Shown here: positions 1 to 64,000 of the stretch, in pieces
Numbering within the stretch: the first letter of the stretch is position 1
Layout: every line of letters begins with the position of its first letter
Assembly: GCF_001306175.1 (NCBI RefSeq)
Contig: NZ_LGKN01000004.1
Location: forward strand, 248,001 to 312,000
Reading direction: 5' to 3'
Source of the DNA: Ardenticatena maritima
Lineage (GTDB): Bacteria; Chloroflexota; Anaerolineae; Ardenticatenales; Ardenticatenaceae
DNA: 64,000 bases
Notes under the pieces: generated by a model
The model's input: only the letters and a program-made list of their open reading frames with translations
Told to the model about the DNA's origin: nothing
The model's database searches: none
Made by a program: the position numbers and the translations under genes

Positions 1-1
1 C

Positions 2-343
2 CATGTCATCGAACTGCTGCCTGTTGACATGATTGTGGACGGGCTTCTCGTGGTGCATTTTTGGACGGCTGAGGACAGTCTGAACGCGCTCTCGCTGGGC
101 AATCAGCCACCGCGGCTCTTCACCGAGGAGTACGACGAAGCAGACGACCCGGACGTTCCCATTGACCCGCTCGATGAGTGCTACGCCCGTGTCCGCACAG
201 CCGACTTCTTTGTGGGGCTGCTGCTGGACGTGAGCGGCGACCAGTTGACATCCGACTTCGTTTTCAACAACTTTTATCGCCGCACCTTCCCATACGTGGA
301 ATACATCCTGTCCATACCGAAAGGAAAACGTCGGCGACAATAG
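2..343 (+). CDS. 3' part of an unrecognised gene
   Basis: The reading frame is already open at the first base of the window and ends at 343, so this is probably the C-terminal part (about 113 codons) of a gene that starts upstream; the ATG at 29 is unlikely to be the true start. The visible part is acidic in the middle (a run rich in Asp and Glu near TEEYDEADDPD) and ends in a short basic tail, KGKRRRQ. I recognise no family. It ends 39 bp before topA on the same strand, so the two could be cotranscribed. Confidence 0.5.
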   Translation, partial: HVIELLPVDMIVDGLLVVHFWTAEDSLNALSLGNQPPRLFTEEYDEADDPDVPIDPLDECYARVRTADFFVGLLLDVSGDQLTSDFVFNNFYRRTFPYVEYILSIPKGKRRRQ

Positions 344-382
344 ACGCACAACAGTGAGAAGAACGGAAAAGTCAAAAAAGGT

Positions 383-2851
383 GTGAACGACGTGAGCGAA
401 CCAATTCAAGCCTACTGCATGAAATGCAAAACCAAGCGGGAAATGCGTGACCCGCAACCCGTTTTCACCGAAAACGGGCGTCCCGCCACACGCGGCACGT
501 GCCCCGTGTGCGGCACAACCCTTTTTCGCATGGGGGCAACCCCCGCCCATGAAGGGTTGACACCGCCGCCCCCCAAACCTACCACGAAAAAGGAAAAAAA
601 GGCGTCGCGCAAACGACGCAGTACCACATCGGCAACCTCAGGGGAGAAAAGCGGCGCCCAACAGGGCAAGGGCAACAAACTCGTCATCGTTGAATCGCCC
701 GCCAAAGCCCGCACCATTGGCAAATACCTGGGGCGCGGCTACACCGTGCGCGCCTCGCTTGGGCACGTGCGCGACCTGCTCAAATCGCAGTTAAGCGTGG
801 ACATCGAAAACAATTTTGAACCGACCTACCGCGTGCCCAACGAAAAACGGGCGCTCGTCAAGGAACTGAAAAGCGCCGCCCAAAAAGCATCCGAAATCTA
901 TCTCGCCACCGACCCCGACCGCGAAGGGGAAGCCATCGCGTGGCATTTGCTGGAAAGCATGGACGTGCCCCAAGAACGCGCGCGGCGTGTTGTCTTCCAC
1001 GAAATCACCAAGAACGCCATTCAGGAAGCGTTCCAGCACCCGCGCCAGATTGACATGCAATTGGTGAACGCCCAACAGGCGCGCCGCATCCTCGACCGCC
1101 TGGTGGGCTACCAGATCAGCCCTCTGCTCTGGCGCAACGTGCGCAGTCGCCTCAGCGCGGGGCGTGTGCAGAGCGTTGCCCTGCGCATGGTTGTTGAACG
1201 TGAGCGCGAGATTCGCGCCTTCACGCCCGAAGAATACTGGACAATCGAAGCGTTCTTTGCGCAAATGAGCACGCGCGGGCAAGACCCCCGCCCCTCGTTC
1301 AAAGCCAAATTGGTGCGCGTGAACGGCAAAGAGCCACACCTGCCCAACGCCGACGCCGCCCAAGCCATTCTCAACGCCTTGCAAGGGGCGCAGTATGTCA
1401 TCACCGACGTGCGCCAAAAACAGCGCCGACGCCGCCCTTCCGCCCCCTTCACCACCAGCACCATGCAACAGGAAGCCAGCCGTCGGCTTGGCTTTGGCGC
1501 GCGCAAAACCATGCAAATCGCCCAGCAACTCTACGAAGGCATTGACATCGGCGATGGCGTCGTGGGTCTCATCACCTACATGCGTACCGACAGCGTGAAC
1601 GTCAGCCGCGAAGCCCAAGCCGAAGCCCGCGACTACATTCACAAAACGTTTGGCGAAACCTACGTCCCCGCCAAGCCGCCTGTCTACAAAACACGCGCCA
1701 AGCAAGCGCAAGAAGCGCACGAAGCCATCCGTCCCACATCGGTCTGGCGCACGCCCGACTCTATCAAACAATACCTCTCGCGCGACCAGTACCGCCTGTA
1801 TGAACTCATTTGGAAGCGCTTCGTCGCCAGCCAAATGGCGCCCGCCATTCTCGACACCACGTCGGTGGACATCGTCGCCGATACCGAAGGGCGCGTACCC
1901 GCCGACGCCGAACAGGTGGACGAAACCCTGCGCGCCGCCCTCGCCCGCAACCCGGCGTACCTCTTCCGGGCAAGCGGCTCGGTGGTGCGCTTCCCCGGCT
2001 TCCTCGTGCTCTATGAAGAAGCCCGCGACGAAGACGCGCCCGAAGAGGAAAACATCCACCTGCCCGACCTGCACGCCGGCGAACATCTGGACGCGCTGGA
2101 CGTGCAAGCCCTGCAACACTTCACCCAACCACCACCGCGCTACACCGAAGCCACCCTGGTGCGCGCGCTGGAAGAGCACGGCATCGGTCGCCCATCCACC
2201 TATGCGCCCATCATCAGCACGCTGCAAAGCCGCGGCTATGTGCGCAAGGAAAGCAAGCGCCTTGTCCCCACGGAACTGGGCGAAGTGGTGACCGACCTGC
2301 TCGTGGAACACTTCCCCGAAGTCATGGACATCGGCTTTACCGCCCGCATGGAAGAAGAACTCGACCAGATTGCCGAAGGCAAGCGGGAATGGGTGCAGGT
2401 GTTGCGCGATTTCTACGGACCATTCAGCCAGCGCCTGGCGACCGCCCAAAAAGAAATGCAAAGCGTGCAGGTCGAAGAAGACGCAGGCGAAACGTGCGAA
2501 AAATGCGGTAGCCCCATGATTATCAAGTACGGGCGCTATGGGAAGTTCATCGCCTGCTCGAACTTCCCCGAATGCCGCAACACCAAGCCCTACCAGGAAA
2601 AAATCGGTGTACAGTGCCCCGAATGCGGGGGGGACATTGTCGAAAAACGCACACGGCGCGGGCGCATCTTCTACGGGTGCGCCAATTACCCTGAATGCGA
2701 ATGGTCTTCGTGGAAGCGTCCTTTGCCGGTTCCCTGCCCGGACTGCGGCGGCTTGCTCGTGGAAGCCAACCGTACAACCGTGCAATGTCTCGCCTGCGAG
2801 GAAACATTCTCGCGCGCCGACATTGAAGCCCTGCAAGAAGCAACCGAGTAA
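383..2851 (+). CDS. topA: DNA topoisomerase I (type IA) with N-terminal zinc ribbon
   Basis: Relaxes negatively supercoiled DNA by single-strand passage through a 5'-phosphotyrosine intermediate. The 822-aa product starts at GTG 383. Residues 12-43 form a CxxC...CxxC zinc ribbon (C12, C15, C40, C43), as in the DUF5679 family, followed by a Lys/Ser-rich linker. The Toprim domain begins near residue 99 with VIVESPAKA (E104) and has DPDREGE at 177-183. The catalytic Tyr is Y399 in the YMRTDS motif. The C-terminus has two CxxCG topoisomerase zinc repeats and a third related ribbon. The extra N-terminal ribbon is the unusual part; the rest is canonical. Confidence 0.97.
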   Translation: MNDVSEPIQAYCMKCKTKREMRDPQPVFTENGRPATRGTCPVCGTTLFRMGATPAHEGLTPPPPKPTTKKEKKASRKRRSTTSATSGEKSGAQQGKGNKLVIVESPAKARTIGKYLGRGYTVRASLGHVRDLLKSQLSVDIENNFEPTYRVPNEKRALVKELKSAAQKASEIYLATDPDREGEAIAWHLLESMDVPQERARRVVFHEITKNAIQEAFQHPRQIDMQLVNAQQARRILDRLVGYQISPLLWRNVRSRLSAGRVQSVALRMVVEREREIRAFTPEEYWTIEAFFAQMSTRGQDPRPSFKAKLVRVNGKEPHLPNADAAQAILNALQGAQYVITDVRQKQRRRRPSAPFTTSTMQQEASRRLGFGARKTMQIAQQLYEGIDIGDGVVGLITYMRTDSVNVSREAQAEARDYIHKTFGETYVPAKPPVYKTRAKQAQEAHEAIRPTSVWRTPDSIKQYLSRDQYRLYELIWKRFVASQMAPAILDTTSVDIVADTEGRVPADAEQVDETLRAALARNPAYLFRASGSVVRFPGFLVLYEEARDEDAPEEENIHLPDLHAGEHLDALDVQALQHFTQPPPRYTEATLVRALEEHGIGRPSTYAPIISTLQSRGYVRKESKRLVPTELGEVVTDLLVEHFPEVMDIGFTARMEEELDQIAEGKREWVQVLRDFYGPFSQRLATAQKEMQSVQVEEDAGETCEKCGSPMIIKYGRYGKFIACSNFPECRNTKPYQEKIGVQCPECGGDIVEKRTRRGRIFYGCANYPECEWSSWKRPLPVPCPDCGGLLVEANRTTVQCLACEETFSRADIEALQEATE

Positions 2852-2901
2852 GGACAGCAACGCGAACAAACAGGCAGACGCTTGATAAAGGTGGTCAACC
2901 A

Positions 2902-3042
2902 ATGGCGGCGAAACTTGTTCTCATCCTTCCGCTCCTCATCGGTCTGCTCTTCTTCACAGCAGGCATTTTGGGAGCATACGGCTCGCTGACAATCGCCACC
3001 GTTTTTATCTTTCTGGCATTGCTTGCCTTTGCCGCACGCTAA
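2902..3042 (+). CDS. 46-aa hydrophobic membrane peptide
   Basis: A short ORF of 46 codons with an RBS-like AAAGGTGG upstream of its ATG. The product is almost entirely hydrophobic, with two potential membrane segments (about 5-24 and 29-44) separated by GAYGS, and ends in AAR. It sits 50 bp after topA and is followed at once by a terminator, so it is probably the last gene of the topA transcript. Function unknown. Its clean position between topA and the terminator supports it being real. Confidence 0.6.
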   Translation: MAAKLVLILPLLIGLLFFTAGILGAYGSLTIATVFIFLALLAFAAR

Positions 3043-3045
3043 AAC

Positions 3046-3083
3046 AAACGGCATCTCGTTTCATCGAGGTGCCGTTTTTTCTT
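3046..3083 (+). terminator. Rho-independent terminator after topA and the 46-aa gene
   Basis: An 11-bp stem (ACGGCATCTCG with CGAGGTGCCGT, one G-T pair) closes a 6-base loop and is followed by a run of T at 3075-3080. Confidence 0.85.
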
Positions 3084-3113
3084 TGCACCAGACAATCAAC
3101 ACGAGGTGAATCC

Positions 3114-4217
3114 ATGACCCAACGACGACTCTCTGCCCTGCGTGAACGCATGCGCGATTTAGGCGTGGACACGTTTTTGGTAACCAATGCCACCAATGTG
3201 CGCTATCTGAGCAGCTTCACAGGCTCGAACGGCACACTCGTCATCACCGACGACGCCCAATTCATCGTGACCGATTTTCGCTACTTCGAGCAAGCCGCCC
3301 ACGAAGCCCCCGACTTTCAGATGGTGCGCCAAACGGGCGGTTTGCCCAACGCCATCGCCGAAGCCCTGCAACTGGCGGGAAGCCGCCGCGTCGCGTTTGA
3401 AGCCGACGACGTGACGGTCGCGCTGTTTGACGAATTACAGCGCCACGCGCCCCAGGGCGTCCGTTTCGAGCCAACCCGCGAAGTCATCATCCGCCTGCGC
3501 GCCGTCAAAGACGCCGACGAAATCGAAACCCTGCGCCGCGCCCAACGCATCACCGACGAAGCCTTTGAGCGGTGGGTAGCGCTGGTGCAGCCCGGCATCA
3601 CCGAAGCCGAACTCGCCTGGAAACTGGAAGTCATCCTGCGCGAACTCGGCGCGCAAGGACCAAGTTTCGACATCATCGTCGCCGTGGGCGACCACAGCGC
3701 CTTGCCGCACTACCACCCTGTGCCGGGCGACCGCGCTGTGCGCCCCAACGACATCGTGCTGGTGGACTTTGGCGCGCTTGTGGACGGCTACCACGCCGAC
3801 ATGACGCGCACGCTCTACGTGGGCGACCCCGACGAGCGCTTCCGCGAGGTGTACAACGCCGTCCTGGAAGCCCTGCACCATGCCGAAACGCACCTGCGCG
3901 CGGGCATGTCCAGCCGCGACGCCGACGCCCTCGCCCGCGACCTACTGACGGCGCGCGGCTTTGGCGAAGCGTTTGGGCACTCGCTGGGGCATGGCGTTGG
4001 TCTGGAAATTCACGAATTCCCGCGCCTCAGCCCTCGCGCCGCTGAAGACGAAATCGTGCCCGCCCGCAGCGTCGTGACGATTGAGCCGGGCGTCTATCTG
4101 CCGGGCTGGGGGGGCGTGCGCATCGAAGACCTGGCTGTGGTCCACGAAGACGGCGTCGAAATTCTGACACGTTCTCCCAAAGCAGTGGACTTCTGGAAGA
4201 TTCATGCCGCGTATTGA
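3114..4217 (+). CDS. Xaa-Pro aminopeptidase (M24 family)
   Basis: Metallopeptidase expected to remove N-terminal residues before proline, probably cytosolic. 367 aa; the ATG at 3114 follows a GAGGTG ribosome site, so the in-frame extension upstream is not used. The N-terminal creatinase-like domain covers about residues 1-130. The pita-bread catalytic domain carries the five metal ligands expected for M24: D218 and D229 (in VDFGALVDGYHADMTRTL), H293 (HSLGHGVGLEIHE), E324 (TIEPG) and E338 (RIED). It is the first gene of a tight run: its stop overlaps the next start by 14 bp. Confidence 0.93.
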   Translation: MTQRRLSALRERMRDLGVDTFLVTNATNVRYLSSFTGSNGTLVITDDAQFIVTDFRYFEQAAHEAPDFQMVRQTGGLPNAIAEALQLAGSRRVAFEADDVTVALFDELQRHAPQGVRFEPTREVIIRLRAVKDADEIETLRRAQRITDEAFERWVALVQPGITEAELAWKLEVILRELGAQGPSFDIIVAVGDHSALPHYHPVPGDRAVRPNDIVLVDFGALVDGYHADMTRTLYVGDPDERFREVYNAVLEALHHAETHLRAGMSSRDADALARDLLTARGFGEAFGHSLGHGVGLEIHEFPRLSPRAAEDEIVPARSVVTIEPGVYLPGWGGVRIEDLAVVHEDGVEILTRSPKAVDFWKIHAAY

Positions 4218-4977
4218 GGAGCGTTGCCGACCGCCGTGGCATCCCCATTGGGTGCGCATCTGTACAGGCACGGGCGACATTCACCCCACACCCGAAGGGG
4301 TGCGGCTGCATGTCGCCCCCGGTACGGGGGAACGCTACCACCTGGCGGAACTGGACGACACGCACATGCGCCCCCGCCACGCCTACCTGTGGCGTCCGCC
4401 CGCACGGTTGCGTGTGCGTGCGCGCTTCTCATCCCCCGCGACGCTTCGCGGCACAGCCGGGTTCGGCTTCTGGAACATGGCGGTCAGCACCACCGCCGAC
4501 AGCGTGGCGTTCATCGCGCCGCAGGTCTTTTGGGTGTTTCTCGCCTCGCCGCCCAACCGCCTCGCCGTGACACCTGGCTGGTCGGGGCGTGGCTTTTTCG
4601 TGCAAAGCATCCGCAGCCCCACCGTCCCGCGTCTGGTGGAACGCTTGGGCGCGCTTGCCCTGCGCCTGCCGCTCGTATCGCGCTTGGCGTACCGCACGGC
4701 GCAAGCCATGGTGCCCGCCGCCGAACAGCCGCTCGACGACATTGACCCGACGGCGTGGCACACCTACCTGCTCGAATGGGAAGCCGCCCGCGTGCGCTGT
4801 CTCGTGGACGACCAGGTGGTGCTCGACGCCCCCATCGCGCCGCGCGCCCCGTTGGGGTTCGTCGCCTGGGTGGACAACCAATTCGCGGCAATGGACGGCA
4901 CGTTGCGCGGGGGCTGGTTGTCTGTGGAACATGCGCAATTTCTGGAATTGAGCGAAATTTTGATTGAAGGAACATGA
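4204..4977 (+). CDS. Uncharacterised protein, concanavalin A-like fold suspected
   Basis: 257 aa, starting inside the end of the peptidase gene and therefore translationally coupled to it. I do not recognise a named family. The pattern near the C-terminus (WHTYLLEWEAARVRCLVDD followed by an aliphatic strand and APLGFVAWVDNQF) is typical of jelly-roll laminin-G or GH16-like domains, where the Trp-His-Tyr strand precedes the concave-face Glu, but no complete glycosidase EXDXXE motif is visible. No signal peptide is seen. It may be a carbohydrate- or lipid-binding protein, which is inference only. Confidence 0.7.
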   Translation: MPRIEERCRPPWHPHWVRICTGTGDIHPTPEGVRLHVAPGTGERYHLAELDDTHMRPRHAYLWRPPARLRVRARFSSPATLRGTAGFGFWNMAVSTTADSVAFIAPQVFWVFLASPPNRLAVTPGWSGRGFFVQSIRSPTVPRLVERLGALALRLPLVSRLAYRTAQAMVPAAEQPLDDIDPTAWHTYLLEWEAARVRCLVDDQVVLDAPIAPRAPLGFVAWVDNQFAAMDGTLRGGWLSVEHAQFLELSEILIEGT

Positions 4978-4986
4978 GGTGTTGTC

Positions 4987-5349
4987 ATGCATGTTGTTGC
5001 GTTTGAGCCGGATTTGTTCTTCTCTGTGCGCATTGAAACCACCTTGCGCGCCGCGGGCTACAAAGTCCACATCCTCGACACCGATGACGTTGAGCACGCC
5101 CTGGCGCTCATGCCCGGCGTCATCATCGTGGACATCGGCACGCCCGCCCTCGATTGGGAACGCCTCATCCGCACCCTGCACACACGTGCGCCCATGGTGC
5201 CCGTGCTCGCCTTTGGTTCGCACATGGACACCGACGCCCGCGAACGCGCCCTCGCGGCAGGCGCTACGCTGGTTGTCGCGCGTTCGCGCTTTGTGCAAGC
5301 CATGCCCGACCTGGTCGCCCGCCTGACGCAAGAGGAGCCGCTCTCATGA
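4987..5349 (+). CDS. Stand-alone receiver-like (pseudo-receiver) protein
   Basis: 120 aa with the alternating beta/alpha pattern of CheY receivers: acidic residues after the first strand (E7, D9), D49 at the end of strand 3 (IIVDIG), then VPVLAFGS and a GATLVVARSR segment. The Lys expected after strand 5 is replaced by Arg, so phospho-switching is doubtful. There is no output domain. It lies between the concanavalin-like gene (9 bp upstream) and the FAD oxidoreductase, whose start overlaps its stop as ATGA. It may be a small interaction module for this operon. Confidence 0.7.
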   Translation: MHVVAFEPDLFFSVRIETTLRAAGYKVHILDTDDVEHALALMPGVIIVDIGTPALDWERLIRTLHTRAPMVPVLAFGSHMDTDARERALAAGATLVVARSRFVQAMPDLVARLTQEEPLS

Positions 5350-6518
5350 GCGTCTCGTACTGGCAACGCCGCCGCGCCCAACGCCTCGACGCCGATTATG
5401 TGGTAGTGGGGGCAGGCATTGTGGGCGCATACGCCGCCATGTGCCTCGCCGAGACCGGCGCGGACGTTGTGTTGACCGACGCCCGCCACCCCGCCGCCGG
5501 CGCAAGCGGGCGCAACGCCGGATTTCTACTCAGCGGGCTGGTCGCCTACTACCACGACGCCATCGCGCAGTACGGGCACGCCACCGCCCGCGCCGCCTGG
5601 CAATTGAGCGTTGAGACGCGCGAACGCGCTTTTGCGCTGGCGGAAGCGTTTGGCGTCGAACATGCACGCTGTGGCTCGCTCTTGCTCGCCGTGCGCGATG
5701 AAGAAGCCCAAGCCCTCGAACAAGCCGCGCGCGCCATGCAAGCCGACGGCTTTGCCGCCGAATTCACCCCCCGCGACCCCCTGGGGCGCGGCTTTGTCGC
5801 CGCCCTGCACAAACCCGACGACGGCGTGATTGACCCCGTCGCGCTGGTGCAGGCGCTCGTCGCACACGGCGGCGCACAGGGCGTTTTCGACAATGAAGTG
5901 TGGGCGCTGGAAGCGCACGCCGGCGGCGTTCTGGTGCGCGGGGCGCGGTACGAGATTCACGCCCGCGGGGCGCTGCTCGCCCTCAACGCCTACGCGCCGC
6001 TCCTTGTGCCTGAATTGTGGGCGGTGGTGCGCCCTGTGCGCGCGCAAATGTTTGTCAGCGCCCCCCTGCCCGAACGCATTCTGGACACCGCCGGCTACGC
6101 GAACGACGGCTACGAGTACTTCCGCCAAAGCGCCGACGGGCGCTTCCTCATGGGCGGCGGGCGACGGCGCTTCAAAGCCGAAGAAGTCGGCTGGGAAGAC
6201 CGCACAACGCCCCAGGTGCAAGCCGTGCTGGCGGATTTCCTGCAACGCTATTTCCCCGAAGTCGCGCACGCGCCGGTGGAACAACGTTGGAGCGGCACCA
6301 TGGGCTTCACCCCCGACGGCTTGCCCGTGGTGGGGCGCGTGCCCAGCATCCCCAACGCCGTCTTTGCCGTCGGCTTCAACGGGCACGGCATGGGGCTGGG
6401 GCTGAAAACAGCCGAACGCGCGGTCGCCCATCTGTTGCACAACGCGCCGCTCGAATGGCTGGACGTGAACCGCCTCAGCGGCACAACGCCAACCAAAGCG
6501 CAAGGAGCAAGCGCATGA
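5346..6518 (+). CDS. FAD-dependent oxidoreductase (DAO, glycine/D-amino-acid oxidase type)
   Basis: 390 aa. The ATG at 5346 overlaps the preceding TGA. A Rossmann FAD-binding motif [20 protein letters not shown] lies near the N-terminus, followed by the GASGRNAGF segment typical of the DAO family, and the C-terminus has GLPVVGR...[10 protein letters not shown]. Members oxidise amines or amino acids, feeding electrons to FAD; the substrate cannot be deduced here. Its stop overlaps the aroQ start (ATGA), so it belongs to the same operon. Confidence 0.9.
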
Positions 6519-6964
6519 ACCGACAGACACCGCACATCTACGTCCTGCATGGTCCCAACCTGAACCTGCTGGGGTTGCGTGAACCCGACGTGTACGGTCA
6601 CGATACACTTGACGACATCAACACCCGCCTGCGTGAACGCGCCAACGCCGCCGGCGCACGCCTGACCATTCACCAAAGCAACCACGAAGGCGTGCTGATT
6701 GACCTCATTCACGCCGCCCGCACCGAAGCCGACGCCATCCTCATCAACCCCGGCGGCTTGACACATACCAGCGTCGCCCTGCGCGACGCCATCGCCGCCG
6801 TGGGACTGCCCACCGTGGAAGTCCATCTCTCAAACATTCACGCGCGCGAGCCGTTTCGCCACACATCGCTCATCGCGCCAGTCTGCGTGGGGCAAATCAG
6901 CGGGTTCGGCTGGCGCAGTTATCTGCTCGGGCTGGACGCCTTGCTCATGTTGCTGAACGCCTGA
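6515..6964 (+). CDS. aroQ: 3-dehydroquinate dehydratase, type II
   Basis: Converts 3-dehydroquinate to 3-dehydroshikimate in aromatic amino acid biosynthesis. 149 aa, the normal size for the dodecameric type II enzyme. Motifs in order: [17 protein letters not shown] with the active-site Tyr, [23 protein letters not shown], and [16 protein letters not shown] with the catalytic His. The last gene of the operon starting at 3114; its ATG overlaps the previous stop. No other shikimate-pathway gene is nearby. Confidence 0.96.
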
Positions 6965-7036
6965 CATTTCGCCGTTCCGCTCACTTTGGGTATAGTTGCC
7001 CATAGACCCAACGAACCGAACGGCTTGCAACCCGTC

Positions 7037-10000
7037 ATGACACTTTTTTTGCGCTTTCTCGGACCGCCACAGATTGAACAGGCTGGGCAAAACGTGCCAC
7101 TTCGCCAGAACAAAGGCATCGCCCTGCTGGCGTATGTGGGGCTGGCGGACGCCCCCATCCCGCGAGAGCGCCTGCTGGCGCTCTTCTGGCCTGAAAGCGC
7201 CCCCGACGCCGCCCGCAAAAATCTGCGCAACCTGCTCTGGGAACTTCGCCGCACGCTGGGCGAAGAGAGCCTGCAAACCGAAAACGACGCGCTCGCCCTC
7301 GCGCCCCATGTGCGCGTGGACGCCCGTCTCCTCGCCGACGCCGCCCAAGCCGCCCGCACGGGACACCTGCCACCCAACGCCGCCGACATCGCCGCCCTCT
7401 ACCGTGGTCCCTTTCTCGACGGGCTGACACTGCGCGAAGCCCCCGACGTGGAACTCTGGATTGCCATGACGCGCGAGCGCCTGCAACAAGACGCCGTGCG
7501 CCTGCTCGAAACCTTGCTCACCACGGCACGCCAAGCCGGCGATTGGCGCGCCGTCGCGCAATGGGCGCAACACGCCCTTGCCATAGACCCCCTGCACGAA
7601 CCCATGCATCAGGCGCTCATGGAAGCCTACGCCCGCCTGGGCGACCGTGCAGGCGCTTTGGCGCAGTACGACCGCTTGCGCCGTCTCTTGCGCAATGAAC
7701 TCGGCGTCGCCCCGCTTGAAAGTACCGACGACCTGGCAAACGCCATTCGCGACGGGCGCATTTCATCGCTCACAGCACTGCCCCCAAGCGAAATGCCGCC
7801 GCCCGCCGTCAACACGCCCCTCACCCAGCAGCAACCGCCGCTCGAACAGCCGCCGCTCGTCGGGCGTGACGCCGAACTTGCCGCACTCGACAACGCCTGG
7901 CGCGCCACCGCCGTCGGCGGGTTTGCGGTTGCCACACTGGAAGGCGAACTGGGCATCGGCAAAACGCGGCTCTGGCAAGAATGGGCGGCGCGCCTGCCCG
8001 ATGAAACGGCGCTGCTCGCCGCCCACGGACTTGAAGCCACCCAACACATCCCCCTCGCGCCGATTGCCATGCTCTTGCGCCGCCCTGACATCTGGCAAAC
8101 ACTCCACACCCACAGCGCAACGCTGCCCACGCTCACAGCCTTGCGCCACCTGTTGCCCGATTTTCTGCCGGCGGGTGCGGCTTCAAACGCCCCTCTGCCC
8201 CCCGCCGAAGGGCGTTTGCACCTTTTCGACGCGCTTCTCCACGCCCTCACCATCGCCACACAACCGCGCAAACAGGTGGTTTTTGTGCTGGACGACGCCC
8301 ACTGGGCGGACCCCTCTACACTCGCGTTCCTCACCTACCTGGCGGAACGCCGCCCGTGGCAGCGGCTCTTCCTGGTGCTGGCACTGCGCCCCGAAGACGC
8401 CACACCCGACCTCAACCACCACATCGCGCACTGGGCGCGGCTGGGCGTTCTCGCCGCCCGCGTCACCCTGCCACACCTCGACGCCGACACAGCCGCAGAA
8501 CTCATCAAGGCGCTTGGCGGTTCACACCCCCACGCCGAAGAACTGATACGCCGCAGCGGCGGCAACCCCTACTTTCTGCTTGAACTGCTGCGCACCGACG
8601 GGCACGACGTTCCGCCGCACTTGCGCGCCCTCATCGCCGCCCGTCTGGAACGCCTCACGGGCACATCCCGCCAGGTTGCGCAAGCCGCCGCCATTCTCGA
8701 CGGCGATTTTGACTTCGACCTGCTCCGTCACACCGCTGGGCGAAGTGAAGAAGAAACCCTCGACGCGCTCGATACGCTTTTGCAACGGGGGATTCTGCGT
8801 GAGCAGAACGGGCGCTACGAATTCACTCACCCCCTCATCGCCGAAGTGCTCCGCAGCAACCTGAGCACCGCGCGGCAAAGTTTCCTGCATCGCCGCGCCG
8901 CCCAAGCCCTCGAACGGCGCTACGCGGGGCGTGTTGCGGGCATGGCGGGGCGCATCGCCGCCCACTACGCCCGCGCCGGACGCCCCGAAGAAGCCGCCGC
9001 CTGGTACGAAACCGCCGGGCGACACGCGTTTTCACTCGCGGCAGTCACCGAAGCCGTCACCTTCCTGCGCGAAGCCATGCGGCTGTCCCCAACACCCCAA
9101 CGCGCTATCGCGCTGGGCATGGCGCTGGCGCACAGCGGCCGCCATGAAGAAGCCCACGCGCTGCTGGAACGCATCGTTGCCGAAGCCGAACAACGCGGCG
9201 ACCAGCGCACCCTCGCCGAAGCCGCGCTCACCCTCGCCCAAATTCATCTCGGCATTGGCGGCGGCGACGCCATTTTGCACTGGGCGCAACGCGCCCTGCA
9301 CGCCGGCATCCACGACGACCCGCTCATCCAAGCCCGCCTGCACTTCACCATCGGCGCGGCGCTCCTGCGGCTTTCCCCGTCGCTGGAACAAGCCGAACAC
9401 CACCTGCGCCAGGCACTGACGCTTGCGGAAGAACAGAACGCGCTGGTGGTCGCCATTCAAGCCTTGTTTGAACTGGGCAATCTCTTCGCCGAACGGGGCG
9501 ACTACGAGACCGCGCTGCACCACTACGAGCAGGTGCTGGAACGCGCCGAAGCGCTCGATTTGCGCTTCTACCAGGTGCTGGCGCTCAACAACCTCGCCTA
9601 CCACCACGCGCTCAACGGCAATCTCAGCGCCGCGCAGGAAGCGCTGGAACGCGCCTTCGCGCTCGCTACCGCCCACTCCATCAGCGAACCCTTGCAATAC
9701 CTGCACAGCACACGCGGCGAACTGGCGTTGCTGGCGGGCGACGTACAAGCCGCCCGCGAGGCGTTCCTCACCGCATTGGACGCGGCGCACGCCATCGGCA
9801 ACCAACTGCACGAAGCCAACATCCACCTGCAACTGGGGCGGCTGCTGCTTGAACACGACCACGACGCCCAAACCGCCCTCGAACATTTCACGCAAGCGCG
9901 GGCGCTTCTCGGCGAGACGGTGGCGTTCCACTTCCAGCGGCTGCTCGAACTTTGGACGGCGCGCGCCCTGCTCGCCCTGGGCGACCATGAAAGCGCCGCC

Positions 10001-10102
10001 CGCCAGGTGGCGCATGTGCGCGCGCTCTTGCACGCCAGCGACCGCCGCCCCTTGCAGAGCCTGTTGGAATCCATTCAAACCCTGCTCCCCTGCCAACCAT
10101 AA
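7037..10102 (+). CDS. SARP-type transcriptional regulator with AAA ATPase and TPR region
   Basis: 1021-aa signal-integrating regulator. The N-terminal winged helix (about 1-90) and bacterial transcriptional activation domain (about 95-240, ending in LRRLLRNELGV) form a SARP/AfsR module. An ATPase domain follows, with Walker A GELGIGKT near residue 304 and Walker B VVFVLDDAHWAD near 413. The rest is helical TPR-like repeats rich in Ala, Leu and Glu. The ATG at 7037 begins MTLFLRFLG, the usual first strand of SARP domains, so the in-frame TTG at 6986 is probably not the start. A TATAGT box at 6991 may be its -10. Target genes are unknown. Confidence 0.9.
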   Translation: MTLFLRFLGPPQIEQAGQNVPLRQNKGIALLAYVGLADAPIPRERLLALFWPESAPDAARKNLRNLLWELRRTLGEESLQTENDALALAPHVRVDARLLADAAQAARTGHLPPNAADIAALYRGPFLDGLTLREAPDVELWIAMTRERLQQDAVRLLETLLTTARQAGDWRAVAQWAQHALAIDPLHEPMHQALMEAYARLGDRAGALAQYDRLRRLLRNELGVAPLESTDDLANAIRDGRISSLTALPPSEMPPPAVNTPLTQQQPPLEQPPLVGRDAELAALDNAWRATAVGGFAVATLEGELGIGKTRLWQEWAARLPDETALLAAHGLEATQHIPLAPIAMLLRRPDIWQTLHTHSATLPTLTALRHLLPDFLPAGAASNAPLPPAEGRLHLFDALLHALTIATQPRKQVVFVLDDAHWADPSTLAFLTYLAERRPWQRLFLVLALRPEDATPDLNHHIAHWARLGVLAARVTLPHLDADTAAELIKALGGSHPHAEELIRRSGGNPYFLLELLRTDGHDVPPHLRALIAARLERLTGTSRQVAQAAAILDGDFDFDLLRHTAGRSEEETLDALDTLLQRGILREQNGRYEFTHPLIAEVLRSNLSTARQSFLHRRAAQALERRYAGRVAGMAGRIAAHYARAGRPEEAAAWYETAGRHAFSLAAVTEAVTFLREAMRLSPTPQRAIALGMALAHSGRHEEAHALLERIVAEAEQRGDQRTLAEAALTLAQIHLGIGGGDAILHWAQRALHAGIHDDPLIQARLHFTIGAALLRLSPSLEQAEHHLRQALTLAEEQNALVVAIQALFELGNLFAERGDYETALHHYEQVLERAEALDLRFYQVLALNNLAYHHALNGNLSAAQEALERAFALATAHSISEPLQYLHSTRGELALLAGDVQAAREAFLTALDAAHAIGNQLHEANIHLQLGRLLLEHDHDAQTALEHFTQARALLGETVAFHFQRLLELWTARALLALGDHESAARQVAHVRALLHASDRRPLQSLLESIQTLLPCQP

Positions 10103-10163
10103 CCGCAAGGCGGACGGGGGAAGAAAGGCGCAAACCATTTTCAACATGTGCAGGAGGAACGCA

Positions 10164-11012
10164 ATGGCTGATTTGGCGCGTTTATTTGAATCCTATGCGT
10201 GTTGTACCGGCACACCGCCGCCCTCATCTGATGACCCCAACACCCAAACCTTCACCGCCCAGGATGGCGATTCGTGCGCCGCGCTGCTGGCACGCCCACA
10301 CCCCGACCATCCGCGCCACTACGAAATCGTCTTCTATCACGCCATTGGCGCACGCGCCGACCTGCTTCTGCGGCAACTCTTGCAGAGCACCCTGCCCACC
10401 CTGCAAGCCGACGCCGCGCAAATTGTCACCACGTTCCGCCCGGTACGCCCCACATGGGACCTGCGCCACTGGGGCTTTGAACCGCTCGACCGCCTGCGCA
10501 TGGTGCGCGACCTGACAACGTTCAATGCCCCTGAACCGCTTGTCGCTGATGAGTATTTCATCGCACCGCTCCGCGAAGCCTACGTTGATGATTTGGTGCA
10601 CCCCTTCATCACCGCCAACGCCGGCACTGTGGAACAACATCTCTTCCCCATCTCGCCGGAACGCGCCCGCACCCTGTTGCGCACGTTTGCCGCTTCGGCG
10701 CACGCCGACACCGACGAAGTGAGTTTCGTTGTCTTGCATTCCGGCACGCCTGTGGGGGCGCTCCTCGCACGCCGCCCCATGCCGGAACGGGGCGACCTGT
10801 GGCAAATCTTCGTCGCGCCCGAACATCAGGGGCGCGGCTTGGGGCGTGCGCTCCTGCTCACCGCCTTGCGAGCCCTCAAAGCGCACGGCGCCCGCGAAGC
10901 CGAAGTCGAATCGGCGCGGCATCTGCCAGCCTACTTCCTCTTGCGCTGGCTTGGTTTTGAAGAAATGGAGACCATTCCACTGCGTTTTTGGCTGCGAGTT
11001 ATGCACACATGA
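10164..11012 (+). CDS. GNAT-family N-acetyltransferase
   Basis: 282 aa, with AGGAGG upstream of the ATG at 10164. The C-terminal third is a GNAT acetyl-CoA domain with motif A LWQIFVAPEHQGRGLGRALL and the following helix; the N-terminal 170 residues are unassigned and may be a degenerate second GNAT-like domain or a substrate domain. The acceptor is unknown. It overlaps the next gene by ATGA and is therefore cotranscribed with it. Confidence 0.85.
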   Translation: MADLARLFESYACCTGTPPPSSDDPNTQTFTAQDGDSCAALLARPHPDHPRHYEIVFYHAIGARADLLLRQLLQSTLPTLQADAAQIVTTFRPVRPTWDLRHWGFEPLDRLRMVRDLTTFNAPEPLVADEYFIAPLREAYVDDLVHPFITANAGTVEQHLFPISPERARTLLRTFAASAHADTDEVSFVVLHSGTPVGALLARRPMPERGDLWQIFVAPEHQGRGLGRALLLTALRALKAHGAREAEVESARHLPAYFLLRWLGFEEMETIPLRFWLRVMHT

Positions 11013-11848
11013 CCCCGCCCATCGTTCTGTTGACTGGTGCCGCCGGTGTTTTGGGGCGTGCTTTGCTTCGCCACGCCCCGATTACGTTGCGCGTGGTTGC
11101 CACACAACGCCAAACCCCCGTCCCTTGGCCCTACGTCGAAACGATAGACCTTGCCGAGCGCGAGCAGGTATTCCGCCTGTTTGCGCAACGACGCCCCAAC
11201 ATTGTTCTGCACACCGCCGCCGGCTTCCGCGATGAAACACTGGCGCGTGACGTAGAAGCGGCGACCCAAAACATCGCGCTTGCCGCCGCTGAGTTTGGTT
11301 CGGCGCTCATTCACATAAGCACCGATTTGGTCTTCGACGGCAAACACGCCCCCTACGACGAGCAGGCGCTCCCCCACCCCATTCACCCCTACGGGCGCGC
11401 CAAAGCCGTCGCCGAAGCCATCGTGCGCGAACACGTCCCCTCAGCGGCAATTGTGCGCACCTCGCTCATCCTCGACATCAACCTACCCGACCGCAACAGC
11501 GCCTGGGTGATACAGGCGTTGCGACGTGGTGAACCGGTGTCGCTTTTCGTGGATGAGTTGCGTTGCCCCATTCCCGCCGATGATTTGGCGCGCCAACTGT
11601 GGGAACTCGTCCGCCTTCCCACCGAACAACGCGCCGGCGTCTGGCATCTCGTTGGTCCAGAAGCGTTGAGCCGCTACGCGCTGGGGCTTTTGCTGGCGGT
11701 GCGCCACGGCTTGCCGACAACGCCCATTCGCGCCGCCTTCAACCGCGAGTTTCCCACACCCCGCCCGCGCGACGTGCGCCTGCTCTCATCACGCGCCGCC
11801 ACACTGACAACACGGGCGCGCGGCGCAACCGAGTACCTGATTATCTGA
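11009..11848 (+). CDS. NAD(P)-dependent sugar-nucleotide reductase/epimerase (RmlD-like SDR)
   Basis: 279 aa extended short-chain dehydrogenase. The Rossmann motif TGAAGVLGRAL is near the N-terminus, then HTAAG, HISTDLVFDG and the catalytic Tyr/Lys pair in YGRAKAVAE. The order and the VFDG...PY..YG spacing resemble dTDP-4-dehydrorhamnose reductase (RmlD), but no other rml genes are present, so the substrate stays open. Confidence 0.85.
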   Translation: MTPPIVLLTGAAGVLGRALLRHAPITLRVVATQRQTPVPWPYVETIDLAEREQVFRLFAQRRPNIVLHTAAGFRDETLARDVEAATQNIALAAAEFGSALIHISTDLVFDGKHAPYDEQALPHPIHPYGRAKAVAEAIVREHVPSAAIVRTSLILDINLPDRNSAWVIQALRRGEPVSLFVDELRCPIPADDLARQLWELVRLPTEQRAGVWHLVGPEALSRYALGLLLAVRHGLPTTPIRAAFNREFPTPRPRDVRLLSSRAATLTTRARGATEYLII

Positions 11849-11909
11849 CGTTCGCCGACTGCTGTGCGGCACTGTTGAGGCAACCGTTGTCTGCATGAGG
11901 AGGAGCAAG

Positions 11910-13514
11910 ATGCTCGACACAAATACCGTGTACGATTACGTCATCATCGGTTCCGGCTTTGGCGGCTCCGTCTCCGCCATGCGCCTCGCCGAAAAAGGGT
12001 ATTCGGTGCTAGTCATCGAAAAAGGCAAGCGCTGGCACGATGACGAATTCGCCCGCACCAACTGGAATGTGCGCAAGTACATTTGGGCGCCGCGTCTGGG
12101 CGCGTATGGCATTTTGCAAATCAGCCTGCTGCAAGGCGTCATGGTTCTGCATGGTGTCGGCGTCGGCGGCGGGAGTTTGGGCTACGCCGCGGTGCTCGAA
12201 ATCCCCACCGACGAGACCTTTGCCACCCCCGCCTGGAACGAGCCGCTTCCCTGGGGCGAAATTCTGCGCCCGCACTACGAAACCGCACGGCGCATGTTGG
12301 GGGTCGCCCGCAACCCACGCCTTTGGCCTGCGGATGAGGCGTTGCGCACCATCGCCGAACGGCGCGGGTTGGGGCATACGTTCCGCGCCACCGATGTGGG
12401 GGTCTTTTTCGGCGAGCCGGGCAAAACCGTGCGCGACCCCTTCTTTGGCGGCGAAGGACCCGCACGCACGGGGTGTATTCACTGTGGGGGGTGCATGGTC
12501 GGCTGCCGCTTCAACGCCAAAAACACCCTGCCCAAAAACTACCTTTACTTTGCCGAGAAATACGGGGCGCGCATTCTCTCGGAGCGCGAAGTGATTGACA
12601 TTCGCCCCCTGCAAAGCGAGCGCGACGGCGCACGCTACGAGGTGGTCTATCGCCCTTCGCTGGGGTGGTGGCGACGCCCCATTGAACGGGTACGCGCCCG
12701 CAATGTGATTGTCGCGGCGGGCGTCATGGGGACGATGCGTTTGTTGCTCACCTTGCGCGATGTGAAGAAATCCTTGCGCGCGCTCTCGCCGCGGCTGGGG
12801 GAACGCATTCGGACGAACAGCGAAGCCCTCTTGGGGTCGGGTTCACGACGGCGCGATGTGGACTATTCGCGCGGTGTTTCGATTACTTCCATCACGAACA
12901 TTGACGATATCACACGGGTTGAGCCGGTGCGCTATCCCGACGGTTCGTCGCTGATGCGGTTTTTGAGCGCCCCGCTGGTGGATATGAACGCCGGCATTCC
13001 CGAACGCTTGCGCTACTCGCTGAAATGGTATTTGCGCCATCCACGCCTCACACTCGATATGTACGTCATGCCGGGCTGGGCACGGCGCAGCACCATTCTG
13101 CTGGTGATGCAACACGCCGACAACCGCATGCGTTTCCGCATTGGGCGCAGCCCGTTCACCCTTTTCCGGCGCGGTCTGGTCGCCGAACAAGAGCCGGGCT
13201 ATGAAATTCCGGCGCAAATTCCCGGCTCGCACGAACTGGCACGCGAATTTGCCGCCCTGACGGAGGGGGAAGCCCTGGGGAACGTGGGCGAAAACTTGTT
13301 GAATTTGCCCACAACGGCGCACATCTTGGGGGGCGCGCCCATTGGCGCCACCGCGATGGAAGGTGTGGTCAACGAGCGCTTCGAGGTACACAACTATCCG
13401 GGGCTTTACATCATTGACGGCTCAATTATGCCCGCCAATCCCGGCGTCAACCCCAGTTTGACCATCACAGCACTGGCGGAATACGCCATGTCGCACATCC
13501 CACCCGCGCCCTGA
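11910..13514 (+). CDS. GMC-family FAD oxidoreductase (cholesterol oxidase-like)
   Basis: 534 aa, start chosen at ATG 11910 after AGGAGG. It has the FAD-binding motif IIGSGFGGSVSAMRLAEKG, the substrate-side GVGVGGGSLGYAAV, a Cys-rich insert TGCIHCGGCMVGCRFNAK near residue 190, and the GMC C-terminal signature NPGVNPSLTITALAEYAM. The Cys insert is common in the cholesterol-oxidase-like branch. It probably oxidises an alcohol or sterol-like substrate; no pathway context helps. Confidence 0.88.
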   Translation: MLDTNTVYDYVIIGSGFGGSVSAMRLAEKGYSVLVIEKGKRWHDDEFARTNWNVRKYIWAPRLGAYGILQISLLQGVMVLHGVGVGGGSLGYAAVLEIPTDETFATPAWNEPLPWGEILRPHYETARRMLGVARNPRLWPADEALRTIAERRGLGHTFRATDVGVFFGEPGKTVRDPFFGGEGPARTGCIHCGGCMVGCRFNAKNTLPKNYLYFAEKYGARILSEREVIDIRPLQSERDGARYEVVYRPSLGWWRRPIERVRARNVIVAAGVMGTMRLLLTLRDVKKSLRALSPRLGERIRTNSEALLGSGSRRRDVDYSRGVSITSITNIDDITRVEPVRYPDGSSLMRFLSAPLVDMNAGIPERLRYSLKWYLRHPRLTLDMYVMPGWARRSTILLVMQHADNRMRFRIGRSPFTLFRRGLVAEQEPGYEIPAQIPGSHELAREFAALTEGEALGNVGENLLNLPTTAHILGGAPIGATAMEGVVNERFEVHNYPGLYIIDGSIMPANPGVNPSLTITALAEYAMSHIPPAP

Positions 13515-13554
13515 AAAAAACAGCCCTGCCAGGTCTTTGCAACCTGGCAGGGCT
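13515..13554 (-). terminator. Bidirectional terminator between the GMC gene and hutI
   Basis: A perfect 13-bp stem (AGCCCTGCCAGGT with ACCTGGCAGGGCT, loop of 7). On the minus strand it is followed by a run of seven T, so it chiefly ends the hut transcript; it can also stop the GMC transcript. Confidence 0.85.
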
Positions 13555-13568
13555 ATGTGGCCTCGTCC

Positions 13569-14789
13569 TCACATCTCAACCAGTTCGCCCCCAATCCAGA
13601 CCTGCGCAATGACGTCCGGCGCGCCCAGCGTGTAGAGGGCGTCGCGCCAATCGGCGCTTGCCAGCACGAGAAAATCGGCGCGGCAGGCTTCTTCCAGTCG
13701 CCCCCGGTCGCGCAAGCCTAACGCGGCAGCGGCATTGACCGTAGCAGCGGTGAGCGCCTCGGCGGGTGTCAGTCCATTCAGGCGCACGGCAAGCGCGGCA
13801 GCCATTTGCATGGAAAAAAGCGGGCTTGACCCCGGATTGAGGTCGGTGGCGACGGCGACGGGCACATTGGCATCAACAAGCCGCCGCCCCGGCGCAGGCG
13901 GCACGCCCAGGTGCAGGCTCACACCGGGCAAAAGCGTTGCCACTGTGCGCCCACGCGCCAGCGCTTCTATTTGTGCCTCGCCCGACGCTTCCAAATGGTC
14001 AACCGAGAGCGCCCCAAGTTCCACCGCCAGTTCAACACCACCCAGCGCATGAAACTGGTCGGCGTGGACTTTCAGCCCCAATCCGTGCGCTTTGGCGGCT
14101 TCCAAGATACGGCGGGCTTCTTCCACGGTGAACGCTTCACGTTCGATAAAGACATCAACAAAATGCGCCAGTCCTTCGCGCACCACCGTGGGGATAAGAT
14201 GCTCAACAACTTCTTGCACGTAGGCCTCACGCCCTTCCTCAGGGGGCACATGGATGAGCAACGTGGGGAAAAGCGCCGCGGGCGTCTCATCTTGCAAGCG
14301 GGCGATGACGCGCAACAGGCGCATCTCGGCCTCCGTCGTCAACCCATAGCCCGACTTCACCTCAATCGTTGCCGCACCGGAACGCAACAACGCCGCCAGG
14401 CGCGGCTTCGCCAGCGCCGCCAACGTCTCTTCGGACGCCACCGCCGTTTGGCGCACCGTCTGGTAAATGCCGCCGCCCGCCGCCAAAATCTCCTCGTAGG
14501 TTTTGCCCTGTGAACGCGCCTCAAAATCATCCAGCCGATGCCCACCCCAAACAGCGTGGGTGTGCGAATCCACAAACGCCGGAATGACGGCGCGTCCACC
14601 CAGGTCAACCACACGGTCGTGGTCGCCGTTCCAGTCGCGTAGAGCGCCAATCCAGATGAGCCGCCCATCCTGCACGGCAAACGACGCTTCAGGCAGGAGA
14701 TGGAGCAACCCTTGCAACGCGCCGCGGTGCAAACCGCCCCCCAGCGGTGTAGCCAGTTCAGCGCAGTTCGTAAACAGTGTGATGCTCAT
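13569..14789 (-). CDS. hutI: Imidazolonepropionase
   Basis: Third step of histidine degradation: hydrolyses 4-imidazolone-5-propanoate to N-formimidoyl-glutamate. 406 aa amidohydrolase. Metal-site motifs VDSHTHAVWGG (first His pair), HADQFHALGG and ATDLNPGSSP (metal Asp) are all present. Last gene of the hutU-hutG-hutI operon, 11 bp after hutG. Confidence 0.95.
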   Translation of the reverse strand: MSITLFTNCAELATPLGGGLHRGALQGLLHLLPEASFAVQDGRLIWIGALRDWNGDHDRVVDLGGRAVIPAFVDSHTHAVWGGHRLDDFEARSQGKTYEEILAAGGGIYQTVRQTAVASEETLAALAKPRLAALLRSGAATIEVKSGYGLTTEAEMRLLRVIARLQDETPAALFPTLLIHVPPEEGREAYVQEVVEHLIPTVVREGLAHFVDVFIEREAFTVEEARRILEAAKAHGLGLKVHADQFHALGGVELAVELGALSVDHLEASGEAQIEALARGRTVATLLPGVSLHLGVPPAPGRRLVDANVPVAVATDLNPGSSPLFSMQMAAALAVRLNGLTPAEALTAATVNAAAALGLRDRGRLEEACRADFLVLASADWRDALYTLGAPDVIAQVWIGGELVEM

Positions 14790-14800
14790 CGCGTTTCCTC

Positions 14801-15712
14801 TTAGGGCGTCTGTTCAGATGCGGCAACCGCCAGCATGATTTCCACCAGCAAACGCGCCGCTAACAAGGCACTGCTTCCACTGGTGTCGAGATAGGGCGTC
14901 ATCTCCACGAAGTCAACCCCCACAATGCGATTGCGGGCGGCGGTTGCCTGAATGATACAAACGGCTTCGCGGAATGACAACCCGTCCGCTTCCGGGCTAC
15001 TTGTGGCGGGGAAGATGGCGGGGTCGAGCGCGTCAACATCGAATGACAGATAGACAGGCTTCCCTTCCGGCAAGAAGGTTTCAATGTCGGCGTCGAACAG
15101 GTCTTCGCGAAAGACAAGGCGATGCCCACGCTTGACTGCGGCATCCACCGCTTCACGGTCGAAGCGCACGCCACGCAAGCCAATGGTGGTAATGTGGCGC
15201 AGATTGGGCAAGACTTCCACCGCCCGCCGAAACGGGCTGGAATTGGAGTAGCGCGTCTCGTTGCGCATGTCGGTGAAATCCAGATGCGCATCGATCTGCA
15301 CCACGTGCAAATCGTCCACGTCGTCGAACGCGCGCAAGAGTGGGAAACTGACGCTGTGGTCGCCGCCCACAAAGATGGGCAGCGTGGCGCGTTGGCGCAC
15401 GGCGCGCGCGGCGGCGGTGATACGGTCGAACGCCAACAAGGGTTCGAGTGTGGGCAGGTCAACGTCGCCCGCGTCCACGAGGTGGTAACCGACAAGGCGG
15501 TAGCCATGGCGTGGGTGGTAGTAGCCTTCGGGCGGCAGGGCGTAGCGCAGGCTGGCTTCACGGATGGCGCGGGGGGCGAAACGCGCCCCAGGGCGGTAGC
15601 CGACGGTAATGTCGAACGGCACGCCGAGAAACGCGGCGTCGGCGTGCCATTCTTCATCCAGTGCATGGGATTCTGCACGGAAGAAGGTCGCAATTCCGGC
15701 AAAGGGCAACAT
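14801..15712 (-). CDS. hutG: Formimidoylglutamase (arginase/agmatinase family)
   Basis: 303-aa ureohydrolase with the three binuclear Mn motifs GGDHS, DAHLDF and SFDVDALDP. By sequence alone it could be an agmatinase. Its place between hutU and hutI, with no spacing from hutU, supports the histidine pathway role: cleaving N-formimidoyl-L-glutamate to glutamate and formamide. Confidence 0.82.
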   Translation of the reverse strand: MLPFAGIATFFRAESHALDEEWHADAAFLGVPFDITVGYRPGARFAPRAIREASLRYALPPEGYYHPRHGYRLVGYHLVDAGDVDLPTLEPLLAFDRITAAARAVRQRATLPIFVGGDHSVSFPLLRAFDDVDDLHVVQIDAHLDFTDMRNETRYSNSSPFRRAVEVLPNLRHITTIGLRGVRFDREAVDAAVKRGHRLVFREDLFDADIETFLPEGKPVYLSFDVDALDPAIFPATSSPEADGLSFREAVCIIQATAARNRIVGVDFVEMTPYLDTSGSSALLAARLLVEIMLAVAASEQTP

Positions 15713-17377
<1,665 letters not shown>

Positions 17378-17421
17378 GGTTTCACTCCTTCGTGAATTTC
17401 GGTTGGTTGTCGGGTGTGAGT

Positions 17422-17449
17422 AGTATACCAACGAGCCATCATCTCACAA
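17422..17449 (-). promoter_or_regulatory. Putative sigma-70 promoter for hutUGI
   Basis: Minus strand TTGTGA, 16 bp, TATACT, about 45 bp upstream of the hutU ATG. A sequence match only. Confidence 0.45.
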
Positions 17450-17508
17450 AGCCATCAAACGGCTCGCTGCCGCGCCGTTTTTCCTCTCACATGCGAGCAG
17501 TGTTCTGT

Positions 17509-17536
17509 TTGGCTGGTGGGAAGGTGAAGGTATAAT
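17509..17536 (+). promoter_or_regulatory. Putative promoter for the 17604 membrane protein
   Basis: TTGGCT, 16 bp, perfect TATAAT at 17531-17536, followed by a leader of about 60 bases. Confidence 0.55.
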
Positions 17537-17603
17537 CGCCGCCCCGAAAGCGTCCATGCAACTGAATAAACCACCAAAATCTCAAGGACTCAAAAGGAAA
17601 CCT

Positions 17604-19712
17604 ATGCGGTGGCGCCTACATATTGCAAGCCTGCTTCTCCTCTGGATGATAACGGCCAACTGGCTGTCAAAACATCCAGCGCTCCTTCTTCCACCACCCC
17701 ACGGGACAGCCGCTTTTCCCATCTCGGCCATTGCCCTGGCGGTACTCATGGGGCTTGTGCTCTTCCTGCCGGGATTGGCATTCCTCTCTTTTTTACCATT
17801 GCCACTCAGCACATTTGAACGTTTTATCCTGGCGCCCGCTGTCAGTTTACCCTTTTATCCGCTCATGGTGTTCTTTGCCGCCCAACTCGGCATCACGCTC
17901 ACCCCTCTGGCTATCTGGGGGCTCATCATCACGGCGAGCATTGTTCTCATCTGGCGCGGGAAAACGGGCGCGTGGCATCTCGATGTTTTCACACTCACCG
18001 CATGTGTGCTTGTCCTGCTCTTATGGGGAAGCCGCTTCTGGGTGGTGCGTGAAATGCTTGCACCAGCCTGGGGCGATGGCGTGCAACATAGCATCATTGT
18101 ACAACGCATGCTGGAAGAAGGGGGGCTTTTTTCGTCATGGGAACCGTATGCCCCCGCACAAACATTCACCTACCATTTTGGTTTCCACGCCACTGCGGCG
18201 GCTTTCGCCTGGCTAAGCCACCAACCGGCTCATCTCGCTGTTTTGCTCATTGCGCAAGCGCTCAACGTTGCCGCCGTGCTGGTGCTCGCCGCCCCCGTTC
18301 TAGCATTCACGCGCGGTCAGCGGTGGAGCGCCCTCGTCGCCCTCCTCGTCGCCGGTTTCCTGAGCCGCCACCCCGCTTTTTATGCCAATTGGAGCCGTGA
18401 TACACAACTCGCCGGACAGGTCATTTTACCGGCTTTATTGTGGGTGTTTCATCGCTGGTGGTTCGATGCGAAACGCCCACCCCGGGCTTTCTTGGTGCTG
18501 GCCGCCTGGTTTGCCGCAGGCTTACTGCTCACACATTACCGCGTTGCACTGCTTGCGGCATTGGCAGCGCTTGCATGGGGGGGTGTTGCCTTCTGGCGTT
18601 GGCGTACCACACCAGGCGAATGGGTTGCCCGCACAGCCACGTTGGGCATGGCGGGACTTGTGGGCGCTTTGTCTGTTTCGTCCTGGTTTTGGAGCCTGCG
18701 CCGAGGTTCGTTCGATGAGTACGCCGCACAGACTTTCAACACGCTTCCGGACGAACGCCGCGCGCAACTATTCCAGGAAATGCGCACCATCTGGGGCATG
18801 GTCCCTGCCTACTACCCCACATGGCTTGTAGGAAGCGGAATGCTGGCAGGCGTGTTTGCACTTGTACGGCGATACCACTGGGCATGGGCGATTGCCACAT
18901 GGTGTTTTTTGTCATTCGCGGCTTCAAACCCTTTCTTCTTCGGCATTGGCGGCAACAATTTCATTTCCAACTTCACGCTTATGATTGCCTGCTACATTTT
19001 GCTGGCTTTGGTTCTCGCCGCGAGCATTGCCGGAAGTTTGCAACGCCTCACAACGTCACGATTTGAACCATTCTTGAGCATTCTCCTCATCACTCTTGCC
19101 TTGCTGGGAAGCCGACAGCAAATCGGCATCGTTGAACCCGGCTATCAAATGCTCACCCAGGATGACGTGCAGGCTTTCGAGTGGATTCGTGCCCATACCC
19201 CCACCGAGAGCCTGTTCCTCATCAATGGGTTTCTGGCGTTCAACGACACTGTTGCCGTCGGCTCGGATGGTGGTTGGTGGTTGACCTACTTCACAAAGCG
19301 CCCCATCCTCATTCCACCGCTCATTTCCACATTGGAACATAACCCACCAGGGCAACGCCCCATTGACATTCGCCACATTGTCCTTGACATTCAAGCCAGC
19401 CAGGGGGAACCGGCAGCGCTGCGCGCAGTCCTCTGTCGCGCAGGCATCACCCACATCTATCTTGGCGCTGACCGCGGCACGATTGGCGGACCAGGCGTCC
19501 CGCTTGTGCCTGAAGAATGGCTTCATGCGCTCCCCGACGCTCACCTGCTCTTTGAAGCAGGCAAAGCCCAGGTATGGGAATTCGACCGTGCAACATGCCC
19601 AACAGAGGAAAACGCCGCCAATCCGCCCAGCGCGTTTGACACAACCCAACCCACTGCTATAATCACGCGTGCTTTCTGGCTTTTTCCATTATGTGCATCA
19701 GCGCGGGCCTGA
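17604..19712 (+). CDS. Large polytopic membrane protein, GT-C glycosyltransferase-like
   Basis: About 702 aa from ATG 17604, which follows AAAAGGA; an in-frame ATG at 17556 is possible but has no such site. At least ten hydrophobic segments fill the first two thirds, with a charged region at about 130-170 (WGDGVQHS), and a soluble C-terminal domain carries Cys residues. Layout resembles dolichyl-phosphate-mannose type glycosyltransferases, but I see no diagnostic motif, so it may be a different membrane enzyme. The consensus promoter for rplU lies inside its last 77 bases. Confidence 0.75.
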   Translation: MRWRLHIASLLLLWMITANWLSKHPALLLPPPHGTAAFPISAIALAVLMGLVLFLPGLAFLSFLPLPLSTFERFILAPAVSLPFYPLMVFFAAQLGITLTPLAIWGLIITASIVLIWRGKTGAWHLDVFTLTACVLVLLLWGSRFWVVREMLAPAWGDGVQHSIIVQRMLEEGGLFSSWEPYAPAQTFTYHFGFHATAAAFAWLSHQPAHLAVLLIAQALNVAAVLVLAAPVLAFTRGQRWSALVALLVAGFLSRHPAFYANWSRDTQLAGQVILPALLWVFHRWWFDAKRPPRAFLVLAAWFAAGLLLTHYRVALLAALAALAWGGVAFWRWRTTPGEWVARTATLGMAGLVGALSVSSWFWSLRRGSFDEYAAQTFNTLPDERRAQLFQEMRTIWGMVPAYYPTWLVGSGMLAGVFALVRRYHWAWAIATWCFLSFAASNPFFFGIGGNNFISNFTLMIACYILLALVLAASIAGSLQRLTTSRFEPFLSILLITLALLGSRQQIGIVEPGYQMLTQDDVQAFEWIRAHTPTESLFLINGFLAFNDTVAVGSDGGWWLTYFTKRPILIPPLISTLEHNPPGQRPIDIRHIVLDIQASQGEPAALRAVLCRAGITHIYLGADRGTIGGPGVPLVPEEWLHALPDAHLLFEAGKAQVWEFDRATCPTEENAANPPSAFDTTQPTAIITRAFWLFPLCASARA
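19636..19663 (+). promoter_or_regulatory. Consensus sigma-70 promoter of the rplU-rpmA-rpmE operon
   Basis: TTGACA, 16 bp, TATAAT: both hexamers perfect. It lies within the 3' end of the upstream membrane-protein gene. Confidence 0.88.
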
Positions 19713-19754
19713 TGGCCCGTGTCTTCATGTCGAAAAAAACGGATTGATTTTCGA
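19700..19754 (+). promoter_or_regulatory. Structured rplU leader (candidate L21 autoregulatory leader)
   Basis: Two hairpins in the 110-base untranslated leader: CGGGCC-TGAT-GGCCCG at 19704-19719 and TCGAAAA...TTTTCGA at 19730-19754, just before the GGAGG ribosome site. L21 leaders are known in other bacteria; assignment here is inference from position and structure. Confidence 0.4.
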
Positions 19755-19775
19755 GAAAACCAGCGGAGGCGAGCA

Positions 19776-20084
19776 GTGTACGCAGTCATTGAAACGGGTG
19801 GAAAACAGTACCGCGTCGAAGAAGGCGCGACGATTACGGTGGAACGCCTCCCCGTAGCCGAAGGCGAACAAGTGACGTTCGACCGCGTCTTGTTCGTGGG
19901 TGGCGACGAGGCGAAGGTTGGCACGCCTGTGGTTGAAGGCGCGAAGGTGATTGGCACCGTTCTGGAACACACCAAGGACAAGAAGAAAATCATCTTCCGC
20001 TACCGCCGCAAGCAACGCTATCGCGTCAAGCGTGGGCATCGCCAGCCGATTACCCGTGTCAAAATCGAGAGTATCGAAGCCTAA
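19776..20084 (+). CDS. rplU: Ribosomal protein bL21
   Basis: 102 aa, typical length, starting at GTG 19776 after GGAGG (the first strand [13 protein letters not shown] marks the true N-terminus). The conserved [12 protein letters not shown] segment near the C-terminus contacts 23S rRNA. Followed by rpmA after 29 bp; the rplU-rpmA pair is nearly universal in bacteria. Confidence 0.97.
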
Positions 20085-20113
20085 ACAGGCCTGACGAAAA
20101 CGGAGGAAGTGGT

Positions 20114-20383
20114 ATGGCTCACAAAAAAGGTGGTGGTTCGAGCAAGAACGGTCGCGATAGTATCAGCAAGCGGCTGGGCGTGAAGCGCTACGGCGGCCAG
20201 TTCGTGAAGGCGGGTTCGATTTTGGTGCGCCAACGCGGCACGCGCATTTACCCTGGTAAGAATGTGGGGCTGGGCAACGACTATACGTTGTTCAGCAAGA
20301 TTGACGGTATCGTCAAATACGAATACGCTCGTGGCGGCAAGAAACTGGTGAGCGTGTATCCACGAGAGGAGTTGGCACAGTGA
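20114..20383 (+). CDS. rpmA: Ribosomal protein bL27
   Basis: 89 aa with the usual N-terminus [16 protein letters not shown] that reaches the peptidyl-transferase centre; there is no Firmicutes-type cleaved prepeptide. Its stop overlaps the rpmE start (GTGA). Confidence 0.97.
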
Positions 20384-20667
20384 AAGAGGGAATTCATCCG
20401 ACGTACTACCCCGATGCGAAGGTGATTTGCGCCTGCGGCAACGTCTTTACCGTCGGCGCCACCAAGAAGGAAATCCACACCGACGTGTGCAGCGTTTGCC
20501 ACCCGTTCTTCACCGGTGAGCAACGCATTGTGGACACGGCGGGGCAAGTGGACCGCTTCATGAAGCGCTTGCAAGCCGCGCAAGAGTTGAGCCAAACCCG
20601 CGGCAAGAAGAAGCGCAAAAAAGAAATCCTCGAAATCGTGGACGAAGACGAAACGGCCGAGGAATAA
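20380..20667 (+). CDS. rpmE: Ribosomal protein bL31, zinc-binding type
   Basis: 95 aa from a GTG overlapping the rpmA stop. C17, C19 (ICACGN) and C37, C40 (CSVC) form the zinc site of the C+ form. The C-terminus has an unusual basic then acidic tail (KKKRKKE...DEDE), longer than in most L31 proteins. Confidence 0.95.
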
Positions 20668-20685
20668 TCGCAACGATGCAAACCA

Positions 20686-20713
20686 AGCGGCAGGTTCGGC
20701 CTGCCGCTTTTTC
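20686..20713 (+). terminator. Terminator after rpmE
   Basis: Perfect 9-bp stem AGCGGCAGG/CCTGCCGCT with a 5-base loop followed by a T run; tdk starts 69 bp later, so read-through may supply it. Confidence 0.85.
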
Positions 20714-20781
20714 TTTGGTGAGAGGGTTTCAACATGACGTTGCAACACATCCAGCGTGGCACCATCGCACAAGGAGGTCGT

Positions 20782-21375
20782 ATGCCGCAACGTTTCCCAG
20801 TCGGTGGTGTGGTGGAATTGATTTGTGGGAGCATGTTCAGCGGGAAAACCGAGGAACTGATTCGCCGTGTCCGCCGTGCGCAAATTGCCCGCCAAAAGGT
20901 GCAAGTGTTCAAGCCCAGCATTGATGACCGGTATCACTCAACCCGCGTCGCGTCGCACACGGGCATGCAAATTGACGCGATTCCCGTTGAGCACGCCGAA
21001 GATATTTTGCGCCTGCTCGAACCCGATACGCAGGTTGTCGCTATTGATGAAGTGCAGTTCTTCGACTGGCACATTGCCACGGTTGTCAACACACTCGCCG
21101 ACCGCGGCGTGCGTGTGATTGCCGCGGGGCTTGACCTGGATTTCCGCGGCGAACCGTTTGGCCCGATGCCGCTGTTGCTTGCACAAGCCGAAGTGGTAGA
21201 CAAGTTGAGCGCGATTTGCGTCAAATGCGGCGCGCCTGCCAGCCGCACCCAGCGCCTGATTGACGGTCGCCCCGCTTTTTACGAAGACCCCGTCATCATG
21301 GTAGGGGCGGATGAGGTGTACGAGGCGCGCTGTCGCCAATGCCACGAAGTTCCACGCCGCGCCGATGAAGCGTAG
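20782..21375 (+). CDS. tdk: Thymidine kinase (type II, TK1-like)
   Basis: Phosphorylates thymidine in pyrimidine salvage. 197 aa from ATG 20782, which follows AGGAGG; an upstream in-frame ATG (20734) lacks such a site. P-loop GSMFSGKT at residues 16-23, DEVQFF with the catalytic Glu (D89-E90), and a zinc-binding CVKCGAPA...CRQC lasso domain. Confidence 0.95.
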
Positions 21376-21385
21376 CCGACAGACA

Positions 21386-21421
21386 AAACACCCCGCTGCA
21401 AAGCGGGGTGTTTGCTTTTTT
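21386..21421 (+). terminator. Terminator after tdk (bidirectional)
   Basis: 12-bp stem AAACACCCCGCT/AGCGGGGTGTTT with a 4-base loop and GCTTTTTT. It can also serve the convergent qng1 gene. Confidence 0.88.
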
Positions 21422-21437
21422 CAACAGATGGTTGCGG

Positions 21438-22370
21438 TCAGTAGTAGATTGTCAGCGTGCGGTGGTGCGGCGGCAAACTTTCGCGCACGGCTTCGGCGCG
21501 TTCCCACAAGAGCCAATCCACCTGCACCGCCGGCACATCATAGCCGCGTTGCGCCAAAAGCGAGCGCAAGTGTTCGACGGCTTGCACCGTCGCCGCCCGA
21601 ATCTCAATTTCTTCGGGGCTGCCGGGCGCAATTTCCTGTCGGGCGTCCACTTTTTCGGCAAGCGGCGGGGCATACACCAGCACACCACGTGCCCGCAAAT
21701 ACTGCGGCACGCGGTAATCGGCGAACATTGTCATCTCATGCACATCATCAAACCGCCCCAGCCCTGCCCCGTTGAACGCGCCCCACACATCGGCGGCAAA
21801 AATCTGCGCGCGCTTGTAGAAAAAGACCTGCCGCCCATCGTACACGGCATGGTCGCGAAAGCCGGGGAAATGCGCCGTCAACAAGGACACCAGCCGCGCC
21901 GCCGAATGGTCAGCCGCCGACACCAGATTGGCCGCCTGCCCACCAAAATGCGCCAGCAAGCCCGCCCCCACCTCGCGCACAAGGCGCACACGTTCTTCCA
22001 TTTGGGGCAACTCAGCGCCCACCCAACGCCGCAGGTCGTCGGCTTCAACCTGCACCAACCGCTCAGCGTCGAAGACGTGGGGGTCGGCTTCAATGGCGCG
22101 CTTCAAGCCCAGCGCCAGATGCTCATACTCCAACCCCGGCTTGGGCCAGAAGCAAAAATTGAGCGCATCCAGCACAAGCAGATACTGCACCGTGCGCGGT
22201 GTTCCATCGGCAAAGTGGGGCGTGCGATCCCAGGACTGGTTGACGCCGCCATCCGCTACAAGCGATTCCGCCAACACCGTTAGGGCGTCGGGGAGCAGAT
22301 GCACATGCCGCGCCCGTTCAGCCACCCACGCCGTTGTTTCACGAACAGAGTGCAGTGGATTCTGGCTCAT
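21438..22370 (-). CDS. qng1: Queuosine 5'-phosphate N-glycosidase (Qng1/DUF2419, queuosine salvage)
   Basis: 310-aa member of the queuosine salvage family, which releases queuine base from queuosine 5'-monophosphate. Recognised from the overall family pattern, including SLVADGGVNQSWD near the N-terminus, the FWPKPG segment and MTMFADYRVPQYLRARG in the C-terminal half. The family is best known from eukaryotes, with bacterial members including Chloroflexota. Its start overlaps the ttuA stop (ATGA), placing it in a tRNA-modification operon. Confidence 0.85.
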   Translation of the reverse strand: MSQNPLHSVRETTAWVAERARHVHLLPDALTVLAESLVADGGVNQSWDRTPHFADGTPRTVQYLLVLDALNFCFWPKPGLEYEHLALGLKRAIEADPHVFDAERLVQVEADDLRRWVGAELPQMEERVRLVREVGAGLLAHFGGQAANLVSAADHSAARLVSLLTAHFPGFRDHAVYDGRQVFFYKRAQIFAADVWGAFNGAGLGRFDDVHEMTMFADYRVPQYLRARGVLVYAPPLAEKVDARQEIAPGSPEEIEIRAATVQAVEHLRSLLAQRGYDVPAVQVDWLLWERAEAVRESLPPHHRTLTIYY

Positions 22371-23380
22371 AGCGTCGTTGCTTCTTCCTCATCATGTTGT
22401 GTGTGCAAGCCGCCGACCAGCGTCAACGGCACGAAAGCCTCTTGCGGCTTGTTCAGCACCTCTTCCGGCCAGAGGCGACAGAAGGCGCACAACCCCGGTG
22501 CGCTCGTCGGCTGGCCACACCGTTCACACGCATGCAGTTCGACTTTTTCCTCTTCCCAGTTGGCAAACAGGCCGTCTTTGTCTTTGGCGCGCAAGAATGA
22601 AAGGTAGAAGTGCAGTTTCGCGCCGGGACGTTCGGCTTCCAGTTTGTTGAGCAGTTCTTTGTAGTAAATTGTGTTGGCGCCTTCGGAATAGGGGCATTCT
22701 TCATACATGTAATCAATGCCCGCCAGCAAGGCATACGCCGCCGTTTCACGCTCGTAGAAGCGGCAAAACGGCTTCACCTTGCGGGCAAAACCATCCCCCT
22801 CGGGCAAGACGGGGTATTGCCGCGCCAGGTAGCCCACCTGCCAGTGCAACGTGTTGGAAAAGAGCACGGCGGCTTCGTCATCCAGGTTGTGCCCGGTTGC
22901 CAGCACGGGGTAGCCCAAATCGTGGGCGATGCGGTTCATTTCGTGGCGCTTGATCAGCCCGCAGACCGAGCAGGGCTTGCCGCGCCCACGCCGTGAGCGT
23001 TGGGCAACTTCGGGAATGCTCTCGCCGTACATCTCCTTGGCGTCTACAACATGCAGTTGCGTGCCCGGATGCTCGGCGACGAATTTCTTGATTTTCTCGT
23101 ACGATTCATCGCTGTACTGGATACCACCATCAATGCCCAGGCGCAGGTAGAAACCATCCGCCTGATAGCCCAGTTTCAACAACACATCCCACAGCGCCAG
23201 CGAATCTTTCCCCCCGCTGACAGCCACCAGCACACGCTCATCGCGCGTGAACATTTTGTACTTTTTGATGAAACGTTCGGTCTGCTCAACAAACCATTCG
23301 AGATAATGCTCTTTGCACAACGCCAGTTTGTGCTGGCGCATGTTGATCACGGCTTTTTCACGACACTTTCGGCATTTCAT
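22367..23380 (-). CDS. ttuA: tRNA 2-thiolation enzyme, TtuA/Ncs6 family
   Basis: 337 aa from ATG 23380. Two zinc sites flank the enzyme: C3, C6, C22, H25 at the N-terminus and C285, C288, C298, C301 at the C-terminus. The PP-loop VAVSGGKDS (residues 52-60) activates the tRNA base with ATP. C137, C140 and C206 match the three Cys that hold the 4Fe-4S cluster in TtuA. The family makes 2-thio-ribothymidine at tRNA position 54 in thermophiles, with sulfur delivered by TtuB; the adjacent carrier gene supports this. A TtcA-like role is less likely because of the double zinc fingers. Confidence 0.88.
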   Translation of the reverse strand: MKCRKCREKAVINMRQHKLALCKEHYLEWFVEQTERFIKKYKMFTRDERVLVAVSGGKDSLALWDVLLKLGYQADGFYLRLGIDGGIQYSDESYEKIKKFVAEHPGTQLHVVDAKEMYGESIPEVAQRSRRGRGKPCSVCGLIKRHEMNRIAHDLGYPVLATGHNLDDEAAVLFSNTLHWQVGYLARQYPVLPEGDGFARKVKPFCRFYERETAAYALLAGIDYMYEECPYSEGANTIYYKELLNKLEAERPGAKLHFYLSFLRAKDKDGLFANWEEEKVELHACERCGQPTSAPGLCAFCRLWPEEVLNKPQEAFVPLTLVGGLHTQHDEEEATTL

Positions 23381-23387
23381 AGCACAC

Positions 23388-23600
23388 CTAATCCCTTCCA
23401 CCTGAAATGACAGCCACCAGTCGAACAAAATCCCCCGGTTGCAAGCGTGTATCTTCGCTCACCAATTCACCGTTCACCGTCACGAGATAACTTTGCGGGT
23501 TGAGCCCCAAATGTTGCAACAATTGTTTGGCGGTCATCCCCGGTTCCACTTCCCACTCTTGCCGACGCAAGACCACTTTCACTTTTTCCTGTTCACTCAT
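23388..23600 (-). CDS. ttuB: Ubiquitin-like sulfur carrier, ThiS/MoaD/TtuB type, with C-terminal RD extension
   Basis: 70-aa beta-grasp protein ending VISGGRD. The di-glycine normally becomes a C-terminal thiocarboxylate; here two residues (AGG GAT codons) follow it before TAG. GAAGGAG precedes the ATG. It lies 7 bp upstream of ttuA, so it is probably the sulfur donor for TtuA, but ThiS or MoaD function cannot be excluded. The extension would need removal before activation. Confidence 0.78.
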   Translation of the reverse strand: MSEQEKVKVVLRRQEWEVEPGMTAKQLLQHLGLNPQSYLVTVNGELVSEDTRLQPGDFVRLVAVISGGRD

Positions 23601-23664
23601 GGACCAACTCCTTCATGACACAATGCGAGCATAGATGTTGACACAGACGTAAAGGGCGCGTGAA

Positions 23665-23692
23665 AGTATAGCAGAAAGCGTATTTGGGTGAA
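23665..23692 (-). promoter_or_regulatory. Putative promoter of ttuB-ttuA-qng1
   Basis: Minus strand TTCACC, 16 bp, TATACT, about 65 bp upstream of the ttuB start. Confidence 0.5.
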
Positions 23693-23705
23693 AGAGATTG
23701 CCTGT

Positions 23706-24605
23706 TTACGCGCCATCCACCAGCCCGTGCCGCGCCAAAAACGCCCGTCCTTCGGCAATTTCTGCGGGCGTGTAGTACCAATCAAATTCGCAGGTCGGGA
23801 GCGCGTCCGCAGGAATCAGCGAGGCGATTTCCCCCCACGCAATGGTGCCCCGCCCCGGGATGAGGTGGTCGCGCAGGCCGTGGACATCGTGATAGTGCAT
23901 GCCCACAAGGCGGGGCGCAAACGTCTGCAACCAGTGCCGCAACGGGGTGCCCCCCAGGCGTTCCACAATGGTGGCGTGCCCCGTATCCACCCAAAGCCCC
24001 AGCACCGCCGCCGGGTAGTCGTCCAACAGGGCGCGGGCTTCCGCATACGAGGGAATTGCCGCCACCCATTCGCCGGTTTCAAGCCCGATGCGCACGCCCA
24101 GGCGTTCAGCCAGCGGCACCAACACATCCAGCGCGCGGCGCACAGCCCCCAATGCCGTTTCCGCCCGGCGCGCCCGCTCCTGCTGAACCTGTGCCCAAAG
24201 CGCCGTGTACGCGGGCGTTTCGCGCTCGCCCGCCAGCACACGTGCCCGCAACGCATTCTCCCAACGGCGGTCCAGCGGGACGATGCCGGCGTGCACCACA
24301 ACGGCGTGCGCCCCCCATTCGGCGGCGGTGTGAAGTGTGCGGCACGCCGCCGCCACCGCGCGGGCGTGGGCGTCGGGGTCGGTGGCGCTGAGTTCGGGCA
24401 CGCCGCCGGGGTTGGGGCACGGATGATGGCAGACACGCACGGGCAAAGCGAGCGCCGCGGGGGAAAGATGTTCCAGCATGGCGGGTGTGACGACGTGGCT
24501 CAGTTCAAGCGCCCCAAAACCAAGCGCCGCCGCTGCTTCGGCGAACGGCGGCAGGGCGTCAAAGCGCAACTGCATCCACATGGTTGAAAGCGCGGCGGCA
24601 GGCAT
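23706..24605 (-). CDS. Sugar phosphate isomerase/epimerase-like TIM barrel (AP endonuclease 2 family)
   Basis: 299 aa. TIM-barrel metal motifs are visible in order: VVVHAG, the Glu in IGLETGEW, VDTGHA and MHYHDVHG, then CEFDWYY. This pattern fits xylose-isomerase-like epimerases and hydroxypyruvate isomerases; the substrate is not predictable. It starts one base after the prs stop and is probably cotranscribed with prs. Confidence 0.82.
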   Translation of the reverse strand: MPAAALSTMWMQLRFDALPPFAEAAAALGFGALELSHVVTPAMLEHLSPAALALPVRVCHHPCPNPGGVPELSATDPDAHARAVAAACRTLHTAAEWGAHAVVVHAGIVPLDRRWENALRARVLAGERETPAYTALWAQVQQERARRAETALGAVRRALDVLVPLAERLGVRIGLETGEWVAAIPSYAEARALLDDYPAAVLGLWVDTGHATIVERLGGTPLRHWLQTFAPRLVGMHYHDVHGLRDHLIPGRGTIAWGEIASLIPADALPTCEFDWYYTPAEIAEGRAFLARHGLVDGA

Positions 24606-24606
24606 A

Positions 24607-25566
24607 TCAGACCACCGGCGAAGAATCGCTCATCAATTCGCTCAATGAGATGCCGTAGTGAATGCGGTTGACCGCTTCGGCAAGCAACGCCGCCAGCGAG
24701 ACTTGCTCAAAGGGGGCGGGGCATTCATCCAGCGCGATGGTGTCGGTGATGAAGATTTTTTCGATGGGCGATGCGGCAAGCCGTTCAGCCGCCCCAGCCG
24801 CCAACACGGGATGCGTGACAGCCGCCAGCACGCGCTCCGCCCCGTTGGCAATCAGTGCCTCGGCGGCGGCGATGAGGGTGCCCCCCGTGGAGACAATATC
24901 GTCCACGATGACGGCGGTCTTGCCGGCGACGTTGCCCACGATACCGCTCACCACGGCTTCATCAGGGCGTGGGCGGTCTTTGAAGACGACCGCGACATCG
25001 GCATCACGCATGTAGGTGCGGAAACGCTCCACGCGGCGCACCGCCCCGACATCGGGCGCCACAAGCACCACGTTTTCCAGGCGCAGGGCGTTGATGCGTT
25101 CGGCGAGATGGCGCATAGCCGACAGATGGTCAACGGGAATATCGAAAAAGCCCTCAATGGCGGCGTTGGTCAAATCCACGGTGAGCAGGCGGTTCGCCCC
25201 CGCGACCGTGATGAGGTTTGCCACCAATTTGGCGCTAATTGGCTCGCGCCCTTCGGTCTTCTTTTCCTGCCGCATGTAGCCGTAGTAGGGCACCACGGCG
25301 GTGATACGCCCCGCCGACGCCCGACGGGCGGCGTCAATCATCACAAGCAGTTCCATGAGGTGCTGATTGACGGGCGGCGAGGTAGGTTGAATGATGAACA
25401 CATCCGCGCCGCGAATATCATCGTTGATGATGACTTGCGTCTCGCCGTCGCGGAAACGCGAAACAGTGACATCCGCCAAGCGGCGTTTGGCATGCGCCGC
25501 CATGCGTTCGGCAAGTGGACGGTTGGCGTTCCCTGACATCATCACGATACGCTGTAAAGAGGCCAT
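24607..25566 (-). CDS. prs: Ribose-phosphate pyrophosphokinase (PRPP synthase)
   Basis: Makes PRPP from ribose 5-phosphate and ATP for nucleotide, histidine and tryptophan synthesis. 319 aa; ATG 25566 follows AAAGGAG and begins MASLQRIVMMSGNAN, so the long upstream extension is not used. The flexible-loop and PRPP-binding motifs (GRITAVVPYYGYMRQEKK; VIVDDIVSTGGTL) are intact. Its position near hisD, hisG and hisZ fits PRPP supply. Confidence 0.96.
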   Translation of the reverse strand: MASLQRIVMMSGNANRPLAERMAAHAKRRLADVTVSRFRDGETQVIINDDIRGADVFIIQPTSPPVNQHLMELLVMIDAARRASAGRITAVVPYYGYMRQEKKTEGREPISAKLVANLITVAGANRLLTVDLTNAAIEGFFDIPVDHLSAMRHLAERINALRLENVVLVAPDVGAVRRVERFRTYMRDADVAVVFKDRPRPDEAVVSGIVGNVAGKTAVIVDDIVSTGGTLIAAAEALIANGAERVLAAVTHPVLAAGAAERLAASPIEKIFITDTIALDECPAPFEQVSLAALLAEAVNRIHYGISLSELMSDSSPVV

Positions 25567-25579
25567 GAGTGCTGCTCCT

Positions 25580-26071
25580 TTACGATTGGTCGCTTGCTGA
25601 AATCTGCTGCAACGCCAAGCGCACGGCGTCGGCGGGGGTTTCGGCGCGCAACACGTCGGCTTCACGCCCATCGGGGAAGCGCAACGCCCACGAATGCAAA
25701 GCCACAACGGGCTTCCCCGTTTTGCGCGCCAGGGCAATTTCGGAAAGCGTGCCCCATTCGCCCCCCACGGCAATCACCACTTGCGCGTTGTACACCACCA
25801 GCAAATTGCGTCCTTCGCCCAGCCCCGTCACGATGGGCACGTCAATGTAGGGCGAGGCGTCCTCACGGTTGCGGCCGGGCAGAATACCAATGGTGAACCC
25901 GCCGGCGGCTTTGGCGCCGCGACTGGCGGCTTCCATAACGCCCCCCAGCCCCCCGCAGACCAGCCATGCGCCGGCGAGCGCAATTTCGCGCCCAACCGCT
26001 TCGGCCATTTCGAGGATATCGGGCGCGGCGTGCCCGGCACCGATGACGCCAATGATGGGTGGGAATCGCAT
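25580..26071 (-). CDS. TIGR00725/LOG-like Rossmann protein
   Basis: 163 aa from ATG 26071 (GAGGAG upstream). CGGLGGVMEAASRGA, PGRN and GGEWGTLSE match the phosphate/nucleotide-binding motifs of the LOG (lysine decarboxylase-like) superfamily, some of whose members release bases from nucleoside monophosphates. The short form without PGGxGTxxE in full is the TIGR00725 branch, of unknown function. It is 13 bp upstream of prs. Confidence 0.82.
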   Translation of the reverse strand: MRFPPIIGVIGAGHAAPDILEMAEAVGREIALAGAWLVCGGLGGVMEAASRGAKAAGGFTIGILPGRNREDASPYIDVPIVTGLGEGRNLLVVYNAQVVIAVGGEWGTLSEIALARKTGKPVVALHSWALRFPDGREADVLRAETPADAVRLALQQISASDQS

Positions 26072-26152
26072 AGACGTTGCTCCTCTTGTCGCCTGTTCAG
26101 GCACATTGTACCACAAGACGAAAGCGGGGCGACAGTGTGTCGCCCCCGCCGC

Positions 26153-27496
26153 TTAGCCACGCAGACGCTTGCGGATGGCTTCAGCGTGCGCCTGCAAGCC
26201 CTCGGCTTCCGCCAGCGCAATAGCGTCGGGACCGAGGCGCTGCAAGGCGTCTTCGTTCACCCCGAACAGGCTGATGATTTTCTGGAAGTCGCGCACGTTG
26301 ACGGGACTGCTAAAGCGGGCGGTGCGGCTGGTCGGCATGATGTGGCTGGGACCGACAATGTAGTCGCCCAGGGCTTCGCACGCCGTTTCACCCACGAACA
26401 CACCGCCTGCGTGCTGAATGTGCGGCACCCACGCCCACGGGTCTTCGAGCAAGAGGCAGAGGTGTTCAGGGGCGTAGTCGTTGGCGAGCGCCACGGCTTC
26501 GGCAATGTCGCGCGTGAGCACGATGCCGCTTCCACGCTGCAAACTGCCTTCGATGATGGGGCGGCGCGGCAACACCGCCACCTGCCGCGCGACTTCTTCG
26601 GCAACGGCTTCGGCAAGGCGGCGGCTCGGCGTCAGCAATAGGGCGCTGGCGAGAACGTCGTGCTCGGCTTGCGCCAGCAAGTCGGCGGCAACCAGCGCGG
26701 GGTTGGCGCTGTCGTCGGCGATGAGCAAGGTTTCGGTGGGACCGGGCAAGCCGGCAATGCCCGTCACGCCAAAGACTTGTTTCATCGCCAGCACGACGAA
26801 CAGCCCGCCGGGACCCAGAATTTTGTCCACACGGGGGATGCTTTCCGTGCCGTATGCGAGCGCGGCAATCGCCTGCGCGCCCCCCACGTTGAACGCCCGC
26901 GTCACGCCGGAGACGTGCGCCGCCCCCAAAATCAAGTCGGCAATACCGTCGGGACCGGAAGGCGGCGAGACGAGCACAATCTCGCGCACGCCGGCAACCA
27001 CCGCCGGCACCGCCGCCATGATGACCGATGAGGGGTAGAGCGCCTGCCCGCCGGGGGCGTAGATGCCCACCCGTTCCAGCGGGCGCACAAGTTGCCCCAG
27101 GGTTGTGCCGTCGGCGGCGTTGGCGTGTTGCCAGCCGGTTTCGCGGCGCGCCTGCTCTTCGTGGAAACGGCGCACCCGTTCGGCGCTGTGGGTCAGCGCC
27201 TGCTGAATGTGGGACGGCAGGCGCTGGAAGGCTTCCGCCATGCGTTCAGGCGGCACTTCCAGGTCGCCCACTTCCGCCCCATCGAGCACCTGGTTGTAGT
27301 AGCGGACGGCTTCATCGCCATGCGTGCGCACATCTTCGATGATGGCGGCAACGCCCTCGGCGGCGCTGCGAATGTGCGGCCGCTTGGTGGCTTCGCGCAG
27401 GCGTTCCAGCCGCTCAGGTGGAATCTCGCCTTCGCCCAGCAGTTCGCGTTTGAGAATGGTTTGGCGAGCCTCTTCAACCGTGAGAATGCGAATCAT
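26153..27496 (-). CDS. hisD: Histidinol dehydrogenase
   Basis: Last two steps of histidine biosynthesis, oxidising L-histidinol to L-histidine with two NAD+. 447 aa. VGIYAPGGQALYPS, GPGGLFVVLAMKQVFG, GLPGPTETLLIAD and the zinc region DLLAQAEHDVLAS are present. Its ATG overlaps the carboxypeptidase stop by 4 bp. Confidence 0.96.
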   Translation of the reverse strand: MIRILTVEEARQTILKRELLGEGEIPPERLERLREATKRPHIRSAAEGVAAIIEDVRTHGDEAVRYYNQVLDGAEVGDLEVPPERMAEAFQRLPSHIQQALTHSAERVRRFHEEQARRETGWQHANAADGTTLGQLVRPLERVGIYAPGGQALYPSSVIMAAVPAVVAGVREIVLVSPPSGPDGIADLILGAAHVSGVTRAFNVGGAQAIAALAYGTESIPRVDKILGPGGLFVVLAMKQVFGVTGIAGLPGPTETLLIADDSANPALVAADLLAQAEHDVLASALLLTPSRRLAEAVAEEVARQVAVLPRRPIIEGSLQRGSGIVLTRDIAEAVALANDYAPEHLCLLLEDPWAWVPHIQHAGGVFVGETACEALGDYIVGPSHIMPTSRTARFSSPVNVRDFQKIISLFGVNEDALQRLGPDAIALAEAEGLQAHAEAIRKRLRG

Positions 27497-29187
27497 GCCG
27501 AACCTCCTTCGGGTTCAAGGTGAATGGTGCGCGTCAATTCGCCCGCGCGTTCGCTTTTGACCGTCAACGTGAGTATGGTTCCACGCGGCGCGCGTACCAC
27601 CCACTCGGCGCGGGCGCGGTTGTCGGTGGGGCTGTACGCAAAGGTGACGCTGTGCTTGTTGCTCCGTCCTTCGAGATGCCCAAGTTCCACCCGCCGCTTG
27701 CCGCTCACCAGCACAGCCCCGTCGGGCAGGGTCAGTTCGGCGCGCACGGGGCGCACCGCATGGCGCTGTTTGGCTTGCTGGCTGGTGTAGGTGGGCAGGT
27801 AGCCGCTGTTTTCCACCACCAGGTTGATATGCCAGGCGTCATCGTCAAGCGGGGTGACGGTGAGCGTGTGAATGTGCAGATGCGGCAGCATATCCGCCAG
27901 AGCAAGCACAAACGGGGTGTTGCGGGCGGCTTCTTCGCCCATGAGGTGGTGGGGCGGATTGCGCCACGTGTACATGAAGTTCCAGCCGCCCAATTCCACC
28001 TTGCCCAACTGTGGGTGGTTGAATTCGTACCACGGCACAAAGGCGTCGGGGCCGATGTGTTCATCCGCCCATTGCAGAATTTTCAGGTCGTCTTCGTGCG
28101 GGTGGTCGCGGAACCATTCAATGAATTTGCGTTCGGTAATGCCCGCCCGACCAACGATGTCCCACAGTTCGACGGTGAAGGCAAACATGCCAAAGTGGTC
28201 GTAGAGCCAATCATCAAAGACGCCTGTAATCACTTCTTTGGGGTGATAGCGGAAGTCGTGATAGACCGAGACGCACGGGTAGCCGGTGAGTTCGCTCCCG
28301 CGTTGCCCGATTTTCTGGAACACCCAAAGGTCGTCGGTGTTCATCTGGTCGTCGGGTTTGGTGCCGTAGGGTCGCAAAATAACGCCGCTGAATGTGTGAT
28401 AGGTGAGCGCGGCGTTGATGTTGGGATGATTGACGATAAAGTCCACAATGGCGCGGATTTCCGGTTCTGAGGTGGGGTACGGTCCTGCGCCGCGCTGTTC
28501 GTTTTCGGGTCGCCAGTCGTAGGGAAAGTTGCGGTTGAAGTCCAGCCCTTCGCGCGGGCGGGCAATTTTGATGATGTAGCCGTCAAAATCTTCGAGCATT
28601 CCTTCGGGCAAGAGCCGATAGTACGTGCCGCCATGTTCGTCAGGGCGGCGCTTGCGCATGAGGCGCGGGTCGAGTTCGCTCACCGTCCAATCACCGTTGG
28701 GGTCTTCGATGCGCATTTGCAGAATGCGCCCGTCGCCGTCCACGTCCTGCTGGTGGACGCCCTCGGCGAGTTCGTCCCACGGGTAGGGACGCACGCCAGA
28801 GCGCAGATAGCGCGGCTGGTCGGCAAGCGCGAGTTCGGCGCCGTCGGGGTTGATGCGCGGCACGGCGTAGAGCGTGCTGGTATCGAGCAAGCGGGTGATG
28901 CGCTCATCAGCGCCGTAGCCGCTCAGCAACGTGTGCACAATGTGCAGAACGGTCGTCGTGCCGGCGACTTCGGTCGCGTGAATGTTGGCGTCTACCCAGA
29001 CGGCGGGCTTGGTGGTGTCTGCACCCGTTTCGCGATTGGTGAGCACCAGCAACCAGATGGGGCGTCCTTCAAAACTGCGCCCGATTTCGCGCCGTTCGAT
29101 GAGCGTGGGATAGGCGCGCACCCACTCGTCCAGCAAGGCGTCAAGTTCGGCGTTGGTGTAGTAGTGGTTGAAGTTGGGCGTGGACAT
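27493..29187 (-). CDS. M14-family zinc carboxypeptidase
   Basis: 564 aa. The zinc site HxxE is H70-E73 (ANIHATE), with the third ligand His in TYHTFSG and the catalytic Glu in FTVELWD. The remaining 150 residues form a beta-rich C-terminal domain. No N-terminal signal peptide is seen, which is unusual for this mostly secreted family, so it may be cytosolic. Its link to the his genes is position only. Confidence 0.9.
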   Translation of the reverse strand: MSTPNFNHYYTNAELDALLDEWVRAYPTLIERREIGRSFEGRPIWLLVLTNRETGADTTKPAVWVDANIHATEVAGTTTVLHIVHTLLSGYGADERITRLLDTSTLYAVPRINPDGAELALADQPRYLRSGVRPYPWDELAEGVHQQDVDGDGRILQMRIEDPNGDWTVSELDPRLMRKRRPDEHGGTYYRLLPEGMLEDFDGYIIKIARPREGLDFNRNFPYDWRPENEQRGAGPYPTSEPEIRAIVDFIVNHPNINAALTYHTFSGVILRPYGTKPDDQMNTDDLWVFQKIGQRGSELTGYPCVSVYHDFRYHPKEVITGVFDDWLYDHFGMFAFTVELWDIVGRAGITERKFIEWFRDHPHEDDLKILQWADEHIGPDAFVPWYEFNHPQLGKVELGGWNFMYTWRNPPHHLMGEEAARNTPFVLALADMLPHLHIHTLTVTPLDDDAWHINLVVENSGYLPTYTSQQAKQRHAVRPVRAELTLPDGAVLVSGKRRVELGHLEGRSNKHSVTFAYSPTDNRARAEWVVRAPRGTILTLTVKSERAGELTRTIHLEPEGGSA

Positions 29188-29210
29188 GAAAAGCCTCCGT
29201 GCTTGATTGG

Positions 29211-30770
29211 TCAGGTTTCAGGCGAGCGCACCCGCTCGAACAGGATGCTTTTGTCGTCTTCGTAGCGCACGCGCCAATTGGGCGATTGGCGCACCGCGTC
29301 CAACAAAGGCGGGGGGTCGGGGTTTTCTTCGGTCGGCTTGGGCAGGAAGATGTACTCAATGGCGTATTTGTCCATGACGGCTTCCCAATCGCGGGCGCTG
29401 AGGGCGGCGATGTAATCTTCCACCAGTTCATCGGAGTAGAGATGGACGCGCCCGTCAATGAAGGTACGTTGTTGGGGCCAGAGCCGCCAAATCATGTAAT
29501 CGCCAAAGTCCTGGACGTGAAAGATGTTGCCTTGCAGGTCGGCTTCGGCGATGAAGTCCATCGCTTCAACCGGAATGACGGGGTCAATGAGCGTGGGGCG
29601 CAGGCGCTCGCTTTGCAGGTGCGGGCGCACCCACGGGCTGAACAAGAGCGTGAGACTCGCCAGCACAATCACCAACAGCCCGTTGAGCACGGGGCTTTCG
29701 CGGCGGGGGCGCTGCGGCGCTGACTGCGGTTCAGGCAGCCCCAGGCGGCGGCGCATGTGCGCCAGCGGCTGGACACGCAACGCTTGCATGTGCCGCACAA
29801 AAATGGGCGCGACGGCAATGGCGAACCAGATGCCATTGCGCACCGAGACCAGCGCAAAGACGCTAAACCCCATGAAGAGCCCCAATTCGGTCAGGTCGAG
29901 CGGGGCGGCGCTGTACAGCAACCCCAACAACACAATGAAGAAGGGGGCAAAGAAAATCAAGAGATGCTCCGTGGCGGTGATGACGGGCGGTTGCCACTCG
30001 GTCACAAAGCGTTGCGACGCGGGGTCTTGTTGCAGTTGGCGCACGTAGCCGTAAATCTGCACGCCGTAGGGGTTGATGAGCGTCGCCAGCACAGACAAGA
30101 CCAGCACGAGCGCCATGCGGCGCAAGAGAGGCGGCGGTATGGTGTCGGGCGTGTCGCCGTGCCACCAGCGGCGCACACTTTCACTCACCAGAAAGCCCGC
30201 CAGCACGCCCAGCCCCAGCACAAACGCGCCATGCACGTTCACCCAGAACGCCATCAGCGGCGGCAACAGCCAGAGCCAGCGGGAGCGACGCCCTGCCCGC
30301 ACGTTCCACAACACCCAAAAGTAGAACGCCAGCAAGACAAACGAGAAGACTTGCGTGCGCAGGTTGCTGTACAACGCGAAGGTGACGGCAGGCACCAGCG
30401 CCAAAAGCGCGACGCGGCGCGCGTTCGCCCCACTTTGCAGGCAGGTCGCCAACACCAGCACAAACGCCAATGCGACCATGAAGGCGTCGAAGGCAACCAG
30501 CAGTTCTAGCCCTCCCACGCGCCAGAGCAGGTAGAAGATGATTTCCGCCAGCCAGTTGGGGTAGGTGAAGGGTTTGCCCGCCGCGGTGAACGAAAACAGG
30601 TCGGTGGTGGGAATGCGCCCGGTTTCGACGATGATTTGCCCGACTTTGAGATGCCACCAGAAATCGAGGCGGCGCAACGGGTTGAGCAACGCCGACCAGA
30701 GCACGAGCAGCACCGGAATGGCGAGCCAGATGGTCTGCAAGGTGGGCGCAGGAATGCGTTGGCGGCGCAT
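29211..30770 (-). CDS. Polytopic membrane protein of unknown function
   Basis: 519 aa from ATG 30770 (GGGAG upstream). About ten membrane segments, with LDFWWHLKVGQ after the first and a periplasmic-facing FSFTAAGKPFTYPNWLAE loop, then a soluble C-terminal region of about 110 aa containing RTFIDGRVHLYSDEL. The DFWWHLK...NWL pattern recurs in bacterial proteins that look like GT-C glycosyltransferases, but no activity is established to my knowledge. It lies 10 bp after hisG. Confidence 0.75.
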   Translation of the reverse strand: MRRQRIPAPTLQTIWLAIPVLLVLWSALLNPLRRLDFWWHLKVGQIIVETGRIPTTDLFSFTAAGKPFTYPNWLAEIIFYLLWRVGGLELLVAFDAFMVALAFVLVLATCLQSGANARRVALLALVPAVTFALYSNLRTQVFSFVLLAFYFWVLWNVRAGRRSRWLWLLPPLMAFWVNVHGAFVLGLGVLAGFLVSESVRRWWHGDTPDTIPPPLLRRMALVLVLSVLATLINPYGVQIYGYVRQLQQDPASQRFVTEWQPPVITATEHLLIFFAPFFIVLLGLLYSAAPLDLTELGLFMGFSVFALVSVRNGIWFAIAVAPIFVRHMQALRVQPLAHMRRRLGLPEPQSAPQRPRRESPVLNGLLVIVLASLTLLFSPWVRPHLQSERLRPTLIDPVIPVEAMDFIAEADLQGNIFHVQDFGDYMIWRLWPQQRTFIDGRVHLYSDELVEDYIAALSARDWEAVMDKYAIEYIFLPKPTEENPDPPPLLDAVRQSPNWRVRYEDDKSILFERVRSPET

Positions 30771-30780
30771 GGCGTCTCCC

Positions 30781-31464
30781 TCAACTGTTGGGTTGCATGG
30801 CGGCGTCGAGCAAAGTTTCCAGCGCCTGGACAATAGGCTGAATATCGTGCGGGCGCAACTTGTGCGCGGCGCGGTTCACAATCAGCGCGGCTTCCACCTG
30901 CAAGATGGTTTCGAGTTCGACAAGGTTGTTTTCGCGCAGGGTGGTGCCTGTTTGCACAATGTCCACAATCAGGTCGGCAAGCCCCGATGTGCACGCCAGT
31001 TCGATGTTGCCGCTTAGCCCCAGCACGTCGGCGCTCAGCCCCCGTTCCCACACATAGTGCCGCGCGATGTTGGGGTATTTGGTGGCAATGGTGAGCGAGG
31101 GTTCGGCGCACAAATTGCGCCCACGCCAACGGGCGGGACCAGCAAGCACCATGCGGCACCGGCTGCTCGGCAAAAGCGCCCCCAGCAACAGCGGCACGAG
31201 CACGTCCGCGCCGCTTTCCCACAACACGTCGCGCCCCACAATGCCCATGTCGGCGACACCATGCTCGACATAGACGGGCACGTCGGCGTCTTTGGCAAGC
31301 AGAACGCGCAAGCGCCCGCCGCCTTCATCGGCGAGCATTTTGCGCTCTTTTTTCGCACGGCGCACCGGTTCCATGTCAAAGCCAATCGTGTCAAACAGGC
31401 GCGTAGTTTCTTCAAACATGCGCCCCTTGCCCAGCGCCAGCACCAACGGGCGATCAATCACCAT
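30781..31464 (-). CDS. hisG: ATP phosphoribosyltransferase, short form
   Basis: First step of histidine biosynthesis. 227 aa, the short HisG that lacks the C-terminal regulatory domain and needs HisZ. PRPP-binding motif DLIVDIVQTGTTLRENNL is present. It overlaps hisZ by 11 bp, as expected for the HisG-HisZ pair. Confidence 0.95.
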   Translation of the reverse strand: MVIDRPLVLALGKGRMFEETTRLFDTIGFDMEPVRRAKKERKMLADEGGGRLRVLLAKDADVPVYVEHGVADMGIVGRDVLWESGADVLVPLLLGALLPSSRCRMVLAGPARWRGRNLCAEPSLTIATKYPNIARHYVWERGLSADVLGLSGNIELACTSGLADLIVDIVQTGTTLRENNLVELETILQVEAALIVNRAAHKLRPHDIQPIVQALETLLDAAMQPNS

Positions 31465-32686
31465 GCGCCACCTCCTGCCATTCACCACACACCAGCACCG
31501 CGCCAATGCCGCGCGCGGCGGCTTTGCGGCGTGTTCCTTCGGGCGAGCGACTGCTCAAATCAAGTTCGATGCGCTGACCGGCGGCGCGGCGGCGCTGCAA
31601 GTCCGCCAGGCATTCCGCATGACCACACGCGACCATGAGCGCGTCGGGGCGCGGCACGTCGGGCGCGGCATTTTCGGCTTCCAGGACGTCGAGCACGCGC
31701 TGGGTGAAAACCGCAAACCCGACGGCGGGGGCGTCGTAGCCGTAGAGGGCGAGCAGGTTGTCGTAGCGCCCACCGCCGGCGATGGGATAGCCGCTGTGCG
31801 GGGCAAAGGTTTCAAACGTGATGCCGGTGTAGTAGTGCATACCGCGCACTTCGCCCAGGTCAATGGTGACGAAATCGCGCACGCCGTAGGCTTCCAAACG
31901 CGCCACAATCTGCTGCAACCGTTCGATGGCGCTGCGTGCGCGCGGCGTCGGCGCGAGGGCGGCGGCGCGTTCGAGAACGTCGCCCTGCCCCCAGAGCGTG
32001 GGCAAGGCTTCCAGCGCGGCGCGGGCGGCGCCACGCACCCCGGCGCGGTCGAGTTCTTCGGCGAGGATGTGGCGGTTCTTGCGGTCAATGGCGCGGCGAA
32101 TGGCGGCAAGGTTGGGCGGCTGCTTGTCCAGCGCGTCAAACACGCCATGCACAAAGCCCATATGCCCCAGGTTGAGTTGGAAGCGGGGCACACCCATGGC
32201 TTGCAGGGTGGCCACATGCAAGGCGATGATTTCGGCGTCGGCGTCGGCGTCGTTGACGCCGACGCATTCCACGCCGGCTTGCCAGATTTCGCGGAATTCG
32301 CGCTGTTGCCCCGCACGTGGTTCCACGTAGCGGAACACCGGCGCAACGTAGGCGAGCCGCACGGGGGGCGGTTCTTGCACCAGGCGGCTGGCGACCAGTC
32401 GGGCAACCGGCACCGTCAGGTCGGGGCGCAGGGCGAGCAGGTTGCCCTGGGCGTCAATGAAGCGGTGCATTTTGCCGCTGGCTTGTTCGTCAAACCCACG
32501 TGCGAGCACGTCGTAATACTCGAACGTTGGCAAGACCACGGGGGCGTAGCCCCAGCGCCAAAAGGTTTCTTCGGCGGCGCGGTGTACCAACGTGAGACGG
32601 GCGGCTTCGTCGCCGAAAATATCACGCACACCCGGCGGCAACAAGCGCAACAGGTGCGTTGTTCGGCTTGGGGTTGAGTGGTTCAT
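31454..32686 (-). CDS. hisZ: ATP phosphoribosyltransferase regulatory subunit
   Basis: 410-aa HisRS paralogue that forms the hetero-octamer with short HisG. Class II synthetase core features (LLPPGVRDIFGDEA, LALRPDLTVPVARL, HYYTGITFE, GGGRYDNLLALYG) are seen, but the tRNA-binding features of HisS are missing. Two adjacent ATGs (32689, 32686) share one GGAG site; 32686 gives the better spacing. Confidence 0.93.
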   Translation of the reverse strand: MNHSTPSRTTHLLRLLPPGVRDIFGDEAARLTLVHRAAEETFWRWGYAPVVLPTFEYYDVLARGFDEQASGKMHRFIDAQGNLLALRPDLTVPVARLVASRLVQEPPPVRLAYVAPVFRYVEPRAGQQREFREIWQAGVECVGVNDADADAEIIALHVATLQAMGVPRFQLNLGHMGFVHGVFDALDKQPPNLAAIRRAIDRKNRHILAEELDRAGVRGAARAALEALPTLWGQGDVLERAAALAPTPRARSAIERLQQIVARLEAYGVRDFVTIDLGEVRGMHYYTGITFETFAPHSGYPIAGGGRYDNLLALYGYDAPAVGFAVFTQRVLDVLEAENAAPDVPRPDALMVACGHAECLADLQRRRAAGQRIELDLSSRSPEGTRRKAAARGIGAVLVCGEWQEVAHGD

Positions 32687-32711
32687 CATCCTTTCTCCGC
32701 AGGTTGAAGCG

Positions 32712-33647
32712 CTATGTCTCGCCGTATTCGTCTTCGGGTTGCCAATCGGTGCGATGCCCCTCCGGCGGTTCAACATGGACCACGACGTCGCTCAAGCCAA
32801 ACGCTTCGCGCAGGCGGTCGGCAACGCGATGCGCGATGACGTGCGCCTGATCAAGTTGCAAATGAGGGTCCACCTGCACGTGCAAATCGGCTTGCACATT
32901 GCCTTCGCGCCCACGTGTGCGAATTTTATGCACGGAGATGACACCGGGCACTTCACGCGCGATGTCGGCAATCTGTTCCGGCTCAATGACGGCGGTATCC
33001 ACGAGCACCAGGGTGCTATCGCGGATGATTTCGTAGGCGGCGCGGGCAATCGCCAGGGTGATGAGCAACGCCACCACCACGTCGAATTGGGGGAAGCCCA
33101 TGCGCGCGGCAATCAGGCTGACGATGACGCCGCAAGAAACCAGGATGTCGCTGCGGGTGTGTTGGGCGTCGGCGTAGAGAATGGCGCTGTTAAGTTCGAC
33201 GGCTTTGCGGCGTTCGTAGATGGTGACGAAAAGGTTGACGCCAATCGTCGCCACCATGACGACAAAACTGAGCGTGTTCACGTCCGGCGCGCCGCCGGTG
33301 CGCAAGCGTTCCAGGCTGTTGGTGAAGACTTCCCAGGCGGTTAGTGCCAGCACGCCCCCGATGAAGAGTGTGGCGATGGTTTCGATTTTCTGGTGCCCGT
33401 AGGGGTGGTTTTCATCGGGGGGGCGCGAGGCAAGCGCAACGCCAATCAGCCCCACAATGTTGGAACTGCTATCAGTGAGCGAGTGAAAGCCGTCGGCAAT
33501 CATGCTGATGCTGCCGATGGCAAAGCCCAGGAGCAATTTTGCCAGCGATACCAACACATTGAGCGCCAAAACCACCAACAGCACGCGGCGCACGGCGGGC
33601 GCGGTTTCGGTCAACGAGTGCTGAGGGTGGGTGTGCGTATGCGTCAT
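32712..33647 (-). CDS. Cation diffusion facilitator (CDF) metal efflux transporter
   Basis: 311 aa, His-rich N-terminus (MTHTHTHP), about six membrane segments and a C-terminal ferredoxin-like domain. The metal-site motifs ADGFHSLTD in TM2 and ADAQHTRSD in TM5 indicate Zn/Fe/Mn export. Its ATG overlaps the Nudix gene stop. Confidence 0.92.
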   Translation of the reverse strand: MTHTHTHPQHSLTETAPAVRRVLLVVLALNVLVSLAKLLLGFAIGSISMIADGFHSLTDSSSNIVGLIGVALASRPPDENHPYGHQKIETIATLFIGGVLALTAWEVFTNSLERLRTGGAPDVNTLSFVVMVATIGVNLFVTIYERRKAVELNSAILYADAQHTRSDILVSCGVIVSLIAARMGFPQFDVVVALLITLAIARAAYEIIRDSTLVLVDTAVIEPEQIADIAREVPGVISVHKIRTRGREGNVQADLHVQVDPHLQLDQAHVIAHRVADRLREAFGLSDVVVHVEPPEGHRTDWQPEDEYGET

Positions 33648-34129
33648 GAGCGTTCTCCTGTCAGCCAGCGCGCGGCACGGCGCACAAACTCGCGTTCGCT
33701 GTCAAACGTGAGCAAGCGTGCGGCCTCATCGAGCGACGCCGCCCAGCGCACGCGAAAGAGGGCTTCTTCGCCATGCACGGCTTGGGGCGCACGCTGTTCA
33801 GCGCGGCGCACGCGCATGAGAAAGTAGTGCTCATCGCGCACGATGTGGTCGCCGCGGAAGGTGAACGCCGTGCGCTGTGTGCCCAGGTCGGCGAGGATGT
33901 CAAGGTCGCAGTAGCCGCTTTCCTCGCAGACTTCGCGCAAGGCGGCTGAGCGGTCATCTTCGCCCGGCTCGATATGCCCTTTGGGCAAGCGTACTTCATG
34001 CACAAGCCGCCCGTCCCGTTCGACGTCGCGTTCCAGCAGAAGCACGCGCCCCGCATCGTCCAACACAACGCCCCCAGCCGCACGGTAGAAGCGCGTCGGG
34101 GTGCGTTCAGCGTCGTTTGGCGTCTGCAT
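33644..34129 (-). CDS. Nudix hydrolase
   Basis: 161 aa from ATG 34129. The Nudix box GHIEPGEDDRSAALREVCEE with the following SG is complete. Substrate unknown; the mix of FRGDHIVRDEHYFLMRV after the box resembles diadenosine polyphosphate or ADP-ribose hydrolases. Confidence 0.9.
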   Translation of the reverse strand: MQTPNDAERTPTRFYRAAGGVVLDDAGRVLLLERDVERDGRLVHEVRLPKGHIEPGEDDRSAALREVCEESGYCDLDILADLGTQRTAFTFRGDHIVRDEHYFLMRVRRAEQRAPQAVHGEEALFRVRWAASLDEAARLLTFDSEREFVRRAARWLTGERS

Positions 34130-34142
34130 GGCGGCTCTCCGT

Positions 34143-35303
34143 TTACACCAATCGGCGATACGCTTGGCGCGCCTGTTCGGCGGCGCGTTCCCAGGTGAAG
34201 CGTTTGGCGTGTTCAAGCCCTTTCTGGCGCAATTCGGCGCGCAACTCCTTGTCGTTGAGGGCGCGGTGCATCGCCTCGGCAAGGGCTTCTTCATCTTCCA
34301 CGTCGTCCACGTAGAGCACGGCGTCGCCCCCCACTTCGGGCAGGCTGGTGTTGCGCCCCGTCACCACCGGCGTGCCGCACGCCATCGCTTCGAGCACGGG
34401 CAACCCAAACCCTTCGTAGTGGCTGGGATAGACCACCAAATCGGCGAGGTTGTAAAGCGCGGGCAAGAAGGCGTCGGCGACATAGCCCGCAAAGAGCACA
34501 TGCCCCCCAAGGCGCAAGTCGTCCACGAAGGTGTAGATGTCGTCGCTTTCGCCCCAGCCAATGCCGCCGGCAATGATGAGTTCGTGGAAGACGAATTTCA
34601 TTTTCTGGCGCAACAGCCGATAGGCGCGAATGAGGGTGCGAATGTTTTTGCGCGGCTCAATCGTGCCCACAAAGAGGATGAAGGGCGCATCCAGGCTGAA
34701 CGCGGCGCGCACCTGCATGAGTTCCTGGTGGTCGGCTTCGTTGCCGAAATCGTAAGGGCGGAAGCGCGGCTCCACGCCCGGATAGACCACGCTGACCCGT
34801 TCCGGGGCAACACCCAAGTGGCGTTGCAATTCCTGCCGGGTGTACTCGCTATCGGCAAAGATGTGCGCCGCCTGTTCGACACTGCGCGGCACAGCACGTT
34901 GCAGGTAGCGCGCGAGGCTCGGTTCGTGAAATTCAGGACGCACCAAAAACGAAAGGTCGTGCACGGTGACGATACCACGCGCACGTTTGAGCGGCGGCAA
35001 GACAAAGTCGGGCGAGTGGTAGATGTCGGCGTCGCCCGCCCAGCGGTCGCCGGGCAGGGGCAAGCGTACCCGCTGCCAGAGCAAGGCGGCCTGGCGTTGG
35101 GTGAAGGGCAAGCGCTGCCAGCGCACATGTTCGGGGAAGGCAGGGCGCACGTCGGCGGCGGCTGGTTCGGCGTCGCGCGTGTAGAGCAGGGTGTAGGTAT
35201 CGCCTTGCGGGTCGGCGGTGAGCGCCTGCACCAGCCCACGGGTGTAGCGCCCCACACCGGCGCGCTGTACCAAGCCTGCTGTGTAGTCTATGGCAATGTT
35301 CAT
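34143..35303 (-). CDS. Glycosyltransferase family 4
   Basis: 386 aa GT-B glycosyltransferase; ATG 35303 follows GGAAGGA. N-terminal Rossmann with AGVGRYTRGLVQAL, donor-side VGTIEPRKNIRTLIRAY, and the EX7E motif in SHYEGFGLPVLEAMACGTP. Probably builds a cell-envelope glycan or exopolysaccharide; substrate unknown. Gap of 13 bp to the Nudix gene. Confidence 0.92.
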   Translation of the reverse strand: MNIAIDYTAGLVQRAGVGRYTRGLVQALTADPQGDTYTLLYTRDAEPAAADVRPAFPEHVRWQRLPFTQRQAALLWQRVRLPLPGDRWAGDADIYHSPDFVLPPLKRARGIVTVHDLSFLVRPEFHEPSLARYLQRAVPRSVEQAAHIFADSEYTRQELQRHLGVAPERVSVVYPGVEPRFRPYDFGNEADHQELMQVRAAFSLDAPFILFVGTIEPRKNIRTLIRAYRLLRQKMKFVFHELIIAGGIGWGESDDIYTFVDDLRLGGHVLFAGYVADAFLPALYNLADLVVYPSHYEGFGLPVLEAMACGTPVVTGRNTSLPEVGGDAVLYVDDVEDEEALAEAMHRALNDKELRAELRQKGLEHAKRFTWERAAEQARQAYRRLV

Positions 35304-35336
35304 GGCGTCATATCCTTCCACCTGATATTGGCATTG

Positions 35337-35364
35337 AAAAAGGCGACCTGTGCGGCCGCCTTTT
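35337..35364 (-). terminator. Terminator after aspS
   Basis: Minus strand stem AAAAGGCG/CGCCTTTT around a GC-rich loop that can pair further, followed by T. It separates aspS from the glycosyltransferase gene. Confidence 0.7.
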
Positions 35365-35377
35365 CTGCCTGTGCGGG

Positions 35378-37171
35378 TTATTCGGCGGACGAAGCCGGTT
35401 CCCGCTCAGGCAGGACAATCTTCAAATGCAGTTCTTCCAACTGCTTGGGGTCTACTTCGCTGGGTGCGCCTGTCATCAAGTCCGCGCCGCTGGCGGTCTT
35501 GGGGAAGGCGATGACTTCGCGGATGTTGGGTTCGTCCGCCAGCACCATGACGACGCGGTCAATCCCCCAGGCAATGCCGCCGTGGGGCGGCGCGCCATAC
35601 TCAAAGGCTTCGAGCATGTGCCCAAAGCGTTCTTGCGCGGTGGCTTCGTCAATGTTGAGCAGTTGGAACATTTTGGCTTGCACGTCGCGGCGGTGGATAC
35701 GGATGGAGCCGCCGGCGAGTTCCCAGCCGTTGCCCGCCAGGTCATACGCCTGCGCGCGTACTTTGCCGGGATCGGTGTCGAGCAAGGGGATGTCTTCGGG
35801 CTTGGGTGATGTGAAGGGGTGATGGACGGCGTCCCAACGCCCTTCGTCTTCGTTCCACTCCACCAGCGGGAAGTCCACAATCCAGACGAACGCGAGTTCG
35901 TCCTTGTCGCGCAAGCCCAGCCGGTCGCCCAGTTCCAGGCGCAAGCGCCCCAGCACTTCGTGCACGACGTCGGCGGTATCGGCAACCATGAGCACCAGGT
36001 CGCCCGGCTGTGCGCCCGTTGTTTGCAGGAAGGCGTCGCGCACATTTTCGAGGAAGCGCGCCACACCGCCGGAGAGTGTGCCGCCTTCTTCCACCTTCAC
36101 CCAGGCAAGCCCTTTGGCGCCCCAGCCTTTCGCCAGGTCTTCGAGTTCGCTGATTTGCTTGCGGCTGTAGGTCGCCAATCCGGGCGCAACAATGGCTTTG
36201 ACGCGCCCACCGCTTTCAATCACGCCCTTGAAGGCGCGGAAGTCCGTTTCCGCCCAGACAGCGGCGACGTCAATCAGTTCCATGCCGAAGCGCAAGTCGG
36301 GCTTGTCGGAGCCGTAGCGCTCCATGGCTTCGGCGTAGGTGAGGCGCGGGAAGGGTGTCTGCTTGATGCGTTTGTGCGGCGTGACGGTTTGCACCAATTC
36401 GGTCATCAACGCCTCGTTGAGCGCCATCACGTCTTCGGCTTCGACAAACGCCATTTCGAGGTCGAGTTGGGTAAATTCGGGCTGGCGGTCGCCGCGCAAG
36501 TCTTCATCGCGGAAACAGCGTGCAATCTGGAAGTAGCGGTCAATGCCGCTCACCATGAGCAGCTGTTTCAACTGCTGCGGCGACTGGGGCAAGGCGTAGA
36601 ACTTGCCAGGTTGCAGGCGGCTGGGTACCAGAAAGTCGCGCGCCCCTTCGGGTGTGCTTTTGATGAGGATGGGCGTTTCGATTTCCCAAAAGCCGCGGGC
36701 GTCCAGCCAATCGCGAATGAATTTGATGGTGCGATGGCGAATGTGCAGGTTGCGCTGCATGCGCGGTCGGCGCAGGTCGAGATAGCGGTAGCGCAAGCGC
36801 AACTCTTCGCCCACATTGATTTCGTCGCGAATGACGAAGGGGGGCGTTTTGGCGCGGTTCAGCACGGTCAAGCGTGTGGCGTACACCTCGACTTCACCCG
36901 TCGCGAGGTTGGGGTTGACCATTTCGGGCGGACGAAGCGCCACCGTGCCTTCGATTTGCACCACGTCTTCATGGCGCAGGGTTTCGGCGCTGTGGAAAGC
37001 GTCACCAGAGCGTTTAGGGTCGAAAACAATCTGCACGATGCCTTCACGGTCGCGCAAGTCCACGAAAATGAGCCCGCCGTGGTCGCGGCGGCGGTGCACC
37101 CACCCCGCCAACACGACCTGTTGGCCTGCATGGGTTGCTCGCAATTCTCCTGCCAGATGTGTCCGTAACAC
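35378..37171 (-). CDS. aspS: Aspartyl-tRNA synthetase
   Basis: 597 aa, bacterial type with the inserted GAD domain. GTG 37171 is chosen because GGAGG lies 5 bases upstream. N-terminal OB fold ([17 protein letters not shown]), class II motif 1 region, motif 2 [18 protein letters not shown] and motif 3 [13 protein letters not shown]. Whether it is discriminating or also makes Asp-tRNA(Asn) cannot be decided here. Confidence 0.96.
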
Positions 37172-37225
37172 GCAATCCTCCACTTGATTGTGGCTTGTTT
37201 GGGTTGGCGCTGTATGCAAGGAAAG

Positions 37226-37243
37226 AGGCCACATGTGTGGCCT
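37226..37243. repeat. 18-bp perfect palindrome in the aspS leader
   Basis: AGGCCACATGTGTGGCCT, between the putative aspS promoter and its start; on the minus strand CTTTCC follows. It could be a leader hairpin or an operator. Confidence 0.6.
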
Positions 37244-37269
37244 TCCACGTCATTGTGTGGGTTGGGGCT

Positions 37270-37297
37270 ATTGTATGTGTGCTATCGGTTTTGTAAA
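37270..37297 (-). promoter_or_regulatory. Putative aspS promoter
   Basis: Minus strand TTTACA, 16 bp, TACAAT, about 100 bp upstream of the start codon; each hexamer has one mismatch to consensus. Confidence 0.6.
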
Positions 37298-37371
37298 ACA
37301 GGCTGCAATGCACGGGCGCGCAAGCGGCGCATGACATTGAAACCTGCGAATTTTTACTTGTACGGCACTCA

Positions 37372-37403
37372 AATCAAACAGGCGCGGCATAAAGCCGCGC
37401 CTG
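37372..37403 (-). terminator. Terminator after the GH9 cellulase gene
   Basis: 10-bp stem CAGGCGCGGC/GCCGCGCCTG, 5-base loop, then TTTGATTT on the minus strand. Confidence 0.8.
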
Positions 37404-37424
37404 CTTTCTCGCATTCCGCTGCTT

Positions 37425-39944
<2,520 letters not shown>

Positions 39945-39975
39945 TCATCCCCCGGGGGTGTGTGCTCGCACTCTT

Positions 39976-40004
39976 ACAGAGCAAAGGGGCACGAGAAAAA
40001 TACA
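39976..40004 (-). promoter_or_regulatory. Two-block upstream element, copy at GH9
   Basis: Minus strand TGTATTTTT, 14 bp, CTCTGT. Candidate promoter read by the nearby ECF-like sigma factor. The first block is exactly the loop of a 10-bp hairpin (39986-40014), so it may double as the terminator of the upstream gene. Confidence 0.5.
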
Positions 40005-40014
40005 CTCGTGCCCC
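39986..40014 (-). terminator. Hairpin after the GH12-GH48-GH6 gene
   Basis: Perfect 10-bp stem GGGGCACGAG/CTCGTGCCCC with a 9-base loop, 42 bp after the stop; only TTTGC follows, so termination strength is uncertain. Confidence 0.55.
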
Positions 40015-40055
40015 CTCAAATGTGGCGAAAACGACGATTTGGTGTGATGCGCCCG

Positions 40056-43000
40056 TTATGGCTGAATGGGCGGGTAGGCGTTTTGCACCAGGATTTCAAA
40101 ATGCTCAGGGAACCAGCGTCCGGCGTGTGGGGCGTTGGGCAATGCCCCCGTTGGGTACGCCGAGTTGTACAGGTTCTGCCCGTTGGGGTCGCACATGCGG
40201 TCGAACTTCTTGTTCGGGTCAACGGGGTCAACAATGCCCGGTTCGCTCACGCCATCCGATTCACCGGGCGGCTTGATCCACACATAGGCGTCAATTCCCG
40301 GCACGGGGCTGGCTTGCGGGCGCTCGCCAATCCCGCTTGCCTGGTTGCACCAATTGCCGCGGTGGTAGCGGCGGTCCACGCGCGACTCATCCACATACAC
40401 GTCCACGTTGGTGGTATTGGTGCTTGGCGCGGTCGGACGGCTGCGCCCATAACTCGACCCACCCCACCCATTGCGGCTGGTGTCAATCAGCATGCCGATA
40501 CTGGACGGGAGGCCTTGCTGGATAAACGCCTGACGCAACGCCTGCGCAAAGTCCAGTTCATCGAAGTAGGGATTCCATTCGTAAAACTTTGCCGAGCGCA
40601 CCGGTTGACCGCCAATGGTAAGGCTGGAATCCGGCAAATACGGCTCTTCCAGCGGCGTGTAGTTCGATACGTTGGTGACGAAGCCGTCAATGCTGTTGAA
40701 CCCATCCGCTGTGCCTTGCACCACCTGCGTGTAGAGCGTGACAGCCTTTTGGAAGTTGTCGCTCCAGCCCAACCAGCCTGAATGCGCAATGTCGAGGTAG
40801 ATGTACACATTCGGCAACTGGTGGAGCGTGTCAATGGCGTACTGAATCCCCTGCACATAGGCGCCCGTCGCGTCGGCTTCGGCACATGCCGGCACAGAGA
40901 GATTCGTCACCAAGTTGGGCAACGAGTCCGGCTCGATAATGGCCACAATGCGCAAATCGCGATACTGCGGTTGGGCGAGGATGTTATAAATCACGTCAAT
41001 GTAGTCGGTTTTGTAGCGTTGCAGCCCATTTTCCGCGATGAGCAGTTCACCATTCGAGGCGTCCGCAGCACAGTCGCGGTTGGGCAAATCGTAAATCACG
41101 ATGGTGATGAGGTTCGCCCCTTGCGCCAGGGCTTCATCCAGATGCCCCTGCAAGCCACGCCCTTCGGTAATCGCGCCGATACGGTCCAGCCACACAGCGG
41201 TTGAATACTGCGCGACTTTGGCCATTTTCTGCCCAAGCACGCCCCCCGTCTGCTGCGCCTGGTTCAGCACATTCGCCGCCCAATCCGGGTTGACGTACCA
41301 GGTCGCGCCGACAAAGGGGTTATCCAGGTGCGTGCCGGGGATAGGCGTAGGCGGCACACTGGTGGGTGTCGGTGTCGCCGGCGGCTGTGTAGGCGTAGGC
41401 GTGGCCGGCGGTTGGGTGGGCGTGGGTGTGGGCGGGGTCGGCGTGCCTGCCGCGCCATTGCACGGCTGCCCGTTCAGCGTGAAATCGGTCGGTGTGGGGT
41501 TCGCGCCGCTCCAATTGAGGTTGAAGCCGAACGTAACCGAGCCGGCCGGCGCAATGGTGCCATTCCACCCAACATCGCTCGCCGTCACAACTGCGCCGCT
41601 TTGTGAAAGCGTGACGTTCCACCCGTTCGTAATCTGCTGGTTGCCGGGGAAGGTCCATGTCAGCGTCCAACCGTTGATGGTGGCGCTCCCCGTGTTCGTG
41701 ATGGTTACGTCCACCGTCGCCCCGCCCGACCACTCGTTGCGCACCACGTAGTCCACGCGGCAGGCGGTTTCGCCGACGGGCGGCGGCGTGGGCGTGGCTG
41801 GTGCTGGCGTGGGTGTCGCCGGCGGCTGTGTGGGCGTGGGTGTGGCCGGCGGTTGGGTCGGCGTGGGTGTGGCTGGTGCAGGCGTCGGTGTGGGGGTCGG
41901 TGATGCCGGTGGTTGGGTGGGCGTGGGTGTGGGCGGGGTCGGCGTGCCTGCCGCGCCATTGCACGGCTGCCCGTTCAGCGTGAAATCGGTCGGTGTGGGG
42001 TTCGCGCCGCTCCAATTGAGGTTGAAGCCGAACGTAACCGAGCCGGCCGGCGCAATGGTGCCATTCCACCCAACATCGCTCGCCGTCACAACTGCGCCGC
42101 TTTGTGAAAGCGTGACGTTCCACCCGTTCGTAATCTGTTGGTTACCGGGGAAGGTCCATGTCAGCGTCCAACCGTTGATGGTGGCGCTCCCCGTGTTCGT
42201 GATGGTCACGTCCACCGTCGCCCCGCCCGACCACTCGTTGCGCACCACGTAGTCCACGCGGCAGGCGGTTTCGCCGGCGGGCGGCGGCGTGGGCGTGGCT
42301 GGTGCTGGCGTGGGTGTCGCCGGCGGCTGTGTGGGCGTGGGCGTGGCCAGCGGTTGGGTCGGCGTGGGTGTGGCTGGTGCAGGCGTCGGTGTGGGAACCG
42401 GCGTGATGCCGCCGCCGAAGAATTCGCCATAGAGCGCATTGGCCAACGCCACATCAACCTGCGCCCAGAAACGGTGATAGCGGAATTCGGGCGCTGGGCC
42501 GCCGTTCAAGTAGGCTTCGACCTTCGGCCAATCGGGGTCTTGCGTGTACTTGGGGCGCAACCCCAAGAACGTCACACCCGGCTGAATTGTAGCGCCCTGC
42601 GCATTGGTGCCACTCCACCCTGTGGGGATAAAGACTTCATCACCAAAGCGGATGTAGTCTTCGCGCACTTCGGGCACCGAAACGCCCTTGTCGTCGCGGT
42701 ACAACGTCCACATGCGGTCCAGCAATTCTTTTGCCAGCAATTGCGACTCTGTGTCGCCCGTTGCCGCGGCGTAGTAGATCAGCGCCTTTGCCAGCGCCGC
42801 CGTGACGCCCACGTCTTTGTTGTAGGCGACAACGGTGACGTGCAAGTTGTTATTCGGCCCCGGATTGGTCGGGTTCCACGGGTCTGGTTGCCCACTCCAT
42901 TCAAGCGTCACGGGGATTTCATAATCGCCGTTGGGCAACAGATGCACAACACTCTTGATCCACGCCACCCATTTGTCCATGACTTCGCCGGCACGCTGGT

Positions 43001-45167
43001 CGCCGGTCAGGTAGTAGTACTCCGCCACGCGCTCCATAGACCAGGCTTGCCACCCAAACCAGGTGTTGCTACCGGGGTCGTGATAGACCGGATGATCGTC
43101 ATACGCGAGACCATAGAATTCGGAGACACCCGCCGGGCGTGGGTCGTAGCGTCCGTTCCAGGAGTTTGTCGCACCACCGGCAATCGCCCCTTCCGCCGAT
43201 TGGAGCCAGCGGTAGAATTCGATTTGGCGGTCCATGCTCACCGCCCAATCTGTTGCGCCGTTGGGCGAAGCCGGCTTGAACGCAGGCACCTGGCTGAGCA
43301 CCCATGCCGCGACGGGGTTTTGGTAGCCAAAGTGCACATGGCTGGAACCGATACGCCACGCCCAACCACCGCCGCTCACAGGACCGCCCCACGAGTAGTA
43401 CCACGAGAGCAGGTAGTGCGCGCTGTCATAGCCGGTTCCCGCCGGGCAATTGGGGCTTTCGCACCCAATCGTCTTGAAGTACTTGTCAAAGAAAGCGTAG
43501 CGCAGGTAGTCGCCCATTTTGGCGGCTTTGGGCACCAGGCTATCCACCAAAGGCGAACCGCCCTGCGCGTCAGCCCAAACTTTCGCCCAATACATGGCTT
43601 GAATGGCGCGGGCGTCGGCGTCAGGTGCGTTGGTGTAGCGGTACTGCTGGGCATACTGCCAGCCCTGCGGTTGTTCAATGAAGAGGTCGAGGAAGCCATT
43701 GGGGCCGCCCCAGTTGAAAGCTTCCCACGAGGGATGCGGAACCGTTTCCCACACCGATTCCTCTGCACCGCGCTGAAAGGTGTTGATGTACGAAGGCGCG
43801 GTGGTACCATCGCCACGTTGCCCGTAGCCGTACCAGTTATCAACGTCCAGCAACCAGTGCATGCCGTAGATGTCCGACGTGCCATACGTTTGGGCGAGTT
43901 CGTTGCAGATGGGGTCGTCCCCAACGCTGACATTCGGGTCAAGCGGCACAGGGTAATCGCTGGGGGCGTCCCCTTCGGGCGCGTACGAGGCTTTGTAGGC
44001 GCAATTGTTGCTGGGCTGGTCTTGGTGCGAGGGGATGATGTACGTCTCCATGTTGTTCCACGCATCCGCCAGATACGACCAATCCCCCGTCACGCGGCCG
44101 TACATGGCTTCCAGCCAGAGCCAGTAGCTGTACGCTTCGCTGGTGGTTTCATGCCCGTAGTCGGGCGCTTCGACAATCAGCGTTTCGACGGAGTGATAGG
44201 GAATGCCTTGCGGGCTGAAATACCCATTCGCGGGGTCGTGAATCTCATTCCACAATTCCAGGAAGCGGGCGACGTATTCGTTCGTCGGCGGTGCTCCGCC
44301 GCCATTCCCCGGCGGTGTGGCGGTTTGTGTTGGAGCGACTGTGGGCGTCGCCGTCGGCTGTGCGCCCCCACCGCCGTTGACGGTGACCGAGAACCCACTA
44401 CTTGCCAAACCAGTGCCCCCCTGCCAAATCTCAAAGCCGGCTTCGATGGCGTGCAAATACCAGGACGATTGCACATATCCACGCTGGATGGCATCGTTGA
44501 TGAACGCCAAAATGTCGAGGTTGGTGACACTCTGCGTCGGCGTGGTACGACGATACGCAATGTAGTGCCAATCAATGGGCGTGTACCAGACTTCCCACGT
44601 CGCGCCGTCAATCGTCACCGTGTCAACAACCGCCCCCGCCGGCTGGACGCCGCCATTCCAATCCAGCCAAATCATGATTTCAGCGCCGCCGTTGTAGCCA
44701 TTCGTGGTATCAAGCGAGGGACTGAGCCAAATATCGTACGCCACATTCCAGGCGCCGCTGTTGACAGTGGTGATTGACCAATCGCTGGTGACACTGCTCA
44801 ATTGCGCCACCGGCACCGACAACCCACTGTTTTGCGTGCAGTTGCCCCAATGGCACCCCTGCACAATCGAAGGATAGGCGGCGGGTGCGCCATTTGTGGG
44901 GTTGTTGTGCGCCGATTGCGTCACAACAAAATCACCTGTGGCATCATTGACTTCGATACACTGGGCTGTATCGGCGCCCCACACATTGTTTTGCACGTAG
45001 AATGTGCCGCCGGCCGCCCAGGTGTAGCCCCATTTTTCGCACAATTGAATGGTTGCCCCCTGGACAGGCGCAACAGCACCAAACGCAATAAAAGACAGGA
45101 AAACGATCAGGAGAAGGTGGATGAGCGGGGACGGTTGGCGTATTGGACACCAGTTGCTTTGCGACAT
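40056..45167 (-). CDS. Trimodular secreted cellulase GH12-GH48-CBM2-CBM2-GH6
   Basis: 1703-aa exported enzyme with three catalytic domains. Signal peptide about 1-37. GH12 endoglucanase 38-265: nucleophile E163 (AEIMIWLDW) and acid/base E246 (FEIWQGG). GH48 reducing-end cellobiohydrolase 297-918, with the acid-bearing motif [14 protein letters not shown] at 332-345. Pro/Thr linkers separate CBM2 967-1069 and CBM2 1134-1236. GH6 domain 1279-1703: D1360/D1365 (YDLPNRD), proton donor candidate D1414 (EPDS) and D1638 (KPPGESDG), most like non-reducing-end cellobiohydrolases. One chain therefore joins endo, reducing-end exo and non-reducing-end exo activity around two cellulose anchors. All catalytic residues checked are intact. 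Confidence 0.95.
41441..42442. repeat. 501-bp tandem duplication (CBM2 plus linker)
   Basis: The segment starting at 41441 recurs 501 bp later at 41942, covering a whole CBM2 and most of the adjoining linker. By eye only about six bases differ over some 480, so the duplication is recent or kept uniform by gene conversion. It is in frame (167 codons). Confidence 0.9.
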
Positions 45168-45233
45168 GCAGCACCTCCAATCTCATCTCATTCAGCTCGA
45201 CACTAGAACAACCTGTCACGTGGCCACGCAAAC

Positions 45234-45253
45234 GGTGAATGGGGGGATTCACC
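45234..45253. repeat. Inverted repeat in the leader of the GH12-GH48-GH6 gene
   Basis: GGTGAAT, six G, ATTCACC: a 7-6-7 perfect inverted repeat just after the predicted transcription start, possibly an operator or leader hairpin. Confidence 0.4.
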
Positions 45254-45260
45254 TACCCAA

Positions 45261-45290
45261 ATAGAGGCATCAAAGGTTGAAAAAAATACA
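45261..45290 (-). promoter_or_regulatory. Two-block upstream element, copy at GH12-GH48-GH6
   Basis: Minus strand TGTATTTTT, 15 bp, CTCTAT: the most divergent of four copies (one base longer spacer, one mismatch in the second block). About 95 bp upstream of the start codon. Confidence 0.4.
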
Positions 45291-45295
45291 TTTCC

Positions 45296-45335
45296 CGAAA
45301 GAGAACCGCCCCGCAAGGTGTCTCTTGCGGGGCGG
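45296..45335 (-). terminator. Terminator after the GH5 gene
   Basis: Perfect 12-bp stem CCGCCCCGCAAG/CTTGCGGGGCGG with 6-base loop, followed on the minus strand by TTCTCTTT. Confidence 0.82.
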
Positions 45336-45358
45336 CGTCAATCTACCGGGCAATGCAA

Positions 45359-47011
45359 TTACCGGCAGGGCTGCCCGTTGAGCGTGAAGGTGGTCGGCGT
45401 CGGGTTCGCGCCGTTCCAATTGAGGTTGAAGCCAAACGTGACCGAGCCAGCCGGCGCAATCGTGCCGTTCCAGGCGGCGTTGGTGACTGTCACGCTCGCA
45501 CCGGTCTGCGTGTAGGCGCCGTTCCAGAGGTGCGCAATCTGCTGGTTGCCGGCGAAGGTCCATGCCAGCGTCCAGCCAGTGATGGTGCTGGCGCCGGTGT
45601 TCGTGATGGTCACGTCCACCGTCGCGCCGCCAGGCCACTCGTTGCGCACCACGTAGTCCACGCGGCAGGCGGTTTCGCCGGCGGGCGGCGTGGGCGTCGG
45701 CGGCACAGGGGTCGGCGTGGGCGGGACGGGCGTGGGGGTGGGTGTTGATGGCGGCAGCGTCGGCGTGGGCGTCCCCGGTTCAGGTGAAGGCGTCGCCGGC
45801 GGCGTGACGCTCCCTTGCCCAATAAGCGGGTACTGAATCGTTTCCAGCAAAGCCTGTTTTTCAGCGTGCACAGTCGTCCAATCATCCAGCAAAATGCCGC
45901 CGGTATCGCCCGAATTCGGGTTGAGCGACCAGAATGTCCAACTCAGCCCTTTCTGCTGGATATAGGGCAAAAACTTTTGCAGCCATTGCTTGTCGCTCTC
46001 ATCCACGTAGCGCGTGCCAAATTCACCAATCAGCAGGGGGGCTATGTTCTCGTTATAAATGTAGCCCCAGTAATGGTCCCACACCGCCGGCAAATTGTCA
46101 GGGTAGTTGGGGTCCGAGAACCACTCTTGTGGGAACACCGAGGCGGGGTATTCGTGTGGCGAATAGACCAGACGGTTGGGCACATTCAAGCGCACAGGAT
46201 ACTCGCGCACGCCCAGCAAATTGCCACCCCACCAGGTGCAATCAGCGTCTTTCCAGGGGTCGTTCTCACCACCAGGCCCATAGCATTCCACGCCTTCAAC
46301 GATAATCAGCAAATCGGGGTTGATCGCCAAAATGGCGTTTCCAGCACGCTCCGCCGCCAGCCGCCAATCACGCGCTGGGTCGCCACAGCCCCAACAAGCA
46401 TCGTCGTGCGGCTCGTTGCGCAAGTCAACCGCAACCACGGTATCGTTTCCGGCATAGCGGCGCACCAGCATTTCCCAGTCGGCGATCCAGCGACTCTCAG
46501 GGTAATCGGCGGTGTACCAAAGCCCACCTTCTTGCGCACTCGCCCCCGCATTGGAGCGGTGGTTATCCAAAATCACCTTCAAGCCCCGTTGTCCGGCGCC
46601 TTCGATAATCTTGTCCATAATTTCCAGCGAGGTCAGTCCCACCAAATCGGGGTTTTTGGAGTAATCAATCCCCGTCGGCATGGTGCCCGGATTCAGCACC
46701 TCATTGGAAAAAGGCAAGCGAATACTGTTGTAGCCCAGCGCTTTGATTTGATCGAGCACCTCTTCCCAATTGCGCGACCACAAGCCATGCACCACGTTGT
46801 TGCCCGTCTCAAAGCCAAACCAGTTGACCCCGCTAAACGCCACCACATTGCCATTGGCGTCGCAAATTTGGTTGCCGCATGTATGCAAATAACCGCTGGT
46901 TGCCGCTTTGGCAGACGGCAGCGGTGCCGAAGCCGACCAGCCCAGAAGCCAGGCGCTCCATACCACTGCCATCACGACCATACAGGCGTAGCGCCATGAA
47001 AAAGACCGCAT
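45359..47011 (-). CDS. Secreted GH5 endoglucanase with CBM2
   Basis: 550 aa from ATG 47011 (GAGGGGG upstream; the longer in-frame extension has no signal peptide layout). Signal peptide about 1-37 (cut near AKAA). GH5 TIM barrel about 38-395 with acid/base E200 (VAVDLRNEPHDD) and nucleophile E330 (LLIGEFGTRY). Pro/Thr linker 403-443, CBM2 447-550 with bracketing Cys. Expected to cut internal beta-1,4 bonds of cellulose. It has its own terminator and upstream element, so it is transcribed separately from the protease gene before it. Confidence 0.95.
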   Translation of the reverse strand: MRSFSWRYACMVVMAVVWSAWLLGWSASAPLPSAKAATSGYLHTCGNQICDANGNVVAFSGVNWFGFETGNNVVHGLWSRNWEEVLDQIKALGYNSIRLPFSNEVLNPGTMPTGIDYSKNPDLVGLTSLEIMDKIIEGAGQRGLKVILDNHRSNAGASAQEGGLWYTADYPESRWIADWEMLVRRYAGNDTVVAVDLRNEPHDDACWGCGDPARDWRLAAERAGNAILAINPDLLIIVEGVECYGPGGENDPWKDADCTWWGGNLLGVREYPVRLNVPNRLVYSPHEYPASVFPQEWFSDPNYPDNLPAVWDHYWGYIYNENIAPLLIGEFGTRYVDESDKQWLQKFLPYIQQKGLSWTFWSLNPNSGDTGGILLDDWTTVHAEKQALLETIQYPLIGQGSVTPPATPSPEPGTPTPTLPPSTPTPTPVPPTPTPVPPTPTPPAGETACRVDYVVRNEWPGGATVDVTITNTGASTITGWTLAWTFAGNQQIAHLWNGAYTQTGASVTVTNAAWNGTIAPAGSVTFGFNLNWNGANPTPTTFTLNGQPCR

Positions 47012-47046
47012 ATTGTTCCCCCTCTTTGTTCTTGTGTTGTTGCTGT

Positions 47047-47060
47047 GCAACGGCCGTTGC
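47047..47060. promoter_or_regulatory. 14-bp palindrome at the GH5 promoter (operator candidate)
   Basis: GCAACGGCCGTTGC, lying immediately downstream of a TATAAG box at 47063-47068 and so over the expected transcription start, a classic repressor position. Confidence 0.4.
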
Positions 47061-47067
47061 CGCTTAT

Positions 47068-47096
47068 ACAGAAGAAGGTTTTTCCGAAAAAATACA
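47068..47096 (-). promoter_or_regulatory. Two-block upstream element, copy at GH5
   Basis: Minus strand TGTATTTTT, 14 bp, TTCTGT, then ATAAG. About 57 bp upstream of the GH5 start. Confidence 0.5.
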
Positions 47097-47108
47097 TCAT
47101 TCTGTAAA

Positions 47109-47139
47109 AGAAAAACGGCCCGTTTTGCAACGGACCGTT
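47109..47139 (-). terminator. Terminator after the subtilase gene
   Basis: 11-bp stem AACGGTCCGTT/AACGGGCCGTT (one G-T pair), loop of 4, T run on the minus strand. Confidence 0.85.
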
Positions 47140-47160
47140 TCATTGAAAGACGAGTTATGT

Positions 47161-49161
47161 TTACTGCGAGCAAGGCGCTCCATTCAAGGAAAGCCCGGCG
47201 GGCTCAAATCCGGCCGCATTTCCTTGAAGCGTAAATCCAAAGGAGACATACCCGCCGGCAGGTACAACATGGTTCCAATCTGCATTGGTGACCACAACAT
47301 GCCCCCCATTTTGCATAAACGAACCGTTCCACATGTTGGTGATGAGCGGGACAGACGCCCCCCAATCCCATTCAAGCGTCCACCCATCCACATCAGCCGG
47401 CTGGTTGTTGGTCACCACGGCGTTCACCGTTGCACCACCATCCCAACTTGATTCAACCGTGAATGTGACGGTGCAGGCATTCGCGTTTGTCGGCTGCGCC
47501 GGTTCTTGCCCCCACACCAGACGCCCGTCATAGTACACGGTGACACGTTCCCACTCCTGCCACGTCACCACATCCGCCCCAAAGGAGTAATCGTTGGTCT
47601 CATCCTGGGCGCTCCATTCAGCATCATGCACATTCACCTGAATGAACTCACCGTCGCCAACAGCCTTGCCGCCATAGAGCAAGCCAGCCCCATCTGTAAA
47701 GCCAACCTCAACAAACGTGTGTCCATCTGTTGTTTGCCCGGTTGCAACCGTCACATTCTCATTGCCCTGGGCGGCATAGTCCACTACGGCCTGCAAAGCA
47801 TGCGCCGTTTCCGGCGTCAACCAGTAGCGAATGCGTAGTGCACTGTATGGAATCGTGCCGCCATCATTCACAAGACGAAACTGTGGGACAATCGTGGTGG
47901 TATCCCAAGCGGTATCTCCACGGCGATACTGCAACCGCACAGCGATATCCGTTTCGCCGCGCGCCTGCAAGAGGGCGTCATACAGGTCAATGCGCTTTGC
48001 TTCAGGGTGCTGCACCAGCGGACGCCCTGTCTGGCGCAGGGTGTTCACGACACACGCCACATCACACCCCGGCACGGAACGCAAAAGCGCCGCCGCACCA
48101 GCCGCAAAAGGCGTTGCCATGGAATTGCCGCTCCACACGGCATAGCCGCCATTGTAGTATGCCGAGAAAATCTCTCGCCCAGGGGCGTACACCTCCGCGA
48201 CGCCATTCTGGAACGTCGAAAAGTCGGTGAGCAGGTCGTAGCGATCGGTAGCCCCAACAGAGACCACGCCATCATACAGTGCGGGATACCCCAGCACGTT
48301 GACGCCGCCCGCCGCTACAATCAGAACACCGTGCGCCTGGGCATATGCGACGGCCGCTTGCAAAGCCGGCGCATCTTCAGGCCCATGCCCGCTCAAATTG
48401 ATGATGTCGGCGCCATGATCAACCGCGTAGAGAATGCCTTGAATAGCGTCGAAGTACGAGCCGCGACCATCGCTATCGAAAATGCGCACAGGCATGATAC
48501 GTGCATCAGGAGCGACCATCGCCACAATGCCGGCCACATGCGTACCATGTCCTGCGGCTTCATCAATCGCCCCATCCCCATCCTGGTCAATGCCATTGGG
48601 GACATCGTCCGGCAGAGAGTCCCCATCAATCACATCGTAGCCCGGCACAAGCTTGTCCACCAGCAAGGGGTGATCCAGGTCTACGCCGGTATCCAGCACC
48701 GCGACCACAACGCCCTGCCCGGTTGCCAGCTGGTGCGCTTTGTCCAAACGCACCACGCCACGCGCCCACTGGTCGCCATATTCTGCGGGAACACCGTCAA
48801 AGCCAATGTAGCGAGGCTGTGCCGTAAGCGGCGCACCATCAAAACCAATGTACCGCGGCTGACTATCAAGGAGCACATCACGGCTCACGCTGAGCACACG
48901 CGCATCCGACGCAAGTTGTGCGCCCACATCGGCACTCGCCTGAAGCGCAACCAATGCAAGGGCTGGCACTTCACCCACCACCGCAACACCATACTCAGCC
49001 GCCAAGCCTGCCCCATCGACACCCGGCGCAAGGGTCACTAGCCAGGTGTATGTCTCAGGTGGCGCATCAGCCAAAACGTGCGCGGGTCGCCCCCATACGC
49101 ATACGCCCAGCACAAGCACAACCAAGCCCAACAAACGCCCCCAGACCCGTCGAGAGACCAT
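47161..49161 (-). CDS. Secreted subtilisin-like protease (S8) with CBM3 and CBM2 modules
   Basis: 666 aa from ATG 49161 (AGGAGGG upstream). Signal peptide about 1-32, an I9-like propeptide about 38-97, then the motif QPRYIGFDG twice (101-109, 115-123). S8 domain about 130-400: D157 (VAVLDTG), H208 (GHGTHVAG), S347 (GNSMATPFAAG), and a Ca-binding type loop DQDGDGAIDE. The oxyanion Asn appears as AAGGVN (N288), two residues later than the usual AAGN. Residues 405-553 look like a CBM3 and 561-664 like a CBM2. The cellulose-binding tail would hold the protease on plant fibres or near the cellulases. Third gene of the 172-aa/CHAT operon. Confidence 0.9.
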   Translation of the reverse strand: MVSRRVWGRLLGLVVLVLGVCVWGRPAHVLADAPPETYTWLVTLAPGVDGAGLAAEYGVAVVGEVPALALVALQASADVGAQLASDARVLSVSRDVLLDSQPRYIGFDGAPLTAQPRYIGFDGVPAEYGDQWARGVVRLDKAHQLATGQGVVVAVLDTGVDLDHPLLVDKLVPGYDVIDGDSLPDDVPNGIDQDGDGAIDEAAGHGTHVAGIVAMVAPDARIMPVRIFDSDGRGSYFDAIQGILYAVDHGADIINLSGHGPEDAPALQAAVAYAQAHGVLIVAAGGVNVLGYPALYDGVVSVGATDRYDLLTDFSTFQNGVAEVYAPGREIFSAYYNGGYAVWSGNSMATPFAAGAAALLRSVPGCDVACVVNTLRQTGRPLVQHPEAKRIDLYDALLQARGETDIAVRLQYRRGDTAWDTTTIVPQFRLVNDGGTIPYSALRIRYWLTPETAHALQAVVDYAAQGNENVTVATGQTTDGHTFVEVGFTDGAGLLYGGKAVGDGEFIQVNVHDAEWSAQDETNDYSFGADVVTWQEWERVTVYYDGRLVWGQEPAQPTNANACTVTFTVESSWDGGATVNAVVTNNQPADVDGWTLEWDWGASVPLITNMWNGSFMQNGGHVVVTNADWNHVVPAGGYVSFGFTLQGNAAGFEPAGLSLNGAPCSQ

Positions 49162-49203
49162 ACAAAACCCTCCTTCGCTCCTCACACAAGACATTGCAGC
49201 CTC

Positions 49204-52137
49204 TTATTGAGGCCATTGAGGTCGATAAAACGGATTCCCCATGACAACGAAGGGCGCCCAGTAATAGGGGTGTGGATACCACTCACGGAGAACATGCTGA
49301 GCATGCCGCAAAGCACTGGCAACAGGCATTCCCGCCGCTAACGCCGCATAAAATTGCTTCATCAACTTGGCTGTCGAAATATCATCAACCATCCAGAGGC
49401 TTACAACAACTGAACGCGCCCCCGCCGCAAAGAAGCCGCGGCATAACCCCACCAACTCATCACCAACCGCCACATGCGCGCGTCCCGTTTCACAGGCGCT
49501 CAAGGTCACCAAAGGCGCCATGGTCTGCATTTCGTACACATCGCTGACAAAAAACCAGCCATCTGCCAACTTCAAGGCCGAAAAGAAAGGATTGTCCGAG
49601 CGAAAAACAGCATGCGTGGCCAGGTGCAAGCACGCCGGCGTTTGCGTCAACTCACGCAGCACATTGAGCGTGGCCGTATCGCCCACATACGCCGTTGCCT
49701 CGGGAAAAATGTGCCGCACAAAATTGACTTCGGCCTCAACATAGGGAACGGAGGCGTCGTGTATGCCGAGAAGAAGCGGAGGTTGTTCCACATGCGTGGG
49801 GAAGTCCTGAACCGTGTGGCAAAACAGGGTTGCACTTGGCGCATACGTCACAATATGTTGATCCAGGAGATACGTTTCACCATCCGGCGTCAAAGCGTGG
49901 AAGGGGATATAATGGAAAAGACCGTGCGGTACAATCACCAGGGTTTCAATGCCATCAAGCCATGTTTCAATAGGGGCTATCAGCGCCGCATACAATGTCC
50001 GCAAATCACGATGAACCGCTTCCCATAAAATGTGCTGATACCGTTGCCGATACTCGGTACCATACCCGAATTTATTGAAAGTAAACCGCAAATGCTGCAA
50101 CGTTTCTTTGAGCGTGTCCATGTCAACGGAGAGCGAACGGGAGACAACCTGCTCATGGGTGATGCCAAACAGAATAACCTCACCCTCGCGGCTTATGTAA
50201 AATTCAAGGAGCGCACTCTTTGGGGGTAATGCTTGCTGAACGTCTTCGACGCGCACCGTCCAAACCGGATTGCGCGGCGTTGCCGCCATTTCGGGCACAT
50301 GCCAATGTTTCAGCAAGCGCGCCAAACGCGCTTCACGGTCGGCAATCGCCGACATCAAGGTCGAGACCGGTTGGGCTTCGCGCATGCCGCTTTCCATCAC
50401 CGTTTCGTAAAAGCGGTTGTAGTACCAATGCAACTCGCGCTTGAGGTCATCCATTTGCCGCCAGAGCGTCTTTTCATGGGGCGAAAGGTGTTTGTGCTGG
50501 CGCACCCGTTTTTCAAGCGAAAGGCGTGTCAACAAATCCAATAACGCACGCGATTTTGCCCGCTCAATACCCGAAAACGCTTCACGCTGCGCCTGCGGCG
50601 TTTGTTCTTCCAGGCAAAACTGCACAAATTTGTCGTACACGGGCAATTTGTCTTGCAAAAACGCCATTTGATACATCTCACTCTGCAAGCCCGCGTACAT
50701 TTGCTCGATATGCGCAATGGCTTGTTTGTATGCCCGTTCCGCCTGGCGGCGTTGTCCCCGCCGATGCGCCACCTGCCCCAACCCAAACGCTCCACGATAC
50801 GCCACGGGAAACACGCGCGCCATATCAACACGCTGAAAATGCGCCTGCGCTTCGTCAAGGTCATTGTCCGCTAGCGCCATTTCTCCCAGCAGCACATCAC
50901 ACTCAGCAACGCGCCCAACCACACCATAGTCGGCAAACCGCTCACGAGCCGCCAAGACATACGTCCGAGCGTCTTCCCAAGCCCCCTTGCGCCACAGCAA
51001 ATAGGCGCGATGCAAGTCGGCAACCGCGCTCCACAGCACATTGCCCTGCTCACTGAACAGGGCTTGCGCCTGGTCGAGCGCCTGCAATGCGGCACACACA
51101 TCACGCAGATGCGCCACCGCAATCGCTTCGTTCAACCACAAGCGCGCCGCCTCCCAGTTCATGGCATGCGCTTCAAAACAAGCGCGCGCCGCTTGCGCCG
51201 TCTCTAACGCTTCATGCCACAGATTGAGCGCCAGATAACAATCGCTGCGATGCAAATCCACATAGGCGACTTCCACAGGCAACGCTTGTTCCTCAAAGAC
51301 AGAGCGCGCTTGCTGCAACAAGCGGAGCGCCGACTGGTATTGCCCCTGGGCGAAGGCCAGATACCCCATGTTCACATCAATCTGCGCGACCACCCGCGAT
51401 TCGCCGGTATCCTCAAAATAGCGGCGGGCTTCACGCAGGAGCGCAACAGCTTCACGAAAGGCGTTCAATTCGGCGTGCACATTGGCATCGTTGATATTAA
51501 CAATCATCAACCGACGCCAATCCCCCAACGCTCGGAAGGCTTCGCGCGCACGGGCATAACACTGACGCGCCTCCTCAAAACGCCCCAAACGCGCGAGCAC
51601 ATTCCCCCGATTCGAGAGCACCTTGGCAAGCCGCGCCTGATCGCCCACACGCACAAACACCTGCTCTGCTTGCGCAGAATAGTGTAAAGCCTGCTCATAG
51701 TGGCCGAGGTACAAAAGTGCATCAACATACCCCACCGTCACCCGCGCAACCGAGGCGTCGTCTCCGCGCTGGCGGTGAAGGGCAATCGCTGTCTCAAAGC
51801 ACCCCACCGCCTGCTCATATTTCCCCAAATGGCGGAAGGCTTTGGCGCGCGTATAGGCGCTTTCTGCACGTACAGCGTCATCCTGCCAGACGCGCGCGCA
51901 GGCATCGAGAACATCGGCAAGTTGCAACGTGAGGTGTGGATTGAGGCGCTTTGTGCGCTCGACGGCGTCGTGTATCTTCGTCAACAACGCTTCATCCGGC
52001 TGGGGAACGTGGGTGCGCAACCACGCACACCGCGATTCCAAATCGGCTAAATCGAGGAGCGTTTGCACGGTGGGGTCTTCTATTTCGATATGGTCTTCTG
52101 GATTCATCGCCACTCGGATACCATCAACACTCAGCAC
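49204..52137 (-). CDS. TPR-CHAT caspase-like protease
   Basis: 977 aa, no signal peptide, so cytosolic. Residues about 60-480 are tetratricopeptide repeats (Ala/Tyr-rich helical pairs such as HLGKYEQAVGCFETAIALH), the middle is helical, and the C-terminal about 300 residues form a CHAT domain. The caspase-type dyad is H842 (LHLATHA) and C882 (TLSACETG), both intact. CHAT proteins are clan CD peptidases switched on by their TPR partner surface. Start taken at GTG 52137 (GAAAGAG upstream); ATG 52107 is an alternative. Lies 31 bp after the 172-aa gene and 42 bp before the CBM-subtilase. Confidence 0.92.
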   Translation of the reverse strand: MLSVDGIRVAMNPEDHIEIEDPTVQTLLDLADLESRCAWLRTHVPQPDEALLTKIHDAVERTKRLNPHLTLQLADVLDACARVWQDDAVRAESAYTRAKAFRHLGKYEQAVGCFETAIALHRQRGDDASVARVTVGYVDALLYLGHYEQALHYSAQAEQVFVRVGDQARLAKVLSNRGNVLARLGRFEEARQCYARAREAFRALGDWRRLMIVNINDANVHAELNAFREAVALLREARRYFEDTGESRVVAQIDVNMGYLAFAQGQYQSALRLLQQARSVFEEQALPVEVAYVDLHRSDCYLALNLWHEALETAQAARACFEAHAMNWEAARLWLNEAIAVAHLRDVCAALQALDQAQALFSEQGNVLWSAVADLHRAYLLWRKGAWEDARTYVLAARERFADYGVVGRVAECDVLLGEMALADNDLDEAQAHFQRVDMARVFPVAYRGAFGLGQVAHRRGQRRQAERAYKQAIAHIEQMYAGLQSEMYQMAFLQDKLPVYDKFVQFCLEEQTPQAQREAFSGIERAKSRALLDLLTRLSLEKRVRQHKHLSPHEKTLWRQMDDLKRELHWYYNRFYETVMESGMREAQPVSTLMSAIADREARLARLLKHWHVPEMAATPRNPVWTVRVEDVQQALPPKSALLEFYISREGEVILFGITHEQVVSRSLSVDMDTLKETLQHLRFTFNKFGYGTEYRQRYQHILWEAVHRDLRTLYAALIAPIETWLDGIETLVIVPHGLFHYIPFHALTPDGETYLLDQHIVTYAPSATLFCHTVQDFPTHVEQPPLLLGIHDASVPYVEAEVNFVRHIFPEATAYVGDTATLNVLRELTQTPACLHLATHAVFRSDNPFFSALKLADGWFFVSDVYEMQTMAPLVTLSACETGRAHVAVGDELVGLCRGFFAAGARSVVVSLWMVDDISTAKLMKQFYAALAAGMPVASALRHAQHVLREWYPHPYYWAPFVVMGNPFYRPQWPQ

Positions 52138-52168
52138 TGGCAGACTCTTTCACATTGCGTTGGTTGAT

Positions 52169-52687
52169 TCAAGCAGTCCCCTCAGCAGGAAACGCCTGCA
52201 CATCCAAAGGTTCAACAACGATATCGCGCGTTTCAAGCAATATACGCATGGCGTATGTCCCGGCGGGAACAAGCGTCAGCCGAAAGTAGCCCATTTCATC
52301 CAACAGTACACGCCGATACACTTCGCCGCCCGCAAGCAATTGCACTTCTGTTCCCTCCAACGCCGCCACATCGCCGTCTCGCGGCAACACTTGGCCATGC
52401 ACGGTAAACATCCCTTCTTCTTCCTCTTTGAGAATCTGGACATCAATATCCATGTCGTCCAGCGAGAACAGCGTTTGGCGCTCTTGCAAAGCACCACGCA
52501 CGCCGGAAGGCGCCATACGCGACCAACTGTCAAACGTCAAAGATGCTGTGCTCACCAAACGATCCTGCAAGCGTGATTGATGCCGCTTGAAGGATTTCAA
52601 CACACGTTTGAGCACATCGGGCGGCGGGTCAATCCATTCCTGTCCCTCAAATTCAGGGTCTTCAAACGGGTCATGTGGCGCGGGCAT
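52169..52687 (-). CDS. 172-aa sigma-neighbour protein with carboxypeptidase-regulatory-like domain
   Basis: No signal peptide. N-terminal half is acidic then helical (DPPPDVLKRVLKSFKRHQS), with TLFSLDDMDIDVQIL before a beta-rich C-terminal domain (about 92-165: GMFTVHGQVLP, LEGTEVQLL, GYFRLTLVPAGTYAMRI) like the regulatory Ig-type domain of carboxypeptidases. I do not know a described function; its place between an ECF sigma gene and a TPR-CHAT protease suggests an adaptor, anti-sigma factor or protease substrate. Confidence 0.8.
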   Translation of the reverse strand: MPAPHDPFEDPEFEGQEWIDPPPDVLKRVLKSFKRHQSRLQDRLVSTASLTFDSWSRMAPSGVRGALQERQTLFSLDDMDIDVQILKEEEEGMFTVHGQVLPRDGDVAALEGTEVQLLAGGEVYRRVLLDEMGYFRLTLVPAGTYAMRILLETRDIVVEPLDVQAFPAEGTA

Positions 52688-52747
52688 GTGTCTTTTCCTC
52701 CTTGCTTCGCATCCTTCTCACACGCCGCCGCTCCCCTCCTCATTTCA

Positions 52748-52776
52748 ACAGAGCGCAACCGCGTGCGAAAAATACA
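52748..52776 (-). promoter_or_regulatory. Two-block upstream element, copy at the 172-aa/CHAT operon
   Basis: Minus strand TGTATTTTT, 14 bp, CTCTGT, right after the sigma-factor stop codon and about 60 bp before the 172-aa gene. Both blocks and the spacing are the same as in the GH9 copy. Confidence 0.5.
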
Positions 52777-52784
52777 TCTTTGCC

Positions 52785-53387
52785 TCATGAATTTTCGGGT
52801 TTTGAGGTTTTTTCTTCTTCCATATCGGTCAGAATACGCCGCAACTTTTGCAGGCAACGACTCCGCGTCGGGCCAATGCTCCCCAACGGCATGTCAAGGA
52901 GTTCCGCAATCTCTTGATACGAAACCCCATCCTCTTCGTCAAAAAACAACAGCGCCAAAAGTCGGCGGCAACGCTCATCCAGGCGCTCCAACGCCTCTCG
53001 CAGAAGCTGTTGTTCTTCGCGCCGCATGACACGCTCTTCAACACGCTCTGGGTGCACCACAACAACATCCTGTATGTCGAGCATGGGCGCATCAGGCTGT
53101 GTGCGATACCGACGAATACAAACGCGCCGTGTCACGGTCATCAGCCACGATGAAAGCCGCCGACGATTTTGCAAGGTGTGCAGTTTTTCCAGCAAAATCA
53201 AGCAAACCTCTTGAAAGACTTCGTCGGCCACATGCTGGGGAAATCCAAATCGCAGGGGAATGGTGTAAATGAGGCGCGCATAGCGGTTGATGAGTTCTTC
53301 CCACGCGGCTTCATTGCCTTCCAGACAGGCTTGTACAAGGTCTTCATCCGAGCACGTCTCAAATGCCATCTGTGAAACCGTTTTCAT
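52785..53387 (-). CDS. ECF-like RNA polymerase sigma factor
   Basis: 200 aa from ATG 53387 (AAGAGG upstream). Sigma region 2 about 15-95 (AWEELINRYARLIY, ADEVFQEVCLILLEKL, LSSWLMTVTRRVCIRRYR) and region 4 about 130-187 (DGVSYQEIAELLDMPLGSI with the helix-turn-helix). Regions 1 and 3 are missing, as in extracytoplasmic-function sigma factors. No transmembrane anti-sigma gene is adjacent; instead a 172-aa cytosolic protein and a TPR-CHAT protease follow. Confidence 0.93.
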   Translation of the reverse strand: MKTVSQMAFETCSDEDLVQACLEGNEAAWEELINRYARLIYTIPLRFGFPQHVADEVFQEVCLILLEKLHTLQNRRRLSSWLMTVTRRVCIRRYRTQPDAPMLDIQDVVVVHPERVEERVMRREEQQLLREALERLDERCRRLLALLFFDEEDGVSYQEIAELLDMPLGSIGPTRSRCLQKLRRILTDMEEEKTSKPENS

Positions 53388-53443
53388 AACAAGCCTCTTA
53401 TCAAAAATGCATGCACTTGCTCGGAAAACAAAGGGCTGGGAAA

Positions 53444-53472
53444 AGTATACCGCACTCACGGCGGAAATTCAA
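53444..53472 (-). promoter_or_regulatory. Sigma-70 promoter of the ECF gene
   Basis: Minus strand TTGAAT, 17 bp, TATACT, about 57 bp upstream of the start. It does not carry the two-block element, so the sigma gene itself looks housekeeping-driven. Confidence 0.65.
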
Positions 53473-53599
53473 CCACTTGAACAGCCCAATGTGGGCGTTC
53501 GCTCGCTTCCCACTCCCGCATCTCTTTGTGTCCGCAGAAAACCTTACCAACGTTTTTTCAACCTGTAAATGCGCTTTTTCTCCAATTTTTTCGGGGCGC

Positions 53600-53643
53600 T
53601 TGCAGGGCTTTTCCCCCTCGCTCAAGGGGCGAAAGCCCCGCAA
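53600..53643. repeat. Imperfect long hairpin between the divergent sigma and STAND-SARP genes
   Basis: TTGC..GGGCTTT..CCCCT pairs with AGGGG..AAAGCCC..GCAA. It fills part of a 322-bp divergent intergenic region that otherwise holds the two promoters and nothing else I recognise. Confidence 0.4.
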
Positions 53644-53650
53644 AACCCAC

Positions 53651-53679
53651 TTGCCACAGCCCAAAGTCTGCACTATCCT
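53651..53679 (+). promoter_or_regulatory. Putative promoter of the STAND-SARP gene
   Basis: TTGCCA, 17 bp, TATCCT; the start codon follows only about 30 bases later without a clear ribosome site. Confidence 0.5.
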
Positions 53680-53709
53680 CTTCACACACAAACCCACACC
53701 CAGCCAATC

Positions 53710-56700
53710 ATGAGCGAACTCTGGCTCATCCACAGCAAACTGAAGCCGCCGCGCTTTCGCGCCCCGCTGCTCACACGCGAGGCACTCTTCGACCGCCTGG
53801 AAGAAGCCCGCCGCCACACGCTCACCATCGTGCAAGCCGGCGCAGGCGAAGGCAAAAGCACAACCCTGGCGCTCTTCGTCACGCAGTCCACGCTCCCCTT
53901 TGCCTGGTACACACTCGGACCAGAAGACGCCGACCCGCTCGTTTTCTGGTCGCACTTGGCGGCGGCGCTCGATAGCGTGCGTCCGGGTATCCAAGCAACC
54001 TTGCACCCCCTGCTTGTTCGTGCCCGTCAGGGTGAATTCCCGTGGGGGCTGATTGCCGAAGCCCTTGCCAACGCCGCCGAACAGCCCCCCACCGACTGCC
54101 TGCTCGTGCTGGACGACATTCATCACCTCGACGACCATCCCGAAACAGTGCGCACCTTTGAGCGCTGGGTGAGCCTTCTGCCGCCGACACTGCACCTCAT
54201 CATCACCACCCGCCGACGCCTCACCTGGCCAACCCTCACGCGCTTTCTGGCGCAACGCCGCGCATGGCTCATCACCGAATCCGAATTGCGCCTGACCAGC
54301 GCCGACATTGCCGCGCTGTTTGCGCACCACGGCATCCGCCTGCGCCCCGACCAGTGCGAGCAACTTTACAACGCCACCGAAGGCTGGATCATGCCGCTGC
54401 AACTGCTGGCCGCCCACCTGCGCGGCGCCACCGCCGAGCGCGTTGATGAAGCGCTCCCCAACCTTGCGGCATCGCTCGATATGCTGGGCGACTTTCTCAT
54501 GCACACGCTCATCGCCCCACTCCCCGCCTCGCTCCAACAATTTTTGTTCGACACCGCCATTTTGCGCGTGCTGGAACCCGCCGCCTGCGACGCCGTGCGG
54601 CGTCGGCGTGATAGCACCGCCCTTCTGGCGCAACTCGCCGATATCGGGCTCAACCTGGTGCAGATTGACGACCAGACCTATCGCCACCACCACCTTGTCC
54701 ACGAATTTTTACAGCAAGAAGCCCAACGCGACCCCGTGCGCTGGCGGCTCTTGCACCGCCGCGCCGCCGCCTATTTTGCCCAGCATGGGCAGGCCGAAGA
54801 AAGCATAGACCACCTGCTTCAGGCGGAAGATTACGAAGCCGCCGCCCACGGCATGAGCATCGTTGCGCCCCGTTTGCTGGCGGAAGGGCGTTTCGCCCAC
54901 CTGCGCCGCTGGCTGAACGCCCTGCCCGACGCCATTCGCGACGCCTGGCCCGACCTGCTCCTCATCCAGGGCGACGTGGCGCGCTTCACCAGCCGCTACG
55001 ACGACGCCCTCGCGGCATACCGCCGCGCCGAAACCTGCTACCTCGCCCGCGACGACGCCATCGGGCAAAGCCAAGCGCTCAAAAGCCAGGCGCTCGTTTA
55101 CATTGACACGGTTCACCCCGCCCCCGCCGAACAACTGTTGAAGCAAGCCTTGCGCGTTTTACGCCGCGAAGCCCCCACCGAAAGCGCCGACCTGCTGCAA
55201 CTGCTGGCGGAAAACGCCACCAACCGCGGCCGCCCCAACCTGGGCGCGCGCTGGTACGCCGCTGCACGCCGCCTGGGCGCTCCCCCCAACACCGAACTTG
55301 AAGCCCGCATCCACCTGCGCAGCGGCCGCCTCGACGCCTGCCGCACCATTCTGACAGACCAGCACGCCGCCACCCCTCACCGTCCCGCCCGCACCCACCG
55401 CGAACCGAGCCTCTTGCTCGCGTTCGTAGACGTTCTGCAAGGGCGCACCACATCCGCACGCCAACGCGCCGCCGACGGGCTTGCGCTGGCGCGTCGGCTG
55501 CAATCCCCATTCACCGAATCGGTCGCGCATATGCGGCTGGGGCACGCCTGGCAACTGCCCCCGCTGGCGGACATCGCGCGCGCGCAACGCCATTACGAGC
55601 ACGCCATCCGCCTCAACCGCGAACTGGCAATCCTGCGGGGCGAAGCCGAACCGCTTTTTGGGCTGGCATTCTTGCACGCGCACCACGGCGCCCCCGCCAC
55701 CGCGCTGGAAGCCGCCGACCGCGCTATTCGCCTGGCACTGCGTGCCGGCGATGAATGGGTAGCCGCCATCGGGCACTTGGCGCGCGGCATCACCCACGCC
55801 CTGCACACCACCCCCGAAGACGCCGCCAGCGCCTTACACGAAGCCCTGCACCGTTTTGAAACCTGCCACGATATGTTTGGCGCCGCCATGGCGCACCTCT
55901 GGATGGCATGGACAGCCTATCACACCCACGACCCCGACACGTTCGCCGAACATGCGCCGCACTGGCTTGCCTACGCTATCACCGCCCCCGAACACCTGCA
56001 CGCCGCCACGCTCTTTGGCCTGCGCGACCCCCAAGCCTACATCCCTCTGCTCATCCATGCGCGCGACCACTTGCTGCCCCCGGCGGCTGAGCGTGCACGC
56101 GCCCTTTTGCGCCAAACAGGGCTCCCCGCCGACATCGCACATCATCCGGGCTACACGCTGCATGTGCGGCTCTTTGGTCCGTTCGAGGTCTGCCGCGGCA
56201 AGCAGCCGGTTCCCGCCGACGCCTGGCGACGCGCCAAAGCGCGCCACCTGTTGGGACTGCTCGCCCTGCACCCCACCCCCTTGCAACGCGAAGTCCTGTT
56301 CGAGCACCTCTGGCCTGACACGCCACCCGATAACGCCGAAACGCAATTGAAAGTCACGTTGAACGCCCTCGCCAACGCCATTGAACCGGAACGGCCACGC
56401 CGGGCTGGCACATTTTTCATTCACCGTGAAGGAAACACCATCGCCATCCAGCGCGACGCCGTCGTCTGCGACGTGTGGCTGTTTCAAGACCTCATCGCCC
56501 GCGCCGAAGCCGAACCCGAAGCGGAACGCGCCATCGAGTTGCTCGAACAAGCCCTGGCGCTCTATCGCGGCGACGTGTTGCCCGAATGCCGCTACGAAGA
56601 ATGGGCGTGGCCGCATATCGAGCGGCTGCGCCTGCAAGCGGTACGCGCCGCGGAATGGCTGGCACGCCTCTACCTGACACGGGGCGACGCCGAAGCGGCC

Positions 56701-56940
56701 ATTGCCAGCGCCGAACGTGCGCTGGCGCTGGATACCTGTTGGGAACCCGCCTATCGCATTGCCATGCGCGCCTGCGCCATGTTGCACCGTCGCCCGCACA
56801 TTGTGCGGCTATACCGCCGCTGCCGGGAAGCGTTGCAACGTGAGTTAGGGGTTGCGCCCATGCCGGAAACAACCGCGCTCTATGAGGCATTGGTGGGATA
56901 TGCACATGATGCCAACAGGGGAGGCGTGGATACGCCGTAA
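53710..56940 (+). CDS. MalT-like STAND ATPase with TPR region and C-terminal SARP domain
   Basis: 1076 aa from ATG 53710 (MSELWLIHSKLKPPR matches the usual MalT-type N-terminus). Nucleotide-binding motif VQAGAGEGKSTTL near residue 46 and Walker B LLVLDDIHHL near 133, followed by a winged-helix and long TPR-like array. Instead of the LuxR helix-turn-helix of MalT, the last 260 residues are a SARP module: winged helix (LHVRLFGPFEVCRG) plus BTAD ending in CREALQRELGVAP. Ligand-gated activator by analogy; the target may be the divergent sigma/cellulose island. Confidence 0.9.
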   Translation: MSELWLIHSKLKPPRFRAPLLTREALFDRLEEARRHTLTIVQAGAGEGKSTTLALFVTQSTLPFAWYTLGPEDADPLVFWSHLAAALDSVRPGIQATLHPLLVRARQGEFPWGLIAEALANAAEQPPTDCLLVLDDIHHLDDHPETVRTFERWVSLLPPTLHLIITTRRRLTWPTLTRFLAQRRAWLITESELRLTSADIAALFAHHGIRLRPDQCEQLYNATEGWIMPLQLLAAHLRGATAERVDEALPNLAASLDMLGDFLMHTLIAPLPASLQQFLFDTAILRVLEPAACDAVRRRRDSTALLAQLADIGLNLVQIDDQTYRHHHLVHEFLQQEAQRDPVRWRLLHRRAAAYFAQHGQAEESIDHLLQAEDYEAAAHGMSIVAPRLLAEGRFAHLRRWLNALPDAIRDAWPDLLLIQGDVARFTSRYDDALAAYRRAETCYLARDDAIGQSQALKSQALVYIDTVHPAPAEQLLKQALRVLRREAPTESADLLQLLAENATNRGRPNLGARWYAAARRLGAPPNTELEARIHLRSGRLDACRTILTDQHAATPHRPARTHREPSLLLAFVDVLQGRTTSARQRAADGLALARRLQSPFTESVAHMRLGHAWQLPPLADIARAQRHYEHAIRLNRELAILRGEAEPLFGLAFLHAHHGAPATALEAADRAIRLALRAGDEWVAAIGHLARGITHALHTTPEDAASALHEALHRFETCHDMFGAAMAHLWMAWTAYHTHDPDTFAEHAPHWLAYAITAPEHLHAATLFGLRDPQAYIPLLIHARDHLLPPAAERARALLRQTGLPADIAHHPGYTLHVRLFGPFEVCRGKQPVPADAWRRAKARHLLGLLALHPTPLQREVLFEHLWPDTPPDNAETQLKVTLNALANAIEPERPRRAGTFFIHREGNTIAIQRDAVVCDVWLFQDLIARAEAEPEAERAIELLEQALALYRGDVLPECRYEEWAWPHIERLRLQAVRAAEWLARLYLTRGDAEAAIASAERALALDTCWEPAYRIAMRACAMLHRRPHIVRLYRRCREALQRELGVAPMPETTALYEALVGYAHDANRGGVDTP

Positions 56941-56949
56941 AAACAAAGC

Positions 56950-56970
56950 GCCGCACCTCATTTGTGCGGC
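56950..56970 (-). terminator. Hairpin after STAND-SARP and the broken XRE gene (bidirectional)
   Basis: 7-bp stem GCCGCAC/GTGCGGC; on the minus strand it is followed by GCTTTGTTTTT. Confidence 0.65.
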
Positions 56971-57154
56971 GGTTCTTGCGTCTCTTCCACACGCCAATCA
57001 GGCGTAAAAATGTCCTCTATCGCCAGCCCAAACAGTTCGGCAATTTTGAACGTCAGCGGCAAACTGGGATCGTATTTGCCGCGTTCAATGGCGTTCACCG
57101 TCTGGCGGAAACCCCCAGACGTTCCGGCACGGGCATGGCAACGCGCTCCTGCGT
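56958..57154 (-). pseudogene. Truncated, frameshifted XRE-family regulator
   Basis: In one minus frame the sequence reads TQERVAMPVPERLGVS and, after a missing base near 57105, continues RQTVNAIERGKYDPSLP then LTFKIAELFGLAIEDIF. This is the C-terminal half of a small Xre/YozG-type helix-turn-helix protein. The N-terminal helix is gone: the stop codon of the phosphatase gene lies directly upstream. A deletion apparently fused the two gene ends. Confidence 0.75.
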
Positions 57155-57658
57155 TTATGAGCGACGCGGCGTCAACCGATGGGTGCGGATGAGTGTTTCG
57201 AGAAACCCATCAATCGCCTTGTCCAGCAAATCGTACACCTCATCAAAATTGCGCTCGTAGTAGGGGTCGGGGACTTCCATGGGCGCGTTGGGGTCATCCA
57301 AAAATTCAAGAATGGGACGCGGCTCAATGTTCGCGCCCGTTCGGCGCACAAGCGAACGCACCGCATTCAAGTTGTCTAAATCCATGGTGAGAATGTAATC
57401 GAATGTGCGCAGGTCATCGGCGGTCAGCGCACGCGCACGGTGGTCTGGCACCGGCACGCCACGCCGTTGCAGTTCGCGAATCGTCCCGCGGTGTGGACGT
57501 TCGCCCACGTGCCACGAGTCCGTCCCCGCCGAATCCACCTCGATCACGCCATCCAGCCCCAATTGTGCGACCTTGTGGCGCAAAATCGCCTCCGCCATCG
57601 GCGAGCGACAGATATTGCCTGTGCAAACGAACAACACCCGGATAGGACGTTGTGCCAT
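57155..57658 (-). CDS. Low-molecular-weight protein tyrosine phosphatase
   Basis: 167 aa from ATG 57658 (AAGGAGG upstream). The P-loop CTGNICRS has nucleophile C12 and R18, and the acid Asp sits in VPDPYYERN. Such enzymes dephosphorylate protein Tyr (or, in arsenate reductase relatives, reduce arsenate); the DPYY motif supports phosphatase. The gene end abuts the XRE remnant. Confidence 0.93.
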   Translation of the reverse strand: MAQRPIRVLFVCTGNICRSPMAEAILRHKVAQLGLDGVIEVDSAGTDSWHVGERPHRGTIRELQRRGVPVPDHRARALTADDLRTFDYILTMDLDNLNAVRSLVRRTGANIEPRPILEFLDDPNAPMEVPDPYYERNFDEVYDLLDKAIDGFLETLIRTHRLTPRRS

Positions 57659-57872
57659 GACGCCTCCTTCTCTGCTTCGTTGGTGTCGGTGCTGTATGGT
57701 ATGCGAATTGCACCAAGGCTCAAACAGACCCTGCCGCACAGAGAAAATCATGAACAGGATGCACGTCATACAGAACAGATGACATTCTACACTACGCCTC
57801 AAAGCCAAAGCGGGGTAGAGTGTGCGCGTCCTTTCACAACGGTGCCGTGCAGGTCAACCAAGGAGGCGCGCA

Positions 57873-58103
57873 ATGGCAACTGTTCGTTGGGTCACGGTTC
57901 AGGAAATCTGGTGCGACCGTGTGCAAGCGCCGGCGGCACTACTTGAAGAGCGCGTCTATGCCGATGACGTCCAAACCGACATGACGCCCTATCAGGTGCG
58001 CGCCCGACGTTGTTCGCACGGCAAAATATGCAATATGGAAGGGTATCGCTGCCGCTGGTCGTTCCTGAACCCGTTTTACGACCCATTTGGTGTTGACGAC
58101 TGA
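57873..58103 (+). CDS. 76-aa hypothetical protein with conserved-looking Cys
   Basis: ATG 57873 follows AAGGAGG. The product has C30 in the N-terminal part and CSHGKICNMEGYRCRW near the C-terminus, where three Cys and a His could bind metal, ending in NPFYDPFGVDD. I do not recognise the family. It stands alone between a divergent phosphatase gene and a convergent aldolase gene. Confidence 0.7.
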   Translation: MATVRWVTVQEIWCDRVQAPAALLEERVYADDVQTDMTPYQVRARRCSHGKICNMEGYRCRWSFLNPFYDPFGVDD

Positions 58104-58229
58104 CGAGGGGCTGCGTCAGTCTGGGCTTGCGACAGGCCGTACCACTGCGTGTTGCTGACAAGAGCGCACGGGGACACATGGGTCGGCGCACGCACTCTCC
58201 CTGTCTGCTGGCACCTCTCTCCGCACGCG

Positions 58230-58265
58230 GGGCGGGCTTCCGAAAGCCCGCCCTCCTCCTTTTTT
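58230..58265 (+). terminator. Terminator about 130 bp after the 76-aa gene
   Basis: 10-bp stem GGGCGGGCTT/AAGCCCGCCC, loop CCGA, then CTCCTCCTTTTTT. Confidence 0.8.
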
Positions 58266-58275
58266 GGACGATTGC

Positions 58276-58935
58276 TCACGAAGACCGTTTGAAGGCATAG
58301 CGCCCCTGGGTCGCCACGTCGAGCGCGTGCATGTCCTCCGGCGTGAGAACGCGCGGCGTCCCCACAGCATGCGCCAGGAGCATCATCCGGGCGGTGTCTT
58401 CCAGCACTTCCAGCCGCACGCGGGCTTTCGCCACACTTTCGCCCACCACCACAACGCCATGATTCTGCAACAGCACGGCCGGGCTTTCACGCAACGCCTC
58501 GGCGGTCGCCTGCGCCAATGCCGCCGTCGTCGGTGTAATGTACGGCACAAGCGGCACCTGCGCCCCCAAATGCAGATACGCGTCCGAAGTGAGGGGGGGC
58601 AACGGCCGCCCTAACGCGCCCCATGCGATGGCATAGGGGGGGTGCGCATGCACCACAACGCGCGCTTCGGGCCAAACGCGGTACGCCGCCACATGCAACT
58701 GCCACTCGCTGGACGGTTGCGCTGTATCGCTCAGGCGCTCGCCGTCGAGTGTCAGCGGCACCAGCGTCTCAGGCGTCAACGTATCCAGCGGTTGCCCCGT
58801 GGCGCTGATGAGCAAGCGGTCGCCCAGCCGAATACTCATGTTGCCACCACTGCCGCGTACCATTCCCGCCGCCACCATATCACGCCCCAAGCGGCACAAG
58901 GCTTCTATGGCTTCTCTTTGTTCCGCGTCTCCCAT
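58276..58935 (-). CDS. Class II aldolase/adducin family protein
   Basis: 219 aa, fuculose-1-phosphate aldolase-like. GSGGNMSIR phosphate-binding motif near the N-terminus, zinc ligands in VVHAHPP and QNHG, and an acidic Glu in SSEWQLH. Probably a sugar-phosphate aldolase, epimerase or methylthioribulose-type dehydratase; the substrate is open. It overlaps the small membrane gene by 31 bp. Confidence 0.87.
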   Translation of the reverse strand: MGDAEQREAIEALCRLGRDMVAAGMVRGSGGNMSIRLGDRLLISATGQPLDTLTPETLVPLTLDGERLSDTAQPSSEWQLHVAAYRVWPEARVVVHAHPPYAIAWGALGRPLPPLTSDAYLHLGAQVPLVPYITPTTAALAQATAEALRESPAVLLQNHGVVVVGESVAKARVRLEVLEDTARMMLLAHAVGTPRVLTPEDMHALDVATQGRYAFKRSS

Positions 58936-59174
58936 CGTTCTCGCTCCTTTTCACGTGGTTCTTGCCTGCGCCAGCGCGCCCATCCACGCAACGCCACATA
59001 CGCCATACCCCCATACACCAGCACATACCCGCCGTCGGTGAGCAGGTGCCACCACCACGTGGGGTCATCCCACGCGGTGTAGGTGTTCACCAAATGGTCG
59101 GCATGCAAAAAAAGCAAGACGCCCAGCCCAATGAGCAGGCTCACCGCCAGGTCGAGCATCGTTTGGCGTTGCAT
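58905..59174 (-). CDS. 89-aa membrane protein with two predicted helices
   Basis: From ATG 59174. Hydrophobic segments about 5-25 (LDLAVSLLIGLGVLLFLHA) and 46-65 (GGYVLVYGGMAYVAL) flank YTAWDDPTWWWHLLTD; the C-terminus is highly charged (RRQEPREKERERWETRNKEK). Function unknown. Overlap with the aldolase start suggests cotranscription. Confidence 0.65.
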   Translation of the reverse strand: MQRQTMLDLAVSLLIGLGVLLFLHADHLVNTYTAWDDPTWWWHLLTDGGYVLVYGGMAYVALRGWARWRRQEPREKERERWETRNKEKP

Positions 59175-59299
59175 GGCTCGCACGCTCCTCGCGTTGTGTG
59201 TGCACGCAGGCGGGCAAGTCCTACCCCGGCCGGCGTGCTTTGTCAAACCCAAGCACACAGTCCGACATGGGCGTTTTTGAGCGTTCTTACAAAAAACGA

Positions 59300-59328
59300 T
59301 TGCAATTTTACATGAAATCTTGTATACT
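59300..59328 (+). promoter_or_regulatory. Strong promoter of the AAA ATPase operon
   Basis: TTGCAA, 17 bp, TATACT inside an AT-rich stretch that is unusual for this GC-rich window. Confidence 0.72.
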
Positions 59329-59391
59329 TTTTTGTACTAAACGACTGAAAAGTGCCATCAGGTGGTCGGCGTGCGCTCAACACCTCATAAT

Positions 59392-60936
59392 ATGCATGCA
59401 GAACTCGAAACACTGATTCGCGCCAAATATCCCATTCTCTACATTTGGGCAACCGAAGAACGGCGCGTTGAGGATGTTTTGCGCGACATCGCCGCTCGCC
59501 GCCACAAACATCTGTATGGGTGGAGCATCACCGAAGGCGTGTTCGACCTCTCCACGGTCAAGCCTGTGCCGGTTGCGCCGCGCGTGCGCGAACCCCTGCA
59601 AGTGCTCGACTACGTGGATTCTTCCGACGACGCCGCCATCTTCGTGCTGAAAGATTTTCACCCGTTCATTGATTCGCAACGCTTCCCGCTCGAAACCGCC
59701 GCCACCGTGCGCCGCCTGCGCGACATCGCCACCACGCTCAAAGAAAGCCGCAAAACGCTCATCCTGCTTTCGCCCGTGGTGGTCTTGCCGCCGGAACTGG
59801 AAAAAGACATCACCTTGCTCGATTTTTCCCTGCCCACCCTGGACGACCTGGCGGCGGCGCTCGACCGTGTGTTGCGCAGCGCTCGTCAACAAGGTTCGCG
59901 CTTGCGGGCGCTTCACCTGAGCGATGAAGAACGCGAAGCGATTTTGCGCGCCAGCAGTGGGCTCACCTGCACCGAAGCCGAAAACGTCTTTGCCAAATCA
60001 CTCGTGCTCACCGGCACTATTGACATTGACATCATCAGCCGCGAAAAACAGCACATCATCCGCAAATCGCGGGTGCTCGAATACTTTGAACCCAACGCCG
60101 ACTTTTCACAGGTGGGCGGCATGGGCGAACTGAAAGAATGGCTGCGCAAACGCGCCCATGCGTTCAGTGAACGCGCCCGCGCGTTTGGGCTTCCTGAACC
60201 TCGCGGGCTTCTTCTGCTGGGGGTGCAAGGCAGCGGTAAAAGCCTCATGGCAAAAGCCATTGCCAGCCAGTGGCATTTGCCGCTCCTGCGGCTTGACATG
60301 GGGCGCATTTTCGGCGAACTTGTCGGCGCGTCGGAACACAACATCCGCCATGCGTTGCGTGTGGCTGAAAGCATTGCGCCTTGCGTCCTCTGGCTGGATG
60401 AACTCGAAAAAGGGCTGGCGGGGGCGCACGGTGGGCGTTCCGACGCCGGCACAGCGGCGCGTGTGTTCGCCACCTTTTTAACATGGATGCAAGAGAAAGA
60501 AGCGCCCGTTTTTGTTGTCGCCACATCCAACGACATTCGGCAACTGCCGCCCGAAACGTTGCGCAAAGGGCGCTTCGATGAAATTTTCTTCGTTGATTTG
60601 CCAACCGAAGAGGAACGCGCCGAAATTTGGGCGATTCATCTGCGCAAGCGCAACCGCAACCCGGACGATTTTGACATCGAGCGGCTCGCCGCCGATAGCG
60701 CCGATTTTAGCGGCGCCGAAATCGAGCAAGTGGTGATTAGTGCGCTCTACGATGCGTTCGACGATGGGCGCGACCTGCAAATGCACGATTTGTTGCGCAA
60801 TCTGACCAACACGGTACCGCTGGCGCACTCCATGCGCGACGAAATCAGCCGCCTGCGCGAATGGGCGCGCACGAACGCGCGCCCCGCCAGTAGTTGCGGG
60901 TGGCTGCAACCGTGGGAACTGGTTTCGGAATCGTAA
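59392..60936 (+). CDS. Ycf46-like AAA+ ATPase
   Basis: About 514 aa from ATG 59392 (GTG 59362 is an in-frame alternative; neither has a strong ribosome site). N-terminal domain about 1-230 begins [20 protein letters not shown], as in Ycf46-type proteins. A classic AAA+ core follows: Walker A GVQGSGKS, Walker [13 protein letters not shown], sensor FVVATSNDI and the arginine region [15 protein letters not shown]. Ycf46 relatives act as remodelling ATPases with unclear targets. Followed after 9 bp by a membrane protein gene. Confidence 0.85.
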
Positions 60937-60945
60937 GGAGCACAC

Positions 60946-61986
60946 ATGACGATGCACAGCATGACCCAAACGCTGCAAAACGGCTGGCAGACGCTCGCCC
61001 GCCTCTATCAAACCCACCGCACGCTGGTAGAGAACACGCTGCTCTCCGCCGCCATGACAACGCTGGTGGGGTTGATTCTGCACTACGAAGCCACTAGCAC
61101 CTACCCGCCGGAGTGGCTCACCGTTCTGCTCCTTGCGACGTTTGGGCTGGGCGTGCGCGCCCCCGCCTGGGGCTACGCCGCCGCCATCGCCGTGCTCGTG
61201 TGGCCGCTCTGGACGCTTTCCCCCTACCTCATGGCGCTCTTCCTGGCGGTCACTGTGCTGGGGCACATTCCCATCCTCGACAATCTGCCGTGGGCGCTGC
61301 TCATCGCCGCCATGCCGCTGCTGGCGCAAGGCTATCTCGCGGCGCTGGCGCCTCTCGCCGCAGGGGTGCTTGTCGGCGCGCAACAAGGGGCGCTGGTTGG
61401 GGCGCTCGCCGCGCTCTGGATGAAGGTGTTTGCGGGCATGGTGGGGCTGTCGCCCGATTTGCTCACCATCAACGAACGTGCTTTTGATGCGGCGGTGCTG
61501 GTTGAACGTTTCGGCAACGCCAATTCGCTGGAAACATTGCGCCTGCTGGTGGCGCCTTTCGCGGTGGACAGCACGGTTCTGCTGCTGCATGTGCTGCAAA
61601 TTGGCGCCTGGGCGCTGGCGGGCTACCTGGCGGGGCGCATACGGCAAAGTTTTCTGGCTGAACGCTCCCCCTGGCTGGCGGTGGGAAGCGCCGTTGGCGC
61701 AGGTGGATTGACGGCATGGGCGGGGTTCTACGCCTTGCCCATCTGGCTCGGGCTGGCGACGCCCGCGCTCATTCGCCAAACACCATGGACAACCCTGGGC
61801 ACACTGGGGGCGATGCTGCTGAGTGTGGCGCTCTATGCGCTGCTGCATACCTTACGCAAACCACCGACACCGCGCCGCGTTCACGTTCGCCGCGGCTGGT
61901 CGGCGCATGTGTCGCAACCCGCAACCGAAAGTCCCACACCCAACACTGCAGAAGAGGAAGACCTGATTATGATTGAGTTGGACTGA
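60946..61986 (+). CDS. Polytopic membrane protein of unknown function
   Basis: 346 aa, AAGGAG before ATG 60946. About seven to nine hydrophobic segments between residues 30 and 305, with a loop of charged residues at about 180-205, and a short soluble tail that turns acidic (AEEEDLIMIELD). No motif recognised. It sits between the AAA ATPase and the surface protein genes in one operon. Confidence 0.72.
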   Translation: MTMHSMTQTLQNGWQTLARLYQTHRTLVENTLLSAAMTTLVGLILHYEATSTYPPEWLTVLLLATFGLGVRAPAWGYAAAIAVLVWPLWTLSPYLMALFLAVTVLGHIPILDNLPWALLIAAMPLLAQGYLAALAPLAAGVLVGAQQGALVGALAALWMKVFAGMVGLSPDLLTINERAFDAAVLVERFGNANSLETLRLLVAPFAVDSTVLLLHVLQIGAWALAGYLAGRIRQSFLAERSPWLAVGSAVGAGGLTAWAGFYALPIWLGLATPALIRQTPWTTLGTLGAMLLSVALYALLHTLRKPPTPRRVHVRRGWSAHVSQPATESPTPNTAEEEDLIMIELD

Positions 61987-62002
61987 GAAGGCAGGTGATG
62001 AG

Positions 62003-63745
62003 ATGAACCAAACAACACCACGCACACACACACGTACCTATCGCCGACGCCGCACGAGTACCGGCTTGTCCTTGCCTTCGGTGCTCACCATGGCCGTTGG
62101 GCTGGGTGTGGTTGCCTTGCTGGTCGTTCTCTTCCCGCTCGATTGGGTGCGTGCCCCTACCGTCAACATGACAACAGACCAAACGGTCTTCTCGCCCAAT
62201 GGTGATGGGCAACTGGACGTGGTGACGGCCTTCTTTGAATTGTCGCAACCCGCCAACGTCACCGTCGAGGTACTGAATAGCGTCGGGCAACGTGTGCGGA
62301 CGCTGATGAATGAACAACCGCTCCAAGCGGGACAACACTCCTTTGCGTGGGACGGGCGCGATGAAGGCGGCTTCGTTGTGCCCGACGGTACGTACCGCTT
62401 GCGCATTATCGCCGCCGGCACGATGCGGTCGAGTGAAGAGAGCGAGCCCGTGACGGTGGACACCACCCCGCCGCCGCTCGTGCTGGCAAACATTGACAAG
62501 GAAATCGTCACGCGCGAAACATCCTTCACGCTGGAAGGCACCACTTCACCCGACGCCCTTGTCTGGCTGAACGATGAGCCGCAACCCATTGCGGTGAACC
62601 CGAACGGTGTGTTCCGCGTCGTGCGCCAACTTCCCGAAGGGACAACAACCTTCACGGTGCGCGCGGTGGACATCGCCGGCAATACCGCCACCTCAACGTT
62701 CGACGTGACGGTGCGCACAACGCCGCCCAACGTCACCATTCTGGAACCGCAACCCGAAGCCTGGTTGAACACCAACCCCGTCACGGTGCGCGGGCAAGCC
62801 CAACCGGGCGCGATTGTGACAGTCAACGGCAAGGAAGTTCCCATCAACGAAGATGGGCAATTCAGCGTGGACGTGGTGCTGGAAGAAGGCGATAACGCCA
62901 TCATCGTCGAAGCCCGCGACGAAGTGGGCAATGTGAGCCACATCGAGCAGATTGTCCACCTGCGCACGCAGGGACCCACCATCACCCTGACGAACCTGAC
63001 GGACGGGCTGAAAGTCTCCTCGCCCACGCTGCGCATTGCCGGCCAGGTTGATCCCGGCGCCTCGCTCATCATCAATGGGCAAGAAGTGCCTGTGGACAGC
63101 CGCGGCAATTTCAGCGCGTTGCTCACGTTCGCCGAAGGCGATAACCTCATCACACTCTCGGCGACCGACCGCGCCGGCAACACCACCACCATCCAACGCA
63201 TGGTGCGCTACACGCCCGCCGGCGTCAGCGGCGAAAGCCCCCTGGCAAGCCTGAACCTGCCCAACGACGTGGTGGCACAGCGCGTGCTGCTTGGGCTGGC
63301 ACTGCTGGTGCCCTTCTTCCTGCTGGTGGTGTACTGGATGCGCCCCTTGCACTTTTCCTTGTCGGTCGAAAACCCCGTCTTCTATCCCAACCGCCCCGAC
63401 GATTCGCGCCTGCTGGTGATGAACCTTGACCTGTCGCGTCCCGCCCGCGTCACCATCCGCGTGTACGACCAGATGGACAACCTGGTGGCCACGCTGGTTG
63501 AAAAACGCAAGCACCGCCGCGGCGACCACTTCCGCCTGTGGGACGGGCGCGATGAATACGGGAATGTGCTGCCAAGCGGCTCGTACCTGGTGGAAGCCAC
63601 GGCTGACACGCGGTTTACCACGGTGACCAGCGCCGTGTGGGTCTATGTGGATGCCACGCCGGTGATGCTGGGCACGGTTAGCCAGCAAGCCGACCGACAG
63701 GAGCATGCATACGTCGAAGGGGAAATTGTGGACACCGATATCTAG
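62003..63745 (+). CDS. Membrane-anchored surface protein with Ig-like domains
   Basis: 580 aa from ATG 62003. Basic N-terminus with RRRR, then a membrane helix (about 23-47). An FlgD-type Ig domain (FSPNGDGQLDVV...WDGRDEGGFVVPDGTYRL) is followed by three bacterial Ig-like repeats, each with a PGA-V-NG-x-V-P pattern. A second helix (about 425-447) and a second FlgD-like domain (HFRLWDGRDEYGNVLPSGSY) complete it. The central region is probably outside the cell. Last gene of the AAA operon. Confidence 0.85.
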   Translation: MNQTTPRTHTRTYRRRRTSTGLSLPSVLTMAVGLGVVALLVVLFPLDWVRAPTVNMTTDQTVFSPNGDGQLDVVTAFFELSQPANVTVEVLNSVGQRVRTLMNEQPLQAGQHSFAWDGRDEGGFVVPDGTYRLRIIAAGTMRSSEESEPVTVDTTPPPLVLANIDKEIVTRETSFTLEGTTSPDALVWLNDEPQPIAVNPNGVFRVVRQLPEGTTTFTVRAVDIAGNTATSTFDVTVRTTPPNVTILEPQPEAWLNTNPVTVRGQAQPGAIVTVNGKEVPINEDGQFSVDVVLEEGDNAIIVEARDEVGNVSHIEQIVHLRTQGPTITLTNLTDGLKVSSPTLRIAGQVDPGASLIINGQEVPVDSRGNFSALLTFAEGDNLITLSATDRAGNTTTIQRMVRYTPAGVSGESPLASLNLPNDVVAQRVLLGLALLVPFFLLVVYWMRPLHFSLSVENPVFYPNRPDDSRLLVMNLDLSRPARVTIRVYDQMDNLVATLVEKRKHRRGDHFRLWDGRDEYGNVLPSGSYLVEATADTRFTTVTSAVWVYVDATPVMLGTVSQQADRQEHAYVEGEIVDTDI

Positions 63746-63752
63746 CCGAGAC

Positions 63753-63804
63753 AAAAGAGACCTGGCGGACGCACCACGCGACAAGCCAGGTCTCTTTTCT
63801 TTTT
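63753..63804 (+). terminator. Terminator after the surface protein gene
   Basis: 14-bp stem AAAAGAGACCTGGC/GCCAGGTCTCTTTT with an 18-base loop and a T-rich tail. Confidence 0.85.
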
Positions 63805-63831
63805 GATGACAATGTTGCAGGGTGAAACACG

Positions 63832-64000
63832 ATGACCAGAAAAGCCTGGATTGAGATAATTCCCATTGAAGAAGCCGACGAACGCCTGGCGGCGGTGTAC
63901 GCCCAATGCGCCGACCCGCAAACCGGTGAGCCGGCGCATATCATGGCGATTCACAGCCTCAACCCCCAATCCATGCTCGACCACCGCAGCCTCTACAAAA
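63832..64000 (+). CDS. Peroxidase-related enzyme, carboxymuconolactone decarboxylase family (5' part)
   Basis: The first 56 codons only; the gene runs off the window. WIEIIPIEEADERLAAVYA followed by HIMAIHSLNPQSMLDHRSLY is the usual N-terminus of the AhpD-like peroxidase-related group; the catalytic CxxC would lie beyond the end. GGTG precedes the ATG weakly. Confidence 0.75.
   Translation, partial: MTRKAWIEIIPIEEADERLAAVYAQCADPQTGEPAHIMAIHSLNPQSMLDHRSLYK

Follow-up and report, generated by a model that had tools for sequence, protein, structure and literature searches.

A single Ardenticatena maritima gene encodes a predicted tri-catalytic cellulase that joins GH12, GH48, and GH6 domains

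To break crystalline cellulose down completely, an endoglucanase is classically required along with exoglucanases that act on each of the two chain ends, and these enzymes come as mixtures or within cellulosomes. Some of the closest described systems are multi-catalytic chains. CelA of Caldicellulosiruptor bescii (GH9-CBM3x3-GH48), which the sequence-only reading of this DNA had cited as a known bifunctional cellulase, has been published as such. In the same genus, Cdan_2053 of Caldicellulosiruptor danielii (GH10-CBM3-GH12-GH48) is reported to hydrolyze microcrystalline cellulose synergistically (PMC7142884, PMC6892212), and a GH12-GH5-CBM3x3-GH48 chain has also been published. GuxA of Acidothermus cellulolyticus (GH6-CBM3-GH12-CBM2) is a secreted thermophilic chain with a GH6 exoglucanase and a GH12 domain (PMC9181691), and MDG of a Thermococcus species has the architecture GH5-GH12-GH12-CBM2-CBM2 (PMC12265866). 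Finally, HmCel6A (PDB 6K52) is a demonstrated cellobiohydrolase that was characterized as an isolated catalytic domain and was described as "76% similar" to a GH6 domain of A. maritima (PMC8940973).

We analyzed a stretch of 64,000 nucleotides from A. maritima (the window), which carries a cellulase gene cluster on a 705-kb contig. On the minus strand, from 45167 down to 40056, one open reading frame runs from ATG to stop across 1703 codons with no internal stops. The encoded protein has the order signal peptide-GH12-GH48-CBM2-CBM2-GH6, with both CBM2 modules between GH48 and GH6, and the Pfam matches for all of its modules exceed the curated cut-offs. The claim of a single 1703-aa polypeptide therefore holds, with one intact frame and three full-length catalytic domains. 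(The strand was the sole point missing from the earlier description; all features given here are on the minus strand.) A Shine-Dalgarno-like GGAGGT (45173..45178) lies 5 nt 5' of the ATG, and residues 1-37 (45057..45167) contain a hydrophobic stretch that, judged by eye, is probably a Sec signal peptide, so the protein is probably secreted.

The stop codon is followed by a terminator-like hairpin (GGGGCACGAG-TGTATTTTT-CTCGTGCCCC, 39986..40014), which was read by eye because its loop exceeds the length allowed by our hairpin scan. The scan identified another terminator-like hairpin, GC-rich and a match to the consensus only, in the gap between this gene and the upstream GH5 gene (45305..45336). 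With such hairpins on both sides, the gene may be transcribed separately from its neighbors. In the 64-kb window, we found no actinobacterial CelR box (with up to 2 mismatches allowed) and no match to any Rfam family, and the count of sigma-70-type promoters in our scan was not above chance.

The GH12 domain (residues 38-264; 44376..45056) matches its Pfam family over residues 56-264 (E = 1.5e-34, 120.4 bits versus a cut-off of 27) and can be aligned along its whole length to Cel12A of Rhodothermus marinus. Both glutamates are kept, as the nucleophile E163 and the acid/base E246 align with the GGAE and GFE motifs of the R. marinus enzyme. Because the domain is 59% identical to the solved R. 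marinus endoglucanase (2BW8), we predict that it is an endo-1,4-glucanase. The GH48 domain (residues 298-917; 42417..44276) matches the full length of the Pfam model (1-619 of 619, 1020.7 bits, E = 0) and can be aligned end to end with Cel48F and with the GH48 domain of CelA (4L0G), to which it is closer in sequence than to any other solved GH48 structure. E333, E344, and D516 are conserved; we take these to be active-site positions, as in Cel48F and CelA. The family match supports a role as a reducing-end cellobiohydrolase. The GH6 domain (residues 1281-1703; 40059..41327) matches Pfam over residues 1308-1642 (E = 2.4e-99, 333.5 bits) and aligns end to end with HmCel6A at 76-77% identity. Its catalytic acid, D1414, is the counterpart of the residue that was mutated to alanine in PDB 6K55, and D1360 and D1365 are conserved as well. 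The similarity to HmCel6A supports a role as a non-reducing-end cellobiohydrolase, which would probably act processively. The sequence-only reading had assigned the chain to these three families with all of the catalytic residues that it checked intact, and the Pfam matches and the conservation of E163/E246, E333/E344/D516, and D1414 relative to solved structures agree with it; we infer the activity of every catalytic domain from such comparisons.

GH12 and GH48 are separated by a linker rich in proline, threonine, and glycine (residues 265-297; 44277..44375) that is not built from the CBM2 repeat. The two CBM2 copies (copy a, residues 969-1069, 41961..42263; copy b, residues 1136-1236, 41460..41762) are separated by a P/T-rich linker (41763..41960), and another P/T-rich linker precedes GH6 (41328..41459). 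Linker lengths along the chain are about 33, 51, 66, and 44 residues, which by our estimate would let the domains move over distances in the tens of nanometres. The copies are identical in protein sequence, and each has the marks of a CBM2a module: a Pfam match, three surface tryptophans (W979, W1016, and W1034 in copy a; W1146, W1183, and W1201 in copy b), and two cysteines near its ends (C969/C1069 and C1136/C1236). These tryptophans are presumably the cellulose-binding aromatic positions. At the DNA level, a 501-nt unit of CBM2 plus linker is repeated, with only six differences across the CBM2 and the nearest linker, and the longest exact repeat between the tandem copies is 227 nt. No dockerin was found among the Pfam matches of the 1703-aa chain, which is thus not of the cellulosomal type.

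The neighboring genes also encode proteins with CBM2. Directly upstream is a GH5-CBM2 cellulase (604-aa ORF, 45359..47173), two places upstream is an S8 subtilase with CBM3 and CBM2 (677 aa, 47161..49194) whose D/H/S triad motifs are intact, and on the other side is a GH9-CBM3-CBM2 cellulase (813 aa, 37425..39866). Across the genome (12 contigs, 3.56 Mb, 98.6% complete), we found one GH48, one GH6, and five copies of CBM2, all of which are in genes of this cluster. A published database match already records a GH9 cellulase in A. maritima (PMC6731012), and the literature that we found on A. maritima does not mention cellulose use.

How does this chain compare with the described systems? As in CelA, an endoglucanase and a GH48 are arranged around cellulose-binding modules, so that GH48, a second catalytic domain, and CBMs are in one chain. 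However, CelA has two catalytic domains, with GH9 rather than GH12, CBM3 as its binding modules, and no GH6. The CelA-type order GH9-CBM3-GH48 is not present in A. maritima, as its chain lacks GH9 and CBM3 and GH9-CBM3-CBM2 is encoded by a separate neighboring gene. Cdan_2053 is more similar in that it is a thermophile's single chain of three catalytic domains with GH12 directly ahead of GH48, but both it and the GH12-GH5-CBM3x3-GH48 chain lack GH6, have CBM3 in place of CBM2, end in GH48, and have GH10 or GH5 as the third catalytic domain. GuxA shares the combination of GH6 and GH12, but it lacks GH48, its domains are in the reverse order, and its modules differ (by Pfam, the GH6-CBM3-GH12-CBM2 order is not that of our chain); furthermore, its GH12 is mainly a xylanase and is 48% identical to ours. 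MDG likewise combines three catalytic domains with two CBM2 modules in a thermophilic chain, but it is archaeal and all three domains are endoglucanases, with no exoglucanase.

The nearest relatives of the individual domains are in G918, a genome from the same class, which has adjoining genes for GH12-CBM2-GH6 (P0002, 919 aa) and GH48-CBM2 (868 aa). These were the closest domains that we found (77% identity for GH12, 77% for GH6, and 86% for GH48). P0002 has the same N-to-C order of GH12, CBM2, and GH6 as the A. maritima chain, but with one CBM2 instead of two, and GH48 is in the separate neighboring gene. The GH6 domain of P0002 is identical to HmCel6A at 427 of 427 residues, which implies that the crystallized HmCel6A comes natively from a two-enzyme protein, of which it forms the C-terminal portion. 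Another genome from this class, G1062, encodes GH12-GH48-CBM2 in one frame, and the contig stops inside the CBM2; its sole detected GH6 is a C-terminal fragment that opens another contig. A tri-catalytic gene like that of A. maritima, if split between contigs, would leave such pieces, but so might two separate genes.

To place these architectures, we searched for GH48 in partly overlapping samples of the phylum, the class, the class of genome G150, and the phyla of Lentzea and Paenibacillus. GH48 was present in 23 of 400 genomes from the phylum, 7 of 396 from the class, 12 of 150 from the class of G150, 10 of 396 from the Lentzea phylum, and 14 of 398 from the Paenibacillus phylum. The partners in most long GH48 chains were GH9, GH10, or GH74-like domains: G150, G1112, and G1098 have a GH9-CBM3-CBM2-CBM2-GH48 chain, and other long chains resemble those of Caldicellulosiruptor, with GH9, GH10, or a beta-propeller joined to GH48. 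GH6 was absent from every other GH48 chain examined, a set that leaves out two of the three long chains of G1560 and those of G926 and Paenibacillus. Loci from Lentzea matched residues 33-1237 of the chain, and in one of them (L002) the match is to separate neighboring GH48 and GH12 genes with no fusion. Among plasmids, 27 records matched and none covered 80% of the 1703-aa chain. Neither GH48 nor GH6 was found in the four relatives from the same family and the one from the same genus that we examined, which implies that the cluster was either gained or repeatedly lost.

In a tree of GH48 domains, A. maritima, G918, and G1062 form one clade (support 100/99), in which A. maritima and G918 are sisters (100/100). 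A. maritima also pairs with G918 in the GH12 tree (95/94), but there G1062 falls outside a group of this pair and Rhodothermus, with moderate support (87/90). Either there was an old GH12-GH48 fusion and the GH12 was replaced or evolved quickly in G1062, or there may have been two fusion events. CBM2 modules follow another pattern: their identity is 77-100% across the cellulase genes of A. maritima and 98% within G918, but only 62-68% between the two genomes. Greater similarity within genomes than between them implies recombination or conversion among the CBM2 tracts. By these identities, the CBM2 tracts are homogenized within each genome, and the catalytic domains track each other between species. 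We propose that the chain arose by domain shuffling within cellulase clusters, from the parts that a relative keeps as adjoining GH12-CBM2-GH6 and GH48-CBM2 genes, and recombination between CBM2 tracts would be a plausible route for fusing neighboring genes.

The reading that we prefer, with a probability of roughly 0.7, is that the gene truly encodes, as one chain, a secreted cellulase with three catalytic domains that is anchored by CBM2, is built by domain shuffling, and acts by endo-exo-exo synergy. The two CBM2a-type modules would anchor the protein to crystalline cellulose, and the N-terminal GH12 would nick cellulose chains internally. GH48 would then free cellobiose at reducing ends and GH6 at non-reducing ends. 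The flexible P/T-rich linkers would keep the three enzymes concentrated close together on one fibril and could give synergy without a cellulosome. The sequence-only reading had suggested that the enzyme could remain bound while it attacks a cellulose chain internally and at each end. Because GH48 and GH6 would move toward opposite ends of a chain, tethering them may restrict processive action instead of favoring it; short runs on neighboring chains of one fibril seem more plausible than long simultaneous runs on one chain. On its own, GuxA converted no more than 6% of the glucan in Avicel, which was ascribed to poor nicking of cellulose by its GH12 (PMC9181691). As the tethered GH12 of GuxA gave little endo-cutting and too few ends, synergy from linkage cannot be assumed. 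The GH12 of A. maritima is closer to true endoglucanases, and the neighboring GH5 and GH9 cellulases could help with endo-cutting.

The main functional rival is processing of the linkers by the nearby cellulose-binding subtilase. The chain would be a precursor whose P/T linkers are cut by secreted proteases, perhaps this one, to release GH12, GH48-CBM2, and CBM2-GH6 pieces, and the fusion would mainly secure their equal production and export. We consider this unlikely. A protease with CBM3, CBM2, and an intact triad is indeed encoded two places upstream, the linkers should be exposed and unstructured given their composition, and G918 has GH48-CBM2 as the product of its own gene. But we identified no cleavage site in the chain, the protease may equally target plant or microbial protein, and cellulase linkers of the P/T type commonly carry glycosylation and resist proteases.

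It is similarly doubtful that one of the domains, with GH12 the likeliest, is a weak cellulase that acts on xylan or mixed-linkage glucan, which would leave a two-exoglucanase machine and endo-cutting to the neighbors. GuxA's GH12 provides a precedent (PMC9181691), and the gene lies between those for GH5 and GH9 cellulases that also have CBM2, but the A. maritima GH12 is closer to the R. marinus endoglucanase than to the GH12 of GuxA (59% versus 48%).

Lastly, false joining of separate genes at the repeated CBM2 modules, which was set beforehand as the test of a genuine chain, is very improbable: although the genome was assembled from short reads (PMC4653789), the protein-identical copies share that 227-nt exact repeat, and G918 keeps the same parts in two genes, a false join requires extra CBM2 copies with different flanks, and we reject it because all five are placed in the cluster and no spare ends are left to misjoin. 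A chimera is also argued against by the length of the repeat, by GH48 and GH6 each being single-copy, by the GH12-GH48 join at a linker outside the repeat, and by the independent presence of GH12-GH48-CBM2 in G1062 and of GH12 with GH6 in one chain in G918. The number of CBM2 copies could be miscounted, which would not affect the linkage of GH48 to GH6.

The sequence-only reading knew of no characterized GH12-GH48-GH6 enzyme. A full-text architecture search of the open-access literature found none and returned only the papers on GH10-CBM3-GH12-GH48 from Caldicellulosiruptor, so this part stands, but the claim had missed published chains: the tri-catalytic Cdan_2053 with GH12 and GH48, GH5-GH12-GH12-CBM2-CBM2, and GuxA with GH6 and GH12. 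Because tri-catalytic GH12 plus GH48 chains and GH6 plus GH12 chains are already known, only the combination of GH48 with GH6 is new. We found no such combination in one chain in the open-access literature; because our searches covered this literature and a sample of genomes rather than CAZy or UniProt, an equivalent that has not been described may exist. We lean, with a little better than even confidence, toward viewing this as the first natural single-chain cellulase with an endoglucanase and both cellobiohydrolases of opposite polarity, a one-gene minimal set that arose by CBM2-tract recombination in one, perhaps two, thermophilic lineages of Chloroflexota.

The 1703-aa enzyme is a candidate one-gene cellulase, and as a thermophilic three-enzyme chain it lends itself to testing whether two exoglucanases of opposite direction benefit or suffer from being tethered. 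The locus also illustrates how multi-enzyme cellulases are built, with catalytic domains that track each other and CBM2 tracts that are homogenized.

In another genome (G918), a gene for a GH12-CBM2-GH6 protein (locus L125:6371-9130) adjoins a gene for a GH48-CBM2 protein (L125:9355-11961), both on the plus strand. The GH6 domain of the former is identical at 427 of 427 positions to HmCel6A (PDB 6K52), a cellobiohydrolase that was crystallised as an isolated catalytic domain. This identity indicates that the native form of HmCel6A is a two-enzyme chain.

Genome G1062 encodes a GH12-GH48-CBM2 chain that is interrupted by a contig end (L075:613-3756, plus strand), and its only detected GH6 is a C-terminal piece at the start of a different contig (L143:3-359, plus strand). 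Both pieces could derive from a second, fragmented copy of the tri-catalytic gene. In contrast to the single A. maritima chain, which carries both exoglucanases, genome G150 couples each to its own GH9, in GH9-CBM2-CBM2-GH6 (L144:1750-6129) and GH9-CBM3-CBM2-CBM2-GH48 (L053:4992-9998), bifunctional chains of matching design, both on the plus strand and separated by a few kb.

A chain of genome G034 (L145:1860-5249, minus strand; 1129 aa) is a CBM2-GH6-GH6 tandem whose GH6 domains are nearly identical. A chain of genome G1301 (L117:319-5520, minus strand; 1733 aa) joins GH48 to fn3, CBM3, and Ig-like domains; Pfam identified no second catalytic domain in it.

CBM2 modules (window 41460-42263, those of the GH5 and GH9 neighbours, and L125) are more similar within than between genomes, a pattern that the catalytic domains lack. 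Judging from these similarities, the CBM2 modules are evolving in concert.

The window's cellulase cluster also includes an S8 subtilase with CBM3, CBM2, and intact catalytic motifs (47161-49194, minus strand), possibly a linker-processing or cellulose-bound protease. Cellulase clusters of at least two Chloroflexota genomes have TPR-CHAT proteins and BTAD-domain regulators beside them (window 49204-52137, minus strand, and 53569-56940, plus strand; L053:1497-4919, minus strand; L115:102-2738, plus strand), and these could be cellulase regulators.

Follow-up and report, generated by a model that had tools for sequence, protein, structure and literature searches.

A subtilase with CBM3 and CBM2 modules as a probable component of an ECF-sigma regulon controlling cellulose breakdown

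The secreted subtilase with CBM3 and CBM2 modules encoded at 47161..49161 on the minus strand of the window (the whole 64 kb stretch of DNA that was analysed) is probably the part of a cellulose-degrading ECF-sigma regulon that works outside the cell, docked on cellulose; the regulon would be switched by CHAT cleavage of an anti-sigma factor. It is encoded by the fourth gene of an operon whose first three genes specify an ECF sigma factor, an anti-sigma-like protein and a TPR-CHAT (caspase-like) protease. The first-pass annotation, a reading of the sequence only, had left out two of these genes, those of the sigma factor and the anti-sigma-like protein.

Domain layout and active site of the subtilase

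The open reading frame runs to 49194, 11 codons upstream of the ATG at 49161. The latter is the probable start since it is preceded by the ribosome-binding site AGGAGG, in agreement with the gene end given in the first-pass annotation. From N to C terminus, the 677-aa ORF is composed of a signal peptide, a prodomain (48865..49053; residues 48-110), the S8 catalytic domain (48076..48720), a CBM3 module (47500..47955) and a CBM2 module (47170..47475), all on the minus strand. The earlier claim that S8, CBM3 and CBM2 stand on one protein was borne out by Pfam searches, in which all three domains exceeded the curated cut-offs: Peptidase_S8 (PF00082) at residues 159-373 with E 1.8e-42, CBM_3 at residues 421-496 with E 2.1e-8 (34.9 bits versus a cut-off of 22.4), and CBM_2 at residues 574-675 with E 2.4e-22. 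The CBM3 profile also matched the solved CBM3 structures 6d5b, 2l8a and 1nbc, and the CBM2 module matched 3ndy and 1exg, the latter aligning with three surface Trp of the window copy. In a comparison of CBM3 sequences by eye, the window copy keeps the Asp-Tyr and Trp of the planar strip and not the Arg, and the homologues at loci L177-L179 and L189 keep the Asp-aromatic pair, Arg and Trp. Both modules are predicted to bind cellulose.

The AlphaFold2 model of the subtilase is confident over the prodomain (pLDDT about 95) and the catalytic domain, and Foldseek matched it to unprocessed pro-subtilisins, the prodomain included, and to thermitase. The model, built from an alignment of 22 sequences only, is poor over CBM3 and CBM2, and the assignment of these modules therefore relies on the profile matches and the solved relatives. 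The linker between the prodomain and the catalytic domain (48784-48861, minus strand) contains the peptide QPRYIGFDG twice. Exact linker duplications, with differing peptides, are present in 10 of 38 module subtilases versus 0 of 19 other subtilases, and it is possible that the duplicated peptides are processing sites or released peptides.

With its catalytic triad (D168, H216 and S358), its PF00082 match and its subtilisin fold, the window protein belongs to the S8 family. It has V298 at the position of the oxyanion-hole Asn (Asn155 of subtilisin BPN'), and N357 replaces Thr220 immediately before the catalytic Ser. Across the ten CBM3-bearing subtilases collected in this study, the Asp/His/Ser triad is intact in every case; the oxyanion Asn is absent in every case, with V, L, Y or A instead; and Asn stands at the Thr220 position in eight. 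The first six complete proteins have V, L or Y at the oxyanion position together with Asn for Thr before the catalytic Ser, and L188 and L192 repeat both changes. L189 has Leu at the oxyanion position and His at the Thr220 position. In L080, which branches deepest in the clade, the oxyanion residue is Ala and Thr is kept. Asn occupies the oxyanion column in 57 of 65 distinct S8 domains from the fetched loci, and in 57 of the 58 that are not from CBM3 subtilases; the sole exception among the latter, L017, is explained by a shift in the alignment of its AAGN.

This Asn is likewise missing from some accepted S8 members (PC2 has Asp instead), and its loss therefore weighs more on the claim of ordinary activity than on family membership. 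As the canonical Asn is lost, ordinary strong subtilisin activity of the window protein cannot be assumed. Thr220 of subtilisin lies near the oxyanion hole, which makes it a reasonable guess that the donor has been relocated to the Asn at this position. A simple dead pseudoprotease is disfavoured, given that the triad is intact and Thr220 has become Asn. The protein is comparable to thermitase, subtilisin and pro-Tk-subtilisin (I9/fervidolysin-type prodomain) in fold, prodomain and triad, and differs from them in the lost oxyanion Asn, the Asn at Thr220 and the C-terminal CBM3 and CBM2.

The operon and the CBM3-bearing clade

The four genes are read from the minus strand. The ECF sigma factor lies at 52785..53387, in an ORF that extends to 53459; its probable start at 53387 is below a sigma70-type promoter (53444..53472, minus strand; TTGAAT-N17-TATACT), and TTGACA-N17-TATAAC is found at the equivalent place in L177, L179 and L188. 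The protein has Sigma70_r2 and r4 regions only and scores 91 bits with TIGR02937, for which the cut-off is 42.9. The TPR-CHAT protease (49204..52137), which the first-pass annotation had correctly named as a neighbour along with the cellulases described below, has a His842 and a Cys882 that are invariant in nine module homologues.

The product of the second gene (52169..52687) is a short protein of 172 aa, with one amphipathic-looking helix, a CarboxypepD_reg-like C-terminal domain and no evident membrane span. The model of this C-terminal domain is a confident beta sandwich, and a fold search with the model gave no significant match. The HxxxCxxC zinc motif is present in many homologues and missing in the window copy. 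The family profile matches RsiW (3e-5), DdvA (9.6e-4) and, weakly, ChrR, and two members (L084 and L110) pass the zf-HC2 cut-off. From these matches we infer that the second gene would encode an anti-sigma factor. A further match of this profile is to the N-terminal end of a CHAT-domain protein of solved structure (PDB 8rot chain B, E 0.0017), and the anti-sigma and CHAT parts may thus be fused elsewhere.

The nearest relatives of the subtilase in the class and the phylum stand downstream of the same three genes. When GTDB genomes were scanned with the CHAT alignment, the same order of four genes came up in Chloroflexota, Acidobacteriota, Chthonomonadales, Rubrobacter, Modestobacter, Planctomycetes and Rubrivivax; most of these operons lack CBMs and cellulases. 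The operon that includes the subtilase is therefore widespread and looks regulatory, and as a rule it has no connection to cellulose. In some operons (L072:3266-5323 and L075:2726-4867), the gene behind CHAT encodes instead a divergent subtilase whose N-terminal region is long and shows no evident signal peptide. PADLOC gave only generic subtilase and TPR models on the locus, with no sigma or anti-sigma match, and an anti-phage defence system was set aside as it had no specific match. We found no description of a sigma/CHAT/subtilase operon or of CBM-bearing proteases in the literature, short of most subscription papers.

The first three CBM3-bearing subtilases were those of the window, L079 and L080, and CBM3 profile searches of 396 genomes of the class and of two smaller groups brought the number to ten. 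In a maximum-likelihood tree the ten form one clade (support 98/87; 96% of bootstrap trees). The CBM3 subtilases are thus of single origin, having gained CBM3 and sometimes CBM2 too; the number of CBMs varies between the subtilases of the window, L176 and L177-L179. They follow CHAT wherever the contig lets this be read; the contig of L176 ends upstream, and a second contig from that genome carries a sigma/anti-sigma/CHAT start (L227). The subtilase of L189 (7224-8999) ends in a hydrophobic segment with a basic tail, reminiscent of a cell-surface anchor.

Nine CBM3 loci could be read for neighbours, L080 being cut and left out, and cellulases adjoin six of them. In addition to the window these are L176 (GH10-CBM2), L177 (GH9-CBM3-CBM2-CBM2-GH48 and LPMO10), L178 (GH9 and GH5), L179 (GH9-GH48, behind a transposase gene) and L189 (a divergent GH9-CBM3-CBM2-cohesin gene). 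The cellulase-free loci are L079, L188 and L192, the last having a papain-type protease next to it. No GH5, 6, 9, 10, 12, 48 or CBM2 was found in the flanks of 34 CBM-free operons, 28 of which have at least 5 kb downstream of CHAT. A Fisher test on rounded counts (6/9 versus 0/26) gives p of about 5e-5, which is indicative only as the genomes are related.

A promoter-like motif in the operon and before the cellulase genes

The neighbouring cellulase genes, all on the minus strand, are GH5-CBM2 (45359..47011; wider span 45359-47173), GH12-GH48-CBM2-CBM2-GH6 (40056..45167) and GH9-CBM3-CBM2 (37425..39866). The last holds the only other CBM3 of the genome, and the second has an unusual set of cellulase domains in a single chain of 1703 aa. 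An intrinsic terminator with a 13-bp stem and a T tail (47112..47141, minus strand) is located 3' of the subtilase gene. Because it lies between this gene and GH5, the subtilase and the cellulases are probably on separate transcripts. Co-transcription is further disfavoured by the fact that GH5 has a motif of its own.

This motif, TGTATTTTT-N16-CTGT, is found on the minus strand as an exact pattern before anti-sigma/CHAT/subtilase (52748..52776), before GH5-CBM2 (47068..47096) and before GH9-CBM3-CBM2 (39976..40004), and as a variant with CTCT/CTAT as second box before GH12-GH48-CBM2-CBM2-GH6 (45262..45290). The operon and its putative cellulase targets thus have the promoter motif in common. 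Among the CBM3 loci, it lies between the sigma and anti-sigma genes in the window, L177, L178, L179, L188, L189, L227 and L229, and it also occurs upstream of cellulases. It is present in the same gap of many CBM-free operons and was not seen in that of L083, L089, L091, L100 and L122.

As a guard against circularity, we built a matrix solely from ten sigma/anti-sigma gaps of CBM-free operons in other genomes; these gaps were chosen for a visible motif, so that the training set is biased and the test is not. The four highest scores of the matrix in the window, all on the right strand, belong to the sites before GH5 (29.0), GH12-GH48-GH6 (27.7), GH9 (24.7) and anti-sigma/CHAT/subtilase (21.5), with a fifth-best score of 15.3; maxima in 20 random windows ranged from 11.6 to 19.5. 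A search of the whole genome (3.56 Mb) for the exact pattern, which was written after some of its sites had been seen, gave three sites, none of them outside this locus; the reversed pattern, used as a control, gave none.

Unlinked cellulase genes of other genomes with a CBM3 subtilase carry the motif as well: a GH9-GH48 gene in G659 (L228) and, in the CTAT variant shared with the operon of that genome itself, a GH9 gene in G027 (L237). In the CBM-free genomes examined for it, the motif stands before the subtilase or a different secreted protein and not before cellulases. Two such sites, before a secreted protein (L233:4804-6141) and before the subtilase itself (L235:685-2070), hint at an ancestral regulon. 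Chance was taken to account for the matches in L230, L231, L238 and G001, the last of which falls within a coding gene.

We infer that the motif is recognised by the ECF sigma factor of the operon. The typical ECF -35 box is GGAAC-like and TGTATTTTT is atypical in this respect, for which reason another regulator could read the motif. Cellulases of Actinobacteria are under cellobiose control by the LacI-type regulators CelR/CebR. An operator of this type, TGGGAGCGCTCCCA, lies between the motif and the start of the GH9-GH48 genes of L177 (upstream of 9170-14257) and L179 (upstream of 13311-17999), suggesting a second, cellobiose-type control of these two genes. It was not found in the 64 kb window, even at 2 mismatches, and a CelR-type operator was on this ground ruled out as the local regulator.

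The association with cellulases made in the first-pass annotation is consequently upheld as a link, through the motif in common and the recurrence in related genomes. Cellulases are not the primary partners of the subtilase, the constant ones being the sigma factor, the anti-sigma-like protein and CHAT.

Interpretation of the proposed circuit

The chance reading, an ordinary subtilase that picked up its CBMs by recombination and has no regulatory link, would fit CBM2 being a mobile module and the differing CBM numbers noted above. We consider it extremely improbable, as such subtilases turn up repeatedly, across several genera, beside sigma/anti-sigma/CHAT and cellulases, have a single origin and have the motif in common, and coincidental acquisition of the CBMs was ruled out on the recurrence and the common motif. 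A fibre-bound maturation protease that trims or releases the neighbouring cellulases, as suggested in the first-pass annotation, e.g. at Pro/Thr linkers, or removes cellulose-masking proteins is favoured by the intact triad of all ten CBM3 subtilases, the prodomain modelled with high confidence, CBMs of the same type as those on the cellulases, and co-regulation with them. However, all ten have lost the oxyanion Asn that 57 of 58 other S8 domains keep, and the CBM-free operons retain the subtilase despite having no cellulase to process; this role is possible and rather unlikely. The loss of the Asn to V, L, Y or A would agree with a subtilase fold that no longer has catalysis and acts as an adhesin or carrier on cellulose, which we find very unlikely, since the triad, whose loss one would expect in a dead enzyme, is kept clade-wide, and the Asn at Thr220 in eight of the ten could supply the missing hydrogen bond.

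The subtilase may also be a cellulose sensor, with the CBMs reading the substrate outside and a product released by the subtilase, perhaps a peptide and conceivably one from its own duplicated linker, reaching the TPR domain of the CHAT protein. The binding modules fit a regulon of cellulases for cellulose, one homologue (L189) has an anchor-like hydrophobic end, linker duplications occur in module subtilases and in none of the 19 others compared, and the arrangement would resemble RsgI anti-sigma factors, in which an outer CBM reports polysaccharide (PMC4711584). On the other hand, the operon has no membrane protein, most CBM3 subtilases look freely secreted and half of them lack the duplicated linker, and we regard a sensor as unlikely. 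The fuller version, a circuit unlike SigI/RsgI in which the subtilase, docked on cellulose and with its oxyanion hole rebuilt (Asn 155 to 220), makes an extracellular signal that cytosolic TPR-CHAT reads, cutting the anti-sigma factor and turning on the cellulase regulon, is distinctly unlikely.

In the preferred reading, that of a member of the ECF-sigma regulon, the sigma70 promoter would provide a basal level of the ECF sigma factor, which would be held by the soluble anti-sigma-like protein. A signal read by the TPR-CHAT protein would activate its caspase-like protease, which, by analogy with type III-E CRISPR, would cut the anti-sigma-like protein and free the sigma factor. The freed sigma factor would then transcribe the anti-sigma/CHAT/subtilase unit and, through copies of the promoter, the GH5, GH12-GH48-GH6 and GH9 cellulases. 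The subtilase would be exported and its prodomain removed, with CBM3 and CBM2 keeping it on the fibre alongside the cellulases. It is most likely a local protease of altered activity on fibre proteins or peptides, as an output of the regulon or a feedback on it.

Two known systems are close to this arrangement. In SigI/RsgI of Clostridium thermocellum, the anti-sigma factor has an outer CBM3, GH10 or PA14 (PMC4711584). Both there and, by prediction, here, an alternative sigma factor controls cellulase genes and its own operon via a common promoter, and in both an extracellular part that is encoded alongside the sigma factor bears a CBM3. Unlike SigI/RsgI, the window has an ECF sigma factor with a soluble anti-sigma-like protein and no transmembrane sensor, the CBM belongs to a secreted subtilase that is a protein of its own, a cytosolic TPR-CHAT protease comes in addition, and the promoter motif differs. 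In the type III-E CRISPR system (Craspase) of Csx29 (TPR-CHAT), Csx30 and CASP-sigma, CHAT cleavage relieves sigma inhibition (PMC10028731). Craspase shares with the window a TPR-CHAT protease whose gene accompanies those of an ECF sigma factor and of a protein that binds it, presumably so in the window. In contrast, the putative inhibitor of the window is short and of zf-HC2 type, with a CarboxypepD_reg-like domain, the operon continues with a secreted subtilase, and the window CHAT scores far too low for Csx29, at 61.5 bits with NF041237 versus a cut-off of 300. The operon apparently joins the working principles of Craspase and SigI/RsgI, using other components.

Regulation of ECF sigma factors by proteolysis is already known, and what is distinctive here is the combination of parts. 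If the proposed circuit is true, it would be a control switch for cellulolysis in Chloroflexota, with a predicted promoter that is testable gene by gene. It would also suggest cleavage of anti-sigma factors by TPR-CHAT as a general switch outside CRISPR, and Craspase may then have borrowed a pre-existing module. The subtilase clade with its changed oxyanion hole bears on the rebuilding of a textbook active site.

Follow-up and report, generated by a model that had tools for sequence, protein, structure and literature searches.

A possible CRISPR-free, Craspase-like sigma factor switch in Ardenticatena maritima

Background

The output of Craspase consists of the TPR-CHAT protease Csx29, the inhibitor Csx30 and the ECF-type sigma factor CASP-sigma, whose release by cleavage has been proposed (PMC10028731). 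The stretch of Ardenticatena maritima DNA analysed here (64,000 nucleotides, the window) harbours genes for an ECF sigma factor, a TPR-CHAT protein and, between them, a 172-aa protein (the adaptor). This locus raises the question whether a sigma factor may be controlled by a CHAT protease in a similar way outside CRISPR. All features described below are on the minus strand, and coordinates refer to the window.

Gene organisation and recurrence

The ECF sigma factor (200 aa, 52785..53387), the adaptor (52169..52687) and the TPR-CHAT protein (977 aa from GTG, 49204..52137) are encoded by three adjoining genes, separated by gaps of 97 bp and 31 bp, respectively. A fourth gene, absent from the earlier note on this DNA, starts 9 bp past the CHAT gene and encodes a subtilase of family S8 (47161..49194), which is probably part of the same operon. 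A weak match to a sigma-70-like promoter (TTGAAT-17-TATACT, 53444..53472) was found upstream of the sigma gene, in a scan showing no enrichment of such matches over shuffles. Right behind the subtilase gene, a weak terminator-like hairpin of 13 pairs (47112..47141) likely marks the operon end, the count of such hairpins being no higher than in shuffles. In the regions upstream of 53 sigma genes, searched for an ECF promoter motif that would indicate autoregulation, no bipartite pattern was frequent enough to pass the count threshold.

The gene set is recurrent. The sigma family was examined at 63 loci with at least 3.8 kb of downstream sequence, from Chloroflexota, Acidobacteriota, Planctomycetota, Actinomycetota and others; in 44 of them, adaptor and CHAT genes follow the sigma gene. 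The subtilase comes after CHAT in 27 out of the 32 loci with at least 7 kb downstream. Two loci, L109 and L119, possess the four genes in the order CHAT, subtilase, sigma factor, adaptor. Recurrence in unrelated phyla, including this permuted order, rules out a chance arrangement.

Sigma factor and TPR-CHAT protein

The sigma gene product contains regions 2 and 4 (Pfam Sigma70_r2, 7.5e-13; Sigma70_r4, 2.9e-7) and matches the NCBIfam sigma70-ECF model TIGR02937 (3.1e-26). Its closest solved relative is SigW in the SigW-RsiW complex (5wuq), and it clusters with the sigma factors of the CHAT-linked loci L058 and L136 (support 99/95).

The TPR-CHAT gene product is a homologue of TPR-CHAT cysteine proteases, with matches to CHAT (PF12770, 1.9e-62) and TPR_12 (1.5e-27). 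Its nearest solved CHAT domains are those of DdvA (8rot, 3.4e-6), followed by type III-E TPR-CHAT/Csx29. Sixty-two CHAT sequences were aligned, and in all 50 that extend to the catalytic region both the histidine and the cysteine are present (H842, codon 49612..49614; C882, codon 49492..49494). The earlier note had described the sigma factor, adaptor and CHAT genes as contiguous and H842/C882 as intact, in agreement with these results; the numbering is valid if the start is the GTG at 52137, and the true start may be the ATG at 52107, ten codons inside.

Adaptor family

The 172-aa protein compared directly with the PDB gave no match up to E 10, and NCBIfam provided nothing of use. Foldseek searches with both adaptor models gave no solved match below E 0.001, the best being a short beta-sandwich stretch. 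The profile of the adaptor family matched the anti-sigma factors RsiW (1.5e-7), DdvA (3.4e-5) and ChrR (3.7e-4), and also RskA. The zf-HC2 domain is present in 25 out of 48 adaptor relatives, and the zinc motif H-x3-4-C-x2-C in 33 out of 50 CHAT-linked adaptors; the pattern H-x3-C, which proved too narrow, gives 19 out of 50. The profile of the adaptors lacking zinc residues, taken alone, matches anti-sigma structures weakly (DdvA, 0.0025-0.011; RsiW, 0.03). Relatives in the family possess the N-terminal helices 1-3 of class I anti-sigma factors, with or without zinc. CHAT-linked adaptors have no transmembrane segment (top 19-residue hydropathy 1.6), whereas related sigma factors that lack a CHAT neighbour usually have longer, membrane-bound anti-sigma-like proteins as partners. 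Judging from its sequence, the "carboxypeptidase-like" neighbour is a member of a soluble class I anti-sigma family.

Similar to RsiW, ChrR and RskA, the adaptor family has the three-helix bundle followed by helix 4, a zinc motif in most relatives and a gene position beside the sigma gene. It differs from them in its CHAT partner and in its C-terminal domain, a beta-sandwich similar to CarboxypepD_reg and SdrD_B. In the window's copy this domain comprises residues 69-163 (52199..52483), as indicated by PF13620 and AlphaFold2 strands; the PF13620 match (9.2e-5) is below the family cut-off, and the domain was found in 27 out of 48 relatives.

Reduced adaptor of the window

The window's copy also differs from RsiW, ChrR and RskA by lacking helices 1-3. 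Residues 1-20 are unstructured in the AlphaFold2 model (pLDDT 87), the protein has no cysteine, and there is no room for the domain upstream, with 10 codons of open frame and a sigma-adaptor gap of 97 bp against a family median of 84. The adaptor of locus L136 lacks the same helices, whereas that of L058 has the complete anti-sigma domain. A missing anti-sigma domain lying between the genes was rejected because the 97-bp gap is too small, as was its transfer into the sigma factor or the CHAT protein, since neither carries an extra domain. A helix predicted at residues 23-38 (52574..52621) lies within the segment aligned with helix 4 of RsiW, in a profile-RsiW alignment that reaches profile position 78. 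From the anti-sigma domain, the window's copy keeps only this segment. In class I anti-sigma factors, helix 4 is the sigma2-binding element and bears most of the coupled sigma2 contacts (PMC7406223).

The loss may mean that the 172-aa protein no longer acts as an anti-sigma factor and serves only as a substrate or regulator of CHAT, the sigma factor being controlled otherwise, by expression level or by direct CHAT cleavage. We consider this unlikely. The three-helix bundle is cleanly gone here and in L136, at a normal gene spacing and with few open codons upstream. However, decay would be expected after loss of function, and the helix-4-like segment, R64 (see below) and the beta-sandwich are all retained, the first of these corresponding to the element with most of the coupled sigma2 contacts. 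As only this segment remains, inhibition in the window's copy may be weaker, need CHAT as a co-holder, or be lost. With its reduced inhibitor, the locus also allows the minimal requirement for a class I anti-sigma domain to be probed in a natural case.

Invariant arginine

All 50 CHAT-linked adaptors have an arginine at the position of R64 (codon 52496..52498), which is invariant in the 48-row set and in the divergent class B as well; the class B rows L041 and L051 are in a wrong reading frame and were given no weight. This arginine was also aligned in an independent comparison of profiles A6 and A7 (E 3.7e-22), the sole profile comparison used, as A4 against A1 and A6 against A1 share sequences or mix classes. 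AlphaFold2 places R64 in a coil between H54-57 and E69-76, where pLDDT dips, and in both adaptor models this stretch is the least confident one between two confident parts. R64 precedes the beta-sandwich in a loop predicted to be flexible and is a candidate cleavage site of the CHAT protease, hypothetically as its P1 residue. The cleavage site in Csx30 varies among orthologs (PMC11106740), so an invariant site is not predicted by the Craspase precedent.

R64 could instead be a structural or binding residue. G98 and F135 in the beta-sandwich are equally invariant, and TPR proteins frequently work through binding. The locus might accordingly act as a partner switch without cutting, in which an active or TPR-bound CHAT protein grips the beta-sandwich, with the arginine as a binding residue, and pulls the adaptor off the sigma factor. 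This is improbable in our view: a pure scaffold would need neither the catalytic histidine nor the cysteine, yet both are conserved in every CHAT sequence covering them, and R64 sits in the loop, outside the sandwich core.

Proposed mechanism

In the proposed mechanism, the N-terminal anti-sigma domain of the adaptor would hold the ECF sigma factor, and the carboxypeptidase-regulatory-like beta-sandwich would presumably be the handle for the TPR-CHAT protease. CHAT would become active upon a cytoplasmic signal, for which the TPR part is probably the sensor, and would then cleave the adaptor within the loop that holds the invariant arginine. The cut would part the sigma-binding segment from the beta-sandwich, so that the inhibitor is weakened and the sigma factor set free. 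Precedents for such a mechanism are the Craspase output and DdvA. Here we infer the sigma-adaptor binding, the cleavage, the cut site, the signal and the targets. We judge the chances to be about even that the whole, a cytoplasmic sigma/anti-sigma/protease switch together with a secreted protease in one operon, is correct. Somewhat more tentatively, we propose that a CRISPR-free, Craspase-like switch is widespread in at least six phyla, an ECF sigma factor being released when the TPR-CHAT protease cleaves a dedicated soluble anti-sigma factor at the invariant arginine. In the divergent class B, whose adaptor has a double zinc finger, the same arginine would be used, and some members, such as that of the window, would have an inhibitor reduced to helix 4 and the protease handle.

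The earlier note had suggested, as a functional analogy, that the 172-aa protein could be the cleaved inhibitor. The class I anti-sigma domain of its relatives, the conserved gene set and the arginine in a predicted loop favour this suggestion, while the lack of the three-helix bundle in the window's copy weakens it, as does the presence of a subtilase in the unit.

If the mechanism is true, caspase-like control of sigma factors would be a common bacterial signalling design, with Craspase as one RNA-triggered case, and the view that ECF54-type sigma factors have no anti-sigma factor would be corrected. Experimenters would also gain a small and soluble system of four genes, in which a candidate cleavage site can be named, and would face the question of what the TPR part senses.

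Subtilase

The subtilase (PF00082, 1.8e-42) carries a signal-like segment at its N-terminus and the domains CBM3 and CBM2 at its C-terminus (CBM_3, 2.1e-8; CBM_2, 2.4e-22), and looks exported in 32 out of 37 loci. Export would suit a conflict or cell-death operon whose sigma factor activates nothing but this operon, with CHAT and subtilase attacking other proteins; CHAT and caspase-like proteases are frequent in conflict systems (for example PMC8195603, PMC7159879). Nonetheless, PADLOC detected no defence system match for the adaptor or the sigma factor, its CHAT and S8 matches were generic, and the lasting association with an anti-sigma protein speaks for signalling. We regard such an effector role as very unlikely.

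Comparison with known systems

Both the window's unit and the Craspase output combine a TPR-CHAT protease, an inhibitor protein and an ECF sigma factor. The Csx29 model of NCBIfam reached 61.5 bits against a cut-off of 300, in the CHAT part only, and 64.1 in the genome search, with no hit above the cut-off. No Csx30 chain was among the PDB matches of the adaptor or the family profile up to E 10, and the adaptor shows no sequence relationship to any solved Csx30, which justifies the caution of the earlier note in claiming no homology to Csx30. Neither gRAMP/Cas7-11 nor Csx31 was found among the annotated neighbouring genes; three cas1 genes are located on other contigs of the genome. The unit also possesses a subtilase, for which the Craspase set (PMC10028731) offers no equivalent. 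By analogy, the unit plausibly functions in the manner of the Craspase output, yet it is not Craspase.

The genetic association is not new, as it was already reported for the actinobacterial group ECF54, where carboxypeptidase-(regulatory-)like, subtilase and CHAT proteins are conserved nearby and proteolytic regulation was proposed (PMC8999054, citing Huang 2015 and Casas-Pastor 2021). The same three genes are found beside the sigma gene in the window, and also in the Actinomycetota loci L101 and L121; the likeness to ECF54 is one of gene context. ECF54 was placed among the sigma factors without anti-sigma factor (PMC8999054), whereas the carboxypeptidase-like protein described here belongs, by sequence, to an anti-sigma family.

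In Myxococcus xanthus, the ECF sigma factor DdvS is held by the anti-sigma factor DdvA, which also has a CHAT domain (8rlz, 8rot, 8rw5; PMC4374960, PMC12288465). DdvA, named as transmembrane in the title of its description, joins both domains in one chain of 991 aa. Its anti-sigma domain is among the matches of the adaptor profile, and, among solved structures, its CHAT domain matches that of the window best. In contrast to DdvA, no chain in the window joins the two domains; the anti-sigma-family and CHAT proteins are encoded by two separate genes and are apparently soluble, and the unit additionally contains the beta-sandwich and the subtilase gene.

Gene organisation and recurrence of the unit

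The genome of Ardenticatena maritima encodes, on the minus strand of the window and in transcription order, an ECF sigma factor (53387..52785; Pfam sigma regions 2 and 4), a 172-aa protein, here called the adaptor (52687..52169; sub-threshold Pfam match to CarboxypepD_reg, 9.2e-5), a TPR-CHAT protein (52137..49204; Pfam CHAT, 1.9e-62, and TPR repeats) and a subtilase (49194..47161; Pfam Peptidase_S8, 1.8e-42, with CBM3 and CBM2 at the C-terminus). The intergenic gaps are 97, 31 and 9 bp. The contiguity of the first three genes, described in the earlier note, was confirmed, but the unit comprises four genes, including the subtilase. H842 and C882, the catalytic pair of the CHAT protein, are at the positions named there, and both are kept in all 50 CHAT rows covering those columns. 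A sigma-70-like promoter upstream of the sigma gene and a hairpin after the subtilase (47141..47112, minus strand) were found, such matches being no commoner than in shuffles. A large divergent regulator with a BTAD domain, an ATPase-like region and TPR repeats is encoded at 53569..56940 on the plus strand.

The sigma family was searched with three query sequences against 84,980 species genomes. The 80 loci analysed were the top-ranking 80 out of more than 553; they were picked by sigma similarity and not by gene context, and fractions describe the near family only. They belong to Chloroflexota, Acidobacteriota, Planctomycetota, Actinomycetota, Thermomicrobiota and others, phylum fractions being based on draft genomes and our own simple gene caller. 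A CHAT gene was present downstream of sigma in 44 of the 63 loci having at least 3.8 kb downstream, with the adaptor in 44/44 of them, and a subtilase in 27 of the 32 CHAT loci having at least 7 kb. Two Acidobacteriota loci, L109:3694-9203 and L119:3741-9206, possess the same four genes in the order CHAT, subtilase, sigma, adaptor; therefore, the linkage outlived rearrangement.

The adaptor family

Domain-model and PDB searches with the 172-aa protein by itself gave little information. Its CHAT-adjacent relatives possess a longer N-terminus with an anti-sigma domain; zf-HC2 was detected in 25 of 48, and the motif H-x3-4-C-x2-C in 33 of 50 CHAT-linked adaptors. The family profile matched the solved anti-sigma factors RsiW (1.5e-7), DdvA (3.4e-5) and ChrR (3.7e-4), and more weakly RskA and one more membrane anti-sigma chain. 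Support was weaker for adaptors without the zinc motif (DdvA, 0.0025 to 0.011; RsiW, 0.03). The best solved relative of the window sigma factor is SigW, the partner of RsiW. When a related sigma gene lacks CHAT, the gene after it usually encodes a longer protein that is anchored in the membrane and has a domain of this kind as well. The adaptor family is very probably of the anti-sigma kind.

The window copy lacks cysteine and about 60 N-terminal residues, for which there is no upstream room, because the open frame has 182 codons and the sigma-adaptor gap is 97 bp (family median, 84). Its single-chain AlphaFold2 model (pLDDT 87) contains a single helix (residues 23-38) together with a pair of strands, a loop and a beta-sandwich. 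The helix lies within the segment that the profile matched to the RsiW fragment's C-terminal part. Class I anti-sigma factors bind sigma4 by helices 1-3 and sigma2 by helix 4, where most coupled contacts are located (PMC7406223); the remaining part could therefore still block sigma2. The chance that the window copy can still act as inhibitor of its own sigma factor is roughly even. Its nearest kin in the sigma tree are loci L058 and L136 (99/95 support; tree bootstrap not settled). The L058 adaptor has the full zinc-type domain, and that of L136 (L136:3574-4119, uncultured Anaerolineae bacterium) is also reduced, without anti-sigma helices 1-3.

Proposed mechanism and candidate cleavage site

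In the model that we favour, which may prove wrong as readily as right, the adaptor would bind and hold the sigma factor, a cytoplasmic signal, perhaps via the TPR part, would switch on CHAT, and CHAT would cleave the adaptor near R64, releasing the sigma factor. R64, G98 and F135 are the three invariant columns among 50 CHAT-linked adaptors. G98 and F135 are in strands of the beta-sandwich; R64 is within coil 58-68, where model confidence falls (to a block mean of 74, with 85 and 97 on either side); the L058 adaptor model dips likewise at R159. Nor does this arginine vary in class B adaptors, a more distant group with a double zinc finger (two of its rows are read in the wrong frame). When the non-zinc members of class A, the window's kind, were aligned with class B, the two sets sharing no sequences, the arginine motifs coincided (E 3.7e-22). 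A protease site would be expected to look like this, with an unvarying residue in a flexible loop that lies between two parts, and R64 is our candidate, but it may instead be a structural or binding residue. Craspase cuts Csx30 at a non-conserved site (PMC11106740), which makes conserved R64 less sure as the cleavage site.

Comparison with known systems

The earlier note likened the trio to the Craspase output without CRISPR. The proposed logic is the same, but by sequence the unit falls outside Craspase as a family: the Csx29 model scored 61.5 bits against the window CHAT protein (cut-off, 300), and neither the window adaptor nor the family profile matched Csx30 in PDB searches. Three cas1 genes on contigs C3 and C5 place CRISPR-Cas elsewhere in this organism; no Csx29 above the cut-off was detected in its genome, nor any tie between the cas1 genes and the four-gene locus. 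Two class B relatives are also encoded there, L019:7383-8899 (C5), a divergent sigma-like protein and double zinc-finger adaptor with CHAT not adjacent, and L024:8434-12103 (C3), a zinc-finger adaptor and TPR-CHAT with sigma not adjacent.

By gene context alone, the unit fits ECF54, whose neighbourhood, in the available text, includes carboxypeptidase, subtilase and CHAT proteins (PMC8999054). We infer that the carboxypeptidase named there probably corresponds to the adaptor's CarboxypepD_reg domain. The same source describes ECF54 as controlled through proteolysis and as having no anti-sigma factor, whereas the adaptor here belongs to an anti-sigma family. Judging from the available accounts, the closest characterised relative in design is DdvA of Myxococcus, with anti-sigma and CHAT domains in a single chain (8rot) and described as the DdvS inhibitor (PMC4374960).

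Subtilase and cellulase genes

An N-terminal hydrophobic stretch was found in 32 of 37 subtilases; since they look exported, the subtilase is more likely an output of the switch than part of it. The window subtilase has cellulose-binding domains and adjoins cellulase genes. Its C-terminal CBM3 and CBM2 occur as in the neighbouring cellulases, and the protease is possibly targeted to cellulose. Immediately downstream of the unit is a minus-strand cellulase cluster with GH5-CBM2 (45359..47173) and GH9-CBM3-CBM2 (37425..39866) cellulases, and an unusually domain-rich 1703-aa cellulase with GH12, GH48, two CBM2 and GH6 (40056..45167).
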